The notes under the pieces were generated by a model. That model saw only the letters and a program-made list of their open reading frames with translations, was not told the origin of the DNA and did no database searches. The position numbers were made by a program, and so were the translations under genes. Below are positions 1 to 53,286 of a DNA stretch of 53,286 nt, one piece after another. Each line of letters starts with the position of its first letter. Position 1 is the first letter of the stretch. This stretch comes from Lutibacter sp. (GTDB lineage: Bacteria; Bacteroidota; Bacteroidia; Flavobacteriales; Flavobacteriaceae), in NCBI RefSeq assembly GCF_013139515.1, contig NZ_WTAR01000056.1:1-53286 (forward strand), written 5' to 3'.

Positions 1-13
1 AATTTTCTAAGAC

Positions 14-844
14 CTATGCTACATATTTTAAGTTGTTAACTTCTAGTTCTACTTCTTTAGGTGTTTTATAATTTAAAGAAGAATGCAACCTTCTTCTATT
101 ATACCAAATTTCTATATACTCAAATACGGCTAATTTAGCATCTTCTATGGTTTTAAAACTATGATGATAAATCAATTCAGACTTTAGAGTTTTAAAGAAT
201 GACTCAGCCACTGCATTATCCCAACAATCTCCTTTCCTACTCATACTTTGAGTAATTAGTTTATTTGACTTAATATATTTTCTAAACTCTTTACTTGCAT
301 ATTGGATTCCTCTATCGGAATGAAAAAGTAAAGGTTTGGTTATTTCTCTTTTTGATACTGCCATTTTCCAAGCTGGAATAATGGTTTCGTTGGTATATAA
401 GGTTGTGCTCAACGCCCAACCAATTACTTGTCTGTCAAATAAATCAATAACAGTGGTAAGATACAACCAACCTTGTTTGGTTTGTATATAGGTAATATCA
501 GAGACCCAAGCTTCGTTCAAATCATTAGGAGTAAAGTTTCTATTTAAATAATTTCTGCAAATAGGATATCGATGGTTAGAGTTCGTTGTAATACGGTATT
601 TTCTAATTACTTTACTTCTCATACCATTCAATCTCATTAATTTAGCAACCCTTCTTTTTGAAATATGATACCCTTGTCTATTTAATTCAGCTGTTATTCT
701 TGGGCTTCCATAAGTTCTCTGACTACTATCAAAAATAGTCCTTATTAAATCGGTAAATAAGCTATTTTCTAACGCTCGATTAGAAGGACCACAACTAAAC
801 CACCTATAATAACTACTTCTGCTTACTTTTAATACTTTACACAT
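14..844 (-). CDS. IS3-family transposase OrfB (DDE integrase domain)
   Basis: The protein has 276 residues from its first ATG. It has an HTH_21-like N-terminal part and an integrase core with acidic residues in SDITY (about D116), HSDRG (about D177) and NAVAESFF (about E214), the D-D-35-E pattern of IS3 transposases. It catalyses strand transfer of the element. The reading frame is open upstream of the ATG and overlaps OrfA: codons for FIASYKHLYPVEK precede it, which is the usual OrfB start region. The working enzyme is therefore most likely an OrfAB fusion made by -1 frameshifting, not a protein started at this ATG. No inactivating change was seen. Confidence 0.93.
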   Translation of the reverse strand: MCKVLKVSRSSYYRWFSCGPSNRALENSLFTDLIRTIFDSSQRTYGSPRITAELNRQGYHISKRRVAKLMRLNGMRSKVIRKYRITTNSNHRYPICRNYLNRNFTPNDLNEAWVSDITYIQTKQGWLYLTTVIDLFDRQVIGWALSTTLYTNETIIPAWKMAVSKREITKPLLFHSDRGIQYASKEFRKYIKSNKLITQSMSRKGDCWDNAVAESFFKTLKSELIYHHSFKTIEDAKLAVFEYIEIWYNRRRLHSSLNYKTPKEVELEVNNLKYVA

Positions 845-876
845 CTTCTCGACAGGATATAAATGTTTATAACTCG

Positions 877-1176
877 CTATAAACTGATAGACTTCCCATC
901 GCTCTTGGAAAAGATATGAACGGCTTTTTTTAATATTTCAAGTTCTAATTGAGTTTCTTTAAGAGCTTTACGTAATTGTTTAACCTCCAATGAGGCTTCT
1001 TGCTTTTTAGAAACCACTGTTAAACTTGAAGTTTCTCTGTAAGTAGCTCGCCACTTATAAATACGCTGAACTTGTACGCCTAACTCATTAGCTAATTCCT
1101 TAATGTTATCTCGTTTGTAACTTAAGCGAACAACAGCCTCTAATTTAAATTCAGTACTGTAATGTCGTTTTTTCAT
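877..1176 (-). CDS. IS3-family transposase OrfA (helix-turn-helix)
   Basis: The protein has 99 residues. The N-terminal half (YSTEFKLEAVVRL, LANELGVQVQRIYKW) is the HTH_Tnp_1 fold that binds the terminal repeats. The C-terminal half is a leucine-rich coiled coil (LRKALKETQLELEILKKA) used for multimer formation. The run A7G near 924-931, read TTA AAA AAA GCC on the minus strand, is a classic slippery site. A -1 slip there enters the OrfB frame and continues without a stop to the DDE domain. OrfA alone usually acts as a regulator of transposition. Confidence 0.93.
   Translation of the reverse strand: MKKRHYSTEFKLEAVVRLSYKRDNIKELANELGVQVQRIYKWRATYRETSSLTVVSKKQEASLEVKQLRKALKETQLELEILKKAVHIFSKSDGKSISL
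924..931 (-). promoter_or_regulatory. A7G slippery site for -1 programmed frameshift (OrfA to OrfAB)
   Basis: The minus strand reads AAAAAAAG within codons for LKKA of OrfA. The -1 frame downstream codes KKSRSYLFQERW and runs on into OrfB with no stop. A6G/A7 motifs are the known frameshift signal of IS3 elements. The exact slip codon and any stimulatory RNA structure are inferred. Confidence 0.7.
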
Positions 1177-1244
1177 AATTCTAAGATATTTGTTTTTAGT
1201 TAAACAGTCTTAAAATTATGTCCGAGTAAATGTAGTAACTCCAT

Positions 1245-1278
1245 AAAAAAAGGATGCTAAAAATAGCATCCTTTTTTT
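1245..1278 (-). terminator. Intrinsic terminator, perfect 15-bp stem
   Basis: Arms 1245-1259 and 1264-1278 are perfectly complementary around an AAAA loop. The stem core is GGATGCTA/TAGCATCC with A and T tracts on both sides. It lies 27 bases after the stop of the YwqK-like gene, so it ends that transcript, and being symmetrical it can also stop transcription from the plus-strand side. It lies just outside the IS right end. Confidence 0.88.
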
Positions 1279-1304
1279 ATGAGAAATTTAAATTGAGTGA
1301 CTAG

Positions 1305-1652
1305 TTAGTTAACCACCAATGCTTTTTCTTCAACATTAATAATTTTATTTTCTTTATAGGTAACAATATTTATTTTATCATTTTTAAAATAGGTCCAAAC
1401 ACCATCTTTTTTACCATTTTTATAATTAGCAATTACGGTTTTATTACCATTAACATCATAGCTAATCCAAGTGCTGTGCAATTTTCCTTCTTTATTAAAG
1501 AAACCTTCTCTCTCAACTATCACATTATTATCAGCAAAATAGTAAGTTGCTTGCACTATATCATTATCTATTTTTTTATAATCTACTTTTTGTTCTTGTG
1601 AAAATGCTGTTATGCAAAACAACATCATAATTATGTTTACAAATGTCTTCAT
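1305..1652 (-). CDS. Small secreted YwqK/MORN-like protein
   Basis: The protein has 115 residues. It has a signal peptide of about 18 residues (MKTFVNIIMMLFCITAFS, cut before QEQ). The mature part carries MORN/YwqK-type strands such as REGFFNKEGKLHSTW, SYDVNGNKTVIANYKNGKKDGVW and YFKNDKIN, each with the repeating GxxxGxW/Y pattern. Such proteins are common in Flavobacteriia; databases name them YwqK-family antitoxin or, wrongly, nicotinic acid mononucleotide adenylyltransferase. No toxin partner is visible nearby, so an antitoxin role is not supported. It stands alone with its own terminator. Function unknown; a periplasmic or surface protein is inferred. Confidence 0.75.
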   Translation of the reverse strand: MKTFVNIIMMLFCITAFSQEQKVDYKKIDNDIVQATYYFADNNVIVEREGFFNKEGKLHSTWISYDVNGNKTVIANYKNGKKDGVWTYFKNDKINIVTYKENKIINVEEKALVVN

Positions 1653-1865
1653 CTCTTTTCTTTTTTAGTTAGTACTCTACATTTATAGTTCAAATGTATG
1701 TGGTTTACCTTTAAAACACCTTTTGTTAACGTTAAGTTTACATTAAGTTTTTTCAAAAACACTTCAATATTTTGATTTAGAGCATTTTACCAAACATTGT
1801 GTATTCCCTTAAATATTTGGTTATTAAAATTATATTGTTAATAACATTAAATTAACATTGAATTG

Positions 1866-3617
1866 TTATTCAAATAATGAGTCTTTATCATCATATAAAA
1901 GTTCAGCAACTTCAATTAATTTTTTTATCATATCATTTACATTGGCATAATCATTAAATAATGACGATGCCATTTCTGCAGTAATTAAATCATGTCTAAT
2001 TAATTTATCTAAAGATTTGTTGCTTAAATTCTTATTTTCTTTCGCTTCATTTTTAAGTTGAATTAATTTATTTGCATATTTTTTAGTGTTTTCATCAGTC
2101 CTATATAAATAAATAACACGAATTACTTTAATTACTTTTTTTCTAAAACTATTATATTCTTTTAATAAGTGTTTATTCTCTAAAGTAAGCGCTAGATTAA
2201 TATTTTTATTAAGTTCTTTAACATCTTTAATGGTTTCAACCATTTTACGATTGGCAATTTTTATGTCGGTAATTTTATTATTCTGTTTTTCAGAAAGATT
2301 TAATTCTTTTTGAGCTGTAGATGCATATTTTAAAATTTCACCATAAATAGTTTTTACCTTTTGATAATATAAATTTTCAACATCAACCTTTAAATTTTTT
2401 GTTGACTTTTTTAAAATATTTTTAATTTTTTTATCTGATTTTATATCATCTCTATGAATATTTAATCCATGTGCTACAATCTCAAATATTGCTTTTTTAT
2501 ATAAATATTTAGATTCGTTTAATAAGGATGATATAACTGTTGCTGGAAATTCTAATATTGCTTCATTTAAAAATTTAGGTTCGTCAATATCCTTCCCGTT
2601 TTTATCTTTAAAAAACTTCAATAAGAATCGTTCTAAGCGGCTAATTAAAGGAATCATAATAAGTACACCTAAAACATTAAATATAGTGTGAAATAGTGCT
2701 AATTTAAGTGTGTAATCAGATAAACCAATTCCAACTATTTCAGATAAGTAATTTACAAAATTAGCTAATGGGAAAATAAACACAATTGCAATAACACCTG
2801 TGGTTACATTAAATATTAAATGAGCACCTGCTAATCTTTTTCCTGATATATTTGAACTAATGGCTCCTAAAACTGCAGTAATAGTTGTGCCAATATTTGA
2901 ACCTATTGCTAAAGCTAGCGCATTTTCATAATTTATTTGGCCGGCTGCCAAAGCTGTTAATATTAAGGCTAACGTTGCGCTACTTGATTGAAGTATTGTT
3001 GTAATAATAATTCCTATACCAGCATAAATAAGTACACCTAAATAACCTGAAACTGAGTACTGAGTTAAATCTATATAATTACTAAAAACATCAAAGCCTT
3101 GTTTCATATAATGAATTCCTAAAAAGAAAAAACCCAAACCTGCTAAAACACTTCCAATTCCTTTTAAAGATATTTTTTTTTGAAAAGAGAAAATAATACC
3201 AAATACTAACATTGGCATAGCTAATGTTGAAATGTTTATTTTTAATCCAAACCCTGCAACTAACCAAGCTGTAGCTGTAGTACCAATATTAGCTCCAAAT
3301 ATTAATCCTAAACCTTCTGCTAAAGTTATTAAACCAGCACTAATAAATGAGATTGTAATTACTGATACTAATGAACTGGATTGTATTAAAGCTGTTACAA
3401 AAGCACCTACTGTAATGCTTTTATAAAGCTTATTGGTTGCTTTTTTTAAAATGGTTTGTAATGGTCCTTTTGTAAAAACTTTAAAGCCTTCTTCTAACAT
3501 AATCATACCAAAAAGTAAAATAGCTATCCCTGCAGAAATGGTTTTAAAATTTGGGTTAAATACAAGTATTATTGCTAATAGTATTAAAAAGAGTAAAAAG
3601 GATATTCGTCTAATCAT
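1866..3617 (-). CDS. Na+/phosphate cotransporter family protein with PhoU-like tail
   Basis: The protein has 583 residues. The membrane half shows the two inverted PNaS repeats: ALIQSSS at about 76-82 with GANIGTT at 108-114, and TILQSSS at about 207-213 with GSNIGTT at 239-245. These QSSS motifs form the sodium and phosphate sites of the NptA/YjbB (SLC34-like) family. From about residue 345 the protein is helical and soluble (KYLYKKAIFEIVAHGLN onward), resembling PhoU. It imports or exports phosphate at the inner membrane using the sodium gradient. It follows the Pit transporter gene in the same direction but is separated from it by a strong terminator, so it probably has its own promoter. 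Confidence 0.9.
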   Translation of the reverse strand: MIRRISFLLFLILLAIILVFNPNFKTISAGIAILLFGMIMLEEGFKVFTKGPLQTILKKATNKLYKSITVGAFVTALIQSSSLVSVITISFISAGLITLAEGLGLIFGANIGTTATAWLVAGFGLKINISTLAMPMLVFGIIFSFQKKISLKGIGSVLAGLGFFFLGIHYMKQGFDVFSNYIDLTQYSVSGYLGVLIYAGIGIIITTILQSSSATLALILTALAAGQINYENALALAIGSNIGTTITAVLGAISSNISGKRLAGAHLIFNVTTGVIAIVFIFPLANFVNYLSEIVGIGLSDYTLKLALFHTIFNVLGVLIMIPLISRLERFLLKFFKDKNGKDIDEPKFLNEAILEFPATVISSLLNESKYLYKKAIFEIVAHGLNIHRDDIKSDKKIKNILKKSTKNLKVDVENLYYQKVKTIYGEILKYASTAQKELNLSEKQNNKITDIKIANRKMVETIKDVKELNKNINLALTLENKHLLKEYNSFRKKVIKVIRVIYLYRTDENTKKYANKLIQLKNEAKENKNLSNKSLDKLIRHDLITAEMASSLFNDYANVNDMIKKLIEVAELLYDDKDSLFE

Positions 3618-3666
3618 ATAAATTTACTTTGGTATTAGTAAACTTACATATATTTCTTAAAATAAA

Positions 3667-3694
3667 AAAAGCCTTCAAAATTTTGAAGGCTTTT
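3667..3694 (-). terminator. Intrinsic terminator after the Pit transporter gene
   Basis: AAAAGCCTTCAAAA and TTTTGAAGGCTTTT (3667-3680, 3681-3694) form a perfect 28-base palindrome with flanking A and T tracts, 24 bases after the pit stop codon. It separates pit from the downstream Na/phosphate transporter. Confidence 0.85.
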
Positions 3695-3717
3695 AAAATT
3701 ATATAGAAAAACAGTTT

Positions 3718-5979
3718 TTATCTTGTTTGTTTTTCTTCTATATGAAATTCTTGATATAATTGTAATAAGCTCATTAAAGCTGTAATTAAATCTTTTGTTT
3801 CTAGTAAAATACCAAAATAAAGCGTGGTGTTTTTAGGGCTTGTTTCTTCTGTTCTAATTCTACCAATTTGTTTATCTATAGATTCAGAAACATGGTTTAT
3901 TAATTCTTGTATATCATCAACCATTTGAGATAAATTTTCAAAAGACTTATTATTAAAATCAGTTTCAATAGTATCAAATAATTTTGAAAACACCTTATCA
4001 ATAGTTTTTAAATCGGCTATTTGAGATTTTTTTAAGTTTTTGTGATTATTATTTACATGTTTAAAACTTGTAGCTGAAATAAATTCAATAGACTGTGTTA
4101 TGTCTTGTAAATAACCAAGAACTAATAAATAAAATCTACTTGCTTTTACTGAAGAAGTTGAATCATCTAACGATTTAATAAAGTAAAAAACTTCCTCTCT
4201 AAGCTCATCCATTTCTTTATTTAGCTTTTTAACATGTTTCTCAGTTTTAGAAAGCTTGTTTAAATCATGTGCAGCTAAATCATCAACTACATTTGTAAAT
4301 AGTTTATTTGAACGTCGTGCTACTTCAGATATATGGTCTGAACTTTCATTAATAACTTCATTAATAGTAATTAATTCGGCTCTTTTTAAATGTCTTTTTT
4401 CTTTCTTCTCTTTTGTTTTTTTAGCATGTCTAATGGAGCTTCTACCTAATAAAAACAATACAATAATTAATAAAATAGCTATAGATACAATTTCTCCTAT
4501 AAAAATTATATATGCAAAAACAGCAGCAACAGTAAATGCTGAAAGTGCAGTTAAAAACCAACCTCCAATAACATTAAATACACCAGCTACTCTATAAACA
4601 GCGCTTTCTCTTCCCCAAGCTCTATCTGCAAGTGAAGTACCCATTGCAACCATAAATGTTACATATGTAGTTGATAATGGTAATTTTAATGAAGTTCCTA
4701 TTGAAATTAAAATACCTGCAACAAATAAATTTACAGAAGCTCTAACCAAATCAAAAGCAGGAAGTTCATACGATTTATCTTTTGGTAATTCAATAACCGG
4801 TTTTTGAAATTTTGAATCTACCCAATTTAACATCTTTTTTGGGAAAATTTTTGTAATTCCTTCATTAAAAAGAATGGCACCTCTAACTACTGTTCTTGAC
4901 GCTGCATTAGATTGAAATTTTTCATGACCATCACCTTGTCTAGACAAGTTGATTCCTGTTTCAATAACAGTTTTGGCTTTTTTAGAAAACCAAAGTGTTA
5001 CCACCATTATACCTCCAGCCAACAATAATAACATTGGATTAGATGGTACTTTATTTGCTAAAACACCCATTGAAAATTCATGTGCAGGAACACCAGAAAC
5101 ACTCCATGCTTCATATGAATTCCACGCTGCAATTGGCACACCAATAAAGTTTACTAAATCATTCCCTGCAAAAGCCATTGCTAAAGAAAAAGTACCAATA
5201 ACAATAACAAATTTTAAAATATTTACTTTAAATATTGATATAATTAATTGTGATATTAATGTCCAACCAATAAAACCATATAAAATAATATAAAATGTAT
5301 TTCCTTCTATTAAATGTTTAACATTACCATAAAAAGGAGTTCCTTTCATTCCTTTTACAAATATAAAATACGTTATTGCTGTTATTGCAAACCCTCCAAA
5401 TAAAGCATTTACATAACTTTTACTTTTTTCAAAATGAAAAGAATATATTAAACGCGATATGAATTGTACCAATGCACCAATGGTAAAAGCAATAAAAACA
5501 GACAATAAAATACCTGAGATAATTAATAATGCTTTATCTGAATTTATATATTTTCCAAGGTTAGCAATTGTTTCAGTATCATTATATGAAATTTTAATCA
5601 ACGCCATAGCTACAGCTGCTCCTAATAATTCAAATACAATTGAAACTGTTGTTGAAGTTGGCATTCCTAATGAATTAAACACATCTAACAACAATACATC
5701 AGTAATCATTACTGCCATAAAAATGAACATTATTTCATCGAAATAAAACTCACCCGGATTAAAAATTCCTTTTCGAGCAACTTCCATCATTCCACTTGAT
5801 GTTATTGCGCCAATTGCTACACCTAAACTTGCAATGGTTAAAATCCATTTAATTGAAACCGCCTTTGATCCTATTGCTGAATTTAAAAAATTCACAGCAT
5901 CATTACTAACACCAACTACTAAATCAATTACTGCAAGCACAACAAGTGCAACAAGTATTAATATGTAAATATCTCCCAT
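3718..5979 (-). CDS. PitA-family inorganic phosphate transporter with C-terminal PhoU-like domain
   Basis: The protein has 753 residues, longer than the ~500 of E. coli PitA. It has two Pit signature repeats: GVSNDAVNFLNSAIGS at about 23-38 and FAGNDLVNFIG at about 270-280, with many membrane segments between residues 5 and 530. The last ~200 residues (from about HLKRAELITINEV) are soluble, helical and PhoU/YkaA-like, as often seen fused to Pit proteins in Bacteroidota. It is a low-affinity, proton-coupled carrier of phosphate or metal-phosphate at the inner membrane. It lies upstream of a second phosphate transporter that also has a PhoU-like tail. The tail may regulate transport, but no data here show how. 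Confidence 0.92.
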   Translation of the reverse strand: MGDIYILILVALVVLAVIDLVVGVSNDAVNFLNSAIGSKAVSIKWILTIASLGVAIGAITSSGMMEVARKGIFNPGEFYFDEIMFIFMAVMITDVLLLDVFNSLGMPTSTTVSIVFELLGAAVAMALIKISYNDTETIANLGKYINSDKALLIISGILLSVFIAFTIGALVQFISRLIYSFHFEKSKSYVNALFGGFAITAITYFIFVKGMKGTPFYGNVKHLIEGNTFYIILYGFIGWTLISQLIISIFKVNILKFVIVIGTFSLAMAFAGNDLVNFIGVPIAAWNSYEAWSVSGVPAHEFSMGVLANKVPSNPMLLLLAGGIMVVTLWFSKKAKTVIETGINLSRQGDGHEKFQSNAASRTVVRGAILFNEGITKIFPKKMLNWVDSKFQKPVIELPKDKSYELPAFDLVRASVNLFVAGILISIGTSLKLPLSTTYVTFMVAMGTSLADRAWGRESAVYRVAGVFNVIGGWFLTALSAFTVAAVFAYIIFIGEIVSIAILLIIVLFLLGRSSIRHAKKTKEKKEKRHLKRAELITINEVINESSDHISEVARRSNKLFTNVVDDLAAHDLNKLSKTEKHVKKLNKEMDELREEVFYFIKSLDDSTSSVKASRFYLLVLGYLQDITQSIEFISATSFKHVNNNHKNLKKSQIADLKTIDKVFSKLFDTIETDFNNKSFENLSQMVDDIQELINHVSESIDKQIGRIRTEETSPKNTTLYFGILLETKDLITALMSLLQLYQEFHIEEKQTR

Positions 5980-6002
5980 TTTTTATTTGATTAACTATTT
6001 TG

Positions 6003-6010
6003 CAAAATTA
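6003..6010 (-). promoter_or_regulatory. Candidate -7 promoter element of the pit gene
   Basis: The minus strand reads TAATTTTG, an exact match to the Bacteroidota -7 consensus TAnnTTTG, 24 bases before the start codon. No good -33 TTTG is seen at the usual distance, and such matches are not rare in AT-rich DNA. Confidence 0.45.
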
Positions 6011-6134
6011 CTTCAAATATTAACGCTAATATTAAATTAATGTTAACAATGTCTAAAAACTAATATATATCAGTTTTTTTATTTAAAACTAAAGTTTTAA
6101 AAATACAAAAATAATTGGAGTTTAATGAGTAAAA

Positions 6135-6177
6135 AAAAAGAGCCTCAACCTACTAATCAAAGTTGAAAGCTCTTTTT
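6135..6177 (-). terminator. Intrinsic terminator after nrdA
   Basis: Arms AAAAAGAGCCTCAAC (6135-6149) and GTTGAAAGCTCTTTTT (6162-6177) pair with one bulge or mismatch around a 12-base loop, ending in T5. They lie 22 bases after the nrdA stop codon. Confidence 0.8.
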
Positions 6178-6198
6178 AGAGGGCTGACTTTTTTTTAG

Positions 6199-8580
6199 TT
6201 ATGAACCACACATTTCACAATCGTCTGGATTGTTCTGAGATGCGATTAACATTTCTTTTAATTCCTCAGGTGTTAATGGCTTTTCTTCTTCTTTTTTCTC
6301 TTTAGAAACTGTAAACTGAATAGCGTTCACAGCACTTTTTGTACGTAAGTAATACATTCCCGTTTTTAAACCACTTTTCCAAGCGTAAAAATGCATGGAG
6401 GTTAATTTAGAATAATTAGCATCTTGCATAAATAGGTTTAAAGATTGTGATTGATCAACAAAATAACCTCTTTGACGAGACATATCTATAATATCTTTCA
6501 TACTTAATTCCCAAACTGTTTTATACAACTCTTTTAATTCTTGTGGAATTACATCAATATGCTGAATTGAACCATTGGCACGCATAATTTCTTCTTTCAT
6601 ATCATTATCCCACAACCCTAATTCTACTAAATCTTCTAGTAAATGTTTATTTACAATAATAAATTCGCCACTTAAAACTCTTCGTGTGTAAATATTTGAA
6701 GTATATGGTTCAAAAGCTTCATTATTTCCTAATATTTGTGATGTTGAAGCTGTTGGCATTGGTGCAACTAATAATGAATTTCGCACACCATTTGTCATTA
6801 CTTTTTTGCGTAAAGCTTTCCAATCCCATCTTCCGCTTAAATCGTCTTCTGAAACTCCCCACATATTAAATTGAAATTCACCTTTTGACATTGGAGAACC
6901 TTTAAATGTAGAATAAGGTTCTTTTAATTTTGCCATTTCCATAGATGAAGTTACTGCTGCAAAATAAATAGTTTCGAAAATTTCTTGATTTAATTTTTTA
7001 GCCTCATCACTTGTAAAAGGTAAACGCAGCATTATAAATGCATCTGCCAAACCTTGAATTCCAAGTCCAATAGGTCTATGACGAACATTTGAATTTTCGG
7101 CTTCTTTTACCGGATAATAATTTCGGTCAATAACTGTATCTAAATTTCTTGTCACTTTTTTGGTGACTTTAAGTAGTTTTTTATGGTTGAAAAACTTCAC
7201 ACCTTCTTTATCTTCTTCAACAAACATTGGAATTGCAATAGACGCCAAATTACACACAGCAACTTCATCTTTTGCTGTATATTCCATAATTTCAGTACAT
7301 AAATTTGAAGAACGAATAGTTCCTAAATTTTTCTGATTCGATTTTCTATTTGCTGCATCTTTATACAACATATAAGGATTCCCAGTTTCAATTTGAGCTT
7401 CTAATATTTTCTCCCAAAGTTCACGAGCTTTAATGGTTTTTCTTCCTTTTCCTGCTTTTTCATAACCTGTATATAATTTTTCAAATTCATCACCATAGGT
7501 ATCAAATAAATACGGACATTCATTAGGACACATTAATGTCCAATCACCATTTTCTTCAACACGTTTCATAAACAAATCTGAAATCCACATGGCATAAAAC
7601 AAATCACGCGCACGCATTTCTTCTTTTCCTGTATTTTTACGTAAATCTAAAAAGTCGAAAACATCTGCATGCCAAGGTTCCATATAAATTGCGAAAGAAC
7701 CTTTACGCTTTCCACCTCCTTGATCTACATAACGAGCCGTATCATTATACACTTTTAACATAGGAACAATTCCGTTTGAAGTTCCGTTGGTTCCTCTAAT
7801 ATACGAACCAGTTGCCCTCACATTGTGAATAGACAAACCAATACCTCCTGCAGATTGTGATATTTTTGCCGTTTGTTTTAAGGTGTCGTAAATTCCATCA
7901 ATACTATCATCTTGAATTTGTAGTAAGAAACAAGATGACATTTGTGGTTTTGGTGTTCCTGAGTTAAATAATGTAGGTGTAGCGTGTGTAAATATTTTTT
8001 TAGACATTAACTCGTACGTTTCAATAGCTTCGTCAATATCTTCTTGATGAATACCAATGGCTACACGCATTAACATATGTTGCGGGCGTTCAGCTATTTC
8101 TCCATTTAATTTTAATAAATACGAACGCTCTAAGGTTTTAAATCCAAAATAATCATAACTAAAATCTCTATTATAAATAATGGTAGAATCTAGTTTTGCA
8201 GCATTGTCTACAATAACTTTATACGTTGCATCAGATAATAATGGTGCTTTTTTTCCTGTACGTGGATTTACATATAAATATAAATCCTTCATGACTTCTG
8301 AAAAAGTTTTCTTTGTGTTTTTATGTAAGTTTGAAACGGCAATACGAGCAGCAAGTCTGGCATAATCTGGGTGTTGAACGGTCATAGTTGCAGCAATTTC
8401 AGCGGCTAAATTATCCAATTCTGATGTTGTAACTCCATCATATAACCCTTCAATAACTCTCATGGCAACTTTTACTGGGTCTACCAGTTTATTTAAACCA
8501 TAACACATTTTACGAACTCTAGCTGTGATTTTATCGAACATCACAGGTTCTTTTCTTCCGTCTCTTTTTAATACAAACAT
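6199..8580 (-). CDS. nrdA: Ribonucleoside-diphosphate reductase, alpha (large) subunit
   Basis: The protein has 793 residues, normal for class Ia large subunits. The N-terminal ATP-cone ([16 protein letters not shown], about 3-18, to about 90) is the allosteric activity site. The catalytic barrel follows: [15 protein letters not shown] holds the first active-site cysteine, SSNLCTEIM the radical cysteine region, and [18 protein letters not shown] the finger loop. MYYLRTKS carries the tyrosine pair of the radical pathway and CEMCGS at the C-terminus the thioredoxin-reducible pair. It reduces NDPs to dNDPs for DNA synthesis. It is co-directional with and 130 bases downstream of nrdB, so an nrdBA operon is likely, closed by the terminator at 6135-6177. 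Confidence 0.97.
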
Positions 8581-8710
8581 AGGTTACACGTATTTTTTAG
8601 TTAGTTTTATTTTTTAAAAATCATATAGGCGATTGCGCTATTGATTTTTGAATAATTCAAATTCAAGAGGGTTTGAATTGCAATTTAAATTTGTTTAGTT
8701 GCTACAATAA

Positions 8711-9682
8711 TTAGAAATCTGCATCAAAGCTAATATCTCCAGTTCCACCACTTTTTACACCAGCTTTTTGATATTCTGAAACTCTTTTTTCGAAGAAATT
8801 TGTTTTTCCTTCTAATGAAATCATTTCCATAAAATCGAATGGATTTGTCGCGTTGTACACTTTATCACAACCGTATTCTACCAATAATCTATCGGTTACA
8901 AATTCTAAATATTGGGTCATTAGTTTTGAATTCATGCCAATTAAACTTACTGGTAATGATTCTGTAATAAATACACGCTCAATATCTAAAGCATCAATTA
9001 AAATTTCGGTAATACGTTCTTTTGGAACTTTGTTTACAATATGGTTTTGGTGTAAATGCACAGCAAAATCTGCATGCAACCCTTCGTCACGGTTTATTAA
9101 TTCGTTTGAGAATGTTAAACCTGGTAATAATCCTCTTTTTTTCATCCAAAAAATAGAACAAAAACTCCCTGAGAAAAATATACCTTCAACTGCCGAAAAA
9201 GCAATTAAACGTTCAGCAAAACTATCGCTTTCAATCCATTTCAACGCCCAATCTGCTTTTTCTTTAATGGCTGGAAAAATGTCAATAGCTCTAAACAATT
9301 CATCCTTTTCTCGTTCATTTTTAATATAAGTATCAATTAATAACGAGTACACTTCAGAGTGAATATTTTCCATCATTAATTGAAAGCCATAGAAGAATTT
9401 TGCTTCTGTATATTGTACTTCTGAAACAAAGTTTTCAGCTAAATTTTCATTTACTATACCATCTGAAGCTGCAAAAAAGGCTAAAATATGTTTGATAAAA
9501 TAGCGCTCATCATCGTTTAATTTTGTTTCCCAATCAATAACATCTTGGTGTAAATCTATTTCTTCAGCTGTCCAAATACTCGCCTCTTGTTTTTTGTACC
9601 ATTCCCATAAATCATGATGTTGAATTGGAAAAATTACGAAGCGGTTTTTGTTTTCTTGTAAAATAGGTTCAATAAACGACAT
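8711..9682 (-). CDS. nrdB: Ribonucleoside-diphosphate reductase, beta (radical) subunit
   Basis: The protein has 323 residues. Ferritin-like diiron ligands are visible in [10 protein letters not shown] (E105, H108) and in DEGLHADFA. The radical tyrosine is present four residues after the first histidine (about Y112), so this is a classic tyrosyl-radical class Ia subunit and not a tyrosine-lacking variant. The C-terminal tail ([11 protein letters not shown]) is the segment that docks on NrdA. The gene order is nrdB first, then nrdA, on the minus strand, as is usual in Flavobacteriia. Confidence 0.96.
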
Positions 9683-10031
9683 TAATCTTTGCTTTTGTTA
9701 GTTGGTAAATAGTTGCTTGTTTCGAAAAAAACGGGTGAAACAAATATTGTAAAAAAATACGCTATAAAAAAGTGCACTTATTCACATTTATAGGTAAGTT
9801 TTTAACATTTTGCTATTTTTTTAAATAAACGAGTAAATAATCTTAAAAACTGATAATCAATACAATATACTTCCCTAAATTCGCTCGCTAGTTGGTTTTA
9901 GAGGGATTTATTAAAAATGCTAAATAATAAAAGTTATAACTCTTTTTTGAACTCTACCCATCTAATTTTTTACTTTATAAAATAAAACACTTAAATTTAT
10001 CTTCTATACTTTATTTTAAAATATTCATATT
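9683..10031. other. Gene-free divergent region between nrdB and the oxidoreductase gene
   Basis: These 349 bases separate two divergently transcribed genes and should hold both promoters. No open frame of note was seen. ACAAATATTGT near 9740 is a short near-palindrome upstream of nrdB, but it does not fit the paired 16-base NrdR boxes well enough to call one. Confidence 0.5.
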
Positions 10032-11012
10032 TTGGAAACGACTATTAAATGGGGAATTATTGGACTTGGGAGTATTGCACATAAATTTGTTAAAGATTTA
10101 TTGTTGGTTGAAAAATGTACTTTAGAAGCTGTTGCCTCTAGAAATTTAAAGAAGGCTGAGTCTTTTTCAAAACAATACAATGCAACTTCTTTTTATAATT
10201 CTTATGAAGCGTTATTTAAAAATCTGCTAGTTGATATCGTTTATATTGCAACACCAAATAATTCACACAAATTATATACAGTTTTAGCTTTAGAGCACAA
10301 AAAAGCTGTTTTATGTGAAAAGCCTTTTGCTATAAATAAAAAGCAGGTTTATACCATGATTGAAGCTTCAAAAAATAATAACACGTTTTTAATGGAAGCC
10401 ATGTGGTCAAGATTTATACCAAGTATAAAAAAAATAAAAAACAGTATTGATAGTGGTGAAATTGGTGAAGTAAAGTATATAAATGCAGATTTTTCTTTTA
10501 AAGCAAACACTTCTATTCAACGTATTTACGATAAAGAATTAGGTGGTGGTTCATTACTTGATATTGGTATTTATCCTGTTTTTCTTGCATATTTACTATT
10601 AGGTATTCCTACAAAAATAAATGCCAATGCACATTATTATAAATCAGGAGCAGATTCTCAATTAGCCATGCTTTTTAATTATAAAAATGCTCAAGCCATT
10701 TTATTTAGTAGTTTTAATTCTACTTCAAAAAGAGTTGCTAAAATAAGTGGTACTTTGGGTGAAATAATTATTAATGAACCTTGGAACGAAACCAATTCTT
10801 TTACAATTCAAAAAAACAACGAAGAAGCTTCTCTTATTTCTTTACCAACCGTTGGAAAAGGTTTTAGTCATGAAATTGTTGAATGTACTAATTGCCTATT
10901 AGAAAACAAGATTGAAAGCACTACTTGGTCTCACCAAAACAGTTTGGATTTAATAACTTTATTAGATGCTATTAGAAAAGAAATAAACTTAACATATAAG
11001 GAGGATTTATAA
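10032..11012 (+). CDS. Gfo/Idh/MocA-family NAD(P)-dependent oxidoreductase
   Basis: The protein has 326 residues. The N-terminal Rossmann fold has GIIGLGSIAHKFVKDL (about 8-23), and CEKPFAI carries the conserved EKP motif near the active site. The C-terminal alpha/beta domain (GGGSLLDIGIYPVFLA) is the GFO_IDH_MocA dimerisation fold. Members oxidise or reduce sugars and cyclic polyols; trans-1,2-dihydrobenzene-1,2-diol dehydrogenase-like proteins are the closest type by overall pattern. The start is TTG at 10032; no upstream ATG gives this N-terminus. It stands alone and converges on the kinase cluster with 12 bases between stop codons. The substrate is unknown. Confidence 0.88.
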   Translation: METTIKWGIIGLGSIAHKFVKDLLLVEKCTLEAVASRNLKKAESFSKQYNATSFYNSYEALFKNLLVDIVYIATPNNSHKLYTVLALEHKKAVLCEKPFAINKKQVYTMIEASKNNNTFLMEAMWSRFIPSIKKIKNSIDSGEIGEVKYINADFSFKANTSIQRIYDKELGGGSLLDIGIYPVFLAYLLLGIPTKINANAHYYKSGADSQLAMLFNYKNAQAILFSSFNSTSKRVAKISGTLGEIIINEPWNETNSFTIQKNNEEASLISLPTVGKGFSHEIVECTNCLLENKIESTTWSHQNSLDLITLLDAIRKEINLTYKEDL

Positions 11013-11024
11013 ATTTCACATATT

Positions 11025-14000
11025 CTAAGTAGTAACTTTTCTTGATTTTAATAAATACTTTTCTATTAGGTTTAATACCATTTCTTTATCAATAGGTTTT
11101 GAAATAAAATCGTTACATCCTGCTAAAATAGCACTCTCTTTTTCTTGTTCTGTAGAGTAAGCTGTTTGTGCTATTATAGGTAGATTTGGATACAATTTCT
11201 TTATTTTTTTAGTAGCTTCAAAACCATTTAAAATAGGCATTTTTAAATCCATTAAAATTAAATGTATTTCTGAATTTGATTTACAAATATCAATAGCTTC
11301 AATTCCATTTTTTGCATGAAGAATATGCACATCTAAATTTAATATATCTACTAAAATTGTTTCTAAGTATAAATAATTAACCTCCTCATCTTCAGTAATT
11401 AAAATAGTATATTTCTTTTTATTAGTTTCAATAATTGCAGCTGCTAATGAATGTGTAGGCTTGTAAGGAATTACTACATGAAATGTAGCTCCTTCACCTT
11501 TTTTAGATTCAACAAAAATTTCACCATCTAACAATTCTGCATTTTCTTTAGCTATTGATAAACCTAAGCCTAAACCTCCAACTTTTCTAGAAAGCTCTTT
11601 TTCAGCTTGTGAAAAACGATCGAAAATTTGTTGGTGCTCACTTTTACTAATTCCAATTCCTGTATCTTTTACGTAAATTTTTATGTTGTTTTTTTGAAGT
11701 TCATATCCAAATTCAATAAAACCATTATTTGTAAATTTTAAAGCATTTTCTAATAAATTACTTAAAATTTTATTCAGCTTTGATTTATCAATAAACACCG
11801 TACTTTCTTTATCTGAAAGTCCTTTTTTTAGATATAAAGGCGTTTTATTTTCTTTGGCTTTAAAATCAAACACTGAAAATAGCTCTAAAAATAAATCGTT
11901 TAAACAAACCTCTTCGGTAATTACATTTATTTGTTTGGTTCCTAACCTGGAAATTTCAATAATATCATCAATAACACGCAATAATTGTTTTCCACTATTT
12001 TGTATAATTTTTACAAAATATGTTCTTTTATCATTGTCAATATCTTTTTCTGCTAACATGCCTGAAAAACCTAAAATACCATTCATTGGGGTTCTAATTT
12101 CATGAGACATGTTATTTAAAAATTCGGTTTTTAAACGATTACTTTCTTCAGCTTTTTGTTTTGAAGCTATTAATTCTTTCTCTATTGTTTTACGTTCTGT
12201 AATATCTTGAATGGTTCCTGTAAAGTTTCTTGGTTCTCCATTTTCATATGTTACTTCACCAACACTGTGAATCCATTTTAACTCTTGAGTGTTATTGGTC
12301 AAAATTCTATATTCTCTATTATATATTTTTTTGCCTGTTTTAACTACTTTTTCAAGTAAATATTTATCCTTTCCAGCATCGTCAGGGTGTATTATTGCTC
12401 TCCAAACTGCAAGTGTCTTAACATCATTTTCACTAAATCCTGTAATTGTATCAAAAGATAATGAGGTTTCAGCTAATTGTGTTCTTAAATCTAAATTAAA
12501 ACTTCCAATTTTTGCAATTTCCTGTGCCTTTATTAAATTAGTTTCGCTTTCTTTTAACAATAATTCTTGTTGTTTCCGTTCAGTAATATCTTGAAGCGTT
12601 CCAATAAAATTTATTGGTTTACCTTCATTATATATTATCTCTCCTAACCCATGAATCCATTTTAACTCTTGAGTCTCTTTTGTTATGATTCTATATTCTA
12701 AATCGAATTTTTCATGGTTTTTAATACAGTTTTGTAAAACTTTTATGTTGTTTTCAAGATCTTCAGGGTGTAAAATTTTTCTCCAATTAGTTAGTGATAC
12801 TTCTTTAGTACCAAAACCTGTAATTGTATTAAACGTATCTGATACAGTCGCAAATTGAGTTATTAAATCTATATTAAAACTTCCAATTTTTGCGATTTTT
12901 TGTGCAGTTTTAAAATTGTTTTCACTTTCTTTTAAAACCTTTTGTGTGTGTTTTCTTTCAGTAATATCCCTTCCCATTATTACCAACCCTTTTCTTGAGT
13001 TATCTTTATTAAATAGTGGTATTTTTATTACGTCTAAAATTATATCAGTTCCGCTAGGTGTTGGTATTTTTTCTTCAAGGTGTGAAATAGATTTCTTTTG
13101 CCATGCAATCTCATCTGAAGCTTTGCAAGCTAACAATGCTTCTTTGTAAAAAACAGCCTCCTCTGCTAATTCTATATTGTTTTTACCTTTGTAATCTATT
13201 GTTGTTAATTCAAAGAGCTTTAAATTTGCCTCATTGGATTCAGCCCATCTTCCTGCTCCGTCTTGAAATAAAATAATGTCTGGCGAGGCGTTAATTAAAG
13301 TATGTAAACGCTGCTCACTTTCTTTAAGTGCTGTTATATCTTCTTTTATTCCTAAATAATTTATGATTTTTCCTGAAGTATCTTTTATTGGTGTAATGGT
13401 TAAATGCTCCCAAAAGAAAGTGCCGTCTTTAGCTTTATTATGAAATTCTCCTTTCCATGTATTACCTGCTTTAATTGTTTTCCACATATTAGCGTAATAC
13501 TCTTTGGTTTGCGTTCCTGACTTTAATATTCGCTGGCTTTTACCAATTACTTCTTCTGAGCTATAACCAGTTCGTACCGTAAATTTTGGATTTATGTATT
13601 CAATATTTCCTTTTGTATCAGTAATTACTACCGTATTAGTGCTTTGCTCTACAGCTACTGAAAGTTTTTTGTTTTCTTTCGCTATTTCTTCAGCATTTTC
13701 TTTCGCTATTTTTAATTCCTCTAATTGAATAATAATTTTATTTTTAATTATAATATATGAAACTGTTGAAATTGAAATAATTAGAAAAATTAATATGTTA
13801 ATAGCGCCTAACAACAAATAACTTAGTTTATCGTACTTGTTAAACTGATTTTCCATTCTTTGGTTAAATACTTCGAAAAATTCCTCAATAGGAATCAGTA
13901 CTTTGGATTTACCTTCCAAATAATTATCATCAAACAATATGGTACGTGCTAAAACAGGGTTAGGAGCTCCTTGTATACTAAAATTGCCTATGCTATCTTT

Positions 14001-14423
14001 AAACAATCCTTTCATGGCATTCATAGCTCTTTCTTCTGTTAAAACTAATTTATTTGAGTTTTCTTCTGCAAGGGTTAATTTAGAAATTTCTAAGGGCGTT
14101 AAATCAAAATATTTTAGGCTATCTTGATATGAAATTGTTTTACCGTTAGGCCAGGGTTTAATTCCATTTCTTACATCTAAAGCGTTCCAATACTTTTTTT
14201 CCCAACTATCATCACCTGTTAAAACATACGTTCTGCAATTCCGCGTTAAATTATTAGACGTCTTTCGTAATTTTGATGCGATGGCATACGACTCCATTTT
14301 TATTTTATTATACTTTTTAACATTTGCTTTATTTTTAAACATTAAAAGGCTAAGTCCACTTAATACAATTAATAAAACTATTAATATAATATGGATAATT
14401 GTAAAGGTTCTTTTTAAATTCAT
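11025..14423 (-). CDS. Membrane-bound hybrid histidine kinase, four PAS domains and C-terminal receiver
   Basis: The protein has 1132 residues. Membrane helix 1 (about 9-28), a periplasmic segment of about 170 residues and helix 2 (about 200-226) form the sensor. A short coiled coil and four PAS domains follow (about 255-365, 370-490, 500-615, 625-740), the last two being clear duplicates. HisKA has the phospho-acceptor in NNMSHEIRTPMNG (H774), then the HATPase_c domain (KDTGIGIS, GLGLGLSIAKEN). The receiver has the acceptor aspartate in LMDLKMP (D1059) and the lysine in ISKPI. It is the last gene of three paralogous kinases in one direction. The only one with membrane helices, it may be the signal entry point. 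No output protein is encoded beside it. Confidence 0.93.
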   Translation of the reverse strand: MNLKRTFTIIHIILIVLLIVLSGLSLLMFKNKANVKKYNKIKMESYAIASKLRKTSNNLTRNCRTYVLTGDDSWEKKYWNALDVRNGIKPWPNGKTISYQDSLKYFDLTPLEISKLTLAEENSNKLVLTEERAMNAMKGLFKDSIGNFSIQGAPNPVLARTILFDDNYLEGKSKVLIPIEEFFEVFNQRMENQFNKYDKLSYLLLGAINILIFLIISISTVSYIIIKNKIIIQLEELKIAKENAEEIAKENKKLSVAVEQSTNTVVITDTKGNIEYINPKFTVRTGYSSEEVIGKSQRILKSGTQTKEYYANMWKTIKAGNTWKGEFHNKAKDGTFFWEHLTITPIKDTSGKIINYLGIKEDITALKESEQRLHTLINASPDIILFQDGAGRWAESNEANLKLFELTTIDYKGKNNIELAEEAVFYKEALLACKASDEIAWQKKSISHLEEKIPTPSGTDIILDVIKIPLFNKDNSRKGLVIMGRDITERKHTQKVLKESENNFKTAQKIAKIGSFNIDLITQFATVSDTFNTITGFGTKEVSLTNWRKILHPEDLENNIKVLQNCIKNHEKFDLEYRIITKETQELKWIHGLGEIIYNEGKPINFIGTLQDITERKQQELLLKESETNLIKAQEIAKIGSFNLDLRTQLAETSLSFDTITGFSENDVKTLAVWRAIIHPDDAGKDKYLLEKVVKTGKKIYNREYRILTNNTQELKWIHSVGEVTYENGEPRNFTGTIQDITERKTIEKELIASKQKAEESNRLKTEFLNNMSHEIRTPMNGILGFSGMLAEKDIDNDKRTYFVKIIQNSGKQLLRVIDDIIEISRLGTKQINVITEEVCLNDLFLELFSVFDFKAKENKTPLYLKKGLSDKESTVFIDKSKLNKILSNLLENALKFTNNGFIEFGYELQKNNIKIYVKDTGIGISKSEHQQIFDRFSQAEKELSRKVGGLGLGLSIAKENAELLDGEIFVESKKGEGATFHVVIPYKPTHSLAAAIIETNKKKYTILITEDEEVNYLYLETILVDILNLDVHILHAKNGIEAIDICKSNSEIHLILMDLKMPILNGFEATKKIKKLYPNLPIIAQTAYSTEQEKESAILAGCNDFISKPIDKEMVLNLIEKYLLKSRKVTT

Positions 14424-14443
14424 TTTTAGGGTAATTAATATTG

Positions 14444-14469
14444 CTTGTTAAGTTGTTTGTATTAACAAG
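14444..14469 (-). other. Small hairpin in the 47-base spacer between two kinase genes
   Basis: CTTGTTAA (14444-14451) and TTAACAAG (14462-14469) are perfect 8-base inverted arms around a 10-base loop. There is no T tract after it on the minus strand. It could tune mRNA stability or shield the ribosome site of the next gene, but the stem is AT-rich and weak. Confidence 0.4.
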
Positions 14470-14470
14470 T

Positions 14471-17400
14471 TTATTTCAGTAAAAAAATTTCAATAATAGC
14501 AAATAAAGCATCTTTATCAATAGGTTTTGAAATAAAATAATTACAACCGGCTTCAATTGCTTTTTCTTTATCTTCAACCGTTGAATATGCTGTTTGGGCA
14601 ATTATAGGTATGTTAGGTAGAAATTTACGTATTTGACGCGTGGCTTTAAACCCATTTAAAATAGGCATTTTTAAATCCATTAAAATTAAATCTATATTCG
14701 TGTTGGTTTTACAAAAATTAATAGCTTCTCTTCCATCTTTTACATGAATAATAGTACAGTTTAATTTTAAAACATCTACTAAAATAGTTTCTAAATACAT
14801 GTAATTTACCTCTTCATCTTCAGCTATTAAAATGGTGTGTTTAATAGTGTTTTCTTCTTCTATGTCTATGTATATAGGATTAAATGGTAAGGTTACAAAA
14901 AATGTAGAGCCGTTCATCATTTCGCTTTTAACAGCAATTTTTCCACCTAATAATTCGGTATTTTCTTTTGCTATTGATAAACCAAGTCCTAAACCTCCAA
15001 CTTTTTTTGAAAGGTCTTTTTCTGCTTGTTCAAACCTTTTAAATATGAGTTCATGTTTTTCAGGTTTTATACCAATCCCTGTATCTTTTACAAATATTTC
15101 TACTTGTTTTTGTTCGTTTTCATTTATTATGTAATACCCAAACTCAACAATACCATTATTTGTAAATTTTAAGGAATTGTCTAATAAATTGCTTAGTGCT
15201 TTTTTTAATTTTGTTTTATCTGTTATAAAAGTACTTTGCTTATCTGATAGTTCTTTTTTAAGGTATAATGGTGTTTTATTTTCTTTTGCTCTTACATCAA
15301 AAACTGAAAATAATTCTAATAAAACATCATTTAAACAAACCTCTTCATTTTTTACTTTAACTTGTTTTGTTCCAAGTCTAGAGATTTCTATAATATCATC
15401 AATAATATGTAACAATTGGTTTCCACTACTTTGAATAATGTTTACAAAATTGTTTCTTTTTATTGGGTCTAAATCTGGCTCATTTAACATTTCTGAAAAA
15501 CCTAAAATACCGTTCATAGGTGTTCTAATTTCATGAGACATATTATTTAAAAATTCTGTTTTTAAACGGTCACTTTCTTCAGCTGCTTCTTTGGCTATTT
15601 GTAATTCACTATTTTTAGTAATTAGTTCTTGTTCAATTTTCTTTTGCAATGTAATATTTTGAGATACCGTTAAAATATGCGATTCATTATTATAATTAAA
15701 AACTTTTAAAGACATTATTGTCGTTAAAATTTCACCACTTTTTATTCTAATTTGTGATTCAAAATAAGGAATAGCACCATGTTTTTTTAATTCACCGGCT
15801 ATGTATTCTCTATCTTTATAGTTTACCCATAGGTCTAAATCTTTAGATGTTTTTCCTATAATTTCTTCGCGTGTATAACCAATTATATTTGTAAACCCTT
15901 CATTAATGTCGGCATATTTACCATCTGATAAACGAGTAATTGTAATTGGCTCAATATGAGAATCGTAAATAGCTCGAAAATACATTTCACTTTTTTCAGC
16001 TGCTATTTTAGAATTTTGAAGGTCTTTCTCTGTACTTTTTAGTGCTGTAATATCAATAATGGAAGCAATATTTTTCCCTTTATCTCCAATCATAGTAGAT
16101 TTTACCATTACTTTAAGAACTTTACCATTGGCTTTAGTAAACTCTGTTTCGTAAATAAAGTTATTTCCCCCTGAAACTATTGATATTAATTCTTTTTTTA
16201 ATGAATTGATTGCTACTTTATTGTTTGTTTTTCTAACATGAGTTATCAGTTCTTCTTTGGTTGTTACCCCTATTAATTCTAATGTTTTTTTATTTACGTT
16301 TTCTACTTTAATTTTTGAAATACATTCATTCAAAAAAGTACGATTTTCATTTAAATATATTTCTATATCTGTAGTTTCTAATTTCTTTTTATTCAATAAT
16401 TCTATAGCTTCTGAAAAATCTTGTTCCCAAATGGAGACAGGACTTAGTTCAAATAAGTTTTTAAATCTACTTTCGTTTTCAGATAACTCTTTGCCTAATA
16501 ATACCAATTCTTCATTTTGAGCTTCTAATACTTTATATGCATTTTTTTGTACAGATATGTCTGTTACCATAGCAAACGAACCTATTCTTTCTTGCTCTTT
16601 ATTAAATAGTGGTGATGTTTTAAATAAACAAGGAATTTTATTCCCGTTCTTTTGTGTTAATTCAATTTCATAGGTAGATGACACCCCTAAATCTCTCTCT
16701 TTCAATTGTTGTTTAAAAATTTGTTCATTTTCTTTATCAACAAACTCAAAAATAGAATTCCCTATAATTTCCTCTTCTTCACACCCTAAAATTTTACACA
16801 TTTCAGGGTTTACTTCTAATGTAATTGTGTGTATGTTAATTATCCAAAAACCTTCATTAGCGGTTTTTAAAATTGTAGTTAGGGCTTTTTCACTTTCTTT
16901 AATTGTTTCATACGCTATCGTAAGTTTTTGTTCATCCTCTTTACGTTTGGTAATGTCTTCTTTTACTGCTAAAAAGTTAACTATTTTTCCTTCGCTATTT
17001 TTTATAGGGGTTATGGTAGCTTGTTCCCAAAATATAGTACCACATTTAGATTTATTTTGAAATTCACCAGACCAACTATTACCACTTTTAATGGTTTTCC
17101 ACATGTTCGTATAATACTCCTTTGGTTGATTTCCTGAATTTATAACTCGAGGGTTATTTCCTCGTGCTTCCGCAGCAGAAAACTTAGTAAGTTCTGTAAA
17201 TTTAGGATTTGTATATTCTATATTTCCTTCGGTATCCGTAATAACAATAGTATTTGCGCTTTGTTCAACTGCTGCATATAATTTTCGTGTTTCTGCTTCT
17301 AATTTTTTTCGCTTCGTAATGTCTCTTATGGCCGAAACTCTTAACGTATTATCTTTATCGCTATCTATTTCTCTGGCTTCAATTTCTATAGGAAAAATAG

Positions 17401-18916
17401 TACCGTCTTTTCTTATTCCTTCAATTTCATAAGGTATTGTGTACCTTTTAGTAATACTTTTAGAAAGTTGTTTGTGGTACTTTTTAGGGAAAAGGAGGTT
17501 AACTATATTTTTTCCTGTTAATTCATTGCTTTTATAACCAAACATTTTTAAAAACGAACGGTTAATATCCATTACTACTCCATTATCATGTATTAAAATT
17601 CCTTCAAAAGTAAGATTAGATAATTTCTTAAACTTTTCTTCACTTTTTTTAAGTGTTTTTTCTAGTTCTTTTTGTATTGTAATATCTTTAAATGCTGATA
17701 TACGTACAGCTTTCCCTTTATAATTTGACTTTTTACCTTGTATTACCGCAGGAAATGTTGTTCCGTCTTTTCGTAAAGCAGTTATTTCGTAAGAGCTATT
17801 ATTGTTAGATAAAATATTATTCATTATCAACTCACGGTCTTCTGGAACAATTATATTTGTAGCTTCCATTCCAAGAATCTCCTTATTTGTGTAACCAAAT
17901 AATTTTTGAGCTGCTTTATTTTGCATGATTCCAATACCTTTTTCTGATAAAAAAACGGCTTCAAAAGAAGCTTCAGAAAGTGCTTTATAACGCTCTTCCA
18001 GTTCTTTTTGTGCTGTAATGTCTAAAATTGTACCCAAAGCATGTATAGGTTCTCCTTTGGTATTGTGCTCTACAATACCTTTTCCTAATAGGTGTTTTTC
18101 TTTTCCTGATTTAAATAATAACTTATATTCAATTTTATATTCTTTTCCACTTCTAAAAGATTTTAAATATGCTTTATCTACCTTTTCCCTATCATTTGGA
18201 TGAATTAACTCCATAAAAACAGCTTCAGAAGCTTCAACCTCTTGTGGTTTTAAGTTAAAAATTTTGTAAATCTCATCAGACCATGTTAATTTATTCGTAC
18301 TAATATTTAGTTCCCAATGGCCAAGCTTTGCTATTTTTTGTGCTTCTGTTAGTTTTGCTGTTTTTTGCTGAATTTTTATGTTTAAAAGTTCTAATTCTCT
18401 GGTTTGAAGTGTATATTCTTTCTTGTAAAGCCTCTTTTCTAAAACTTTCTCAACCTTTAAGGCAATTATTTGTAGTACAATTTTTATCTCTTCTACATTT
18501 TTTAGTTGCTTATTATCTAACAACGCTATTAACCCTATTGGAACCCCTGTAGAAGACCATAAAGGAATACCAATATAACTTTCAATATTCATTTGCACCA
18601 ATAACTCATCTTTTGGAAATAGCGATTGTATGTTGGTTGGATATATGCAAACATCCTTATTTATTACATTTTCACAAGGTGTATCTACTAATTCATACGA
18701 AAAATTAGGGACTACACCTTCTTTATTACATACAACTACCGTTTCTGTAATGCTTGGGGTTTTCTCTAAATATTGATTGATTAATACATATTCTATATCA
18801 AATGATTTTATTAAAAACATTGCTATTTTTTGAAGAAACTCATCTGCTGAGATATTATAGCCTTGTGTTCTAAGAAGTTCTATTGCTTGTTCAATGTATT
18901 TTAACTGTTTATTCAT
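14471..18916 (-). CDS. Soluble hybrid histidine kinase: GAF, seven PAS, HisKA-HATPase, receiver
   Basis: At 1481 residues this is the largest protein in the window. The N-terminal ~170 residues look like a GAF domain (ESYIGIPLWSSTGVPIGLIALLD). Seven PAS modules can be counted by their starts, for example AQKIAKLGHWELNI, ALSEASFEAVFLS, LSNLTFEGILIHD, VEQSANTIVITDTEG, ILKTANEGFWIIN, LFELSPVSIWEQD and IYDSHIEPITITR. The kinase core has the acceptor in MSHEIRTPMNG (H1128) and ATP-lid glycines; the receiver has LMDLKMP (D1414). No membrane helix is seen, so it senses in the cytoplasm. Its ATG overlaps the stop of the upstream kinase by 8 bases, which implies translational coupling and co-expression. 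Confidence 0.92.
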   Translation of the reverse strand: MNKQLKYIEQAIELLRTQGYNISADEFLQKIAMFLIKSFDIEYVLINQYLEKTPSITETVVVCNKEGVVPNFSYELVDTPCENVINKDVCIYPTNIQSLFPKDELLVQMNIESYIGIPLWSSTGVPIGLIALLDNKQLKNVEEIKIVLQIIALKVEKVLEKRLYKKEYTLQTRELELLNIKIQQKTAKLTEAQKIAKLGHWELNISTNKLTWSDEIYKIFNLKPQEVEASEAVFMELIHPNDREKVDKAYLKSFRSGKEYKIEYKLLFKSGKEKHLLGKGIVEHNTKGEPIHALGTILDITAQKELEERYKALSEASFEAVFLSEKGIGIMQNKAAQKLFGYTNKEILGMEATNIIVPEDRELIMNNILSNNNSSYEITALRKDGTTFPAVIQGKKSNYKGKAVRISAFKDITIQKELEKTLKKSEEKFKKLSNLTFEGILIHDNGVVMDINRSFLKMFGYKSNELTGKNIVNLLFPKKYHKQLSKSITKRYTIPYEIEGIRKDGTIFPIEIEAREIDSDKDNTLRVSAIRDITKRKKLEAETRKLYAAVEQSANTIVITDTEGNIEYTNPKFTELTKFSAAEARGNNPRVINSGNQPKEYYTNMWKTIKSGNSWSGEFQNKSKCGTIFWEQATITPIKNSEGKIVNFLAVKEDITKRKEDEQKLTIAYETIKESEKALTTILKTANEGFWIINIHTITLEVNPEMCKILGCEEEEIIGNSIFEFVDKENEQIFKQQLKERDLGVSSTYEIELTQKNGNKIPCLFKTSPLFNKEQERIGSFAMVTDISVQKNAYKVLEAQNEELVLLGKELSENESRFKNLFELSPVSIWEQDFSEAIELLNKKKLETTDIEIYLNENRTFLNECISKIKVENVNKKTLELIGVTTKEELITHVRKTNNKVAINSLKKELISIVSGGNNFIYETEFTKANGKVLKVMVKSTMIGDKGKNIASIIDITALKSTEKDLQNSKIAAEKSEMYFRAIYDSHIEPITITRLSDGKYADINEGFTNIIGYTREEIIGKTSKDLDLWVNYKDREYIAGELKKHGAIPYFESQIRIKSGEILTTIMSLKVFNYNNESHILTVSQNITLQKKIEQELITKNSELQIAKEAAEESDRLKTEFLNNMSHEIRTPMNGILGFSEMLNEPDLDPIKRNNFVNIIQSSGNQLLHIIDDIIEISRLGTKQVKVKNEEVCLNDVLLELFSVFDVRAKENKTPLYLKKELSDKQSTFITDKTKLKKALSNLLDNSLKFTNNGIVEFGYYIINENEQKQVEIFVKDTGIGIKPEKHELIFKRFEQAEKDLSKKVGGLGLGLSIAKENTELLGGKIAVKSEMMNGSTFFVTLPFNPIYIDIEEENTIKHTILIAEDEEVNYMYLETILVDVLKLNCTIIHVKDGREAINFCKTNTNIDLILMDLKMPILNGFKATRQIRKFLPNIPIIAQTAYSTVEDKEKAIEAGCNYFISKPIDKDALFAIIEIFLLK

Positions 18917-21900
18917 TTTGAGGTAAAAACTTGTTTAATAATTTAAAGAGCTCGTCTTTACTAATTGGTTTTGAAATAAAATCTGTGCAACCAGCAGCAA
19001 TGGCTTTTTGTTGTTCTTGTTTTGTAGAATAGGCTGTTTGCGCTATTATAGGAATAGTTGGTCGTACTTTTTTTATTTCTGTTGCAGCTTTATAACCGCT
19101 TAATACAGGCATTTTTAAATCCATAAGTATAAAATCTATGATTGTATTACTTTTACAAATATCAATAGCTTCTTGTCCATTTTTTGCATGAATAAGGTTG
19201 CAATTTAAGTTAAAAACATCTTTTATTAACGTATGAAGGTACAAATAATTTACTTCTTCATCTTCAGCTATTAAAATGGTTATTTTATTTTTTAAGTTTT
19301 CTGTTTCAATAGTTGTAAACACTGGCTTGTAAGGAATATTTACAAAAAAGGTTGTTCCTTTTCTTTTTACAGATTCAACAGTTATTTCACCACCTAATAA
19401 TAGCGTGTTTTCTTTAGCTATAGACAATCCTAAACCGAGGCCTTCTACTTTTTTTGAAGCCTCTTTACCCGATTGAGAAAAGCGTTCAAAAATCATTTTT
19501 TGATCTTTTTCTGCAATTCCTACGCCTGTATCTTTTACATAAATTACTAATTGTTTTTTATCGCCTTCTGGTTTTAAATGATACCCAAATGTTATATTTC
19601 CTACGTTTGTAAATTTTAACGCATTTTCTAATAAATTACTTAGTATTTTATTTAGTTTGGTTCTGTCAGTTATAATGGTACTTTGTTTGTCTGTTAAATG
19701 TTTTTCAACATATAAAGGTGTTTTATTTTCTTTGGCTTTTGGCTCAAAAATTGAAAATAATTCTAATAATAAATCATTAATGTTTACGTGTTCTTCTATT
19801 ACTTTTACCTTTTTTGTTCCTAGTCTTGAAATTTCTAAAATATCATCTATTATTTGTAATAATTGATGACCGCTATTTTTAATTAATTTTACATAAAACT
19901 CACGTTTTTCTTTTGTAACATCTTGGTTTATTAACAATTCTGAAAATCCTAAAATACCGTTCATTGGTGTTCTAATTTCATGAGACATGTTGTTAATAAA
20001 CTCTGTTTTTAAAAGGTCGCTTTCTTCTGCTTTTTCTTTCGCTTTTCTTAATTCTGTAATGTCACTAAATGAAATAATAACTTTTGTTTTTTCAATAATA
20101 ACAAGTTTTAAAGTCACGTAAATTAGTTCGCCATCACTTCTAACAAACTCTGTATTTCTTTCAAATGTTTTATCTTTTGTAAGTAGTATTAGTAATTCTT
20201 CTTTCAACGTTTCAAAAGAATTTGAATTAAAACTCATACTTAAATTAGCTATCAGTTTTTCTTTAGTTTTAATGCCTAATAACTTTAACGCGCTCTCATT
20301 AACATTTAACACTTTTATTTTTGAAGCGCACTTATAAACAAAATCAGGATTTTCATCTAAATAAAGCTTTAGGTTATCTACTTCTTTAGATTTTTTATGT
20401 AACAATTTTAATACTTCTGAAATATCTTCTTCCCAAAGTGAAACTGGATTATTATCAAATAGGGTTTTAAATCGTTTTTCACTTTCAATAAGTTTTTTAT
20501 TCTTCGTTTTAATTTCAGAATTAACTGTTTTTAAACTTTGTTGCTGTTGTAACAGTACTTTCTCTGCATTTTTACGATCTGTAATATCTTTAATGGTTCC
20601 AATCATTTCAATTGGAGTTCCTTCTTTATTAAATTTTAATTTACCAAGCACGTGCATCCAGCGTACTTCTTTATTGCTAATTCTTTTAATACGGTATTCT
20701 TTATCAAAAAACTCATGGTTTATAAGTACGTTTGTTGATAGGTACTTAAACATTTCTTTTTCATCTTTAGAATGAATGATTCCTAACCATCCTGAGATGT
20801 CTTTTTTATAGTTCTCATCAATTCCAAGTATGTTATTTAAAACAGGAGAACTTGTCCAAAGGCCAGAAGAAATATTTAAAACATACGATCCTAACTGAGC
20901 TATTTCTTGAGTTTCTTTTAATAAAAACTCATTGTCTTTTATTTTTTTTTCAGAAAGATTACGTGTTGTAATATCTCTAACAGTTCCTAAAATACTTTTT
21001 TTATCTTTAATTAATAAGTTTTTCCCTATAACTTCTGCAATAAACGTAGTGCCATTTTTTCTAACAAGTTCTACAAAAACAGGTTCTCCTTCTTTAACTG
21101 TTTTTGTTTTTTTAAATGTAGATTTGTCTTTTTTATCTGCAGTAATATCAAAAACCGTCATTTTTAGTAACTCTTTTTCTGTATAACCAACCATATTACA
21201 AAATTCAGGATTTACATAGGTGTAATTTCCTTTTAAATCGGCTACACTTATTCCTTCTGAAGATTGACTCGTAAATGCTTTAAAGTTAACTTCACTTTCA
21301 ATTAATTTAGCCGCTGTTTTTTTTCGTTCTGTAATATCAATTATCAATGCTAAAAAATGAAGTTTACCATGTAGCTTAAATTTACTTAAATTTACTTCAA
21401 CAGGGTATATGGTCTTGTTTTTTCGTTGATGGGTTGCTTCAAATTGTAATTTATCAACTTTTCCGGTTGTTAAAGGCTTAATTAATGATTTAAACTTTTT
21501 TGAAGTAAAATTTGACGATATATCTGGGGGAGATATTTTTAGCAATTCTTCATAGGTATATCCTAAATTATGTATGCTTCCTCTGTTTATATATGTGAAT
21601 TTTGAGTTTTCTCCATCCAAAATATAGACTTCGTTAATACTATTATTTAGAGCTATGTTTAATTTTTTTAAATCTTCTTCAGTTTCTATACTTTCAGTAA
21701 TATCTAAAATTATTCCTTCATAATGTGTTACTTCTCCATTTTCATTTCTTTGAATTTGTGTTTGGTCTTTTACCCAAATTATTTTTCCTTTTTTGGTTAT
21801 TATTCTGTAAGGTTTATGTGTAAATGATATCTCGTTATTTTCACTAAAAAACTTCACTTCTTTTGAAACCACATCAACATCATCAGGGTGAATTAATTGA

Positions 21901-22487
21901 TTGTAATTTATTTTGTTTGTTAGAAATTCGTCAGCTGAATAACCAAAAATTAATTTTACATTGTTAGATACATACTCAACTGGCCAATTATTTTCATTTT
22001 TCCATAAAAAAACTACCGATGGGCTTCTTTCAATAATTTCTGTTGCTTGGGAAAGTTTTTCCTCTACTTCTTTTTGTTCTGTAATATCTTCACCTATACT
22101 TAAGTGTCCGGTAATAATATCTTTATTATCTCTTATTATTGCATTGTGCCACCTGATAATTCTTTCGTCACCATCTTTAGTTAAGATACGGTTTTCATTA
22201 CTTTTATTTCCTTCTATTTCACCTTGAAGTAAGTTTTTAGAAATTGGACTAACAATTAATTTTGTTTTATCGGGAATGAAATTATCAAACCAATTTTTAC
22301 CAATAATTTCTTTTTCGCTATAACCTAAAACTTCACAGGCTTTGGGGTTCACATGTGTAACATTACCATTAGTGCCTATTTCAACAAGTAAGTTTTGTTT
22401 AAATTCTAATGCCGTTTTAAAACAATCTTGGTTTTTTAAATTTTCTAATTCTTTTTCTAATTCTTGGTAAGTGGGTTTTGTATTCAT
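18909..22487 (-). CDS. Soluble hybrid histidine kinase: six PAS, HisKA-HATPase, receiver
   Basis: The protein has 1192 residues and is the first gene of the kinase run. Six PAS modules are visible, with starts such as LLVEIGTNGNVTHVNP, IIERSPSVVFLWKN, ALNNSINEVYILDG, FTSQSSEGISVADL, TQEIAQLGSYVLNI and LFDNNPVSLWEED. HisKA has MSHEIRTPMNG (H836), HATPase_c has KDTGVGIA and GLGLGLSIAKEN, and the receiver has LMDLKMPVLSG (D1123). No membrane helices are seen. Catalytic residues look complete. The kinase and receiver parts align closely with the two downstream kinases, while the PAS arrays differ. The promoter should lie within 22488-22627, but I could not place it. Confidence 0.92.
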   Translation of the reverse strand: MNTKPTYQELEKELENLKNQDCFKTALEFKQNLLVEIGTNGNVTHVNPKACEVLGYSEKEIIGKNWFDNFIPDKTKLIVSPISKNLLQGEIEGNKSNENRILTKDGDERIIRWHNAIIRDNKDIITGHLSIGEDITEQKEVEEKLSQATEIIERSPSVVFLWKNENNWPVEYVSNNVKLIFGYSADEFLTNKINYNQLIHPDDVDVVSKEVKFFSENNEISFTHKPYRIITKKGKIIWVKDQTQIQRNENGEVTHYEGIILDITESIETEEDLKKLNIALNNSINEVYILDGENSKFTYINRGSIHNLGYTYEELLKISPPDISSNFTSKKFKSLIKPLTTGKVDKLQFEATHQRKNKTIYPVEVNLSKFKLHGKLHFLALIIDITERKKTAAKLIESEVNFKAFTSQSSEGISVADLKGNYTYVNPEFCNMVGYTEKELLKMTVFDITADKKDKSTFKKTKTVKEGEPVFVELVRKNGTTFIAEVIGKNLLIKDKKSILGTVRDITTRNLSEKKIKDNEFLLKETQEIAQLGSYVLNISSGLWTSSPVLNNILGIDENYKKDISGWLGIIHSKDEKEMFKYLSTNVLINHEFFDKEYRIKRISNKEVRWMHVLGKLKFNKEGTPIEMIGTIKDITDRKNAEKVLLQQQQSLKTVNSEIKTKNKKLIESEKRFKTLFDNNPVSLWEEDISEVLKLLHKKSKEVDNLKLYLDENPDFVYKCASKIKVLNVNESALKLLGIKTKEKLIANLSMSFNSNSFETLKEELLILLTKDKTFERNTEFVRSDGELIYVTLKLVIIEKTKVIISFSDITELRKAKEKAEESDLLKTEFINNMSHEIRTPMNGILGFSELLINQDVTKEKREFYVKLIKNSGHQLLQIIDDILEISRLGTKKVKVIEEHVNINDLLLELFSIFEPKAKENKTPLYVEKHLTDKQSTIITDRTKLNKILSNLLENALKFTNVGNITFGYHLKPEGDKKQLVIYVKDTGVGIAEKDQKMIFERFSQSGKEASKKVEGLGLGLSIAKENTLLLGGEITVESVKRKGTTFFVNIPYKPVFTTIETENLKNKITILIAEDEEVNYLYLHTLIKDVFNLNCNLIHAKNGQEAIDICKSNTIIDFILMDLKMPVLSGYKAATEIKKVRPTIPIIAQTAYSTKQEQQKAIAAGCTDFISKPISKDELFKLLNKFLPQNE

Positions 22488-22627
22488 AGCAACAAATCTT
22501 ATAAATTAGCATTAATTTGAATGGGAAAAACACAATCACATTAAAAATCTTATTCTTAATAGTTGTGTAATCTCTAAATTTACAATAAGTAGGTGTTTGA
22601 TACTATGACATTTATCAATAAAGGATT

Positions 22628-23155
22628 TCATAAATTTTGAAGTGTTTTCCCAAATTTTGCTACTTTATCCCAATTGGTATATTCTATTTCAACCGTTTTG
22701 TCTGTAGGTCCTTTGGTCATCCACATAATAAATTGAATCATAATCCGATCGAAAAAAGGATACTTTTTATAGTCTAATTTTCCTGCAAAAACTTCAACAA
22801 TAGTAGGTTTCCAAGTAATAGTTTTAAAAAACTTTACAACGTATGGGTTTGCAGTTGGTGTATTTTTTTCTGGCTTTCTGGCTACTAAATTAACCGAGAA
22901 AAAGGCTGTTTTAATAGTGTCTAATTTAGGTTTGTTTGAATTAATAAATTCTATAATTTTTTTGTGATGTACACCATATCTAATGCTTGAACCTATAATA
23001 AGTGTATCAAAATTAGTGATTTTTTCATTAAAATCTTCAATTGAATAGATTTCAACAAGGTTGCCACTTTTTAATAATTCTTTTTGAAGTACTTTGCTAA
23101 TTTTTAATGTTTGACCATCAACCGTTGCGTAGATTATTCCAATTTTAACTTTCAT
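22628..23155 (-). CDS. hemG: Menaquinone-dependent protoporphyrinogen IX dehydrogenase (flavodoxin-like)
   Basis: The protein has 175 residues, matching the length of E. coli HemG. It has the flavodoxin FMN-binding start GIIYATVDGQTLKI (about 6-19), IGSSIRYGVHH (about 55-65), and the HemG-specific stretch FFSVNLVARKPEK with NPYVVKFF, which long-chain flavodoxins lack. The C-terminal DRIMIQFIMWMTKG corresponds to the membrane-associated segment of HemG. It oxidises protoporphyrinogen IX to protoporphyrin IX in haem synthesis, passing electrons to menaquinone. No other haem genes are adjacent. Confidence 0.92.
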   Translation of the reverse strand: MKVKIGIIYATVDGQTLKISKVLQKELLKSGNLVEIYSIEDFNEKITNFDTLIIGSSIRYGVHHKKIIEFINSNKPKLDTIKTAFFSVNLVARKPEKNTPTANPYVVKFFKTITWKPTIVEVFAGKLDYKKYPFFDRIMIQFIMWMTKGPTDKTVEIEYTNWDKVAKFGKTLQNL

Positions 23156-23242
23156 AGTTGTAGTTTAAAATTAAACTATTAAATACGCGTTGTATCTTTT
23201 GAATAAAATTTGTCAATTCTAGTGAATTTTACGAATGGAAAT

Positions 23243-23318
23243 GAGTAAAATTAGTATCGAGAATCAAATTTTCGTTTTCAAAATAGTTCTCGATACAATT
23301 TTCTATCAAAAATTACTC
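23243..23318. repeat. Nested inverted repeat (GTATCGAGAA / TTCTCGATAC)
   Basis: GTATCGAGAA (23254-23263) and TTCTCGATAC (23287-23296) are perfect 10-base arms, enclosed by GAGTAA (23243-23248) and TTACTC (23313-23318). The sequence around the right arm, ending in CTCGAACTGACA, resembles a dispersed repeat seen in many Flavobacteriia from memory. I cannot confirm copy number here because this is the only copy in the window. Confidence 0.5.
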
Positions 23319-23454
23319 GAACTGACATTCAAATGTATAAAATAAATCAAAATGCACAACGGGTTTTTAAATATTGTTTAAACACTTGTAAATTTACAAA
23401 ACTCTATAAAGTGTTCGTATGATATATGTCAATTAAAAATCAATCTTACAAATA

Positions 23455-23648
23455 ACCTGAGTTCGATATAAGCAAAATGATGTGAGTTATTGAATTAGTG
23501 CGCTTTATAGTTCTTTTGTCATTCCTACGAAGGCAGGAATCCATAAACATGATGAGTTTAGATTCCTGCCTTCGCAGGAATGACATCCTTTTTCACTATA
23601 GAATTCGTAAATGACTAATAATCAGAAGTCTTTATGTCGAACTCAGGT
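23455..23648. repeat. MITE-like element with 18-base terminal inverted repeats and an inner REP-like palindrome
   Basis: The outer repeats, ACCTGAGTTCGATATAAG (23455-23472) and the complement of 23631-23648, match at 16 of 18 positions. Inside, 23518-23541 and 23561-23584 are inverted copies of a 24-base unit (23 of 24 identical) that contains TTCCTGCGAAGGCAGGAA, itself palindromic. The element is 194 bases long and non-coding. The size, terminal repeats and lack of a gene suggest a miniature inverted-repeat transposable element mobilised in trans; no matching transposase is in the window, and the IS at the left edge has different ends. The transcript would fold into a long cruciform-like structure. 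Confidence 0.65.
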
Positions 23649-23673
23649 AAATAGCTAAATTGTAAAACAAAAA

Positions 23674-23699
23674 AAACCAGTCAAAAAATTGACTGGTTT
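23674..23699 (-). terminator. Intrinsic terminator after the cold-shock gene
   Basis: AAACCAGTCAA (23674-23684) and TTGACTGGTTT (23689-23699) form a perfect 11-base stem with an AAAA loop and flanking A and T runs, 25 bases after the cold-shock stop codon. Confidence 0.85.
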
Positions 23700-23723
23700 A
23701 AGTTTTTCAAAAGAATTACGCTA

Positions 23724-23915
23724 TTAAAGTACTTTAACATTAACCGCGTTCAACCCTTTTTTACCTTCTTTTAGTTCAAATTCAACTTCGTCACCTTCTC
23801 TCACTTCGTCAATTAAGCCTGAAATGTGCATAAAGTAATCTGTTCCTGAACCTTCCTCTGTTACAAATCCAAAACCTTTAGATTCGTTAAAAAATTTTAC
23901 TGTACCTTTTTTCAT
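23724..23915 (-). CDS. Cold-shock domain protein (CspA family)
   Basis: The protein has 63 residues, a single OB-fold cold-shock domain. RNP1 is intact as KGFGFVT (about 13-19). RNP2, usually VFVHxS, reads DYFMHIS (about 26-32), keeping the aromatic and histidine but changing the first position. It binds single-stranded RNA or DNA and acts as an RNA chaperone. The gene is monocistronic, with its own -7 promoter element 26 bases upstream and a strong terminator, so it has a short leader and not the long thermosensing leader of E. coli cspA. Confidence 0.92.
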   Translation of the reverse strand: MKKGTVKFFNESKGFGFVTEEGSGTDYFMHISGLIDEVREGDEVEFELKEGKKGLNAVNVKVL

Positions 23916-23940
23916 TATTGTATATAAATATATTAAAGTG

Positions 23941-23948
23941 CAAAGATA
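23941..23948 (-). promoter_or_regulatory. -7 promoter element of the cold-shock gene
   Basis: The minus strand reads TATCTTTG, an exact match to TAnnTTTG. The 14 bases TATCTTTGCACTTT are identical to those upstream of gltX (43320-43333). The start codon is only 25 bases downstream. Confidence 0.65.
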
Positions 23949-24025
23949 GTTTTATTTCAAACTTGTGTCTGTTTTTTTTAATAAATTATTTTCTTTTCTT
24001 TAAAATGAACTAACGTAACCTATTG

Positions 24026-25021
24026 CTAATCTAAATGTTCTGTTAATTTTTTTAAAATATTCTTCGGGTTTTTGTTCTGGTATAAAATGGCATAAACAGC
24101 ATCAATAATAGGTGTAACAGCTTTGTTTTTTTCATTTAATAAATAAGCACTTTTAGAAGCGTAATAACCTTCAGCAATCATACTCATTTCCATTTGAGCA
24201 CTTTTAACGGTGTATCCTTTACCAATCATATTTCCAAACATTCTGTTTCTACTAAAAACTGAATAACCTGTAACTAATAAATCGCCCAAATATGCAGAGT
24301 TATTAATATTGCGCTTCATTTTATGAACCTTTTTAATAAAACGCTTCATTTCACGAATAGAATTAGACATTAATACCGACTGAAAATTATCTCCATAACC
24401 CAATCCATGTGCAATACCCGCTGCAATTGCATAAATATTCTTCAACATAGCCGCGTATTCTGCACCAATAATATCATCTGATGTTTTGGTTTTTATGTAT
24501 TTACTAGAAAGACATTTACTTACCAATTTTGCTTTTTTTGTATCAGTACATGCAATTGTTAAATAAGATAAACGCTCCATAGCAACTTCTTCTGCATGAC
24601 AAGGACCTGTAATTACTCCAATATTTTCAAAAGGTATATTGTATTTTTCATGAAAGTGTTCACCAACAATTAAACCTGTTTCAGGAACAATACCTTTAAT
24701 TGCTGAAAAAATTATTTTTGAAGAAAAATCTACTGTTATTTTATCTAATTCTGCTTTTACAAATGCTGAAGGAATCGCAAAAATTAAAATATCTGCATAA
24801 TTCACTAATTCATTTATATCGCTAGACAAATACAGTTGTTCTACATCAAACTCTGCCGAACTTAAATAATTTGGATTGTGATCATTTTCTTTTATATAAT
24901 CTATAGAACTTTGATTTCGCATATACCAACCAACTTGTTCTAAGTTTTCACATAACATTTTTACGATGGCTGTTGCCCAACTTCCGCCGCCGAAAACGGC
25001 AATTTTAGGGTTTTTACTCAT
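24026..25021 (-). CDS. gpsA: NAD(P)H-dependent glycerol-3-phosphate dehydrogenase
   Basis: The protein has 331 residues, typical of GpsA. The N-terminal nucleotide site is FGGGSWATAIVKML (about 10-23). VITGPCHAEEVA and the lysine in AEYAAMLKNIYAIAAGIAHGLG are the conserved catalytic regions. The motif GDLLVTGYSVFSRNRMFG matches the substrate-binding GDLxxTxxSxxSRNxxxG pattern with a tyrosine in the middle. It reduces dihydroxyacetone phosphate to sn-glycerol-3-phosphate for phospholipid synthesis. It has its own well-formed promoter at 25041-25072 and is divergent from the flippase gene. Confidence 0.95.
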   Translation of the reverse strand: MSKNPKIAVFGGGSWATAIVKMLCENLEQVGWYMRNQSSIDYIKENDHNPNYLSSAEFDVEQLYLSSDINELVNYADILIFAIPSAFVKAELDKITVDFSSKIIFSAIKGIVPETGLIVGEHFHEKYNIPFENIGVITGPCHAEEVAMERLSYLTIACTDTKKAKLVSKCLSSKYIKTKTSDDIIGAEYAAMLKNIYAIAAGIAHGLGYGDNFQSVLMSNSIREMKRFIKKVHKMKRNINNSAYLGDLLVTGYSVFSRNRMFGNMIGKGYTVKSAQMEMSMIAEGYYASKSAYLLNEKNKAVTPIIDAVYAILYQNKNPKNILKKLTEHLD

Positions 25022-25040
25022 TTATAAAGTATTTAGATTT

Positions 25041-25072
25041 CAAATGTAAACAAACTAAAATAAAGTCCAAAA
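25041..25072 (-). promoter_or_regulatory. gpsA promoter (-33 TTTTG, 19-base spacer, -7 TACATTTG)
   Basis: On the minus strand, TTTTG (25068-25072) is followed by a 19-base spacer and TACATTTG (25041-25048). Both boxes and the spacing fit the Bacteroidota primary sigma consensus TTTG-N19-TAnnTTTG. The gpsA start codon is 20 bases downstream. This is the best-formed promoter in the window. Confidence 0.75.
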
Positions 25073-25190
25073 CTTAAGGTTTAACAATACTAAAAAGATA
25101 TATTAATCCATTCAAATTTTCCATCACTAAAATAAACCGAAATCTTTTGTACATTTATGCGATAAATCTTTTTTACAATAAAATTCACTC

Positions 25191-26645
25191 TTGAGCGCAC
25201 TTAAACGATTTTTTAAAGACACTATAATTTATGGTATTGCAGCCGTTTTACCACGCGTAATTAATTTTTTGTTAGTTCGTGTTCATACTGATGCTTTACC
25301 AACCAATAATTACGCTGAAAACACCAACTTTTATATTTGGGCAGCCTTATTTTCTGTGCTATTAACCTTTGGAATGGAAACTGCTTTCTTTCGGTTTTAT
25401 AAAGCTGAAGAAAAAAAAGATGCCTTAATTTCTACTGCATTTATAAGTGTTTTTGCTACTGCATTAATTTTTATGGTTTTAGCATTTACTTTTTCTGAAT
25501 TTTTTACCAACATCTTTGATTTTGGTGGAAATCCATTACAACTTAAATTATTGATTGGAATTTTAGCAATTGATACGTTGGCGGTTATTCCTTTTGCGTA
25601 TTTACGAGCTTCAAACCGACCAATAAAATACACAACTATAAAATTAATAAATGTTGCAATTATAGTAAGCATTAACTTATTGTTTTTAAAATTTATTCCT
25701 GAATTTAAAAACAATGGAAAAGACATTCCGCTATTTTTAGATACCATTTTTAACAGTACTGCCATTGTTAACTTTATATTTATAGCCAATATAATTGGAA
25801 GCGCTATTTCATTACTTTTATTACTACCTTATTTATTAAAATTTAAGTGGAGTTTTAATACTGTTTTATTTAAAAAAATGCTTTCCTATTCTTGGCCAAT
25901 TGCTGTTGCGGGTGTTGCTTATGTAATAAATGAAAATTTAGACAAAATATTAATTGGACAATTAATAGATAAAAATACAATGGGTATTTACGCAGCTTGT
26001 TATAAGTTGGCTATTTTTATGAATTTATACATTATGGCTTTTCGCTTAGGTGCTGAACCCTTCTTTTTTAACTACGCCGATAAAAAAGATGCAAAAGAAA
26101 CCTATGCTAAAATTCTAAATTATTTCATCATTATTGGGTCACTAGTTTTTGTTGGCATTGTAGTTTTTATTGATATTTTAAAGCAACTTTTTATCAATCA
26201 ACAATATTGGGAAGCAATTATTATTGTTCCAATTGTATTGTTGGCAAATTTATTTTTAGGTGTATATCACAATTTAGCTATTTGGTATAAATTAACCGAT
26301 AAAACACGTTTTGCCATGTTATTTTCCATAATTGGTGCTCTAATTACTATTTTAATTAATGTTCTTTTAATTCCAATTGTTGGGTTTATTGCTTCGGCTT
26401 GGGCTACTTTATTAGCGTATGGAACTATGATGGTTCTCTCCTATTTTATTGGAAAAAAACACTATCCAGTTCCGTATAATTTAAAAAAATCTGGAAGTTA
26501 TTTAATTGCTGCAATTTTAATTTCATTTGTGTCATTTGAGTTTTTTAGAGAAAATTATATCATTTCAATTGGCTTTGTTTTAGCCTTCGGAATTTTAATA
26601 TTTTGGAATGAAAAAAAGGAAATAACAACAATTCTAAAACGATAA
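25191..26645 (+). CDS. Polysaccharide biosynthesis flippase (Wzx/MATE-like membrane protein)
   Basis: The protein has 484 residues with about 12-14 hydrophobic helices spread over its length. The N-terminal LKRFFKDTIIYGIAAVLPRVINFLLV and the pattern FFNYADKKDA at about residue 292 fit the polysaccharide_synt/MVF superfamily that flips lipid-linked sugars or other lipid precursors. The start is TTG at 25191; the next ATG would remove the first helix. It is followed after 4 bases by an esterase gene and then dut. In flavobacterial genomes a flippase of this type often sits beside dut (from memory). Its sugar substrate is unknown. Confidence 0.85.
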   Translation: MSALKRFFKDTIIYGIAAVLPRVINFLLVRVHTDALPTNNYAENTNFYIWAALFSVLLTFGMETAFFRFYKAEEKKDALISTAFISVFATALIFMVLAFTFSEFFTNIFDFGGNPLQLKLLIGILAIDTLAVIPFAYLRASNRPIKYTTIKLINVAIIVSINLLFLKFIPEFKNNGKDIPLFLDTIFNSTAIVNFIFIANIIGSAISLLLLLPYLLKFKWSFNTVLFKKMLSYSWPIAVAGVAYVINENLDKILIGQLIDKNTMGIYAACYKLAIFMNLYIMAFRLGAEPFFFNYADKKDAKETYAKILNYFIIIGSLVFVGIVVFIDILKQLFINQQYWEAIIIVPIVLLANLFLGVYHNLAIWYKLTDKTRFAMLFSIIGALITILINVLLIPIVGFIASAWATLLAYGTMMVLSYFIGKKHYPVPYNLKKSGSYLIAAILISFVSFEFFRENYIISIGFVLAFGILIFWNEKKEITTILKR

Positions 26646-26649
26646 AATC

Positions 26650-27495
26650 ATGAAACAATTTAATATATTTTTTATACTTTTTTGTTTAACTGTTTCCTCT
26701 TTATTTTCACAAAGTACTGAAGAAAAAAAATCTACAGCTTCTAAAAATGTTTCAATTATTAAAAAGGAATTTGTAATTTCAGGTTTAAATAAAATCAGTC
26801 ATAAAATTTGGGTGTATTTACCTCCAAATTATGCTGAGACTTCAAAAAAATATCCTGTAATTTATATGCACGATGCTCAAAATTTATTTGACAATGCAAC
26901 TTCATACATTGGTGAATGGGAAATAGATGAGTCCTTAAATTCATTGTTTAAAAAAACTGGAAAAGGATTTATTGTTGTAGGTATTGAAAATGGAGGAACT
27001 GAAAGAATTAACGAATATACACCTTGGAAAAATGAAAAATACGGTGGTGGAAAAGGCGCTGTTTATATCGATTTTATGGTACATACGTTAAAACCATATA
27101 TTGATGCCAATTACCGTACTAAAAAACAAGCAAAACATACAGGATTAATAGGAAGTTCGTTAGGTGGTTTAATTTCATATTATGGTGGACTTAAATACCC
27201 AACTGTGTTTGGGAAAATTGGTGCGCTATCCACTTCGTTTTGGTTTTCTAATAAAGTAGAAAGTTTTACGAAAGAATTTGGAAATACTAAAAAGGTTAAG
27301 CTATTCTTATTAGTTGGTGAAAAAGAAGGTTATGATATGGTTTCTGGAACTAAAAAAATTAAAAAATTATTGTTAGAAACAGGTTTTAAACCAAGTAATT
27401 TAACCTCTAAAATAAATCCCGAAGGAAATCATAATGAAGCATTTTGGAAAAGTGAATTTTCTGAAGTTGTTTCATGGTTGTATAACATAAAATAG
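26650..27495 (+). CDS. Secreted alpha/beta-hydrolase esterase (esterase D / IroE-like)
   Basis: The protein has 281 residues. It has a signal peptide ([20 protein letters not shown], cut before QST). Family hallmarks are [20 protein letters not shown], the HDAQNLFD motif, the nucleophile elbow GSSLGG (S170) and the catalytic histidine near H261 (GNHNEAFW). Such enzymes act on esters in the periplasm or outside the cell; siderophore esterases and feruloyl esterases share the fold. The tight 4-base gap to the flippase suggests joint transcription. The substrate cannot be inferred from sequence. Confidence 0.87.
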
Positions 27496-27548
27496 TAGTT
27501 GAAAAACAACATAAAATTCTATTAAAAAATCAATATTATTTAATAAAA

Positions 27549-27980
27549 ATGAAAGTACAAATCATTAACAAATCAAAACACGCACTACCTAATTATGAAA
27601 CCATTGCATCTGCCGGAATGGATTTACGTGCAAATATTTCTGAAGTAATTACTTTAAAACCTTTAGAACGCGCCATTGTTAAAACAGGCTTATTTATTGC
27701 ATTGCCTGTGGGCACAGAAGCGCAAGTACGTCCACGTAGTGGGCTCGCAGCGAAAAAAGGAATTACTGTATTAAATTCTCCTGGAACTGTTGATGCTGAT
27801 TATAGAGGTGAAATTGGCGTAATTTTAGTAAACTTATCTAACCATGATTTTGTGATAAATGATGGTGAACGAATTGCACAATTAGTAATTGCTAAACATG
27901 AACGTGCAGAATGGGATATTGTTGATGTATTGAGTGAAACTGAGCGTGGAACTGGTGGATTTGGAAGTACTGGTGTTTAA
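27549..27980 (+). CDS. dut: dUTP diphosphatase
   Basis: The protein has 143 residues, standard for trimeric dUTPases. All five motifs are visible: [33 protein letters not shown] (with the catalytic aspartate and uracil-binding tyrosine), ERIAQLVIA, and the C-terminal arm [10 protein letters not shown]. It hydrolyses dUTP to dUMP, keeping uracil out of DNA and feeding thymidylate synthesis. It is the last gene of the plus-strand flippase-esterase-dut run. Confidence 0.97.
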
Positions 27981-28025
27981 TGATTCCTGTTAAATTGTTT
28001 AATTGCTGAACTTTTTAAAATACAA

Positions 28026-28126
28026 GTTACGTCAACCTGAACTTGATTCAGGTTCTCATAATGGTTGGAAACCAATATAATAAGATTATGAAATAACACT
28101 TCGACAAACTCAGTGTGACATTATTC
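28026..28126. repeat. Palindromic repeat remnants at a convergent gene junction
   Basis: Between the stop codons of dut and the ABC ATPase lie AACCTGAA...TTCAGGTT (a hairpin around CTTGA, near 28034-28055) and AACACTTCGACAAACTCAGTGTGAC (near 28095-28119), whose ends ACACT and AGTGT pair. Both resemble dispersed flavobacterial repeats of the type TCATCCTGAAC...CAGGATGA. TGAAATAACACTTC (28089-28102) recurs exactly at 31591-31604, also at a convergent junction. No clean T-tract terminator is present, so these may serve as bidirectional transcript ends. Confidence 0.5.
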
Positions 28127-29071
28127 AGAATAACGAATTTCAATACACACTTCTTTACCAATTTTTATTGAAGTTGAGTGCTCAAAAAATACAATTGTGT
28201 TTTTTAATTTAGCTTCAATTAAATAATGGTTTCCTTTAAAATAAGAAGAGATTACTGTTACTTTTAATATTGATTTTTTAACAACTTTAATATGATTTGG
28301 ATACACTAAAATTGTCTCTTTTGAAGTTAATTTTGAATCAATTTCACTTAACTTTATTTCGTTAATTTCATTAAAAAAAGAAGCAACGTAAGCGCTTTTT
28401 GGGTGGTTATATAGTTCTTCAGAAGTTCCTTTTACTTCTATTTTAGCATCTTTTAAAACAATAATTTCATCAGCAAAAGAAAGTGCGTCAGTTGTATCAT
28501 GTGTGGCAACTATACACGTAATATTTTTTAATTTTAAATACTTAAAAAGACTTCTTCTTAGCTTATTTTTTCTAAAATTATCTATATGACTAAAAGGTTC
28601 GTCTAGCAATAAAATTTTAGGCTCTTTTGCTATTACTTTTGCTATAGCTACACGTTGTTTTTGACCACCACTTAAATTTTTAACTTTCGTTTTTAGAAAG
28701 TTTGCCATATCAACAACTTCTAGTAATTCTTGTATACGTTGTTGCTTATTTGGGTCTAGACTTGATATATTTTTACCAATATTTTCTTCAACAGTTATGT
28801 ATGGCATTAAGTCAAAATCTTGCGGAAGATATTTCATAAATTCTTCGCCTGGAATTAAATGAAATTTTGGTCCAAGTAGTTTTTCGTTATTCCAATATAC
28901 AGCACCTTTTGCAATATGAAGTAGGCCGTAAATAATTTCTAACAGTGTACTTTTTCCACAGCCACTTTCACCTACAATAGCAATATACTCACCTTTATTT
29001 ACTTGAAAACTAATGTTTTTAAGTACTTCTTTTGAAGTATAACCAAACGATATATTGTTTATTTTGAGCAT
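28121..29071 (-). CDS. ABC transporter ATP-binding protein (PotA/FbpC-like)
   Basis: The protein has 316 residues. Walker A is GESGCGKST (about 34-42), the Q-loop YLPQDFDLMPY, the signature LSGGQKQRVAIAK, Walker B ILLLDEPFSHID, and the switch histidine VATHDT. The ~90-residue tail after the nucleotide domain is beta-rich and TOBE-like, as in importers of iron, polyamine, sulfate or molybdate. No permease or binding-protein gene is adjacent, so it is an orphan ATPase whose partner is elsewhere or which serves several permeases. It is separated from the STAS-like gene upstream by a terminator. Confidence 0.9.
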   Translation of the reverse strand: MLKINNISFGYTSKEVLKNISFQVNKGEYIAIVGESGCGKSTLLEIIYGLLHIAKGAVYWNNEKLLGPKFHLIPGEEFMKYLPQDFDLMPYITVEENIGKNISSLDPNKQQRIQELLEVVDMANFLKTKVKNLSGGQKQRVAIAKVIAKEPKILLLDEPFSHIDNFRKNKLRRSLFKYLKLKNITCIVATHDTTDALSFADEIIVLKDAKIEVKGTSEELYNHPKSAYVASFFNEINEIKLSEIDSKLTSKETILVYPNHIKVVKKSILKVTVISSYFKGNHYLIEAKLKNTIVFFEHSTSIKIGKEVCIEIRYSE

Positions 29072-29080
29072 TTTAAAATA

Positions 29081-29110
29081 AAAACGCCTTAGTTTTTATT
29101 AAGGCGTTTT
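29081..29110 (-). terminator. Intrinsic terminator after the recA-STAS unit
   Basis: AAAACGCCTTA (29081-29091) and TAAGGCGTTTT (29100-29110) form a perfect 11-base stem with an 8-base loop. It lies 25 bases after the stop of the STAS-like gene and ends the recA transcript before the ABC ATPase gene. Confidence 0.87.
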
Positions 29111-29134
29111 CTTTTTTATATTTTAAAAATTGAT

Positions 29135-29554
29135 TTAAAAGCTAGAGTTTAAATTAGATATCATTTCTTCTAATTCCCTTTTTGATGTATTCGATTTTAA
29201 TAATTCTATAGCTTTTTCTATAGTACTACAATAGTTAATATTATAGCTTTCTTCCTTTAATTCTTCTTTATAAAGGTGTGAAAAAACAGTTGTTGAGGGT
29301 TCGTCAACAAGGTGAACTGTAACATATTTTTTATTAATAATATTTTCTTTAATTTCTACTAATTCTTCAATATGTTGCAATACATTTTTTAAATTTATAT
29401 TTCTTAAATCAACTAGAACTTTATCAATATTTTTCCAATCGGGGTTATTGATAATCTTAATAACCTGAGCTTTATATTTTGGAATAGAAAAATTTCCTTT
29501 ATATTTTTGAATTAAAAGGTTTTTCTCTTTAAATATTTGAAACTGAATTTCCAT
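29135..29554 (-). CDS. Small STAS/SpoIIAA-like protein downstream of recA
   Basis: The protein has 139 residues, no signal peptide and no membrane segment. The alternating pattern (LLIQKYKGNFSIPKYKAQVIKII, DKVLVDLRNINL, YVTVHLVDEP, then a C-terminal helix) fits the SpoIIAA-like or STAS fold that is common in Bacteroidota. I recognise no catalytic motif and no clear phospho-serine site. It starts 12 bases after recA stops and shares its terminator, so the two are almost certainly co-transcribed. A role linked to recombination or stress is suggested only by that position. Confidence 0.7.
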   Translation of the reverse strand: MEIQFQIFKEKNLLIQKYKGNFSIPKYKAQVIKIINNPDWKNIDKVLVDLRNINLKNVLQHIEELVEIKENIINKKYVTVHLVDEPSTTVFSHLYKEELKEESYNINYCSTIEKAIELLKSNTSKRELEEMISNLNSSF

Positions 29555-29566
29555 TTTTAAGAAATA

Positions 29567-30574
29567 TTATTCTTCACTGTTAAGAGCTTCTTTAATTTTT
29601 CCCTCTAATTCATCAGCTAATTCTGGATTGTCTTTTATCAATGCTTTTACTGCATCACGACCTTGACCTAATTTTGTTTCGCCATAACTAAACCATGAAC
29701 CGCTTTTTTTAACAATACCAAATTCAACACCTAAATCTAATATTTCACCTGTTTTAGAAATTCCTAAACCGTACATAATATCAAATTCAGCAATAGTAAA
29801 CGGTGGTGCTACTTTGTTTTTTACCACTTTTACTTTTGTACTGTTTCCTATTACTTTATCTCCATCTTTAATTTGAGTTCGTCTTCTAATATCTAAACGA
29901 ACTGATGCGTAAAACTTTAATGCGTTACCACCTGTTGTTGTTTCAGGATTACCGAACATAACACCAATTTTTTCACGTAATTGGTTGATAAATATTACTG
30001 TACAATTTGTTTTATGAATTGTACCTGTTAATTTACGAAGTGCTTGAGACATTAAACGTGCGTGTAATCCCATTTTAGAATCTCCCATTTCACCTTCTAA
30101 TTCACTTTTAGGCGTCAATGCTGCAACCGAGTCAATTACAATAATATCAATTGCTCCAGAGCTAATTAAATTATCTGCAATTTCTAATGCTTGCTCACCG
30201 TGATCTGGTTGTGAAATTATTAAATTATCTACATCAATTCCTAAATTTTGAGCGTAAAACCTATCAAAAGCGTGTTCTGCATCAATAAAAGCTGCAATAC
30301 CACCTGCTTTTTGAGCTTCAGCAATTGCATGTAAAGTTAATGTGGTTTTACCTGATGATTCTGGACCATAAATTTCAATTACTCTACCTCTTGGATAACC
30401 TCCAACTCCTAAAGCAATATCTAACCCTAATGACCCTGATGAAATAGCATCAATATCATTAATAGCAACATCACCCATTTTCATAACTGTTCCTTTTCCG
30501 TAAGCTTTATCTAATTTATCTAATGTAAGTTGTAATGCTTTTAATTTTGCTGCTTTTTCTTTATCGTCTGCCAT
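29567..30574 (-). CDS. recA: Recombinase RecA
   Basis: The protein has 335 residues, normal length without intein. Walker A is GPESSGKTT (70-78), Walker [23 protein letters not shown], and the L2 region is [21 protein letters not shown]. It forms filaments on single-stranded DNA, drives strand exchange and stimulates LexA-type self-cleavage. No LexA box was recognised upstream; the 30575-30672 region is AT-rich with no clear operator. Confidence 0.98.
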
Positions 30575-30672
30575 AATCTGAATTAAAATGTGTATAAAAT
30601 AGTTTATGCTAAAATAGAAAAAAGTATTGAGTATATTTAGACTCTTTATAAATAATATTAACAGTTTTTACA

Positions 30673-31188
30673 ATGAAAAAAATAGTCAATTTAATTTTAA
30701 TTAGTGTGTTGATTTTAACTAATTTAAACGCACAAAATGACGTGAATTCTGCTTTTTTATTGAAATGGGAGAATTCAAAAAATTACTTACTAGAAATAGC
30801 AACAATAATGCCTGAAGACACTTATAATTATAAACCTACAGAGCAATAAATGAGTTTTCAAGAACAACTACTTCATATAATAGAAAATATGGTTTGGTTA
30901 AGTGAAACTTACTTTACAGGTACTAATTTTATAAAATCAGAAAAAATAACACCAAAAACTAAAACAGAAATTATTAATGAATTAGAAATTGCTTTTAATA
31001 GAGTTTCTGCTATTGTTAAAACAATTTCTTTAGATGATTTAACTACTGAAGTCAATTTTTTTACTGGACCGAAAAGTAAATTACAAATTTTAAACTTATT
31101 ACAAGACCATGTTACGCATCATAGAGGACAATTAATTGTATATTTGAACTTAAATAATATTAAACCTCCAAAATATAGCGGTTGGTAA
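30673..31188 (+). pseudogene. DinB-family protein gene interrupted by one in-frame TAA
   Basis: An ATG at 30673 opens a 58-codon frame with a signal peptide (MKKIVNLILISVLILTNLNA) and the DinB N-terminal helix (LLKWENSKNYLLEIATIMPED, YNYKPTEQ). It stops at TAA 30847-30849. The very next codon is ATG, and the same frame continues to 31188 with MSFQEQLLHIIENM through DHVTHHRGQLIVYL. Together the two parts make a normal DinB-like protein of about 171 residues with metal-binding histidines at codons 67, 149 and 150. Only the stop between KPTEQ and MSF is abnormal; relatives have Glu or Gln there. It may be dead, or the second part may be made by restart at TAAATG. Confidence 0.85.
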
Positions 31189-31207
31189 TCACACATAAAT
31201 TTTTATA

Positions 31208-31546
31208 ATGAAAAAATCATCTTTATCAGAAAATATAACTTACAACGAAACGAAACCTTCAATTTCAGTATTATTTGAAACAGAAACCACAAAAGAAATT
31301 AGAATTGTGTTTAAAAAAGATCAGTTAATGAAAGAACACAAAACTTCATTTCCTATTACTGTTGAAATTTTTGAAGGCGCTATTGATTTTGGTGTAAAAG
31401 GAACAACTTATAATTTAGTAAAAGGAGATTTGGTTTCACTTGAAGCAAGTATACCACATGATTTGGTTGCTAAAGAAGATAGTATTGTGCGTTTAACATT
31501 ATCTAAATTAGATACTGTTGAGCGAGTAATTGAGGTAACTGAATAG
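31208..31546 (+). CDS. Small cupin-domain protein
   Basis: The protein has 112 residues and forms a single cupin barrel: [25 protein letters not shown] corresponds to motif 1 and [25 protein letters not shown] to motif 2, with one histidine in each (EHK, PHD). Many ligands of metal cupins are missing, so it may bind a small molecule or a metal weakly. It lies 19 bases after the broken DinB gene on the same strand and was probably co-transcribed with it. The function is unknown. Confidence 0.78.
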
Positions 31547-31647
31547 CATTCAGTTTCTTATAATAATTGATTATTAGTAGTGTGAAATTCTGAAATAACA
31601 CTTCTAAAAGCACTTGCGATAATTTCAAATTAACAACTTTTAATATT
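31547..31647. other. Convergent junction with a copy of a short repeat
   Basis: TGAAATAACACTTC (31591-31604) is identical to 28089-28102. It is flanked by AGTGTGAAATTC, and GTGT (31580-31583) can pair with ACAC in the repeat. No strong T-tract terminator is present between the two stop codons. Confidence 0.4.
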
Positions 31648-32229
31648 TTACAACAAGTTATTAATTTTAGCATATTGCAATAAAATTACAGTTTTTGCAT
31701 CTTGTATTTCACCTGTTAAAATCATACTAAAAGCTATATTAAAGTCTAATTCCAACACTTCAATTTCTTCGGTTTCTGAAGCTAAACCACCACCTTTGTG
31801 TATTTTCATTTCATCGCTTACTTCAGAAATAAAATAATGAATAATTTCGGTTACAGCACCTGGTGAAGAATACAGTTGAAATATTTTTTTAGCAGTCGTT
31901 ATTTTAAAACCTGTTTCTTCTTCGGCTTCATTTATAATACAAGTTAACGGATTATTTTTATCTAATAAACCCGCGCAAACTTCAATCATCATACCATTCG
32001 TATTTTCATTTAAATATGTTGGCATTCTAAACTGTTTGGTAAGAATTACAGTTTTTTTAGTTGAATTATACAATAAAATAGCAGCGCCATCTCCTCTATT
32101 GTAGCTTTCTCTGTTTTGATTTTGCCATTCTCCGTTTTTAGTTTGATACTCAAAATTCACTTTGTCTAAAGTGTACCAATCGTTAGATAAGTTTTTTATA
32201 TTCTTAATTTTAACTTTTGGATTTGACAT
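31648..32229 (-). CDS. NUDIX hydrolase (NudK / ADP-ribose pyrophosphatase-like)
   Basis: The protein has 193 residues, close to E. coli NudK (GDP-mannose hydrolase). The Nudix box runs from GLLDKNNPLTCIINEAEEETGF (about 107-128): the core EAEEETG keeps the metal-binding glutamates, while the first glutamate and the arginine of the consensus are both asparagine. FRMPTYLNENTNGMMIEVCAG upstream and YSSPGAVTEIIHYFISE downstream match the NudK/NudF type. It likely hydrolyses a nucleotide sugar or ADP-ribose. It is the last gene of the rpiB operon, 6 bases after elaA. Confidence 0.85.
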   Translation of the reverse strand: MSNPKVKIKNIKNLSNDWYTLDKVNFEYQTKNGEWQNQNRESYNRGDGAAILLYNSTKKTVILTKQFRMPTYLNENTNGMMIEVCAGLLDKNNPLTCIINEAEEETGFKITTAKKIFQLYSSPGAVTEIIHYFISEVSDEMKIHKGGGLASETEEIEVLELDFNIAFSMILTGEIQDAKTVILLQYAKINNLL

Positions 32230-32235
32230 ATAATT

Positions 32236-32679
32236 TTAGTTTTTTAACATTCCAATATGTGGGATTCCATCTTCTAAATATTCCTCACCAACTTGTTGAA
32301 ATTCATGAGATTCATAAAAAATTTTCAAATACGTTTGAGCTGAAATTTTAATAATAGTTTCATTAAAATAAGTTTTAATAGCCTTAATAGAATGTTTTAT
32401 AATTACATGTCCATAACCAAATTCTCGCTCATTTTTTGCAACCACTACTCTACCAATACTAGCTTTTTCAAAGTAATCTCCTGGTTTAAAAATTCGAGTA
32501 TACCCAACAATTTTATTGTTTTTAATTCCAATTACATGCAATGCTTTTTGATCTTTATCATCAATATCTTGATACACACAATTTTGTTCAACCACAAATA
32601 CTTCTGAACGTAATTGTAAAACTGCATACAATTCATTGGTTGTTAATTCAGAAAAAGATTTAGTAAAAACTTGTAACAT
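32236..32679 (-). CDS. elaA: GNAT-family N-acetyltransferase, ElaA type
   Basis: The protein has 147 residues. The start (FSELTTNELYAVLQLRSEVFVVEQNCVYQDID) is the ElaA signature, followed by the acetyl-CoA site (IGRVVVAKNEREFGYGHVIIKHSI) and a final FYESHEFQQVGEEYLEDGIPHIGM. ElaA proteins acetylate an unknown amine. It lies between the CDF transporter gene (2-base gap) and the nudix gene (6-base gap), inside a tight operon. Confidence 0.9.
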   Translation of the reverse strand: MLQVFTKSFSELTTNELYAVLQLRSEVFVVEQNCVYQDIDDKDQKALHVIGIKNNKIVGYTRIFKPGDYFEKASIGRVVVAKNEREFGYGHVIIKHSIKAIKTYFNETIIKISAQTYLKIFYESHEFQQVGEEYLEDGIPHIGMLKN

Positions 32680-32681
32680 AG

Positions 32682-33590
32682 TTAATCTTGAATTATAATT
32701 TCTTTACTATCGTTTCTTTTAAATTCTGGTTGTAAATTACAATGATGAATTTGAAATTTTGTAGTTAAAATTTCTTCAATATGTTCACAAATCACATCAA
32801 AATCTGAAAGTTGTATGTTTTCTTTAAATTCTATATGTGCTTCAAAATGACAATCGTGATCGTTTAATTGCCAAATGTGTACATGGTGTATATTTCTAAT
32901 TCCTTTAACTTTTAAAACTTCATTTACAACATCTTCAATTTTAATATGTTCGGGAGCAAATAGCATTAAAATTTTTAAAGATGTAATTAAAATATCCCAG
33001 CTTAAATAAATTAAGTATAATGAAATTAGTAACGTTAACGTTGCATCAACCCAATAAACTTGGTAATATTTCATTAATAAACCACCAATTAAAACAGCTA
33101 CAGATGTTAACATATCAGTTAATAAATGTAAATAAGCTGATTTCATGTTTAGGTTATCTTTAGCATCATTTTTAAGTAATAAAACACTAAAACCGTTTAC
33201 AGCTATTCCTAAAATAGCCAACCAAATAACTAATGTACTATTTATTACTTGTGGATTGTTAAATCTTTTAAATGCTTCAATACCTAAAATAATTGCAATA
33301 ATAATTAACGTACTTGCATTTATAAAAGCTGCAATTATTTCAGCTCTTTTATATCCAAAAGTTTGATGAAGTGTTTGCTTTTTTTTATTACTTAATAAAT
33401 TAGCTACATAACTAATAATTAATGAAATAACATCAGAAAAATTATGAACAGCGTCTGATATTAATGCTAAACTTCCTGAAATAAAACCACCAATAAGTTG
33501 TGCAATTGTTATTATAAGATTTAAAACTATTGAGAGTAATAAATTTTTACCTGATAATGTAGAATGATTATGAGAATGATTATGACCCAT
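32682..33590 (-). CDS. Cation diffusion facilitator (zinc-type efflux, CzcD/ZitB-like)
   Basis: The protein has 302 residues. The histidine-rich start (MGHNHSHNHS) probably gathers metal. Six membrane helices follow, with the HxxxD metal sites ISDAVHNFSD and HLLTDMLTS in helices 2 and 5 (the first reads D...HN.SD), and a cytoplasmic C-terminal domain with HHVHIWQLNDHDCHFEAHI and HIHHCNLQPE-like metal ligands. The pattern fits zinc/proton antiporters. It sits 3 bases from rpiB and 2 from elaA in a tight operon; the reason for this grouping is not evident. Confidence 0.92.
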   Translation of the reverse strand: MGHNHSHNHSTLSGKNLLLSIVLNLIITIAQLIGGFISGSLALISDAVHNFSDVISLIISYVANLLSNKKKQTLHQTFGYKRAEIIAAFINASTLIIIAIILGIEAFKRFNNPQVINSTLVIWLAILGIAVNGFSVLLLKNDAKDNLNMKSAYLHLLTDMLTSVAVLIGGLLMKYYQVYWVDATLTLLISLYLIYLSWDILITSLKILMLFAPEHIKIEDVVNEVLKVKGIRNIHHVHIWQLNDHDCHFEAHIEFKENIQLSDFDVICEHIEEILTTKFQIHHCNLQPEFKRNDSKEIIIQD

Positions 33591-33593
33591 ATT

Positions 33594-34031
33594 TTAACAA
33601 CATTTAGTTGGTATTTTTTCAACACGTGTTTGATGTCTTCCTCCTTCAAACTTAGTATTTAAAAATAGTTCTACAAAACCTAACGCTTGTTGTAAGGATA
33701 CAAAACGAGCAGGAATACTTAAAATATTTGCATTGTTATGTAAACGTGCTAATTCAACCAATTCATTATTCCAACACAACGCAGCTCTAATACCTTGATG
33801 TTTATTCGCTGTAATTTGAGCACCATTACCACTTCCACAAATAATAATACCTAAACTAGCTTTATTGTTTTCTACTGCATCAGCAACTGGATGAATAGCG
33901 TCAGGATAATCCATACTATTATTAGAATCTGTACCAAAATTTAAAATTTTAATACCTTTGTTTTCTAACAGTTTTATAATTTTGAATTTATATTCAGTTC
34001 CGGCGTGATCATTACCAATTGCAATTGTCAT
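33594..34031 (-). CDS. rpiB: Ribose-5-phosphate isomerase B
   Basis: The protein has 145 residues from the preferred start. The first residues TIAIGNDHAGTEYKFKI carry the substrate-binding DHAG motif; IICGSGNGAQITANKHQGIRAALCW holds the catalytic cysteine and anion hole, and HNNANILSIPARF is the C-terminal signature. It interconverts ribose-5-P and ribulose-5-P. The frame is open to an ATG at 34064, but that would overlap the -7 element at 34062-34069 and add residues foreign to the family, so the ATG at 34031 is chosen. It heads the rpiB-CDF-elaA-nudix operon, leading away from the proposed origin. Confidence 0.95.
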   Translation of the reverse strand: MTIAIGNDHAGTEYKFKIIKLLENKGIKILNFGTDSNNSMDYPDAIHPVADAVENNKASLGIIICGSGNGAQITANKHQGIRAALCWNNELVELARLHNNANILSIPARFVSLQQALGFVELFLNTKFEGGRHQTRVEKIPTKCC

Positions 34032-34061
34032 AAATAGTGTTTTAATTATATTTTTAAAGTA

Positions 34062-34069
34062 CAAAAGTA
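34062..34069 (-). promoter_or_regulatory. -7 promoter element of the rpiB operon
   Basis: The minus strand reads TACTTTTG, an exact TAnnTTTG match, 30 bases before the ATG at 34031. It overlaps the longer possible reading frame and so supports the shorter start. Confidence 0.55.
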
Positions 34070-34610
34070 CAAATTCACAGTTATTAACAGTAAAAAAAGT
34101 AATTGTTAATAGTAATTTTTAAAAACTTGATTTACAATTACTTTACGTTAAATTAAGATTGTGGATAAATAATGACTTAAAAAAGATAACTAATATTTGG
34201 TATGTAACAATTATTTCATAATGCAAAAATCACTATTTAATACCCAAATTTATTTATTATTATTTCAAAAGAAGTTATCAACTAGTTTTATACCTGTTAT
34301 AAACATTTAGTACTTGTAAACTTATTCAAAAAAACTGTTAACTAACGTTTTTAGTAGATTGTTTATAACCTATATAATTTGATTGATTTTGAAGCTTTTA
34401 AAAAATTATAAGTTGTTTATATCTATTAATAAGTGATAAATAAAAATATATAATCACTTATTTATTGTACATATTAACACGCTATAATAGACATCATTCT
34501 TTTTTTAAAATTTAAATAAAACTTACTATTATTATTATAGTTGTTAATAACCTTTGTAGCTTAATTTTAAAATTAAAAATACTATTTTTACACTATATAA
34601 TTTAATTGTT
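34065..34610. other. Candidate chromosomal replication origin (oriC)
   Basis: These 546 bases hold no gene and are extremely AT-rich. They contain one exact DnaA-box complement, TGTGGATAA (34160-34168), and many close variants: TTATTAACA (34081-34089), TTATCAACT (34275-34283), TTATAAACA (34297-34305), TGTTTATAA (34360-34368), TGTTTATAT (34414-34422) and TGTTAATAA (34542-34550). An inverted repeat, AATAAGTGAT/ATCACTTATT (34428-34437, 34453-34462), lies in an AT-only stretch that could unwind. Genes diverge on both sides: minus to the left, plus to the right. Two parS-like sites and mnmG lie 13-15 kb away. All fit an origin; dnaA itself is not in the window. Confidence 0.7.
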
Positions 34611-35245
34611 ATGAAAAAAATACTACATTATTTATTTTTTATTATACCATTAATTACATTTTCACAAGTTCAAATAGGAGTTGATATAAATGGTGAAGCA
34701 GCTGGAGATAATTTAGGACATAGTGTTTCTTTATCTAGTGATGGAAGTATTCTAGCAATTACTGCACCTTATAATGATGAAACAGGAAGTGATTCAGGTC
34801 ATGAATTTATCAAAATATATAAAGAAACTGGACTCAGGTAGGTATTAATATTAATGGAGAAGTAGGAGGTGATTTATTAGGTAATAGTGTTTATTTATTT
34901 AGTAACGGAAGTATTGTAGCTATTGGTGCACCAACAAATAATGGAAATGGTGCTGATTCAGGTCATGCACGAGTTTATGATTTATCATCTGAAATTTTAG
35001 GTATTTCAGATGAGTTTGTAGTTAAAAATTTTACTATATATCCTAATCCTGTTAGTACAAATTTATACATTCAATTAACAAGTGAATTAAAATTTATTTC
35101 AGTAAATATTTTTGATTATTTAGGTGAAAATGTATTAAAAAGTAAAAAAACTATGTTAGATGTTTCAACTTTATCTAAAGGTGTATATTTTTTAAAAGTT
35201 GAAACTAATAAAGGAATAGGTATTAAAAAAGTTATTATAAACTAA
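34611..35245 (+). pseudogene. T9SS-exported repeat protein, broken by a one-base frameshift
   Basis: The frame from ATG 34611 has a signal peptide (MKKILHYLFFIIPLITFS) and one FG-GAP-like repeat (QVGVDINGEAAGDNLGHS... and ...APYNDETGSDSGHEFIKIYKET), then shifts and stops at about 34839. The next frame continues with a second repeat (TQVGININGEVGGD...APTNNGNGADSGHARVYDL) and a type A T9SS sorting domain (FTIYPNPVSTNLYIQL ... LSKGVYFLKVETNKG) to TAA 35243-35245. Restoring one T at about 34830, to give ETWTQVG, joins the parts into a 211-codon protein. Only two repeats remain where relatives have several, so shrinkage may have come before the frameshift. Confidence 0.82.
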
Positions 35246-35248
35246 TAA

Positions 35249-35407
35249 TTATATTTTAATAGAAAGTTTTAAAAGGGTAGAATTAGGTGTTACAGTTTCT
35301 ATAGTTTCATCTGAAGAAAATGAATTATTTATACTTTTTACAGTGAAGTAAATTCCTGCAAAAAATATAATTAAAAATAAGATGATAATTTTATATAACC
35401 GTTTCAT
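35249..35407 (-). CDS. Possible small single-pass membrane protein
   Basis: The frame gives 52 residues from ATG 35407 (MKRLYKIIILFLIIFFAGIYFTV at the start), with one clear membrane helix and a short polar tail. A longer start at 35449 adds 14 residues with no support. It lies 80 bases downstream of the lipid kinase gene on the same strand and stops 3 bases from the broken T9SS gene. No homologue is recognised. It could be real or a chance frame in AT-rich DNA. Confidence 0.4.
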   Translation of the reverse strand: MKRLYKIIILFLIIFFAGIYFTVKSINNSFSSDETIETVTPNSTLLKLSIKI

Positions 35408-35487
35408 TGTAATAGTGTTGTATGTTAAAAAGACGATTAATTTTAACATTTGTTACACTCTTATTAAGAAAATTTTAACTTTTTATG

Positions 35488-36402
35488 TTAAGGAACTATA
35501 AAATTAAGAGATTTTGGCAATATAGATATTGTAAAATTACCTGTACCTATAAGCTCTCCATCTGCTTGAATGTATGTTTTAGTAGTATCTAATACTTTAA
35601 TTTTTATTTTTGAAGTTTTATAAGTACTTACTAATTTATGATTGGTAATAGTACCATTAAATAACCCTTTTATATTACCTAAAATTGTTAGTAGCTTTAT
35701 TTTTTTAATATAAGAAATATCAAAAAGTGCATCTGTTGGATTTGAATTTTTAGTTAATTGCATTCCACCTCCAGAATATTTACACAAACCAATTAAAAAA
35801 AGTAATGTTTTACCTTTTAAAACTTTGTTATTAAAAGTAATTTCTAATAATGGTTTTTTATAACTTTTTAAACTTACCAAAGCACCAATTAAATAAGCTA
35901 ACACACCAAACTTTTTATATTTCTTTACATTTTTTACAACAAATCCATCAAAACCAATACCAGCTAAATTATTAAAATACACAGTTTTATTAGTTGAAGA
36001 AATAATAATTTTTCCAATATCTTGTTTAATTGTACTTGAAGTTTTAAGTACTTGAATAGCTTTTTTATAGTTTTGTGGAATAGTGTAATTTTTTATCCAG
36101 TCGTTTCCAGTTCCAATTGCAATTATTCCTACTTTTATTTCTGAAAGATGTATAGAATTTAAACTTAAAATACCATTTACAATAGCATGTAATGTACCAT
36201 CACCACCAACACAAATAAATTTTTTAAATCCTTTTTTTATAGCTTTTTCAACTAATTTTATAGCGTGATTTTCATACTCTGTAAAAGTAACTTCAAACTT
36301 AAAATTCTCATTTTTTAATTCATTGTAAATATTGGGCCATTTTTTTTTAGCAGCGCCATTTCCTGCAACCGGATTTACAATTACAAACCATTTATTAATC
36401 AT
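35488..36402 (-). CDS. Diacylglycerol kinase-family lipid kinase (DgkB/YegS-like)
   Basis: The protein has 304 residues. It has VNPVAGNGAAKK (about 9-20), the catalytic CVGGDGTLHAIVNGI (about 64-78) and AIGTGNDW, the three DAGK_cat signatures. The C-terminal half has NLAGIGFDGFVVKNVKK and QADGELIGTGNF, matching the family's second domain. It phosphorylates diacylglycerol or a related lipid using ATP, at the cytoplasmic face of the membrane. It is divergent from rnr, with 104 bases between the start codons. Confidence 0.92.
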   Translation of the reverse strand: MINKWFVIVNPVAGNGAAKKKWPNIYNELKNENFKFEVTFTEYENHAIKLVEKAIKKGFKKFICVGGDGTLHAIVNGILSLNSIHLSEIKVGIIAIGTGNDWIKNYTIPQNYKKAIQVLKTSSTIKQDIGKIIISSTNKTVYFNNLAGIGFDGFVVKNVKKYKKFGVLAYLIGALVSLKSYKKPLLEITFNNKVLKGKTLLFLIGLCKYSGGGMQLTKNSNPTDALFDISYIKKIKLLTILGNIKGLFNGTITNHKLVSTYKTSKIKIKVLDTTKTYIQADGELIGTGNFTISILPKSLNFIVP

Positions 36403-36482
36403 AAATAAAAATTAAATATTGCACAAAATACAAATTGTAGTTTATAAAATCATTTAATAACCGCATCAACTGTAAATATTTG

Positions 36483-36490
36483 TACTTTTG
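36483..36490 (+). promoter_or_regulatory. -7 promoter element of rnr
   Basis: TACTTTTG matches TAnnTTTG exactly, 16 bases before the rnr ATG. It implies a very short leader. No -33 box is clear at the usual distance. Confidence 0.5.
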
Positions 36491-36506
36491 ATTAAAATAT
36501 AAATGA

Positions 36507-38717
36507 ATGTCAAGTAAAAAAAAGATATATAAAAAGAAAGGGAATATTCTAAAAGATTTAACTCGAAAAATATTACAAATATTAAATCAATCACCAGATA
36601 ATAGTTTTAATTACAAACAAATTTCGTCAAAATTATCGTTGTCTGATGCAAATGCAAGAAATCAAATTATTCAAAAATTAGAAGAATTAAAAGGTCAACA
36701 AAAAGTTGAAGAAGTTGAACGTGGAAAATTTAAAATACTACCATTAGATAAGTATTATATTGGAACAATTGATGCAACAACTAACGGAAATGGGTATTTT
36801 ATTTGTGATGATTTAGAACATGATATTTACATTCCTGCACGTAATTTAAATAAAGCTTTAGATAAGGATACCGTTAAAATTTATTTATACAATCGTAGAA
36901 ACAGTAAAAAGCAAGAAGGTGATGTTGTTGAAGTTATAAAACGTTTTAAAACTGAATTTGTAGGTGTTTTGCAATTAAACAGAAATTTTGGATTTGTAAT
37001 TCCAGATGATTCAAAAATGTATGCTGATATTTTTATTCCTCAAAATAAATTAAAAGGTGCCGAAGATGGTGTAAAAGTTTTAGTAGAAATGACCAATTGG
37101 CCAGATAAATCTAAAAATCCTTTTGGAAAAATAAAAGAAATTTTAGGAATGCCAGGCGACCATGATACTGAAATTCATTCTATCTTATTAGAATATGGTT
37201 TACCTTATAAATTTCCTGAAAATGTAGAAGCAGAAGCTGGTAAAATTCCATTAGAAATTACTGAAGCTGAGATTGCAAAACGTAGAGATATGCGTAAAGA
37301 TTTAACGTTTACCATTGATCCAAAAGATGCAAAAGATTTTGATGATGCGTTGTCTTTTGAAATATTAGAAAATGGAAATTATGAAATAGGAATTCATATT
37401 GCAGATGTTTCACATTATGTGCAAGAAAAAACAATTTTAGAAGAAGAAGCATATAACAGAGCAACTTCAGTTTATTTAGTTGATAGAGTAGTACCAATGC
37501 TTCCTGAAGTATTATCAAACGGTGTCTGTTCATTAAGACCAAATGAAGAAAAGTTAACTTTTTCAGCAGTTTTTGAAATGAATGAAAAAGCACAAATTGT
37601 AAATGAATGGTTTGGGAGAACAATTACATATTCCGATAAGAGATTTGCTTATGAAGAAGCTCAGGAAATAATTGAAACTAAAGGAACTACTATTTCTTCT
37701 GAAATTTCAATAACCGGTGAAGAATATACGGTTGAACCTAAAATAGTTACAGCAACTTTAAAATTAGATGAACTCGCAAAAAAACTTCGTAAAAAACGTT
37801 TACAGCAAGGCGCTATAACTTTTGATAGAGTAGAGGTTAAATTTAATTTAGATAAAAATGCAGAACCTTTAGGAGTATTTTTTAAAGAGTCTAAAGATGC
37901 TAATAAGTTAATTGAAGAATTTATGTTACTTGCTAACCGTAAAGTAGCTGAATTTATTGGTAGAAGTAAAGGTGTAGCTAGTAAAAATACATTTATATAT
38001 CGTGTGCACGATGAACCTAATTTAGATAAATTAGAAGGTCTTCAAGCAATTGTAAGTAAGTTTGGTTATAAAAATAAGATAGATACAACTAGTAAAAAAA
38101 CGACTTCAACATCATTAAATCAGTTATTAAATGATGTGCATGGAAAAGGAGAAGCCAATATGATTGAAACTTTAGCTATTCGCTCTATGAGTAAAGCTGA
38201 ATATACAACACAAAATATTGGTCATTATGGGTTAGCTTTTGATTATTATAGTCATTTTACTTCACCAATTAGAAGATATCCAGATGTAATGACACATAGA
38301 TTATTGCAACATTATTTAGATGGAGGAAAATCACCAAAAGCTGAGATTTATGAAGAAAAATGTAAACATTCTTCAGAAATGGAATACTTAGCTTCAAGAG
38401 CTGAACGTGATTCTATTAAATATATGCAGGTAAAATACATGGATAATCATAAAGATCAAGAATTTGAAGGTGTGATATCTGGTGTTACTGAATGGGGAAT
38501 TTATGTTGAAATTATTGAAAATAAATGTGAAGGAATGTGTAGAATTCGTGAAATTAAAGATGATTATTATATTTACGATGAAAAGCAATATGCATTGGTT
38601 GGGCAATCAACAAAAAACATGTATCAATTAGGAGATCACGTTTTAATAAAAGTAAAACATACCGATTTAGAAAGAAAACATTTAGATTTCACCTTATTAG
38701 ATAAGATTAATATATAA
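36507..38717 (+). CDS. rnr: Ribonuclease R
   Basis: The protein has 736 residues, typical of flavobacterial RNase R. An N-terminal winged-helix part (FNYKQISSKLSLSDANARNQII) and two cold-shock-like OB folds come first. The RNB catalytic domain starts with IDPKDAKDFDDALSF (270-284), holding the four metal-binding aspartates, and contains HYGLAFDYYSHFTSPIRRYPD. A C-terminal S1 domain (FEGVISGVTEWGIYVEI) follows; there is no long basic tail. It is a processive 3'-5' exoribonuclease able to degrade structured RNA. It is the first conserved gene to the right of the proposed origin. Confidence 0.97.
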   Translation: MSSKKKIYKKKGNILKDLTRKILQILNQSPDNSFNYKQISSKLSLSDANARNQIIQKLEELKGQQKVEEVERGKFKILPLDKYYIGTIDATTNGNGYFICDDLEHDIYIPARNLNKALDKDTVKIYLYNRRNSKKQEGDVVEVIKRFKTEFVGVLQLNRNFGFVIPDDSKMYADIFIPQNKLKGAEDGVKVLVEMTNWPDKSKNPFGKIKEILGMPGDHDTEIHSILLEYGLPYKFPENVEAEAGKIPLEITEAEIAKRRDMRKDLTFTIDPKDAKDFDDALSFEILENGNYEIGIHIADVSHYVQEKTILEEEAYNRATSVYLVDRVVPMLPEVLSNGVCSLRPNEEKLTFSAVFEMNEKAQIVNEWFGRTITYSDKRFAYEEAQEIIETKGTTISSEISITGEEYTVEPKIVTATLKLDELAKKLRKKRLQQGAITFDRVEVKFNLDKNAEPLGVFFKESKDANKLIEEFMLLANRKVAEFIGRSKGVASKNTFIYRVHDEPNLDKLEGLQAIVSKFGYKNKIDTTSKKTTSTSLNQLLNDVHGKGEANMIETLAIRSMSKAEYTTQNIGHYGLAFDYYSHFTSPIRRYPDVMTHRLLQHYLDGGKSPKAEIYEEKCKHSSEMEYLASRAERDSIKYMQVKYMDNHKDQEFEGVISGVTEWGIYVEIIENKCEGMCRIREIKDDYYIYDEKQYALVGQSTKNMYQLGDHVLIKVKHTDLERKHLDFTLLDKINI

Positions 38718-38779
38718 TTAACTTAAAAAGGCACAATTATTGTTTATTTTGTGAGTTATATGATAAAAATGAATTTAAA

Positions 38780-39454
38780 ATGAAAAAACTAGCACTATTA
38801 CTTACATTAACTTGTTCAATACTTTTTGCGCAAGAACCAATTACAAAAAACCTTGGAGATTTTAACACCTTAAAAGTTTTTAATGGTTTAACAGTTAAAC
38901 TAGAAAAATCAGCAAATGCTAAAATTGTAATTTCAGGAGAAAAAGCGGAAAATGTTTCCATCAAAAATGCTAATGGAATACTAAAAATAAGATTAAAATT
39001 TCCTGAAGGATTTACTTCGGAAGATGTTAAAATAACACTTTATTATAATAGTAATATTGATATTTTAGATGCAAATGAAGGTGCTAGAATTATTTCAGAG
39101 ACTACAATTAAACAGCAACACTTAGAAGTTAAAGTACAAGAAGGAGCTGTTATTAAAATACCTGTAGAAACAAAACATTTAGTTGTTAAAGCAGTATCAG
39201 GAGGTATTATAAAATTAAGAGGAGCTACTCAAAATCAAACTATTGAAGCTACAACCGGTGCTATTTATGAAGCATTTTATTTACAAAGTAAACAAGTAAT
39301 TGCTACAGCAGCTTCAGGAGCAAGAGTTGAAGTTAAAACAAGTGAGGTTTTAGATGCGAAAGTACGTTTTGGTGGTACAATTTATTATAAAGGAACCCCT
39401 GAAGTTTTAAAAACCAAAAAAATAATTGGAGGTACTATTAAAAGTAAAAACTAA
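38780..39454 (+). CDS. Head-GIN domain (DUF2807) secreted protein
   Basis: The protein has 224 residues. It has a signal peptide (MKKLALLLTLTCSILFA, cut before QEP). The mature part is a right-handed beta-helix-like repeat with FNTLKVFNGLTVKLEKSANAKIVISG at its start, the hallmark of the putative autotransporter adhesin head-GIN family in Bacteroidota. It is probably periplasmic or surface-attached. It follows rnr by 62 bases. The function is unknown; the family name implies adhesion but this is unproven. Confidence 0.85.
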   Translation: MKKLALLLTLTCSILFAQEPITKNLGDFNTLKVFNGLTVKLEKSANAKIVISGEKAENVSIKNANGILKIRLKFPEGFTSEDVKITLYYNSNIDILDANEGARIISETTIKQQHLEVKVQEGAVIKIPVETKHLVVKAVSGGIIKLRGATQNQTIEATTGAIYEAFYLQSKQVIATAASGARVEVKTSEVLDAKVRFGGTIYYKGTPEVLKTKKIIGGTIKSKN

Positions 39455-39475
39455 TTTTAGTTTTGAATTTATTAC

Positions 39476-39483
39476 TATCTTTG
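39476..39483 (+). promoter_or_regulatory. -7 promoter element of tatA
   Basis: TATCTTTG matches TAnnTTTG exactly, 19 bases before the tatA ATG. The nearest TTTTG upstream (39461-39465) is only 10 bases away, too close for a -33 box. Confidence 0.5.
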
Positions 39484-39502
39484 TAACTCAAAATTTAAAA
39501 TT

Positions 39503-39700
39503 ATGAATGCATTACATATATTTTTAGGAATGGTTGGCCCTTGGCAAATAGTGGTAGTTGTTGTTTTAGTATTATTATTGTTTGGTGGAAAGAAAATTCC
39601 GGAGTTGATGAAAGGCCTTGGAGGTGGAATAAAAGAGTTTAAAAAAGCTTCTCAAGAAGAAGAAGCCGATAAAGAAAAAGAAGAAAAAGAAAAAAAATAG
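39503..39700 (+). CDS. tatA: Sec-independent translocase TatA/E
   Basis: The protein has 65 residues. It has one membrane helix ([16 protein letters not shown], about 14-29), the FGGKKIPEL hinge, an amphipathic helix ([15 protein letters not shown]) and a charged tail rich in Lys and Glu. It forms the pore of the twin-arginine pathway that exports folded proteins. tatC is not in the window. It ends at a strong bidirectional terminator. Confidence 0.94.
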
Positions 39701-39719
39701 TTTTGAACCATAGTATATA

Positions 39720-39750
39720 AAAAAACCTGTACAATTTGTACAGGTTTTTT
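39720..39750. terminator. Bidirectional terminator between tatA and ybjQ
   Basis: Arms 39720-39734 and 39736-39750 form a perfect 15-base stem (core ACCTGTACAA) with A and T tracts on the outside. It serves both convergent genes: 20 bases after tatA and 23 bases after ybjQ. Confidence 0.88.
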
Positions 39751-39772
39751 CGTTTATATAAGATAATAATTT

Positions 39773-40090
39773 TTAAAATTTAATTGCGGTACCGGAAGCA
39801 GTTACCATTAACATACCTCCTTTAGCGCCAACAGTTTCATAATCTAAATCTATTCCTATTATTGCGCTAGCTCCAAGCTTTTGTGCTTGTTCTTCCATTT
39901 CTTTTAACGCAATTTCTTTAGCTTCTCTAAGTACTTTTTCATAAGAACCAGATCTACCACCTACAATATCTCTAATACCTGCAAAAAAGTCTTTAAAAAT
40001 ATTTGCACCAATAATAGTTTCACCAGATACAATACCAATATATTCTTTAACGGTATGAGTTTCTAATGTATTTGTAGTTGTTAAAATCAT
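39773..40090 (-). CDS. YbjQ/UPF0145-family protein
   Basis: The protein has 105 residues. The family motifs are [30 protein letters not shown] and [13 protein letters not shown] with a C-terminal [11 protein letters not shown]. YbjQ proteins form pentameric rings and have no established activity. The gene starts inside the stop of the SPFH gene (TAATG, one shared base), so the two are translationally coupled and their products probably work together. Confidence 0.92.
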
Positions 40091-41007
40091 TACTTTTTAG
40101 TTTTTTTAGGAGTTAAATCTGATTCATTTATTTTATTAGCAGCAACTAAACTTGTAACCATATCATTTAACATTGAACTAGCTGCATTTGGATTGTTTGG
40201 TAATAGAATTAAGTTAGATTTTGTGTCAGATCCAATACTTTGCAATGTATCATAATGTTGTGTAATTACAATTAATGCAGATGCTTCTTGGCTGTTAATA
40301 CCTGCATTATTTAATACATCAACACTTTCTTCTAAACCACGTGCAATTTCTCTTCGTTGATCTGCAATACCCTTACCTTGTAAACGTTTGCTTTCAGCTT
40401 CAGCCTTGGCTCTTTCTACAATTAAAATACGTTGTGCATCACCTTCGTGTTGTGCAGCAATTTTTTCTCTATCAGCTGCGTTAATACGGTTCATGGCTAT
40501 TTTTACATTCTCATCAGGATCAATATCTGTTACTAATGCTTTTATAATATCATATCCGTATTCAAGCATCGCTTGTTTTAAATCTCGTTGAATTGCTAAA
40601 GCTATTTCTTCTTTCTTTTCAAAAACATCATCTAAAATCATTTTTGGTACTTCAGCACGTACAACATCAAAAATAAATGCTGTGATTTGTTCATGTGGGT
40701 TTTGAAGTTTGTAAAAAGCATCGTACACATGACCTTGTCTAATTAAAAATTGCACTGAAATTTTTAAATGTACAAATACATCATCTTGAGTTTTGGTTTC
40801 AACAATAACATCTAGTTGTTGCACACGTAAACTTACACGTCCAGCTACTTTATCAATTAAAGGTATTTTAAGTTGTAAACCTGCGTTTCTAGTACTTTGA
40901 AATTTACCAAAGCGTTCAATAACCGCAATTGTTTGTTGTTTTACGGTAAATAAGCCTGATGCTATAAGTACAACAGCAACAAAAATAATAATATACGTTC
41001 CAATCAT
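40090..41007 (-). CDS. SPFH/Band 7 membrane protein (stomatin-like)
   Basis: The protein has 305 residues. It has one N-terminal membrane helix ([17 protein letters not shown]), then an SPFH domain with [25 protein letters not shown] and [18 protein letters not shown] long Ala/Glu-rich coiled coil ([37 protein letters not shown]) follows, and a short polar tail. Such proteins build large ring assemblies in membrane microdomains. No FtsH or NfeD gene is adjacent. It is co-transcribed with ybjQ. Confidence 0.92.
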
Positions 41008-41199
41008 TTTAATTTTTTTTATAAGGTTAATAATTCAATTTAAAGATACAACAATCCTTAATATCTTTATCTATATGTAGTTTTAATTTTGGTTATGTTA
41101 CAAAGTAGTTAGAAATAATATTTATAACTTAAAGAAAACACAATGATTTAATATTAAACTGAGATTTTATACTCATATTTGAATATTATATTAAATTTT

Positions 41200-41745
41200 A
41201 TGGATAAAAAATTCAAAACTACTGCAGCATCTGAAATTATATTAACGGAATTAATGCTTCCGTCACATTCTAATTTCAGTGGTAAAATTCACGGAGGGTT
41301 TGTTTTGTCATTAATGGATAAAGCAGCTTTTGCTTCAGCGTCTAAATTTTCGGGAGAATATTGTGTAACAGCATCTGTTAATAGAGTTGATTTTTTAAAT
41401 CCTATTGAAGTTGGCGAATTGGTAACTATGAAGGCTAGAGTTAACTACGTTGGACGTTCTTCTATGGTTGTTGGTATTAGAGTTGAATCTCAAAATATTA
41501 AAACAGGCGTTATAAAACATTGTAATTCATCTTATTTTTCAATGGTAGCTAGAGATGAAAGTGGAAAATCGGTAAAAGTACCAGGTCTTATTATTGAAGA
41601 CGTTAACGGTTTACGGCGTTTTTTACGTTCCATTAAACACATTAAAATGCGTAAAGAACGTAAGATTGAATTTAGCAATAAAAACTTTTCTGCTGATAAT
41701 TACAGTGAATTACTGAAAGGATACAATGTAAAAATTGAGATATAA
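41200..41745 (+). CDS. Acyl-CoA thioesterase (hotdog fold, YciA/BACH-like)
   Basis: The protein has 181 residues from the ATG at 41200. SNFSGKIHGGFVLSLMDKAAFASASKFSG is the hotdog helix region with the catalytic aspartate (about D44), and FLNPIEVGELVTMKARVNYVGRSSMVVGIRVESQN is the YciA-type strand pair. It hydrolyses acyl-CoA thioesters. A TTG at 41179 could extend the frame by 7 residues, but it overlaps a CATATTTG element that looks like a -7 box, so the ATG is preferred. Confidence 0.88.
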   Translation: MDKKFKTTAASEIILTELMLPSHSNFSGKIHGGFVLSLMDKAAFASASKFSGEYCVTASVNRVDFLNPIEVGELVTMKARVNYVGRSSMVVGIRVESQNIKTGVIKHCNSSYFSMVARDESGKSVKVPGLIIEDVNGLRRFLRSIKHIKMRKERKIEFSNKNFSADNYSELLKGYNVKIEI

Positions 41746-41773
41746 AAAAAGGAGCTAATTAGCTCCTTTTTTT
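41744..41773. terminator. Bidirectional terminator between the thioesterase gene and gltX
   Basis: A perfect 30-base palindrome with the core GGAGCTAATTAGCTCC and seven A or T on each side. It overlaps the end of the thioesterase gene by two bases and ends 4 bases before the gltX stop. Confidence 0.9.
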
Positions 41774-41776
41774 CTG

Positions 41777-43306
41777 TTATAAAGTGTTAATAGCTTTATT
41801 AATTCTTTCAATAGTTGAAGTTTTCCCAATCATTTCAGTAATATCAAACAGGTGAGGACCTTTCATTGCACCAACCAAACTTAATCTAAAAGGTTGCATT
41901 ACTTTTCCAAAACCTATTTCTTTTGAAGTGATCCATTCTTTAACTATAGTTTCAATGTTTTGAGAATTAAAATCTTCAATAGTATTTAGAACTTCAATTA
42001 ATTCTTTCATTAATTCAGGAGTACCTTCTTTCCAATTTTTCTTTGAAGCTTTTGCATCAAATTCTAGAGGAGCTTCAAAAAAGAAACTACTTAATTCCCA
42101 AAAATCAGTTACAAAAGTGGCACGCTCTTTAATTAACGAAACAACTTTTTTAGTATAATTTATATCTGAAGAAACTCCTTTTTCAACTAATACTGCACTA
42201 AATAATTCAGCCAATTCGCTGTTTGATTTTTGCATCATATATTGTTGATTAAACCAATTGGTTTTATCTGGACTAAATTTAGCACCGCTTTTACTTACAC
42301 GTTCTAAAGTAAATGTTTTACACAATTCTTCTAGCGTAAAAATTTCCTGTTCAGTACCTGGATTCCAACCTAATAAAGCAAGCATATTTATAAAAGCATC
42401 AGCAAAATAACCATCTTCTTTATAACCTCTAGAAACTTCTTTAGTTTCAGAATTTGTATACGCTAGCGGAAATACAGGAAACCCTAGTTTATCTCCATCA
42501 CGTTTGCTTAATTTTCCTTTTCCAACAGGTTTTAAAATTAAAGGTAAATGTGCAAATTCAGGAATTTCCCAATTAAAAGCTTCGTATAAAGCAATATGAA
42601 GTGGGAGTGAAGGCAACCATTCTTCACCACGAATTACGTGGCTAATTTCCATTAAGTGATCATCAACAATATTTGCTAAATGGTACGTTGGCATTCCATC
42701 ACTTTTAAACAAAATTTTATCGTCTAATAATTCTTTTTTGAAGGATACATTTCCTCTTATAATATCTGTTGATGAAATTATGGCACTTTCACCATCTTTC
42801 AAAGGATCGTGCATTTTAAAACGAACAACATAGTTGTCTCCATTTGAAATACGTTGTTCAACTTCTTCTTTTGATAAAGAAATTGAATTGGTTAATTTAG
42901 TTCTATTATGCCAATTGTAAATAAATGTCTTCCCTTTTTCTTCATGGTTTTTCCTATGAAAATCAAGTTCTTCAGCAGTATCAAAACAGTAATAAGCATT
43001 TCCACTTTCAATTAATTGATTTGCATACTGTTTGTAAATGTCTTTTCGTTCAGATTGACGATAAGGTCCAAATTTTTCATTTTTTCTCGGTCCTTCATCA
43101 AAAGGAATGTTACACCAGTTTAACGCATCAATAATATATTGTTCAGCATTAGCCACATAACGTGTTTGGTCTGTATCTTCAATTCTTAATATAAAAGTAC
43201 CGTTGTGTTTTTTAGCAAATAAGTAGTTAAAAAGGGCAGTTCTAACACCGCCAATATGTAAAGGTCCGGTTGGACTTGGAGCAAATCGTACTCTAACGTT
43301 CTTCAT
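41777..43306 (-). CDS. gltX: Glutamyl-tRNA synthetase
   Basis: The protein has 509 residues from the ATG at 43306. It begins MKNVRVRFAPSPTGPLHIGG, with the class I HIGH-type motif at 17-20, and has KLSKRDG as the KMSKS loop. It attaches glutamate to tRNA(Glu). An in-frame ATG at 43366 would add 20 residues unlike the family, and the promoter -7 box (43326-43333) lies inside that extension, so the shorter start is chosen. The gene is monocistronic between its own promoter and a shared terminator. Confidence 0.97.
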   Translation of the reverse strand: MKNVRVRFAPSPTGPLHIGGVRTALFNYLFAKKHNGTFILRIEDTDQTRYVANAEQYIIDALNWCNIPFDEGPRKNEKFGPYRQSERKDIYKQYANQLIESGNAYYCFDTAEELDFHRKNHEEKGKTFIYNWHNRTKLTNSISLSKEEVEQRISNGDNYVVRFKMHDPLKDGESAIISSTDIIRGNVSFKKELLDDKILFKSDGMPTYHLANIVDDHLMEISHVIRGEEWLPSLPLHIALYEAFNWEIPEFAHLPLILKPVGKGKLSKRDGDKLGFPVFPLAYTNSETKEVSRGYKEDGYFADAFINMLALLGWNPGTEQEIFTLEELCKTFTLERVSKSGAKFSPDKTNWFNQQYMMQKSNSELAELFSAVLVEKGVSSDINYTKKVVSLIKERATFVTDFWELSSFFFEAPLEFDAKASKKNWKEGTPELMKELIEVLNTIEDFNSQNIETIVKEWITSKEIGFGKVMQPFRLSLVGAMKGPHLFDITEMIGKTSTIERINKAINTL

Positions 43307-43325
43307 TTTGTTTTGTTTTAAAGTG

Positions 43326-43333
43326 CAAAGATA
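43326..43333 (-). promoter_or_regulatory. -7 promoter element of gltX, decides the start codon
   Basis: The minus strand reads TATCTTTG (TAnnTTTG), 19 bases before the ATG at 43306. The 14-base string TATCTTTGCACTTT is the same as in front of the cold-shock gene. Confidence 0.65.
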
Positions 43334-43485
43334 ATTTTTCAATAGGAATATGTGAATTTTATTCAAAAAATTAGAATCAAAAACACCGTATTGGTTATGT
43401 GTTGAATATTATTTAAGAATAAATTGTAATCCTATAATTTATTTTTAGTTTAATTTAGCTTTTACTAAAGGTTAAAAATTTACTA

Positions 43486-46400
43486 TTGAGCACTTATAAA
43501 AGCATAGAAGTTAAACTTCAAAACTTTATTAAAAAGTTTTATTATAATGAACTTATAAAAGGACTTTTATTGTTTTTTGGTATTGGTTTATTGTATTTTA
43601 TTGCTACTCTTTTTATTGAACATTTTTTATGGTTAAAACCTTTTGCGAGAACTGCTTTATTTTGGGTTTTTATACTTGTTGAATTAAGTTTATTTACGTT
43701 CTATATATTAATTCCAATTGTTAAATTAGTAGGTTTTAAAAAGGGAATTTCAGAAGTTGAAGCCTCTAAAATTATAGGAAATCATTTTCCTGAAATAAAT
43801 GATAAGTTATTGAATATGTTGCAGTTATATAATACTGAACAAAATTCTGAACTTATTTCAGCAAGTATTGAGCAGAAATCTAAAGAATTACAACCCATTC
43901 CATTTAGAGGCGCTGTAGACTTCTCTAAAAACAAGAAATTTATTAAATATGCGCTAATTCCAATTGTAATTTGGCTATTGGTTTATGTAACAGGAAATAT
44001 CACAATTTTTAACGATAGTTTTTCAAGAGTTGTACATTATAATACACAATTTGAACCACCCGCGCCGTTTTCTTTTATTATTTTAAATACCTCATTTAAT
44101 GTTGTTGAAGGAGATTCTTATACACTTCAAATTGAAACGAAAGGAACTATAATTCCAGAAGATGCTAAAATTAATTTTTTCAATGAAAATTATTATTTAG
44201 AAAATCTAGGTTTTGGAAAATTTCAATATGTGTTTTCGAGTGTAAAAAAATCGATTCATTTTTCTTTAGAAGCAAATGGTGTAATTTCAAAAACCTATCA
44301 AATAAATAGTATTGCTACACCTGTTATTACCAATTTAAAAATGGTGTTGAATTATCCTAATTACACAGGAAAACGTAATGAAGTAATTCAAAATACGGGT
44401 AATGCAATTGTGCCACAAGGAACCAATATTTCTTGGCAAATAGAAACGCATCAAACAAATAGTATAAGTTTTCTTGAACAACAAAATGCTGTTAATTTTA
44501 AACAAGTTTCTAATGATTATTTTAGTTATTCAAAAGACGTATTTTCATCTATAAATTATAAAATAGCAACTTCAAATACACAATTAACCAATCATGAATC
44601 TTTAAATTTTGGAATTCAAGTAATTTTAGATGAGCATCCAAAAATAATAGTAAAATCTGATATTGATTCAATTAGCAGAGGACCAGCACAGTTTATTGGT
44701 CAAATAAGTGATGATTACGGTATAAAAAAGCTTCAGTTAGTATATTATAATAAAAATGAGAAAAACGTACTTAAAACTTATTTAATTACAGTTTCAAAAT
44801 CCTCTTTTTCAGATTTTTACTATGTTTTTCCTGAAGGAATTTCTATTGAAGAAGGTATAGATTATGAACTGTATTTTGAGGTTTTTGATAACGATGCTGT
44901 AAATGGAAGTAAAAAAACCAAGAGCAACGTTTTTAGTTATTACAACAAAACTGAAAAAGAATTAAAAGAAGCATTGTTAAAAGAACAAAAAGAAACCATT
45001 CATAATATTTCAAAGACTTTAGAAAAATCTAAACTATCAAATGCTGAAGTTGAAAAATTTAAAAACACACTTCAAAAGAAAGCTGATATAAATTGGAACG
45101 ATACTAAAAAATTAGAAGAATTTATAAAACGTCAAACTAAGTATCAGGAATTGTTTAAAAAGCAAACCAATCAGTTAGAAGAAAATTTAAACGAACAATC
45201 AAAAGATCCGGATTTAAAAGACAAACAAGAAGAACTTCAAAAAAGAATTGAAGAAACAAAAAAATTAGCTGAACAGGAAAAATTAGTAGACGAGCTAAAA
45301 GAACTTACTGAAAAACTGGATAAAGAAGATTTGGTTGATAAGTTAAAAGAGCTTGCAAAAAAGAATAAACAAAACGAGCAAAGTTTAGAGCGTATTTTAG
45401 AACTCACTAAACGTTTTTATGTGGAACAAAAGGCAAATCAGATTAGTGAAAAATTAGACGAACTTGCTAAAAAAGAAAAAGAGTTATCTAAACAAAACGA
45501 AGAAGAAAATACTTCTGAAAAACAAGAAGAAATTAAAAAAGATTTTGAAGCGATTAAAAAAGATTTTGAAGAATTAGAAAAACAGAATAAGGATTTAAAA
45601 CGCCCTATGAAACTTCCTGATAGTGAAGATGAGAAAAGTGATATTGATAAAGATTTAAACAAAGCGTTAGACGATTTAAAAAAGCAAGATAAAAATAGCG
45701 CAAAGAAAAGTCAAAAATCAGCTTCCAAAAAAATGAAGGAATTGAGCGAAGCTATGGAACAATCTATGGAAGCTTCAGAAGGAGAATTTATTGATGAAAA
45801 CATTGAAGATTTACGAAAAATTGTAGAAAACTTAATTGAGTTTTCTTTTCAACAAGAAGATTTGTTAGATCGATTTTCAAGTTCAGATAATCACCATCCT
45901 GAATATCCAAAAAACATTAAACAGCAACATGTGTTAAAAGAATATTTTGAACATATTGATGATAGTTTGTATGTGCTTTCATTACGTTTAGTAAAAATGA
46001 GTAGCGCTATTCAAAAGGAAGTTTCAGACGCACATTATCATATTGATGAGTCATTATTAAATTTTACCGAAAACAGATTTGATCAAGGAATTTCAAACCA
46101 ACAATTTGTAATAACTGCAGCAAATAATTTAGCGAATTCTTTAAGTAATTTATTAGAAAGTTTAATGAATGCTTCACCTAGTTTTGGAAAAGGAAAAGGA
46201 AGTCCGCAAGAATTTAGTTTGCCTGACATTATTAAAAAGCAAGGTGAATTGATGGATAAAATGAAAGAGGGAATGAAAAAAGGTAAGAAACCAGGAGATA
46301 AACCTGGAGAAAAAAAAGGTAACAAACCAGGAGAAGGAGAAGAGCAAATGAATGGTGAATTGTATGAAATTTACAAACAACAATCTCAATTAAAAGAATT

Positions 46401-46764
46401 ACTAAAAGAAATTTTAGGTAAAGAAGGAGTCAAAAAAGGCAACGGATCAGGTGATGCCGTGAAGCAAATGGAAGAACTTGAAAAGCAATTATTAGAGAAA
46501 GGTTTTACGCAAGAAGTTATTCAAAAAATGCAACAATTAAATTATGAATTGTTAAAATTAGAGAAAGCTACTTTACAACAAGGTGAAGATAAAAAACGCA
46601 CATCTGAAACTAATATTGAACAATTTCAAAAACGAACTATTGATAAATTAAAATTACAAAATCTGTATTTTAATTATAATGAAATATTAAACAGACAATC
46701 ATTACCTTTGCGCACTATTTACAAAAAGAAAGTACAAGAGTATTTTAAAACAGAGCAACAATAA
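43486..46764 (+). CDS. DUF4175-family large membrane and coiled-coil protein
   Basis: The protein has 1092 residues. Membrane segments lie near the N-terminus (LIKGLLLFFGIGLLYFIATLF, about 23-43, a second at about 55-78, a third near 155-172). A long extracytoplasmic beta-rich part follows (about 180-490). From about 490 to 760 it is a highly charged Lys/Glu coiled coil, and near 930-960 there is a low-complexity GKKPGDKPGEKKGNKPGEGE stretch. The start is TTG at 43486. DUF4175 proteins are typical of Bacteroidota and have no known activity. It lies 7 bases before ybeY and is probably co-transcribed with ybeY and mnmG. Confidence 0.85.
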   Translation: MSTYKSIEVKLQNFIKKFYYNELIKGLLLFFGIGLLYFIATLFIEHFLWLKPFARTALFWVFILVELSLFTFYILIPIVKLVGFKKGISEVEASKIIGNHFPEINDKLLNMLQLYNTEQNSELISASIEQKSKELQPIPFRGAVDFSKNKKFIKYALIPIVIWLLVYVTGNITIFNDSFSRVVHYNTQFEPPAPFSFIILNTSFNVVEGDSYTLQIETKGTIIPEDAKINFFNENYYLENLGFGKFQYVFSSVKKSIHFSLEANGVISKTYQINSIATPVITNLKMVLNYPNYTGKRNEVIQNTGNAIVPQGTNISWQIETHQTNSISFLEQQNAVNFKQVSNDYFSYSKDVFSSINYKIATSNTQLTNHESLNFGIQVILDEHPKIIVKSDIDSISRGPAQFIGQISDDYGIKKLQLVYYNKNEKNVLKTYLITVSKSSFSDFYYVFPEGISIEEGIDYELYFEVFDNDAVNGSKKTKSNVFSYYNKTEKELKEALLKEQKETIHNISKTLEKSKLSNAEVEKFKNTLQKKADINWNDTKKLEEFIKRQTKYQELFKKQTNQLEENLNEQSKDPDLKDKQEELQKRIEETKKLAEQEKLVDELKELTEKLDKEDLVDKLKELAKKNKQNEQSLERILELTKRFYVEQKANQISEKLDELAKKEKELSKQNEEENTSEKQEEIKKDFEAIKKDFEELEKQNKDLKRPMKLPDSEDEKSDIDKDLNKALDDLKKQDKNSAKKSQKSASKKMKELSEAMEQSMEASEGEFIDENIEDLRKIVENLIEFSFQQEDLLDRFSSSDNHHPEYPKNIKQQHVLKEYFEHIDDSLYVLSLRLVKMSSAIQKEVSDAHYHIDESLLNFTENRFDQGISNQQFVITAANNLANSLSNLLESLMNASPSFGKGKGSPQEFSLPDIIKKQGELMDKMKEGMKKGKKPGDKPGEKKGNKPGEGEEQMNGELYEIYKQQSQLKELLKEILGKEGVKKGNGSGDAVKQMEELEKQLLEKGFTQEVIQKMQQLNYELLKLEKATLQQGEDKKRTSETNIEQFQKRTIDKLKLQNLYFNYNEILNRQSLPLRTIYKKKVQEYFKTEQQ

Positions 46765-46771
46765 ATTTATA

Positions 46772-47185
46772 ATGATTTTATTTAATTACGAAACCGATTT
46801 TAAACTAGACAATGAGGAGGTAACTCAACAATGGATTTCTAATTGTATTGCTTCACATGGTTTTTCTGAAGGTGAAATAAATTATATTTTTTGCGATGAT
46901 GAATACTTGCTAAAGTTAAATATTGAATTTTTAGAACACGATACTTTAACCGATATTATTAGCTTTGATTATACACTTGGAAAGCTAATTAGTGGTGATA
47001 TTTTTATTTCTGTAGAAAGAGTTAAAGAAAATGCTAAAAAATTAAGTCAAACACTTGACAACGAGTTAAGTAGAGTTTTAATTCACGGTATTTTGCATTA
47101 TGTTGGCTTTAAAGATAAAAATGAGACAAATAAAGCTCAAATGAGAGTTGAAGAAGATAAATGTTTAGCTTTATTAGAATCTTAA
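46772..47185 (+). CDS. ybeY: Endoribonuclease YbeY (16S rRNA maturation)
   Basis: The protein has 137 residues. The family motif is present as HGILHYVGFKDKN, with histidines at 105 and 109. The third metal ligand of the E. coli enzyme (HxxxHxxxxxH) is replaced by aspartate at the equivalent place (GFKD), a change I believe is usual in Bacteroidota. DTLTDIISFDY and SGDIFISVERVKENA are also family motifs. It processes the 3' end of 16S rRNA and helps ribosome quality control. A parS-like site lies directly after its stop codon. Confidence 0.94.
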   Translation: MILFNYETDFKLDNEEVTQQWISNCIASHGFSEGEINYIFCDDEYLLKLNIEFLEHDTLTDIISFDYTLGKLISGDIFISVERVKENAKKLSQTLDNELSRVLIHGILHYVGFKDKNETNKAQMRVEEDKCLALLES

Positions 47186-47189
47186 AAAA

Positions 47190-47205
47190 CGTTCCACGTG
47201 GAACA
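47190..47205. promoter_or_regulatory. parS: parS-like centromere site, copy 1 (before mnmG)
   Basis: GTTCCACGTGGAAC at 47191-47204 is a perfect 14-base palindrome. With its flanks it differs from TGTTCCACGTGGAACA, the known chromosomal parS variant of Pseudomonas, at one end base only. It sits in the 34-base gap between ybeY and mnmG. ParB would bind here and load onto the origin region; parA and parB are not in the window. Confidence 0.82.
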
Positions 47206-47219
47206 CAATTTAATTAAAT

Positions 47220-49091
47220 ATGTTTAATACAGTTTACGATGTTATAGTTGTTGGAGGTGGTCATGCAGGAAGCGAGGCGGCGGCATCAAGTGCTAATTTG
47301 GGCGCGCACACACTTTTAATTACAATGAATTTGCAAAATATTGCGCAAATGAGTTGTAATCCAGCAATGGGCGGAATTGCAAAAGGACAAATTGTAAGAG
47401 AGATTGATGCTTTGGGCGGTTATAGTGCAATAGTGACAGATAAAACTGCGATTCAATTTAAAATGTTGAATAAATCTAAAGGTCCAGCAATGTGGAGTCC
47501 AAGAGCACAAAGTGACCGTATGCGTTTTGCTGAATGTTGGAGAACTATGCTAGAGCAAATTAATAATTTAGATTTTTATCAAGATAATGTTACGGGTTTA
47601 ATTTTTGATGGAAATACAATTGTAGGTGTTAAAACAAGTTTAGGGATTGAAATAAAAGCTAAGAAAGTTATTATAACTGCAGGAACTTTTTTAAACGGAT
47701 TAATTCATATTGGTGATAAAACTTTTGGTGGAGGTAGAGCAGGAGAAAGTGCTTCAATTGGAATTACAGAAGATCTTGTAAAAGTTGGTTTTGAATCTGG
47801 AAGAATGAAAACAGGAACTCCTCCAAGAGTGGATGCTCGTTCGTTAGATTTTTCAAAAATGATAGAACAACCTGGTGATGATAACCCTGAAAAATTCTCT
47901 TATTCAACCACTACAAAATCATTACAAAATCAACGTTCTTGTTATATGAGTTATACTTCGAAAGAAGTACATGATTTATTGAGAACAGGTTTTGATAGGT
48001 CGCCAATGTTTAATGGTAGAATACAAAGTATTGGTCCAAGATATTGTCCATCTATTGAAGATAAAATTGACAGATTTGCAACCAAAGAACGTCATCAAAT
48101 TTTTGTAGAACCTGAAGGTTGGGATACTGTTGAAATTTATGTAAATGGGTTTTCAACTTCTTTACCTGAAGATGTTCAAGATAAAGCCTTGAGAAAAGTA
48201 GCTGGTTTTGAAAATGTGAAATTTCTCAGGTTTGGTTATGCTATTGAATACGATTATTTTCCACCTACACAATTAACACATACGCTAGAAACAAAGCTGA
48301 TTAAAAATTTATATTTCGCTGGTCAAATTAATGGGACTACTGGTTATGAAGAAGCGGCAGCTCAAGGATTAATGGCGGGAATAAATGCTGCTTTAAGTAT
48401 TCAGAATAAAGAGCCATTTATACTAAAAAGAAATGAAGCTTATATAGGTGTTTTAATAGATGACTTAATTACTAAAGGAACAGAAGAACCTTATAGAATG
48501 TTTACATCAAGAGCTGAATATAGAACTTTATTAAGGCAAGATAATGCTGATTTAAGGTTAACACCTTTAGGTTTTAAATTAGGTTTAGCTTCAAAAGAAA
48601 GAATGGATAGAGTGCAAGAAAAGCAACTTAAAACAGATTTGTTTGTTAAGTTTTTGATACAAACTAGTGTGAAACCTGAAGATATAAATCCTATTTTAGA
48701 AGAGAATAATACTGCTAAAATATCTCAATCTATGAAGTTATTTAAGATAGCTGCTAGACCACAATTAAACTTTGATGATGTACGAAAACTTAAAAGTGTT
48801 GAAGCATTTGTTCAAGAGAATTCTATTGATAGAGAAATTGTAGAACAGACAGAAATACATGTTAAATACGCTGGTTATATAGAGAAGGAAAAGAACCAAG
48901 CTGATAAATTAAACAGATTAGAAAACGTATCAATCCCTTCAAAGTTTGACTATACTAAAGTACAATCTTTATCTATTGAAGCTCGTCAAAAATTAACTAA
49001 AATACAACCAATAACTATATCACAAGCAAGTAGAATTAGTGGGGTTTCACCTAGCGATATTTCTGTTTTGTTGGTGTATATGGGAAGGTAA
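47220..49091 (+). CDS. mnmG: tRNA uridine 5-carboxymethylaminomethyl modification enzyme
   Basis: The protein has 623 residues, full length. The FAD-binding start is VIVVGGGHAGSEAA (about 8-21). SCNPAMGGIAKGQIVREIDALGG holds a catalytic cysteine region, GTFLNGLIHIG and RYCPSIEDKI are signatures, and GQINGTTGYEEAAAQG is the second FAD contact. With MnmE (not here) it installs cmnm5 on U34 of certain tRNAs. mnmG (gidA) lies next to the origin in many bacteria, and here it is bracketed by two parS-like palindromes. Confidence 0.98.
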   Translation: MFNTVYDVIVVGGGHAGSEAAASSANLGAHTLLITMNLQNIAQMSCNPAMGGIAKGQIVREIDALGGYSAIVTDKTAIQFKMLNKSKGPAMWSPRAQSDRMRFAECWRTMLEQINNLDFYQDNVTGLIFDGNTIVGVKTSLGIEIKAKKVIITAGTFLNGLIHIGDKTFGGGRAGESASIGITEDLVKVGFESGRMKTGTPPRVDARSLDFSKMIEQPGDDNPEKFSYSTTTKSLQNQRSCYMSYTSKEVHDLLRTGFDRSPMFNGRIQSIGPRYCPSIEDKIDRFATKERHQIFVEPEGWDTVEIYVNGFSTSLPEDVQDKALRKVAGFENVKFLRFGYAIEYDYFPPTQLTHTLETKLIKNLYFAGQINGTTGYEEAAAQGLMAGINAALSIQNKEPFILKRNEAYIGVLIDDLITKGTEEPYRMFTSRAEYRTLLRQDNADLRLTPLGFKLGLASKERMDRVQEKQLKTDLFVKFLIQTSVKPEDINPILEENNTAKISQSMKLFKIAARPQLNFDDVRKLKSVEAFVQENSIDREIVEQTEIHVKYAGYIEKEKNQADKLNRLENVSIPSKFDYTKVQSLSIEARQKLTKIQPITISQASRISGVSPSDISVLLVYMGR

Positions 49092-49122
49092 TTTTAAACG
49101 TTCCACGTGGAACGTTTAAAAT
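49091..49122. promoter_or_regulatory. parS: parS-like centromere site, copy 2, inside a 32-base perfect palindrome after mnmG
   Basis: GTTCCACGTGGAAC at 49100-49113 is the same 14-mer as at 47191. Here the symmetry extends to 16 bases each side (49091-49122), starting at the last base of the mnmG stop codon. The extension (ATTTTAAAC on the left, complement on the right) would also let the mRNA fold as a 16-base hairpin with an AU-rich foot, so it may double as a terminator for mnmG. Confidence 0.82.
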
Positions 49123-49144
49123 AATTTCAATAAAAAAGCATAAA

Positions 49145-49999
49145 ATGAATACGATTATTTCTCCAATAATAGAAGTTGACGAACTTTTAAAAATACACAA
49201 ATTAGAAGATGTAATTATTATTGATGCGTGTAATGGAGATGAAACAAACTATATAAAAAAGCATTTAAAAGGCGCTTTAGTAGTTAATTTAAACACACAA
49301 TTATCTTCTATAAAAGAAGATGTTTCAATAGGAGGAAGACACCCTTTACCAACAATAAATCAATTTTCTGAGACATTAAATAAGTTAGGTATTTTTAAAG
49401 AAAGTCACGTAATAATTTACGATGATAAAAATGGATCAAATTCAGCCGCTCGTTTTTGGTGGATGTTAAAAGCAGTTGGACACAATAAAGTACAAGTTGT
49501 TAATGGAGGTTTTCAGGAAGCAGAAAGAAAAGGTTTTCCTGTGAATTCAGATGTGGTAATTTCTAAAAAAACTACAGAATATAAAATAACTTCTTGGATT
49601 TTTCCACAAGCAGATATACAAGAAGTAGAAAAATACTCATTAAATAAAAACTATAAAGTTATAGATGTTCGTGAAAAGGATCGTTATAATGGAGTTGAAG
49701 AACTAATTGATTTAATTGCTGGTCATATCCCTGGAGCAATAAACATTCCTTTTTCTACTAATTTAAATAACAATGGTTTGTTTAAAAACCCAAAAGAGTT
49801 GAAAGAACAATATCAAGCAATTTTTAAAAACACCAAATCAGAGAATAGTATTGTTCATTGTGGTTCTGGAGTAACAGCTTGTCATACATTATTAGCACTT
49901 ACATATGCAGGTTTTAATATTCCAAAATTATATGTTGGTTCTTGGAGTGAATGGTCTAGAAATAAGAAGTCAATTAAAACTAATAAAACTAATTCTTAA
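49145..49999 (+). CDS. Thiosulfate/3-mercaptopyruvate sulfurtransferase (tandem rhodanese)
   Basis: The protein has 284 residues with two rhodanese domains. The N-terminal one is inactive but structural (ARFWWMLKAVGHNKVQVVNGG). The C-terminal one has the catalytic loop HCGSGVTAC with Cys239 and the family ending LYVGSWSEWS. The loop CGSGVTA is of the mercaptopyruvate sulfurtransferase type. It transfers sulfane sulfur to thiols or cyanide in the cytoplasm. It lies 53 bases after mnmG, across the palindrome, and 2 bases before the methyltransferase gene. Confidence 0.93.
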   Translation: MNTIISPIIEVDELLKIHKLEDVIIIDACNGDETNYIKKHLKGALVVNLNTQLSSIKEDVSIGGRHPLPTINQFSETLNKLGIFKESHVIIYDDKNGSNSAARFWWMLKAVGHNKVQVVNGGFQEAERKGFPVNSDVVISKKTTEYKITSWIFPQADIQEVEKYSLNKNYKVIDVREKDRYNGVEELIDLIAGHIPGAINIPFSTNLNNNGLFKNPKELKEQYQAIFKNTKSENSIVHCGSGVTACHTLLALTYAGFNIPKLYVGSWSEWSRNKKSIKTNKTNS

Positions 50000-50001
50000 G
50001 A

Positions 50002-50862
50002 ATGATTTTTTTTGAAAACAATAAGATAACGTGTCAAGATTATACAGTTTCAAATGAAAAATTTGAGTTGGTTTATAATATAAAGTTAGAATTATTAGAA
50101 ACATTTCCTCAACCAAAAATTGAAGACTTAGGTAAATATTATGAAAGTGTTGATTATATTTCTCACACAGATTCAAAGAAATCTGTTATTGATAAATTAT
50201 ATCAAGTTGTAAAAGGTTATGCTTTAAATCAAAAATTAAAGCTCATAAATTCGTTTAAAACCGAAGAGAAAAATATTTTAGATGTTGGTTGTGGTACAGG
50301 TGATTTTTTATTGAAGTGTAAAAATAATGGTTGGAATGTAGTGGGAGTAGAACCAAATTCAAATGCTTATAGTTTAGCTGAAACTAAACTTTCAAAAATT
50401 AAAACTTCTAAAATATTTTCAGATATAACTGAAATTACTTCAGAAAAATTTGATGTTATTACATTATGGCACGTGTTAGAACATGTTCCAAACCTTTCAG
50501 AATATATTTCAAAACTGAAATACTTATTAAAACCTAACGGAGTTTTAGTTATTGCAGTTCCAAATTATAAAAGTTACGACGCTAGTTACTATAAACAATT
50601 TTGGGCTGCTTTTGACGTGCCAAGACATTTATGGCACTTTTCAAAAAAATCAATTCAATTACTTTTTTCAGCACAACAAATGAATGTTGTAAAAATACTT
50701 CCAATGAAATTTGATTCGTTTTATGTATCCCTTCTAAGTGAAAAATATAAAAATTGTAAAAACAATTTTGTCAAAGCTTTTTGTATTGGCTTCCTATCAA
50801 ATTTAAAAGCTATGGGAACAAAAGAGTATTCTTCATTAATTTATGTCATAAAAAAGACATAA
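50002..50862 (+). CDS. Class I SAM-dependent methyltransferase
   Basis: The protein has 286 residues. The SAM site is ILDVGCGTGDFLL with the acidic second motif VVGVEPN and LWHVLEHVPN. The N-terminal part (CQDYTVSNEKFELVYN...TFPQPK...YYESVDYISHTD) resembles methyltransferases that usually carry a CxxC zinc knuckle in this position, but the cysteines are missing here. The substrate is unknown; relatives act on sugars or small molecules. It starts 2 bases after the rhodanese stop and is surely co-transcribed with it. Confidence 0.88.
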   Translation: MIFFENNKITCQDYTVSNEKFELVYNIKLELLETFPQPKIEDLGKYYESVDYISHTDSKKSVIDKLYQVVKGYALNQKLKLINSFKTEEKNILDVGCGTGDFLLKCKNNGWNVVGVEPNSNAYSLAETKLSKIKTSKIFSDITEITSEKFDVITLWHVLEHVPNLSEYISKLKYLLKPNGVLVIAVPNYKSYDASYYKQFWAAFDVPRHLWHFSKKSIQLLFSAQQMNVVKILPMKFDSFYVSLLSEKYKNCKNNFVKAFCIGFLSNLKAMGTKEYSSLIYVIKKT

Positions 50863-51092
50863 AATCTATTTTAAAGCGATTTAAGCTCGTTTTAACCTGT
50901 AATATGTGAACTAATATTCAGTTTTTATGAAAACCACGTAAAAAAGCTGTGGTAAATCCATTTTTTATAAATTTTTATGATGGTTTATTACTTAACAATA
51001 AATTAATCTAATACTGAGAAATATTAGGGGAAACTTCTGTTTTTGTTTATATATTCGCAAAAATTTATACAACAATCCAAATCACTTTAAAA

Positions 51093-51599
51093 ATGAAAAA
51101 ATTATTAATTGTAGCTATTGCACTTATATTTGCATCGTGTAATCAAACCAAAATTGCATATATAGATATTGAAGCATTAATGAAAGATTATGAAGCTACC
51201 AAAGCATTAGAAGTTTCATTAAAAGCCAAACAAGAATCAATGGCAAAAGAATTAGATAGTATTAGCGCTCCGTTTCAGTTGAAAGTTCAGCAGTATTATC
51301 AAAAAGCTGAAAAGATGTCAACTCAAAAAAGAGCTGAAACTGAAAGCGCATTACAACAAGAACAACAATTTTTGCAATCTAAACAACAACAAGCTTCTCA
51401 ATTATTACAACAAGAAAACCAAGAGAAAAGCGAAATACTAACTAAAAAAGTAGATAGTTTTGTTGCTAATTTTGCTAAAAATAAAGGGTATAAACTTATT
51501 CTTGGAACTTCAGGACAAGGTACGGTTTTATATGGTGATGAATCACTCAATGTAACAACTGAAATTTTAGAAATTTTAAACTTAGATTTCTCAAAATAA
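51093..51599 (+). CDS. OmpH/Skp-family periplasmic chaperone-like lipoprotein
   Basis: The protein has 168 residues. The signal sequence ends in a lipobox (IFASC, Cys about 16), so it is lipid-anchored, unlike soluble Skp. The mature part has the Skp layout: a first strand (KIAYIDIEALMKDYE), a long Gln/Glu-rich helical hairpin (QQEQQFLQSKQQQASQLLQQEN) and a final strand-helix (NKGYKLILGTSGQGTVLYGDESLNVTTEIL). It likely helps outer-membrane proteins cross the periplasm. It has its own upstream region (50863-51092) and a strong terminator. Confidence 0.88.
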   Translation: MKKLLIVAIALIFASCNQTKIAYIDIEALMKDYEATKALEVSLKAKQESMAKELDSISAPFQLKVQQYYQKAEKMSTQKRAETESALQQEQQFLQSKQQQASQLLQQENQEKSEILTKKVDSFVANFAKNKGYKLILGTSGQGTVLYGDESLNVTTEILEILNLDFSK

Positions 51600-51626
51600 A
51601 TTTTATAAAACACTGTAAATTAATTT

Positions 51627-51666
51627 AATAAGCCTATTAATTTAAAATTAATAGGCTTATTTTTTG
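51627..51666 (+). terminator. Intrinsic terminator after the OmpH-like gene
   Basis: Arms 51627-51643 and 51645-51661 form a perfect 17-base stem (core AAGCCTATTAA) separated by one base, followed by T5. It lies 28 bases after the stop codon. Confidence 0.88.
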
Positions 51667-51802
51667 TTTATTATTTTTATGAATTCAACTAACTATTTAA
51701 GTTTTAAATTTCATTAAAATTCAACTTTATGAAAGCAAAATAAGAAGTGTTAAAAAACATTAATCTTAATTTTTGTACATTGGGTTTTTAAATTTTTTAA
51801 AC

Positions 51803-52681
51803 ATGCCTTATTGGTTATACGTATTGGTTTTAATTTTAGCAACCTATTTGGTGCTAAGTATCATTTTATATTACGTTCAGGATTACTTTTTATTTAAGCC
51901 TGAAAAACTACCTAAAGATTTTCAGTTTTACTATGACAATCAGGAGATTGAGGAATATAATTTAGAAACCAGAGATGGAGCGACACTTAATGGCTTGCTT
52001 TTTAAACCTAAAAACGCATCTCGTGGTGTTGTTTTGTACCTTAAAGGAAACTCTAAAAGTATAAAAGGCTGGGGAAAGTTTGCAGTTGATTTTACTAGAC
52101 ACGATTTTAGCGTACTTATGGTTGATTATAGAGGTTTTGGAAAGAGTACAGGGAAACGTTCTCAAAAGGCAATTAAAAGAGATCTTCAAGTGATTTATAA
52201 TAGAGTAAAAGAAGAATCATCAGAAGAAAGAATTATTGTGTATGGTCGTTCAATGGGTTCTGGTTTTGCTTCAAAATTAGCTTCCATGAACAACCCTAAA
52301 ATGTTAATTTTAGATGCGCCTTACTACAGTTTAAGAAAGGTTGCAGGGCGTTATATGCCTTTTATGCCTTTATCAATTTTAATGAAATACCCTTTACCAA
52401 CGTACAAGTGGTTGAAATATGTTAAATGTCCAATTCATATTATTCATGGAACACATGATAAATTAATTCCGTTTAAAACAAGTGTAAAATTATCCCAAAT
52501 TCAACCTAAAATTACTCGATTGTATACAGTAATTGGTGGCGGTCATAAAAACTTAAATAACTTTGAGTCTTACCATAAAATGTTAGGTGAAATCATAAAT
52601 TCTGTTCCCAAAGAAGTTAACTTAGAAGGTTCTAGCATTCATGTAAATCATGCTAAAAAAACAAAAAATGAGAAGGCTTAA
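51803..52681 (+). CDS. Membrane-anchored alpha/beta hydrolase, copy 1
   Basis: The protein has 292 residues from ATG 51803. One N-terminal helix (YVLVLILATYLVLSIILYYV) anchors it, and the FLFKPEKLP linker leads to the hydrolase fold. The oxyanion region is YLKGNSKSIKGWGKFA, the nucleophile elbow GRSMGSG (Ser150), and the catalytic histidine lies in GGGHKNL near the end. It resembles the YqkD/BEM46-like (ABHD13-type) hydrolases. A TTG at 51773 could extend it by 10 residues, but that TTG lies in a likely promoter box. It overlaps the next gene by 14 bases. The substrate is unknown. Confidence 0.87.
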   Translation: MPYWLYVLVLILATYLVLSIILYYVQDYFLFKPEKLPKDFQFYYDNQEIEEYNLETRDGATLNGLLFKPKNASRGVVLYLKGNSKSIKGWGKFAVDFTRHDFSVLMVDYRGFGKSTGKRSQKAIKRDLQVIYNRVKEESSEERIIVYGRSMGSGFASKLASMNNPKMLILDAPYYSLRKVAGRYMPFMPLSILMKYPLPTYKWLKYVKCPIHIIHGTHDKLIPFKTSVKLSQIQPKITRLYTVIGGGHKNLNNFESYHKMLGEIINSVPKEVNLEGSSIHVNHAKKTKNEKA

Positions 52682-53286
52682 AATAGGCGTTTTTAGTTTC
52701 ATAATATTATACATAATGATAGCATCTTCGTTGTATTTTTTTCAAGAAAAAATAATATTTAGGCCAACCATATTACCACAGAATTATTCCTATAATTTTT
52801 CGAATAAATTTGATGAACTGTTCTTAAAATCTGAAGATGGGGCAATTATTAATGCGCTTCATTTTAAAGTAGAAAACCCAAAAGGAGTTATACTTTATTT
52901 TCACGGAAATATGGGAGATTTAAGTAGATGGGGAAAAATTACCGAGTTTTTTGTTGAATTGAATTACGATGTTTTTATAATGGATTACAGAACTTACGGT
53001 AAAAGTACAGGAACGTTAAGTGAAGAAGCATTTTATACAGATGCAGAAATGTGTTATAACTACGTTTTAAAACATTATAATGAATCAGAAATTACTATTT
53101 ATGGGCGTTCTTTAGGAACAGGAATAGCAACTTATTTAGCAGCGAATAAAATGCCAAATCAACTTATTTTAGAAACACCTTATTATAGTTTAACAGATGT
53201 TGCAAAAAGAAGATTTTCTATATTTTACACAGATAAAGCACTTAGATATAATTTCCCATCACATACATTTATTCAAAAAGTAAATT
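52668..53286 (+). CDS. Membrane-anchored alpha/beta hydrolase, copy 2 (cut by window end)
   Basis: An ATG at 52668 opens a frame that stays open to the end of the window, at least 206 codons. It has an N-terminal anchor helix (FSFIILYIMIASSLYFF), EKIIFRPTILP, the oxyanion region LYFHGNMGDLSRWGKI, DYRTYGKSTG and the nucleophile elbow GRSLGTG (Ser148). Layout and positions match copy 1 closely, with HG in place of KG at the oxyanion site. It overlaps copy 1 by 14 bases in another frame, so the two are translationally coupled and look like an old tandem duplication. The C-terminus with the catalytic histidine lies outside. Confidence 0.88.
   Translation, partial: MRRLKIGVFSFIILYIMIASSLYFFQEKIIFRPTILPQNYSYNFSNKFDELFLKSEDGAIINALHFKVENPKGVILYFHGNMGDLSRWGKITEFFVELNYDVFIMDYRTYGKSTGTLSEEAFYTDAEMCYNYVLKHYNESEITIYGRSLGTGIATYLAANKMPNQLILETPYYSLTDVAKRRFSIFYTDKALRYNFPSHTFIQKVN

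Follow-up and report, generated by a model that had tools for sequence, protein, structure and literature searches.

The intergenic block at positions 34065-34555, to the right of rpiB, is very likely oriC, the origin of bidirectional chromosome replication in this Lutibacter. The window (the whole stretch of 53,286 bp analysed here) is contig C57 of a draft genome (2.83 Mb, 157 contigs, 90% complete); for that genome the assignment, which rests on synteny, local skew and conservation, very probably holds. An earlier note had placed a chromosomal origin between rpiB and rnr, and our analysis supports that reading: GC skew in congeners points to the same locus, the gap beside rpiB holds the densest cluster of DnaA boxes in the stretches sampled from them, and the boxes are conserved, four of them in at least 22 of 23 Lutibacter genomes and the fifth in 15 of 23. 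The features of the locus are given below; rows are those of an alignment of the rpiB gap from the 23 genomes, window included, and TTATNNACA is the DnaA-box core.

29567-30574: recA, left of the block
33594-34064, minus strand: rpiB (ribose/galactose isomerase; Pfam LacAB_rpiB, E 1.9e-55), left neighbour and lineage marker
34065-34555: conserved origin block, putative oriC, right of rpiB and alignable in 23 Lutibacter genomes
34081-34089, plus strand: DnaA box TTATTAACA; core in 15 of 23 rows, letters 1-8 conserved at 95-100% and the last letter at 68%
34104-34112, minus strand: box-like conserved word TGTTAATAG, kept as a spaced word in 21 of 23 rows; putative role
34160-34168, minus strand: perfect DnaA box TTATCCACA; core in 22 of 23 rows
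34275-34283, plus strand: weak DnaA-box-like site TTATCAACT, two mismatches; core in 3 of 23 rows
34297-34305, plus strand: DnaA box TTATAAACA, 22 of 23 rows
34360-34368, minus strand: DnaA box TTATAAACA, 23 of 23 rows
34428-34437 and 34453-34462: 10-bp inverted repeat (span 34428-34462)
34465-34484: 20 bp of high conservation holding a weak box, ATATTAACA, immediately before the AT-rich segment; putative role
34485-34541: candidate DNA-unwinding element, AT-rich across the alignment and bounded on the right by the invariant 34542 box
34542-34550, minus strand: DnaA box TTATTAACA, 23 of 23 rows, right edge of the block
34612-35230: degenerate gene pieces, between the origin block and the diacylglycerol-kinase-like gene
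35488-36402, minus strand: diacylglycerol-kinase-like gene (Pfam DAGK_cat, E 9.4e-29), between the block and rnr
36507-38717, plus strand: rnr (ribonuclease R; Pfam RNB, E 1.2e-106), right flank
47220-49091: mnmG, right of the block and 13 kb away

Region 34065-34610 (546 bp) has a GC content of 17.6% and contains no ORF of at least 100 amino acids, just as the earlier note, which called it gene-free and AT-rich, had described it. An RNA feature was considered and rejected, the window having no Rfam match at gathering score and no tRNA, and no plasmid relative of the block was found among 72,556 plasmid records. Single copy is a trait of an oriC, and in its own genome the block has one full match, the sole other match being 49 bp at 82%. 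The gap beside rpiB measures 1426 bp in the window, against 513-925 bp in 19 of 22 congener gaps. By eye, one frame of the degenerate pieces at 34612-35230 begins like a signal peptide and another ends like a sorting signal. Gene orientation, said earlier to flip at this place, does shift (18 minus and 6 plus to the left, 4 minus and 10 plus to the right, in a hand-picked gene list), with exceptions on both sides. Elsewhere in the window (11025-22487) lie three very large consecutive minus-strand ORFs; the two that were scanned for domains (1132 and 1192 amino acids) encode PAS-domain proteins resembling hybrid sensor kinases.

Conservation within the genus is concentrated on the boxes. For the alignment the window row was trimmed to 560 bp and three gaps longer than 1100 bp to 760 bp. 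At the window's five box columns TTATNNACA is found in 15, 22, 22, 23 and 23 of the 23 rows; mean identity to the window row is 98.7% over the five box cores, 76.8% over their two free letters (NN) and 69.0% over the remaining block. A spaced-word scan blind to DnaA (all 481 positions) recovered, at a cut-off of 22 or more conserved rows out of 23, four of the boxes (34160, 34297, 34360 and 34542) plus a single box-overlapping word; the 34081 box was absent from this set. Weaker sites may lie at other well-kept words (34104, 34128-34129 and 34476). Of the four best-kept boxes, three have the sequence TTATNAACA, and at the position of the perfect box about nine of ten rows carry TTATNCACA. The stretch at 34465-34484 has a mean identity of 87% to the window row, the joint highest of any 20-bp bin. 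Past about 34555 identity to the window drops, the conserved block stopping right after the 34542 box. This footprint over 23 genomes names candidate DnaA-binding sites in the Lutibacter lineage.

The AT-rich segment that precedes the 34542 box is the putative unwinding element. It includes an AT-only run of 22 bp (34500-34521), and on either side of it lie the pair of 60-bp windows that rank lowest in stability over the contig (34416-34475 and 34562-34621). The earlier description of an AT-only segment with a 10-base inverted repeat is right as to the repeat, but the arms contain G and C, which leaves the 15-base loop as the AT-only part. The other aligned Lutibacter rows do not, by eye, retain the repeat; it was therefore rejected as a functional part, and probably lies outside origin function. 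A DnaA-trio or BUS motif was looked for by eye and none was established; the (.A.)3+ pattern (rule from an excerpt of PMC8287927) is uninformative in DNA so AT-rich.

GC skew was sampled in two complete congeners, G012 (2,966,978 bp) and G019 (4,028,615 bp), as 20 stretches of 20 kb spread over each chromosome, one of them on the locus. Nine (G012) and ten (G019) extra stretches around the locus brought the totals to 29 and 30, or about 20% and 15% of the chromosome. To cancel out gene direction, third-position skew was computed for plus- and minus-strand ORFs separately. GC skew and third-position skew both change sign in the sampled stretches of each genome: negative values become positive near the rpiB gap, and positive values become negative at about 0.45-0.6 Mb in G012 and 0.8-1.0 Mb in G019. 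Several stretches near the origin have skew near zero or mixed in sign, so third-position skew alone locates the turn only to 0.1-0.2 Mb. The cumulative raw skew of a 200-kb run in G012 reaches its minimum at 1,925,773, 1.7 kb from rpiB (1,923,590-1,924,033), and that of a 240-kb run in G019 at 2,928,258, 18 kb from the gap (about 2,909,390-2,910,195). In G019 rnr is on the low-coordinate side and the locus runs opposite to the skew, an arrangement that an inversion about the origin would account for.

The earlier note had staked its proposal on the skew minimum and on there being no denser box cluster elsewhere. In the sampled stretches of both complete congeners the minimum is at or near the rpiB locus, and the rpiB gap is the densest cluster in the 580,000 bp (G012) and 599,979 bp (G019) covered, with 5 and 8 boxes against 3 and 4 in the next best. 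For the draft genome itself the skew was followed within the window, where the cumulative curve is lowest in the 32-34 kb bin. Across the gap the third-position skew of plus-strand ORFs goes from -0.02 to +0.22 and that of minus-strand ORFs from -0.06 to -0.02, the latter thus remaining slightly negative to the right (n=164).

The same arrangement recurs in related loci of the Flavobacteriaceae type. We assembled 103 loci (the window, 22 congener stretches and 80 related loci), of which 90 have both rpiB and rnr. The 13 excluded loci lacked one or the other in the available piece: in L052, L062 and L101 about 10 kb lies left of rnr and rpiB was unmatched, and in the other ten less than 4.5 kb lies left of rnr. 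The 90 rpiB gaps contain 400 boxes, against 64 expected under a first-order model and 116 for a reversed-pattern control; three are duplicates, and the 87 distinct gaps hold 384 boxes against about 62 expected. The rest of the loci (1.79 Mb) has no excess (799 boxes, 784 reversed). The gap has the densest cluster in 61 of the 83 loci that measure 15 kb or more and ties for it in 14; in the other 8 the densest cluster lies elsewhere, although in L085 and L109 it overlaps the gap edge. Two of the 90 gaps (L068 and L083) are boxless. The rpiB gaps of two Chryseobacterium gleum loci are 681 and 682 bp long, with 5 boxes. Skew was compared in 79 of the 87 distinct loci, those with short flanks being left out: raw skew rises from the left side of the gap to the right side in 76 and passes from minus to plus in 61, and pooled third-position skew rises from -0.063 to +0.061 for plus-strand ORFs and from -0.023 to +0.003 for minus-strand ORFs. 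One locus, that of Aureivirga marina (L051), has nine DnaA-box cores in a stretch of about 490 bp (8100-8590) that lies beyond rpiB, away from the usual gap, which has nine boxes as well; a bipartite origin is possible there.

Clusters of DnaA boxes also occur at sites that do not initiate replication: datA of E. coli is a DnaA-titration or regulatory site. The block could be a site of that type, or the promoter region of rpiB, controlled by DnaA, since it lies upstream of rpiB and boxes by themselves are no proof of initiation. We consider this very improbable. Both complete congeners have their skew turn at the block, to within 1.7 and 18 kb, and 76 of 79 related loci have higher skew on the right; moreover, a conserved block of 490 bp with an AT-rich end at an invariant box would seem to exceed a promoter.

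More improbable still is an origin beside mnmG, the place that Ori-Finder calls for Mariniflexile and Algorimicrobium. Passages of PMC11278836 and PMC12843772 name mnmG for oriC, although in the excerpts of PMC11278836 the text equates mnmG with oriC and a figure legend with ter (Mariniflexile litorale). The gene is present in the window at 47220-49091, and with 18 kb between the G019 minimum and the rpiB gap, skew alone cannot tell the gap from mnmG in that genome. Against an mnmG origin, TTATNNACA is absent from the window beyond 42924. In addition, 13 of the 90 pieces contain mnmG, at 6-12 kb to the right of the gap, although its absence from the others means little since the pieces end about 10 kb past rnr.

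In bacteria an origin beside dnaA is the common rule. An excerpt of PMC10225481 states it, and the records of both complete congeners begin at dnaA (bases 25-1419). A dnaA-linked origin is nevertheless extremely unlikely here: in both G012 and G019 the 20-kb sample that includes dnaA lies inside a positive arm, with third-position skew strongly positive on either strand, and the source genome's own dnaA contig (C16; 39,555 bp) has no cluster of more than two boxes. The dnaA-linked subtype of oriC, with dnaA adjacent, was not encountered at the rpiB gap. The earlier observation that dnaA is not adjacent is borne out, as dnaA is on a different contig from the block and, if the records are circular, is about 1.04 and 1.12 Mb from the gap in the complete congeners. 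Its corollary, that calling origins by dnaA position would miss this one, fits too, both records starting about 1 Mb from the skew turn. With dnaA elsewhere, the origin at rpiB and the initiator gene are unlinked.

The boxes beside rpiB might also be look-alikes thrown up by an AT-rich gap, as such DNA gives two-mismatch matches easily. One exact box complement had been reported, and there is one (34160-34168, minus strand). The at least six variants with one or two mismatches reported beside it proved to be six, in both orientations, but all have two mismatches and none has one: 34081, 34275, 34297 and 34322 on the plus strand, and 34360 and 34542 on the minus strand. The exact box alone is weak evidence, because the draft genome has 12 such boxes and a match with at most one mismatch turns up in 116 of 1000 shuffles of the gap. 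Matches with at most two mismatches number 7 in the 546 bp against 2.18 per shuffle, a total reached by 9 of 1000 shuffles. The core TTATNNACA occurs five times in this non-coding region against 0.63 expected, and five were reached by only 2 of 5000 dinucleotide shuffles. The whole window has 26 cores against 26.0 expected and hence no excess; clustering alone is what is unusual about its boxes, and the gap beside rpiB is the sole place in the window with more than three within 550 bp.

A second cluster in the same genome, on contig C45 (L235, about 15764-16168), lends the look-alike explanation some weight. It has four boxes in one orientation, one of them perfect; 2 of 200 shuffles reach the same, and it is the best cluster around the 11 other exact boxes of the genome, the scan having covered the surroundings of exact boxes. 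In five relatives about 78-162 kb separates the neighbouring gene from rnr, a distance that suggested a datA-like site; this candidate was rejected, since the matching stretch is boxless in six relatives. The rpiB gap, in contrast, has conserved box columns, and together with the shuffles these leave chance next to no probability.

In G038, from another family, rpiB and rnr are 110 kb apart, four boxes lie within 424 bp upstream of rpiB, and the rnr stretch has no comparable cluster; the sign of the third-position skew differs from the 1.45-Mb sample to the 1.65-Mb one, and that of the raw skew already from 1.34 to 1.45 Mb. Just upstream of rpiB, G049 has four boxes and G053 three (skew is weak in both), and G046 has two. 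In G047 no box was found within 900 bp upstream of rpiB, though the skew turns somewhere in the interval from the sample that carries dnaA (1-20 kb) to the one that carries rpiB (112-132 kb). Beyond the genus, skew at rpiB was followed in four complete genomes.

Counts were also made over 900 bp upstream of rpiB in the order and the class, with 57 of 59 order genomes and 58 of 60 class genomes matched and the source genome included. The best-matching 30 loci of each set were used, so that the sample leans to closer relatives, and the totals leave out L285 (too short), L245, L258 and L294. In the 28 order loci there are 69 boxes against 10.8 expected (28 with the reversed pattern, 14 downstream); without the window's family the order total is 33 against about 6.9 expected, in 20 loci. 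The 26 class loci have 30 boxes against 8.0 expected (10 reversed, 5 downstream), but 18 of them have fewer than two, so that either the link to rpiB is not universal or the box differs there. According to passages of PMC2768785, Blattabacterium, of the same order, lacks both dnaA and boxes and has its skew turn in dapB. We give an even chance to the proposal that a position upstream of rpiB is the ancestral place of oriC in the class Bacteroidia, in which case rpiB, not dnaA, would be the right anchor for numbering and origin calling in this class.

From what is generally known of bacterial initiation, DnaA-ATP would bind the boxes of the Lutibacter block and oligomerise from them, and the AT-rich segment at about 34485-34541, or the weak stretches beside it, would be opened. 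Two helicases would then be loaded, with one fork proceeding towards rpiB and recA and the other towards rnr and mnmG. A gene marker for the origin would set right the direction of replication, methods that estimate growth rate from coverage, and origin-finding tools, even in fragmented genomes.

Among the matches listed in a literature search, no paper named the rpiB gap as an origin, though DoriC may list such sites, and none joined rnr, rpiB and the origin of replication. An experiment on the origin in this lineage was likewise absent from the papers listed. In excerpts of PMC3691203 and PMC2650404, 'rpIB' is a typing gene in one and rpiB is named only in metabolism in the other. Passages of PMC4755523, citing DoriC, describe oriC of Bacteroidetes as commonly far from dnaA, and an excerpt of PMC13342612 cautions that certain DoriC entries do not mark the true origin. 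The Ori-Finder oriC of Elizabethkingia meningoseptica, as given in parts of PMC8994065, spans 649 bp with three near-boxes and two AT-rich elements, and dnaA is about 1.87 Mb away along the record.

The origins of E. coli and B. subtilis are intergenic and AT-rich, with a cluster of DnaA boxes in both orientations, an AT-rich segment and a skew minimum. The Lutibacter block is likewise intergenic and AT-rich, with boxes pointing both ways, an AT-rich segment and a skew minimum. It differs in lying away from dnaA, in that no DnaA-trio was established, and in that its conserved boxes mostly read TTATNAACA, not TTATCCACA. Parallels exist in the literature on the phylum: the oriC of Prevotella intermedia (passages of PMC4755523) shares multiple DnaA boxes at the skew turn with dnaA elsewhere, and that of E. 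meningoseptica (excerpts of PMC8994065) is similar in size, near-boxes, AT-rich parts and distance from dnaA. As these excerpts already report origins distant from dnaA, the kind of thing is known, and the origin in the rpiB gap is very probably ordinary in kind and useful for the gene that anchors it.
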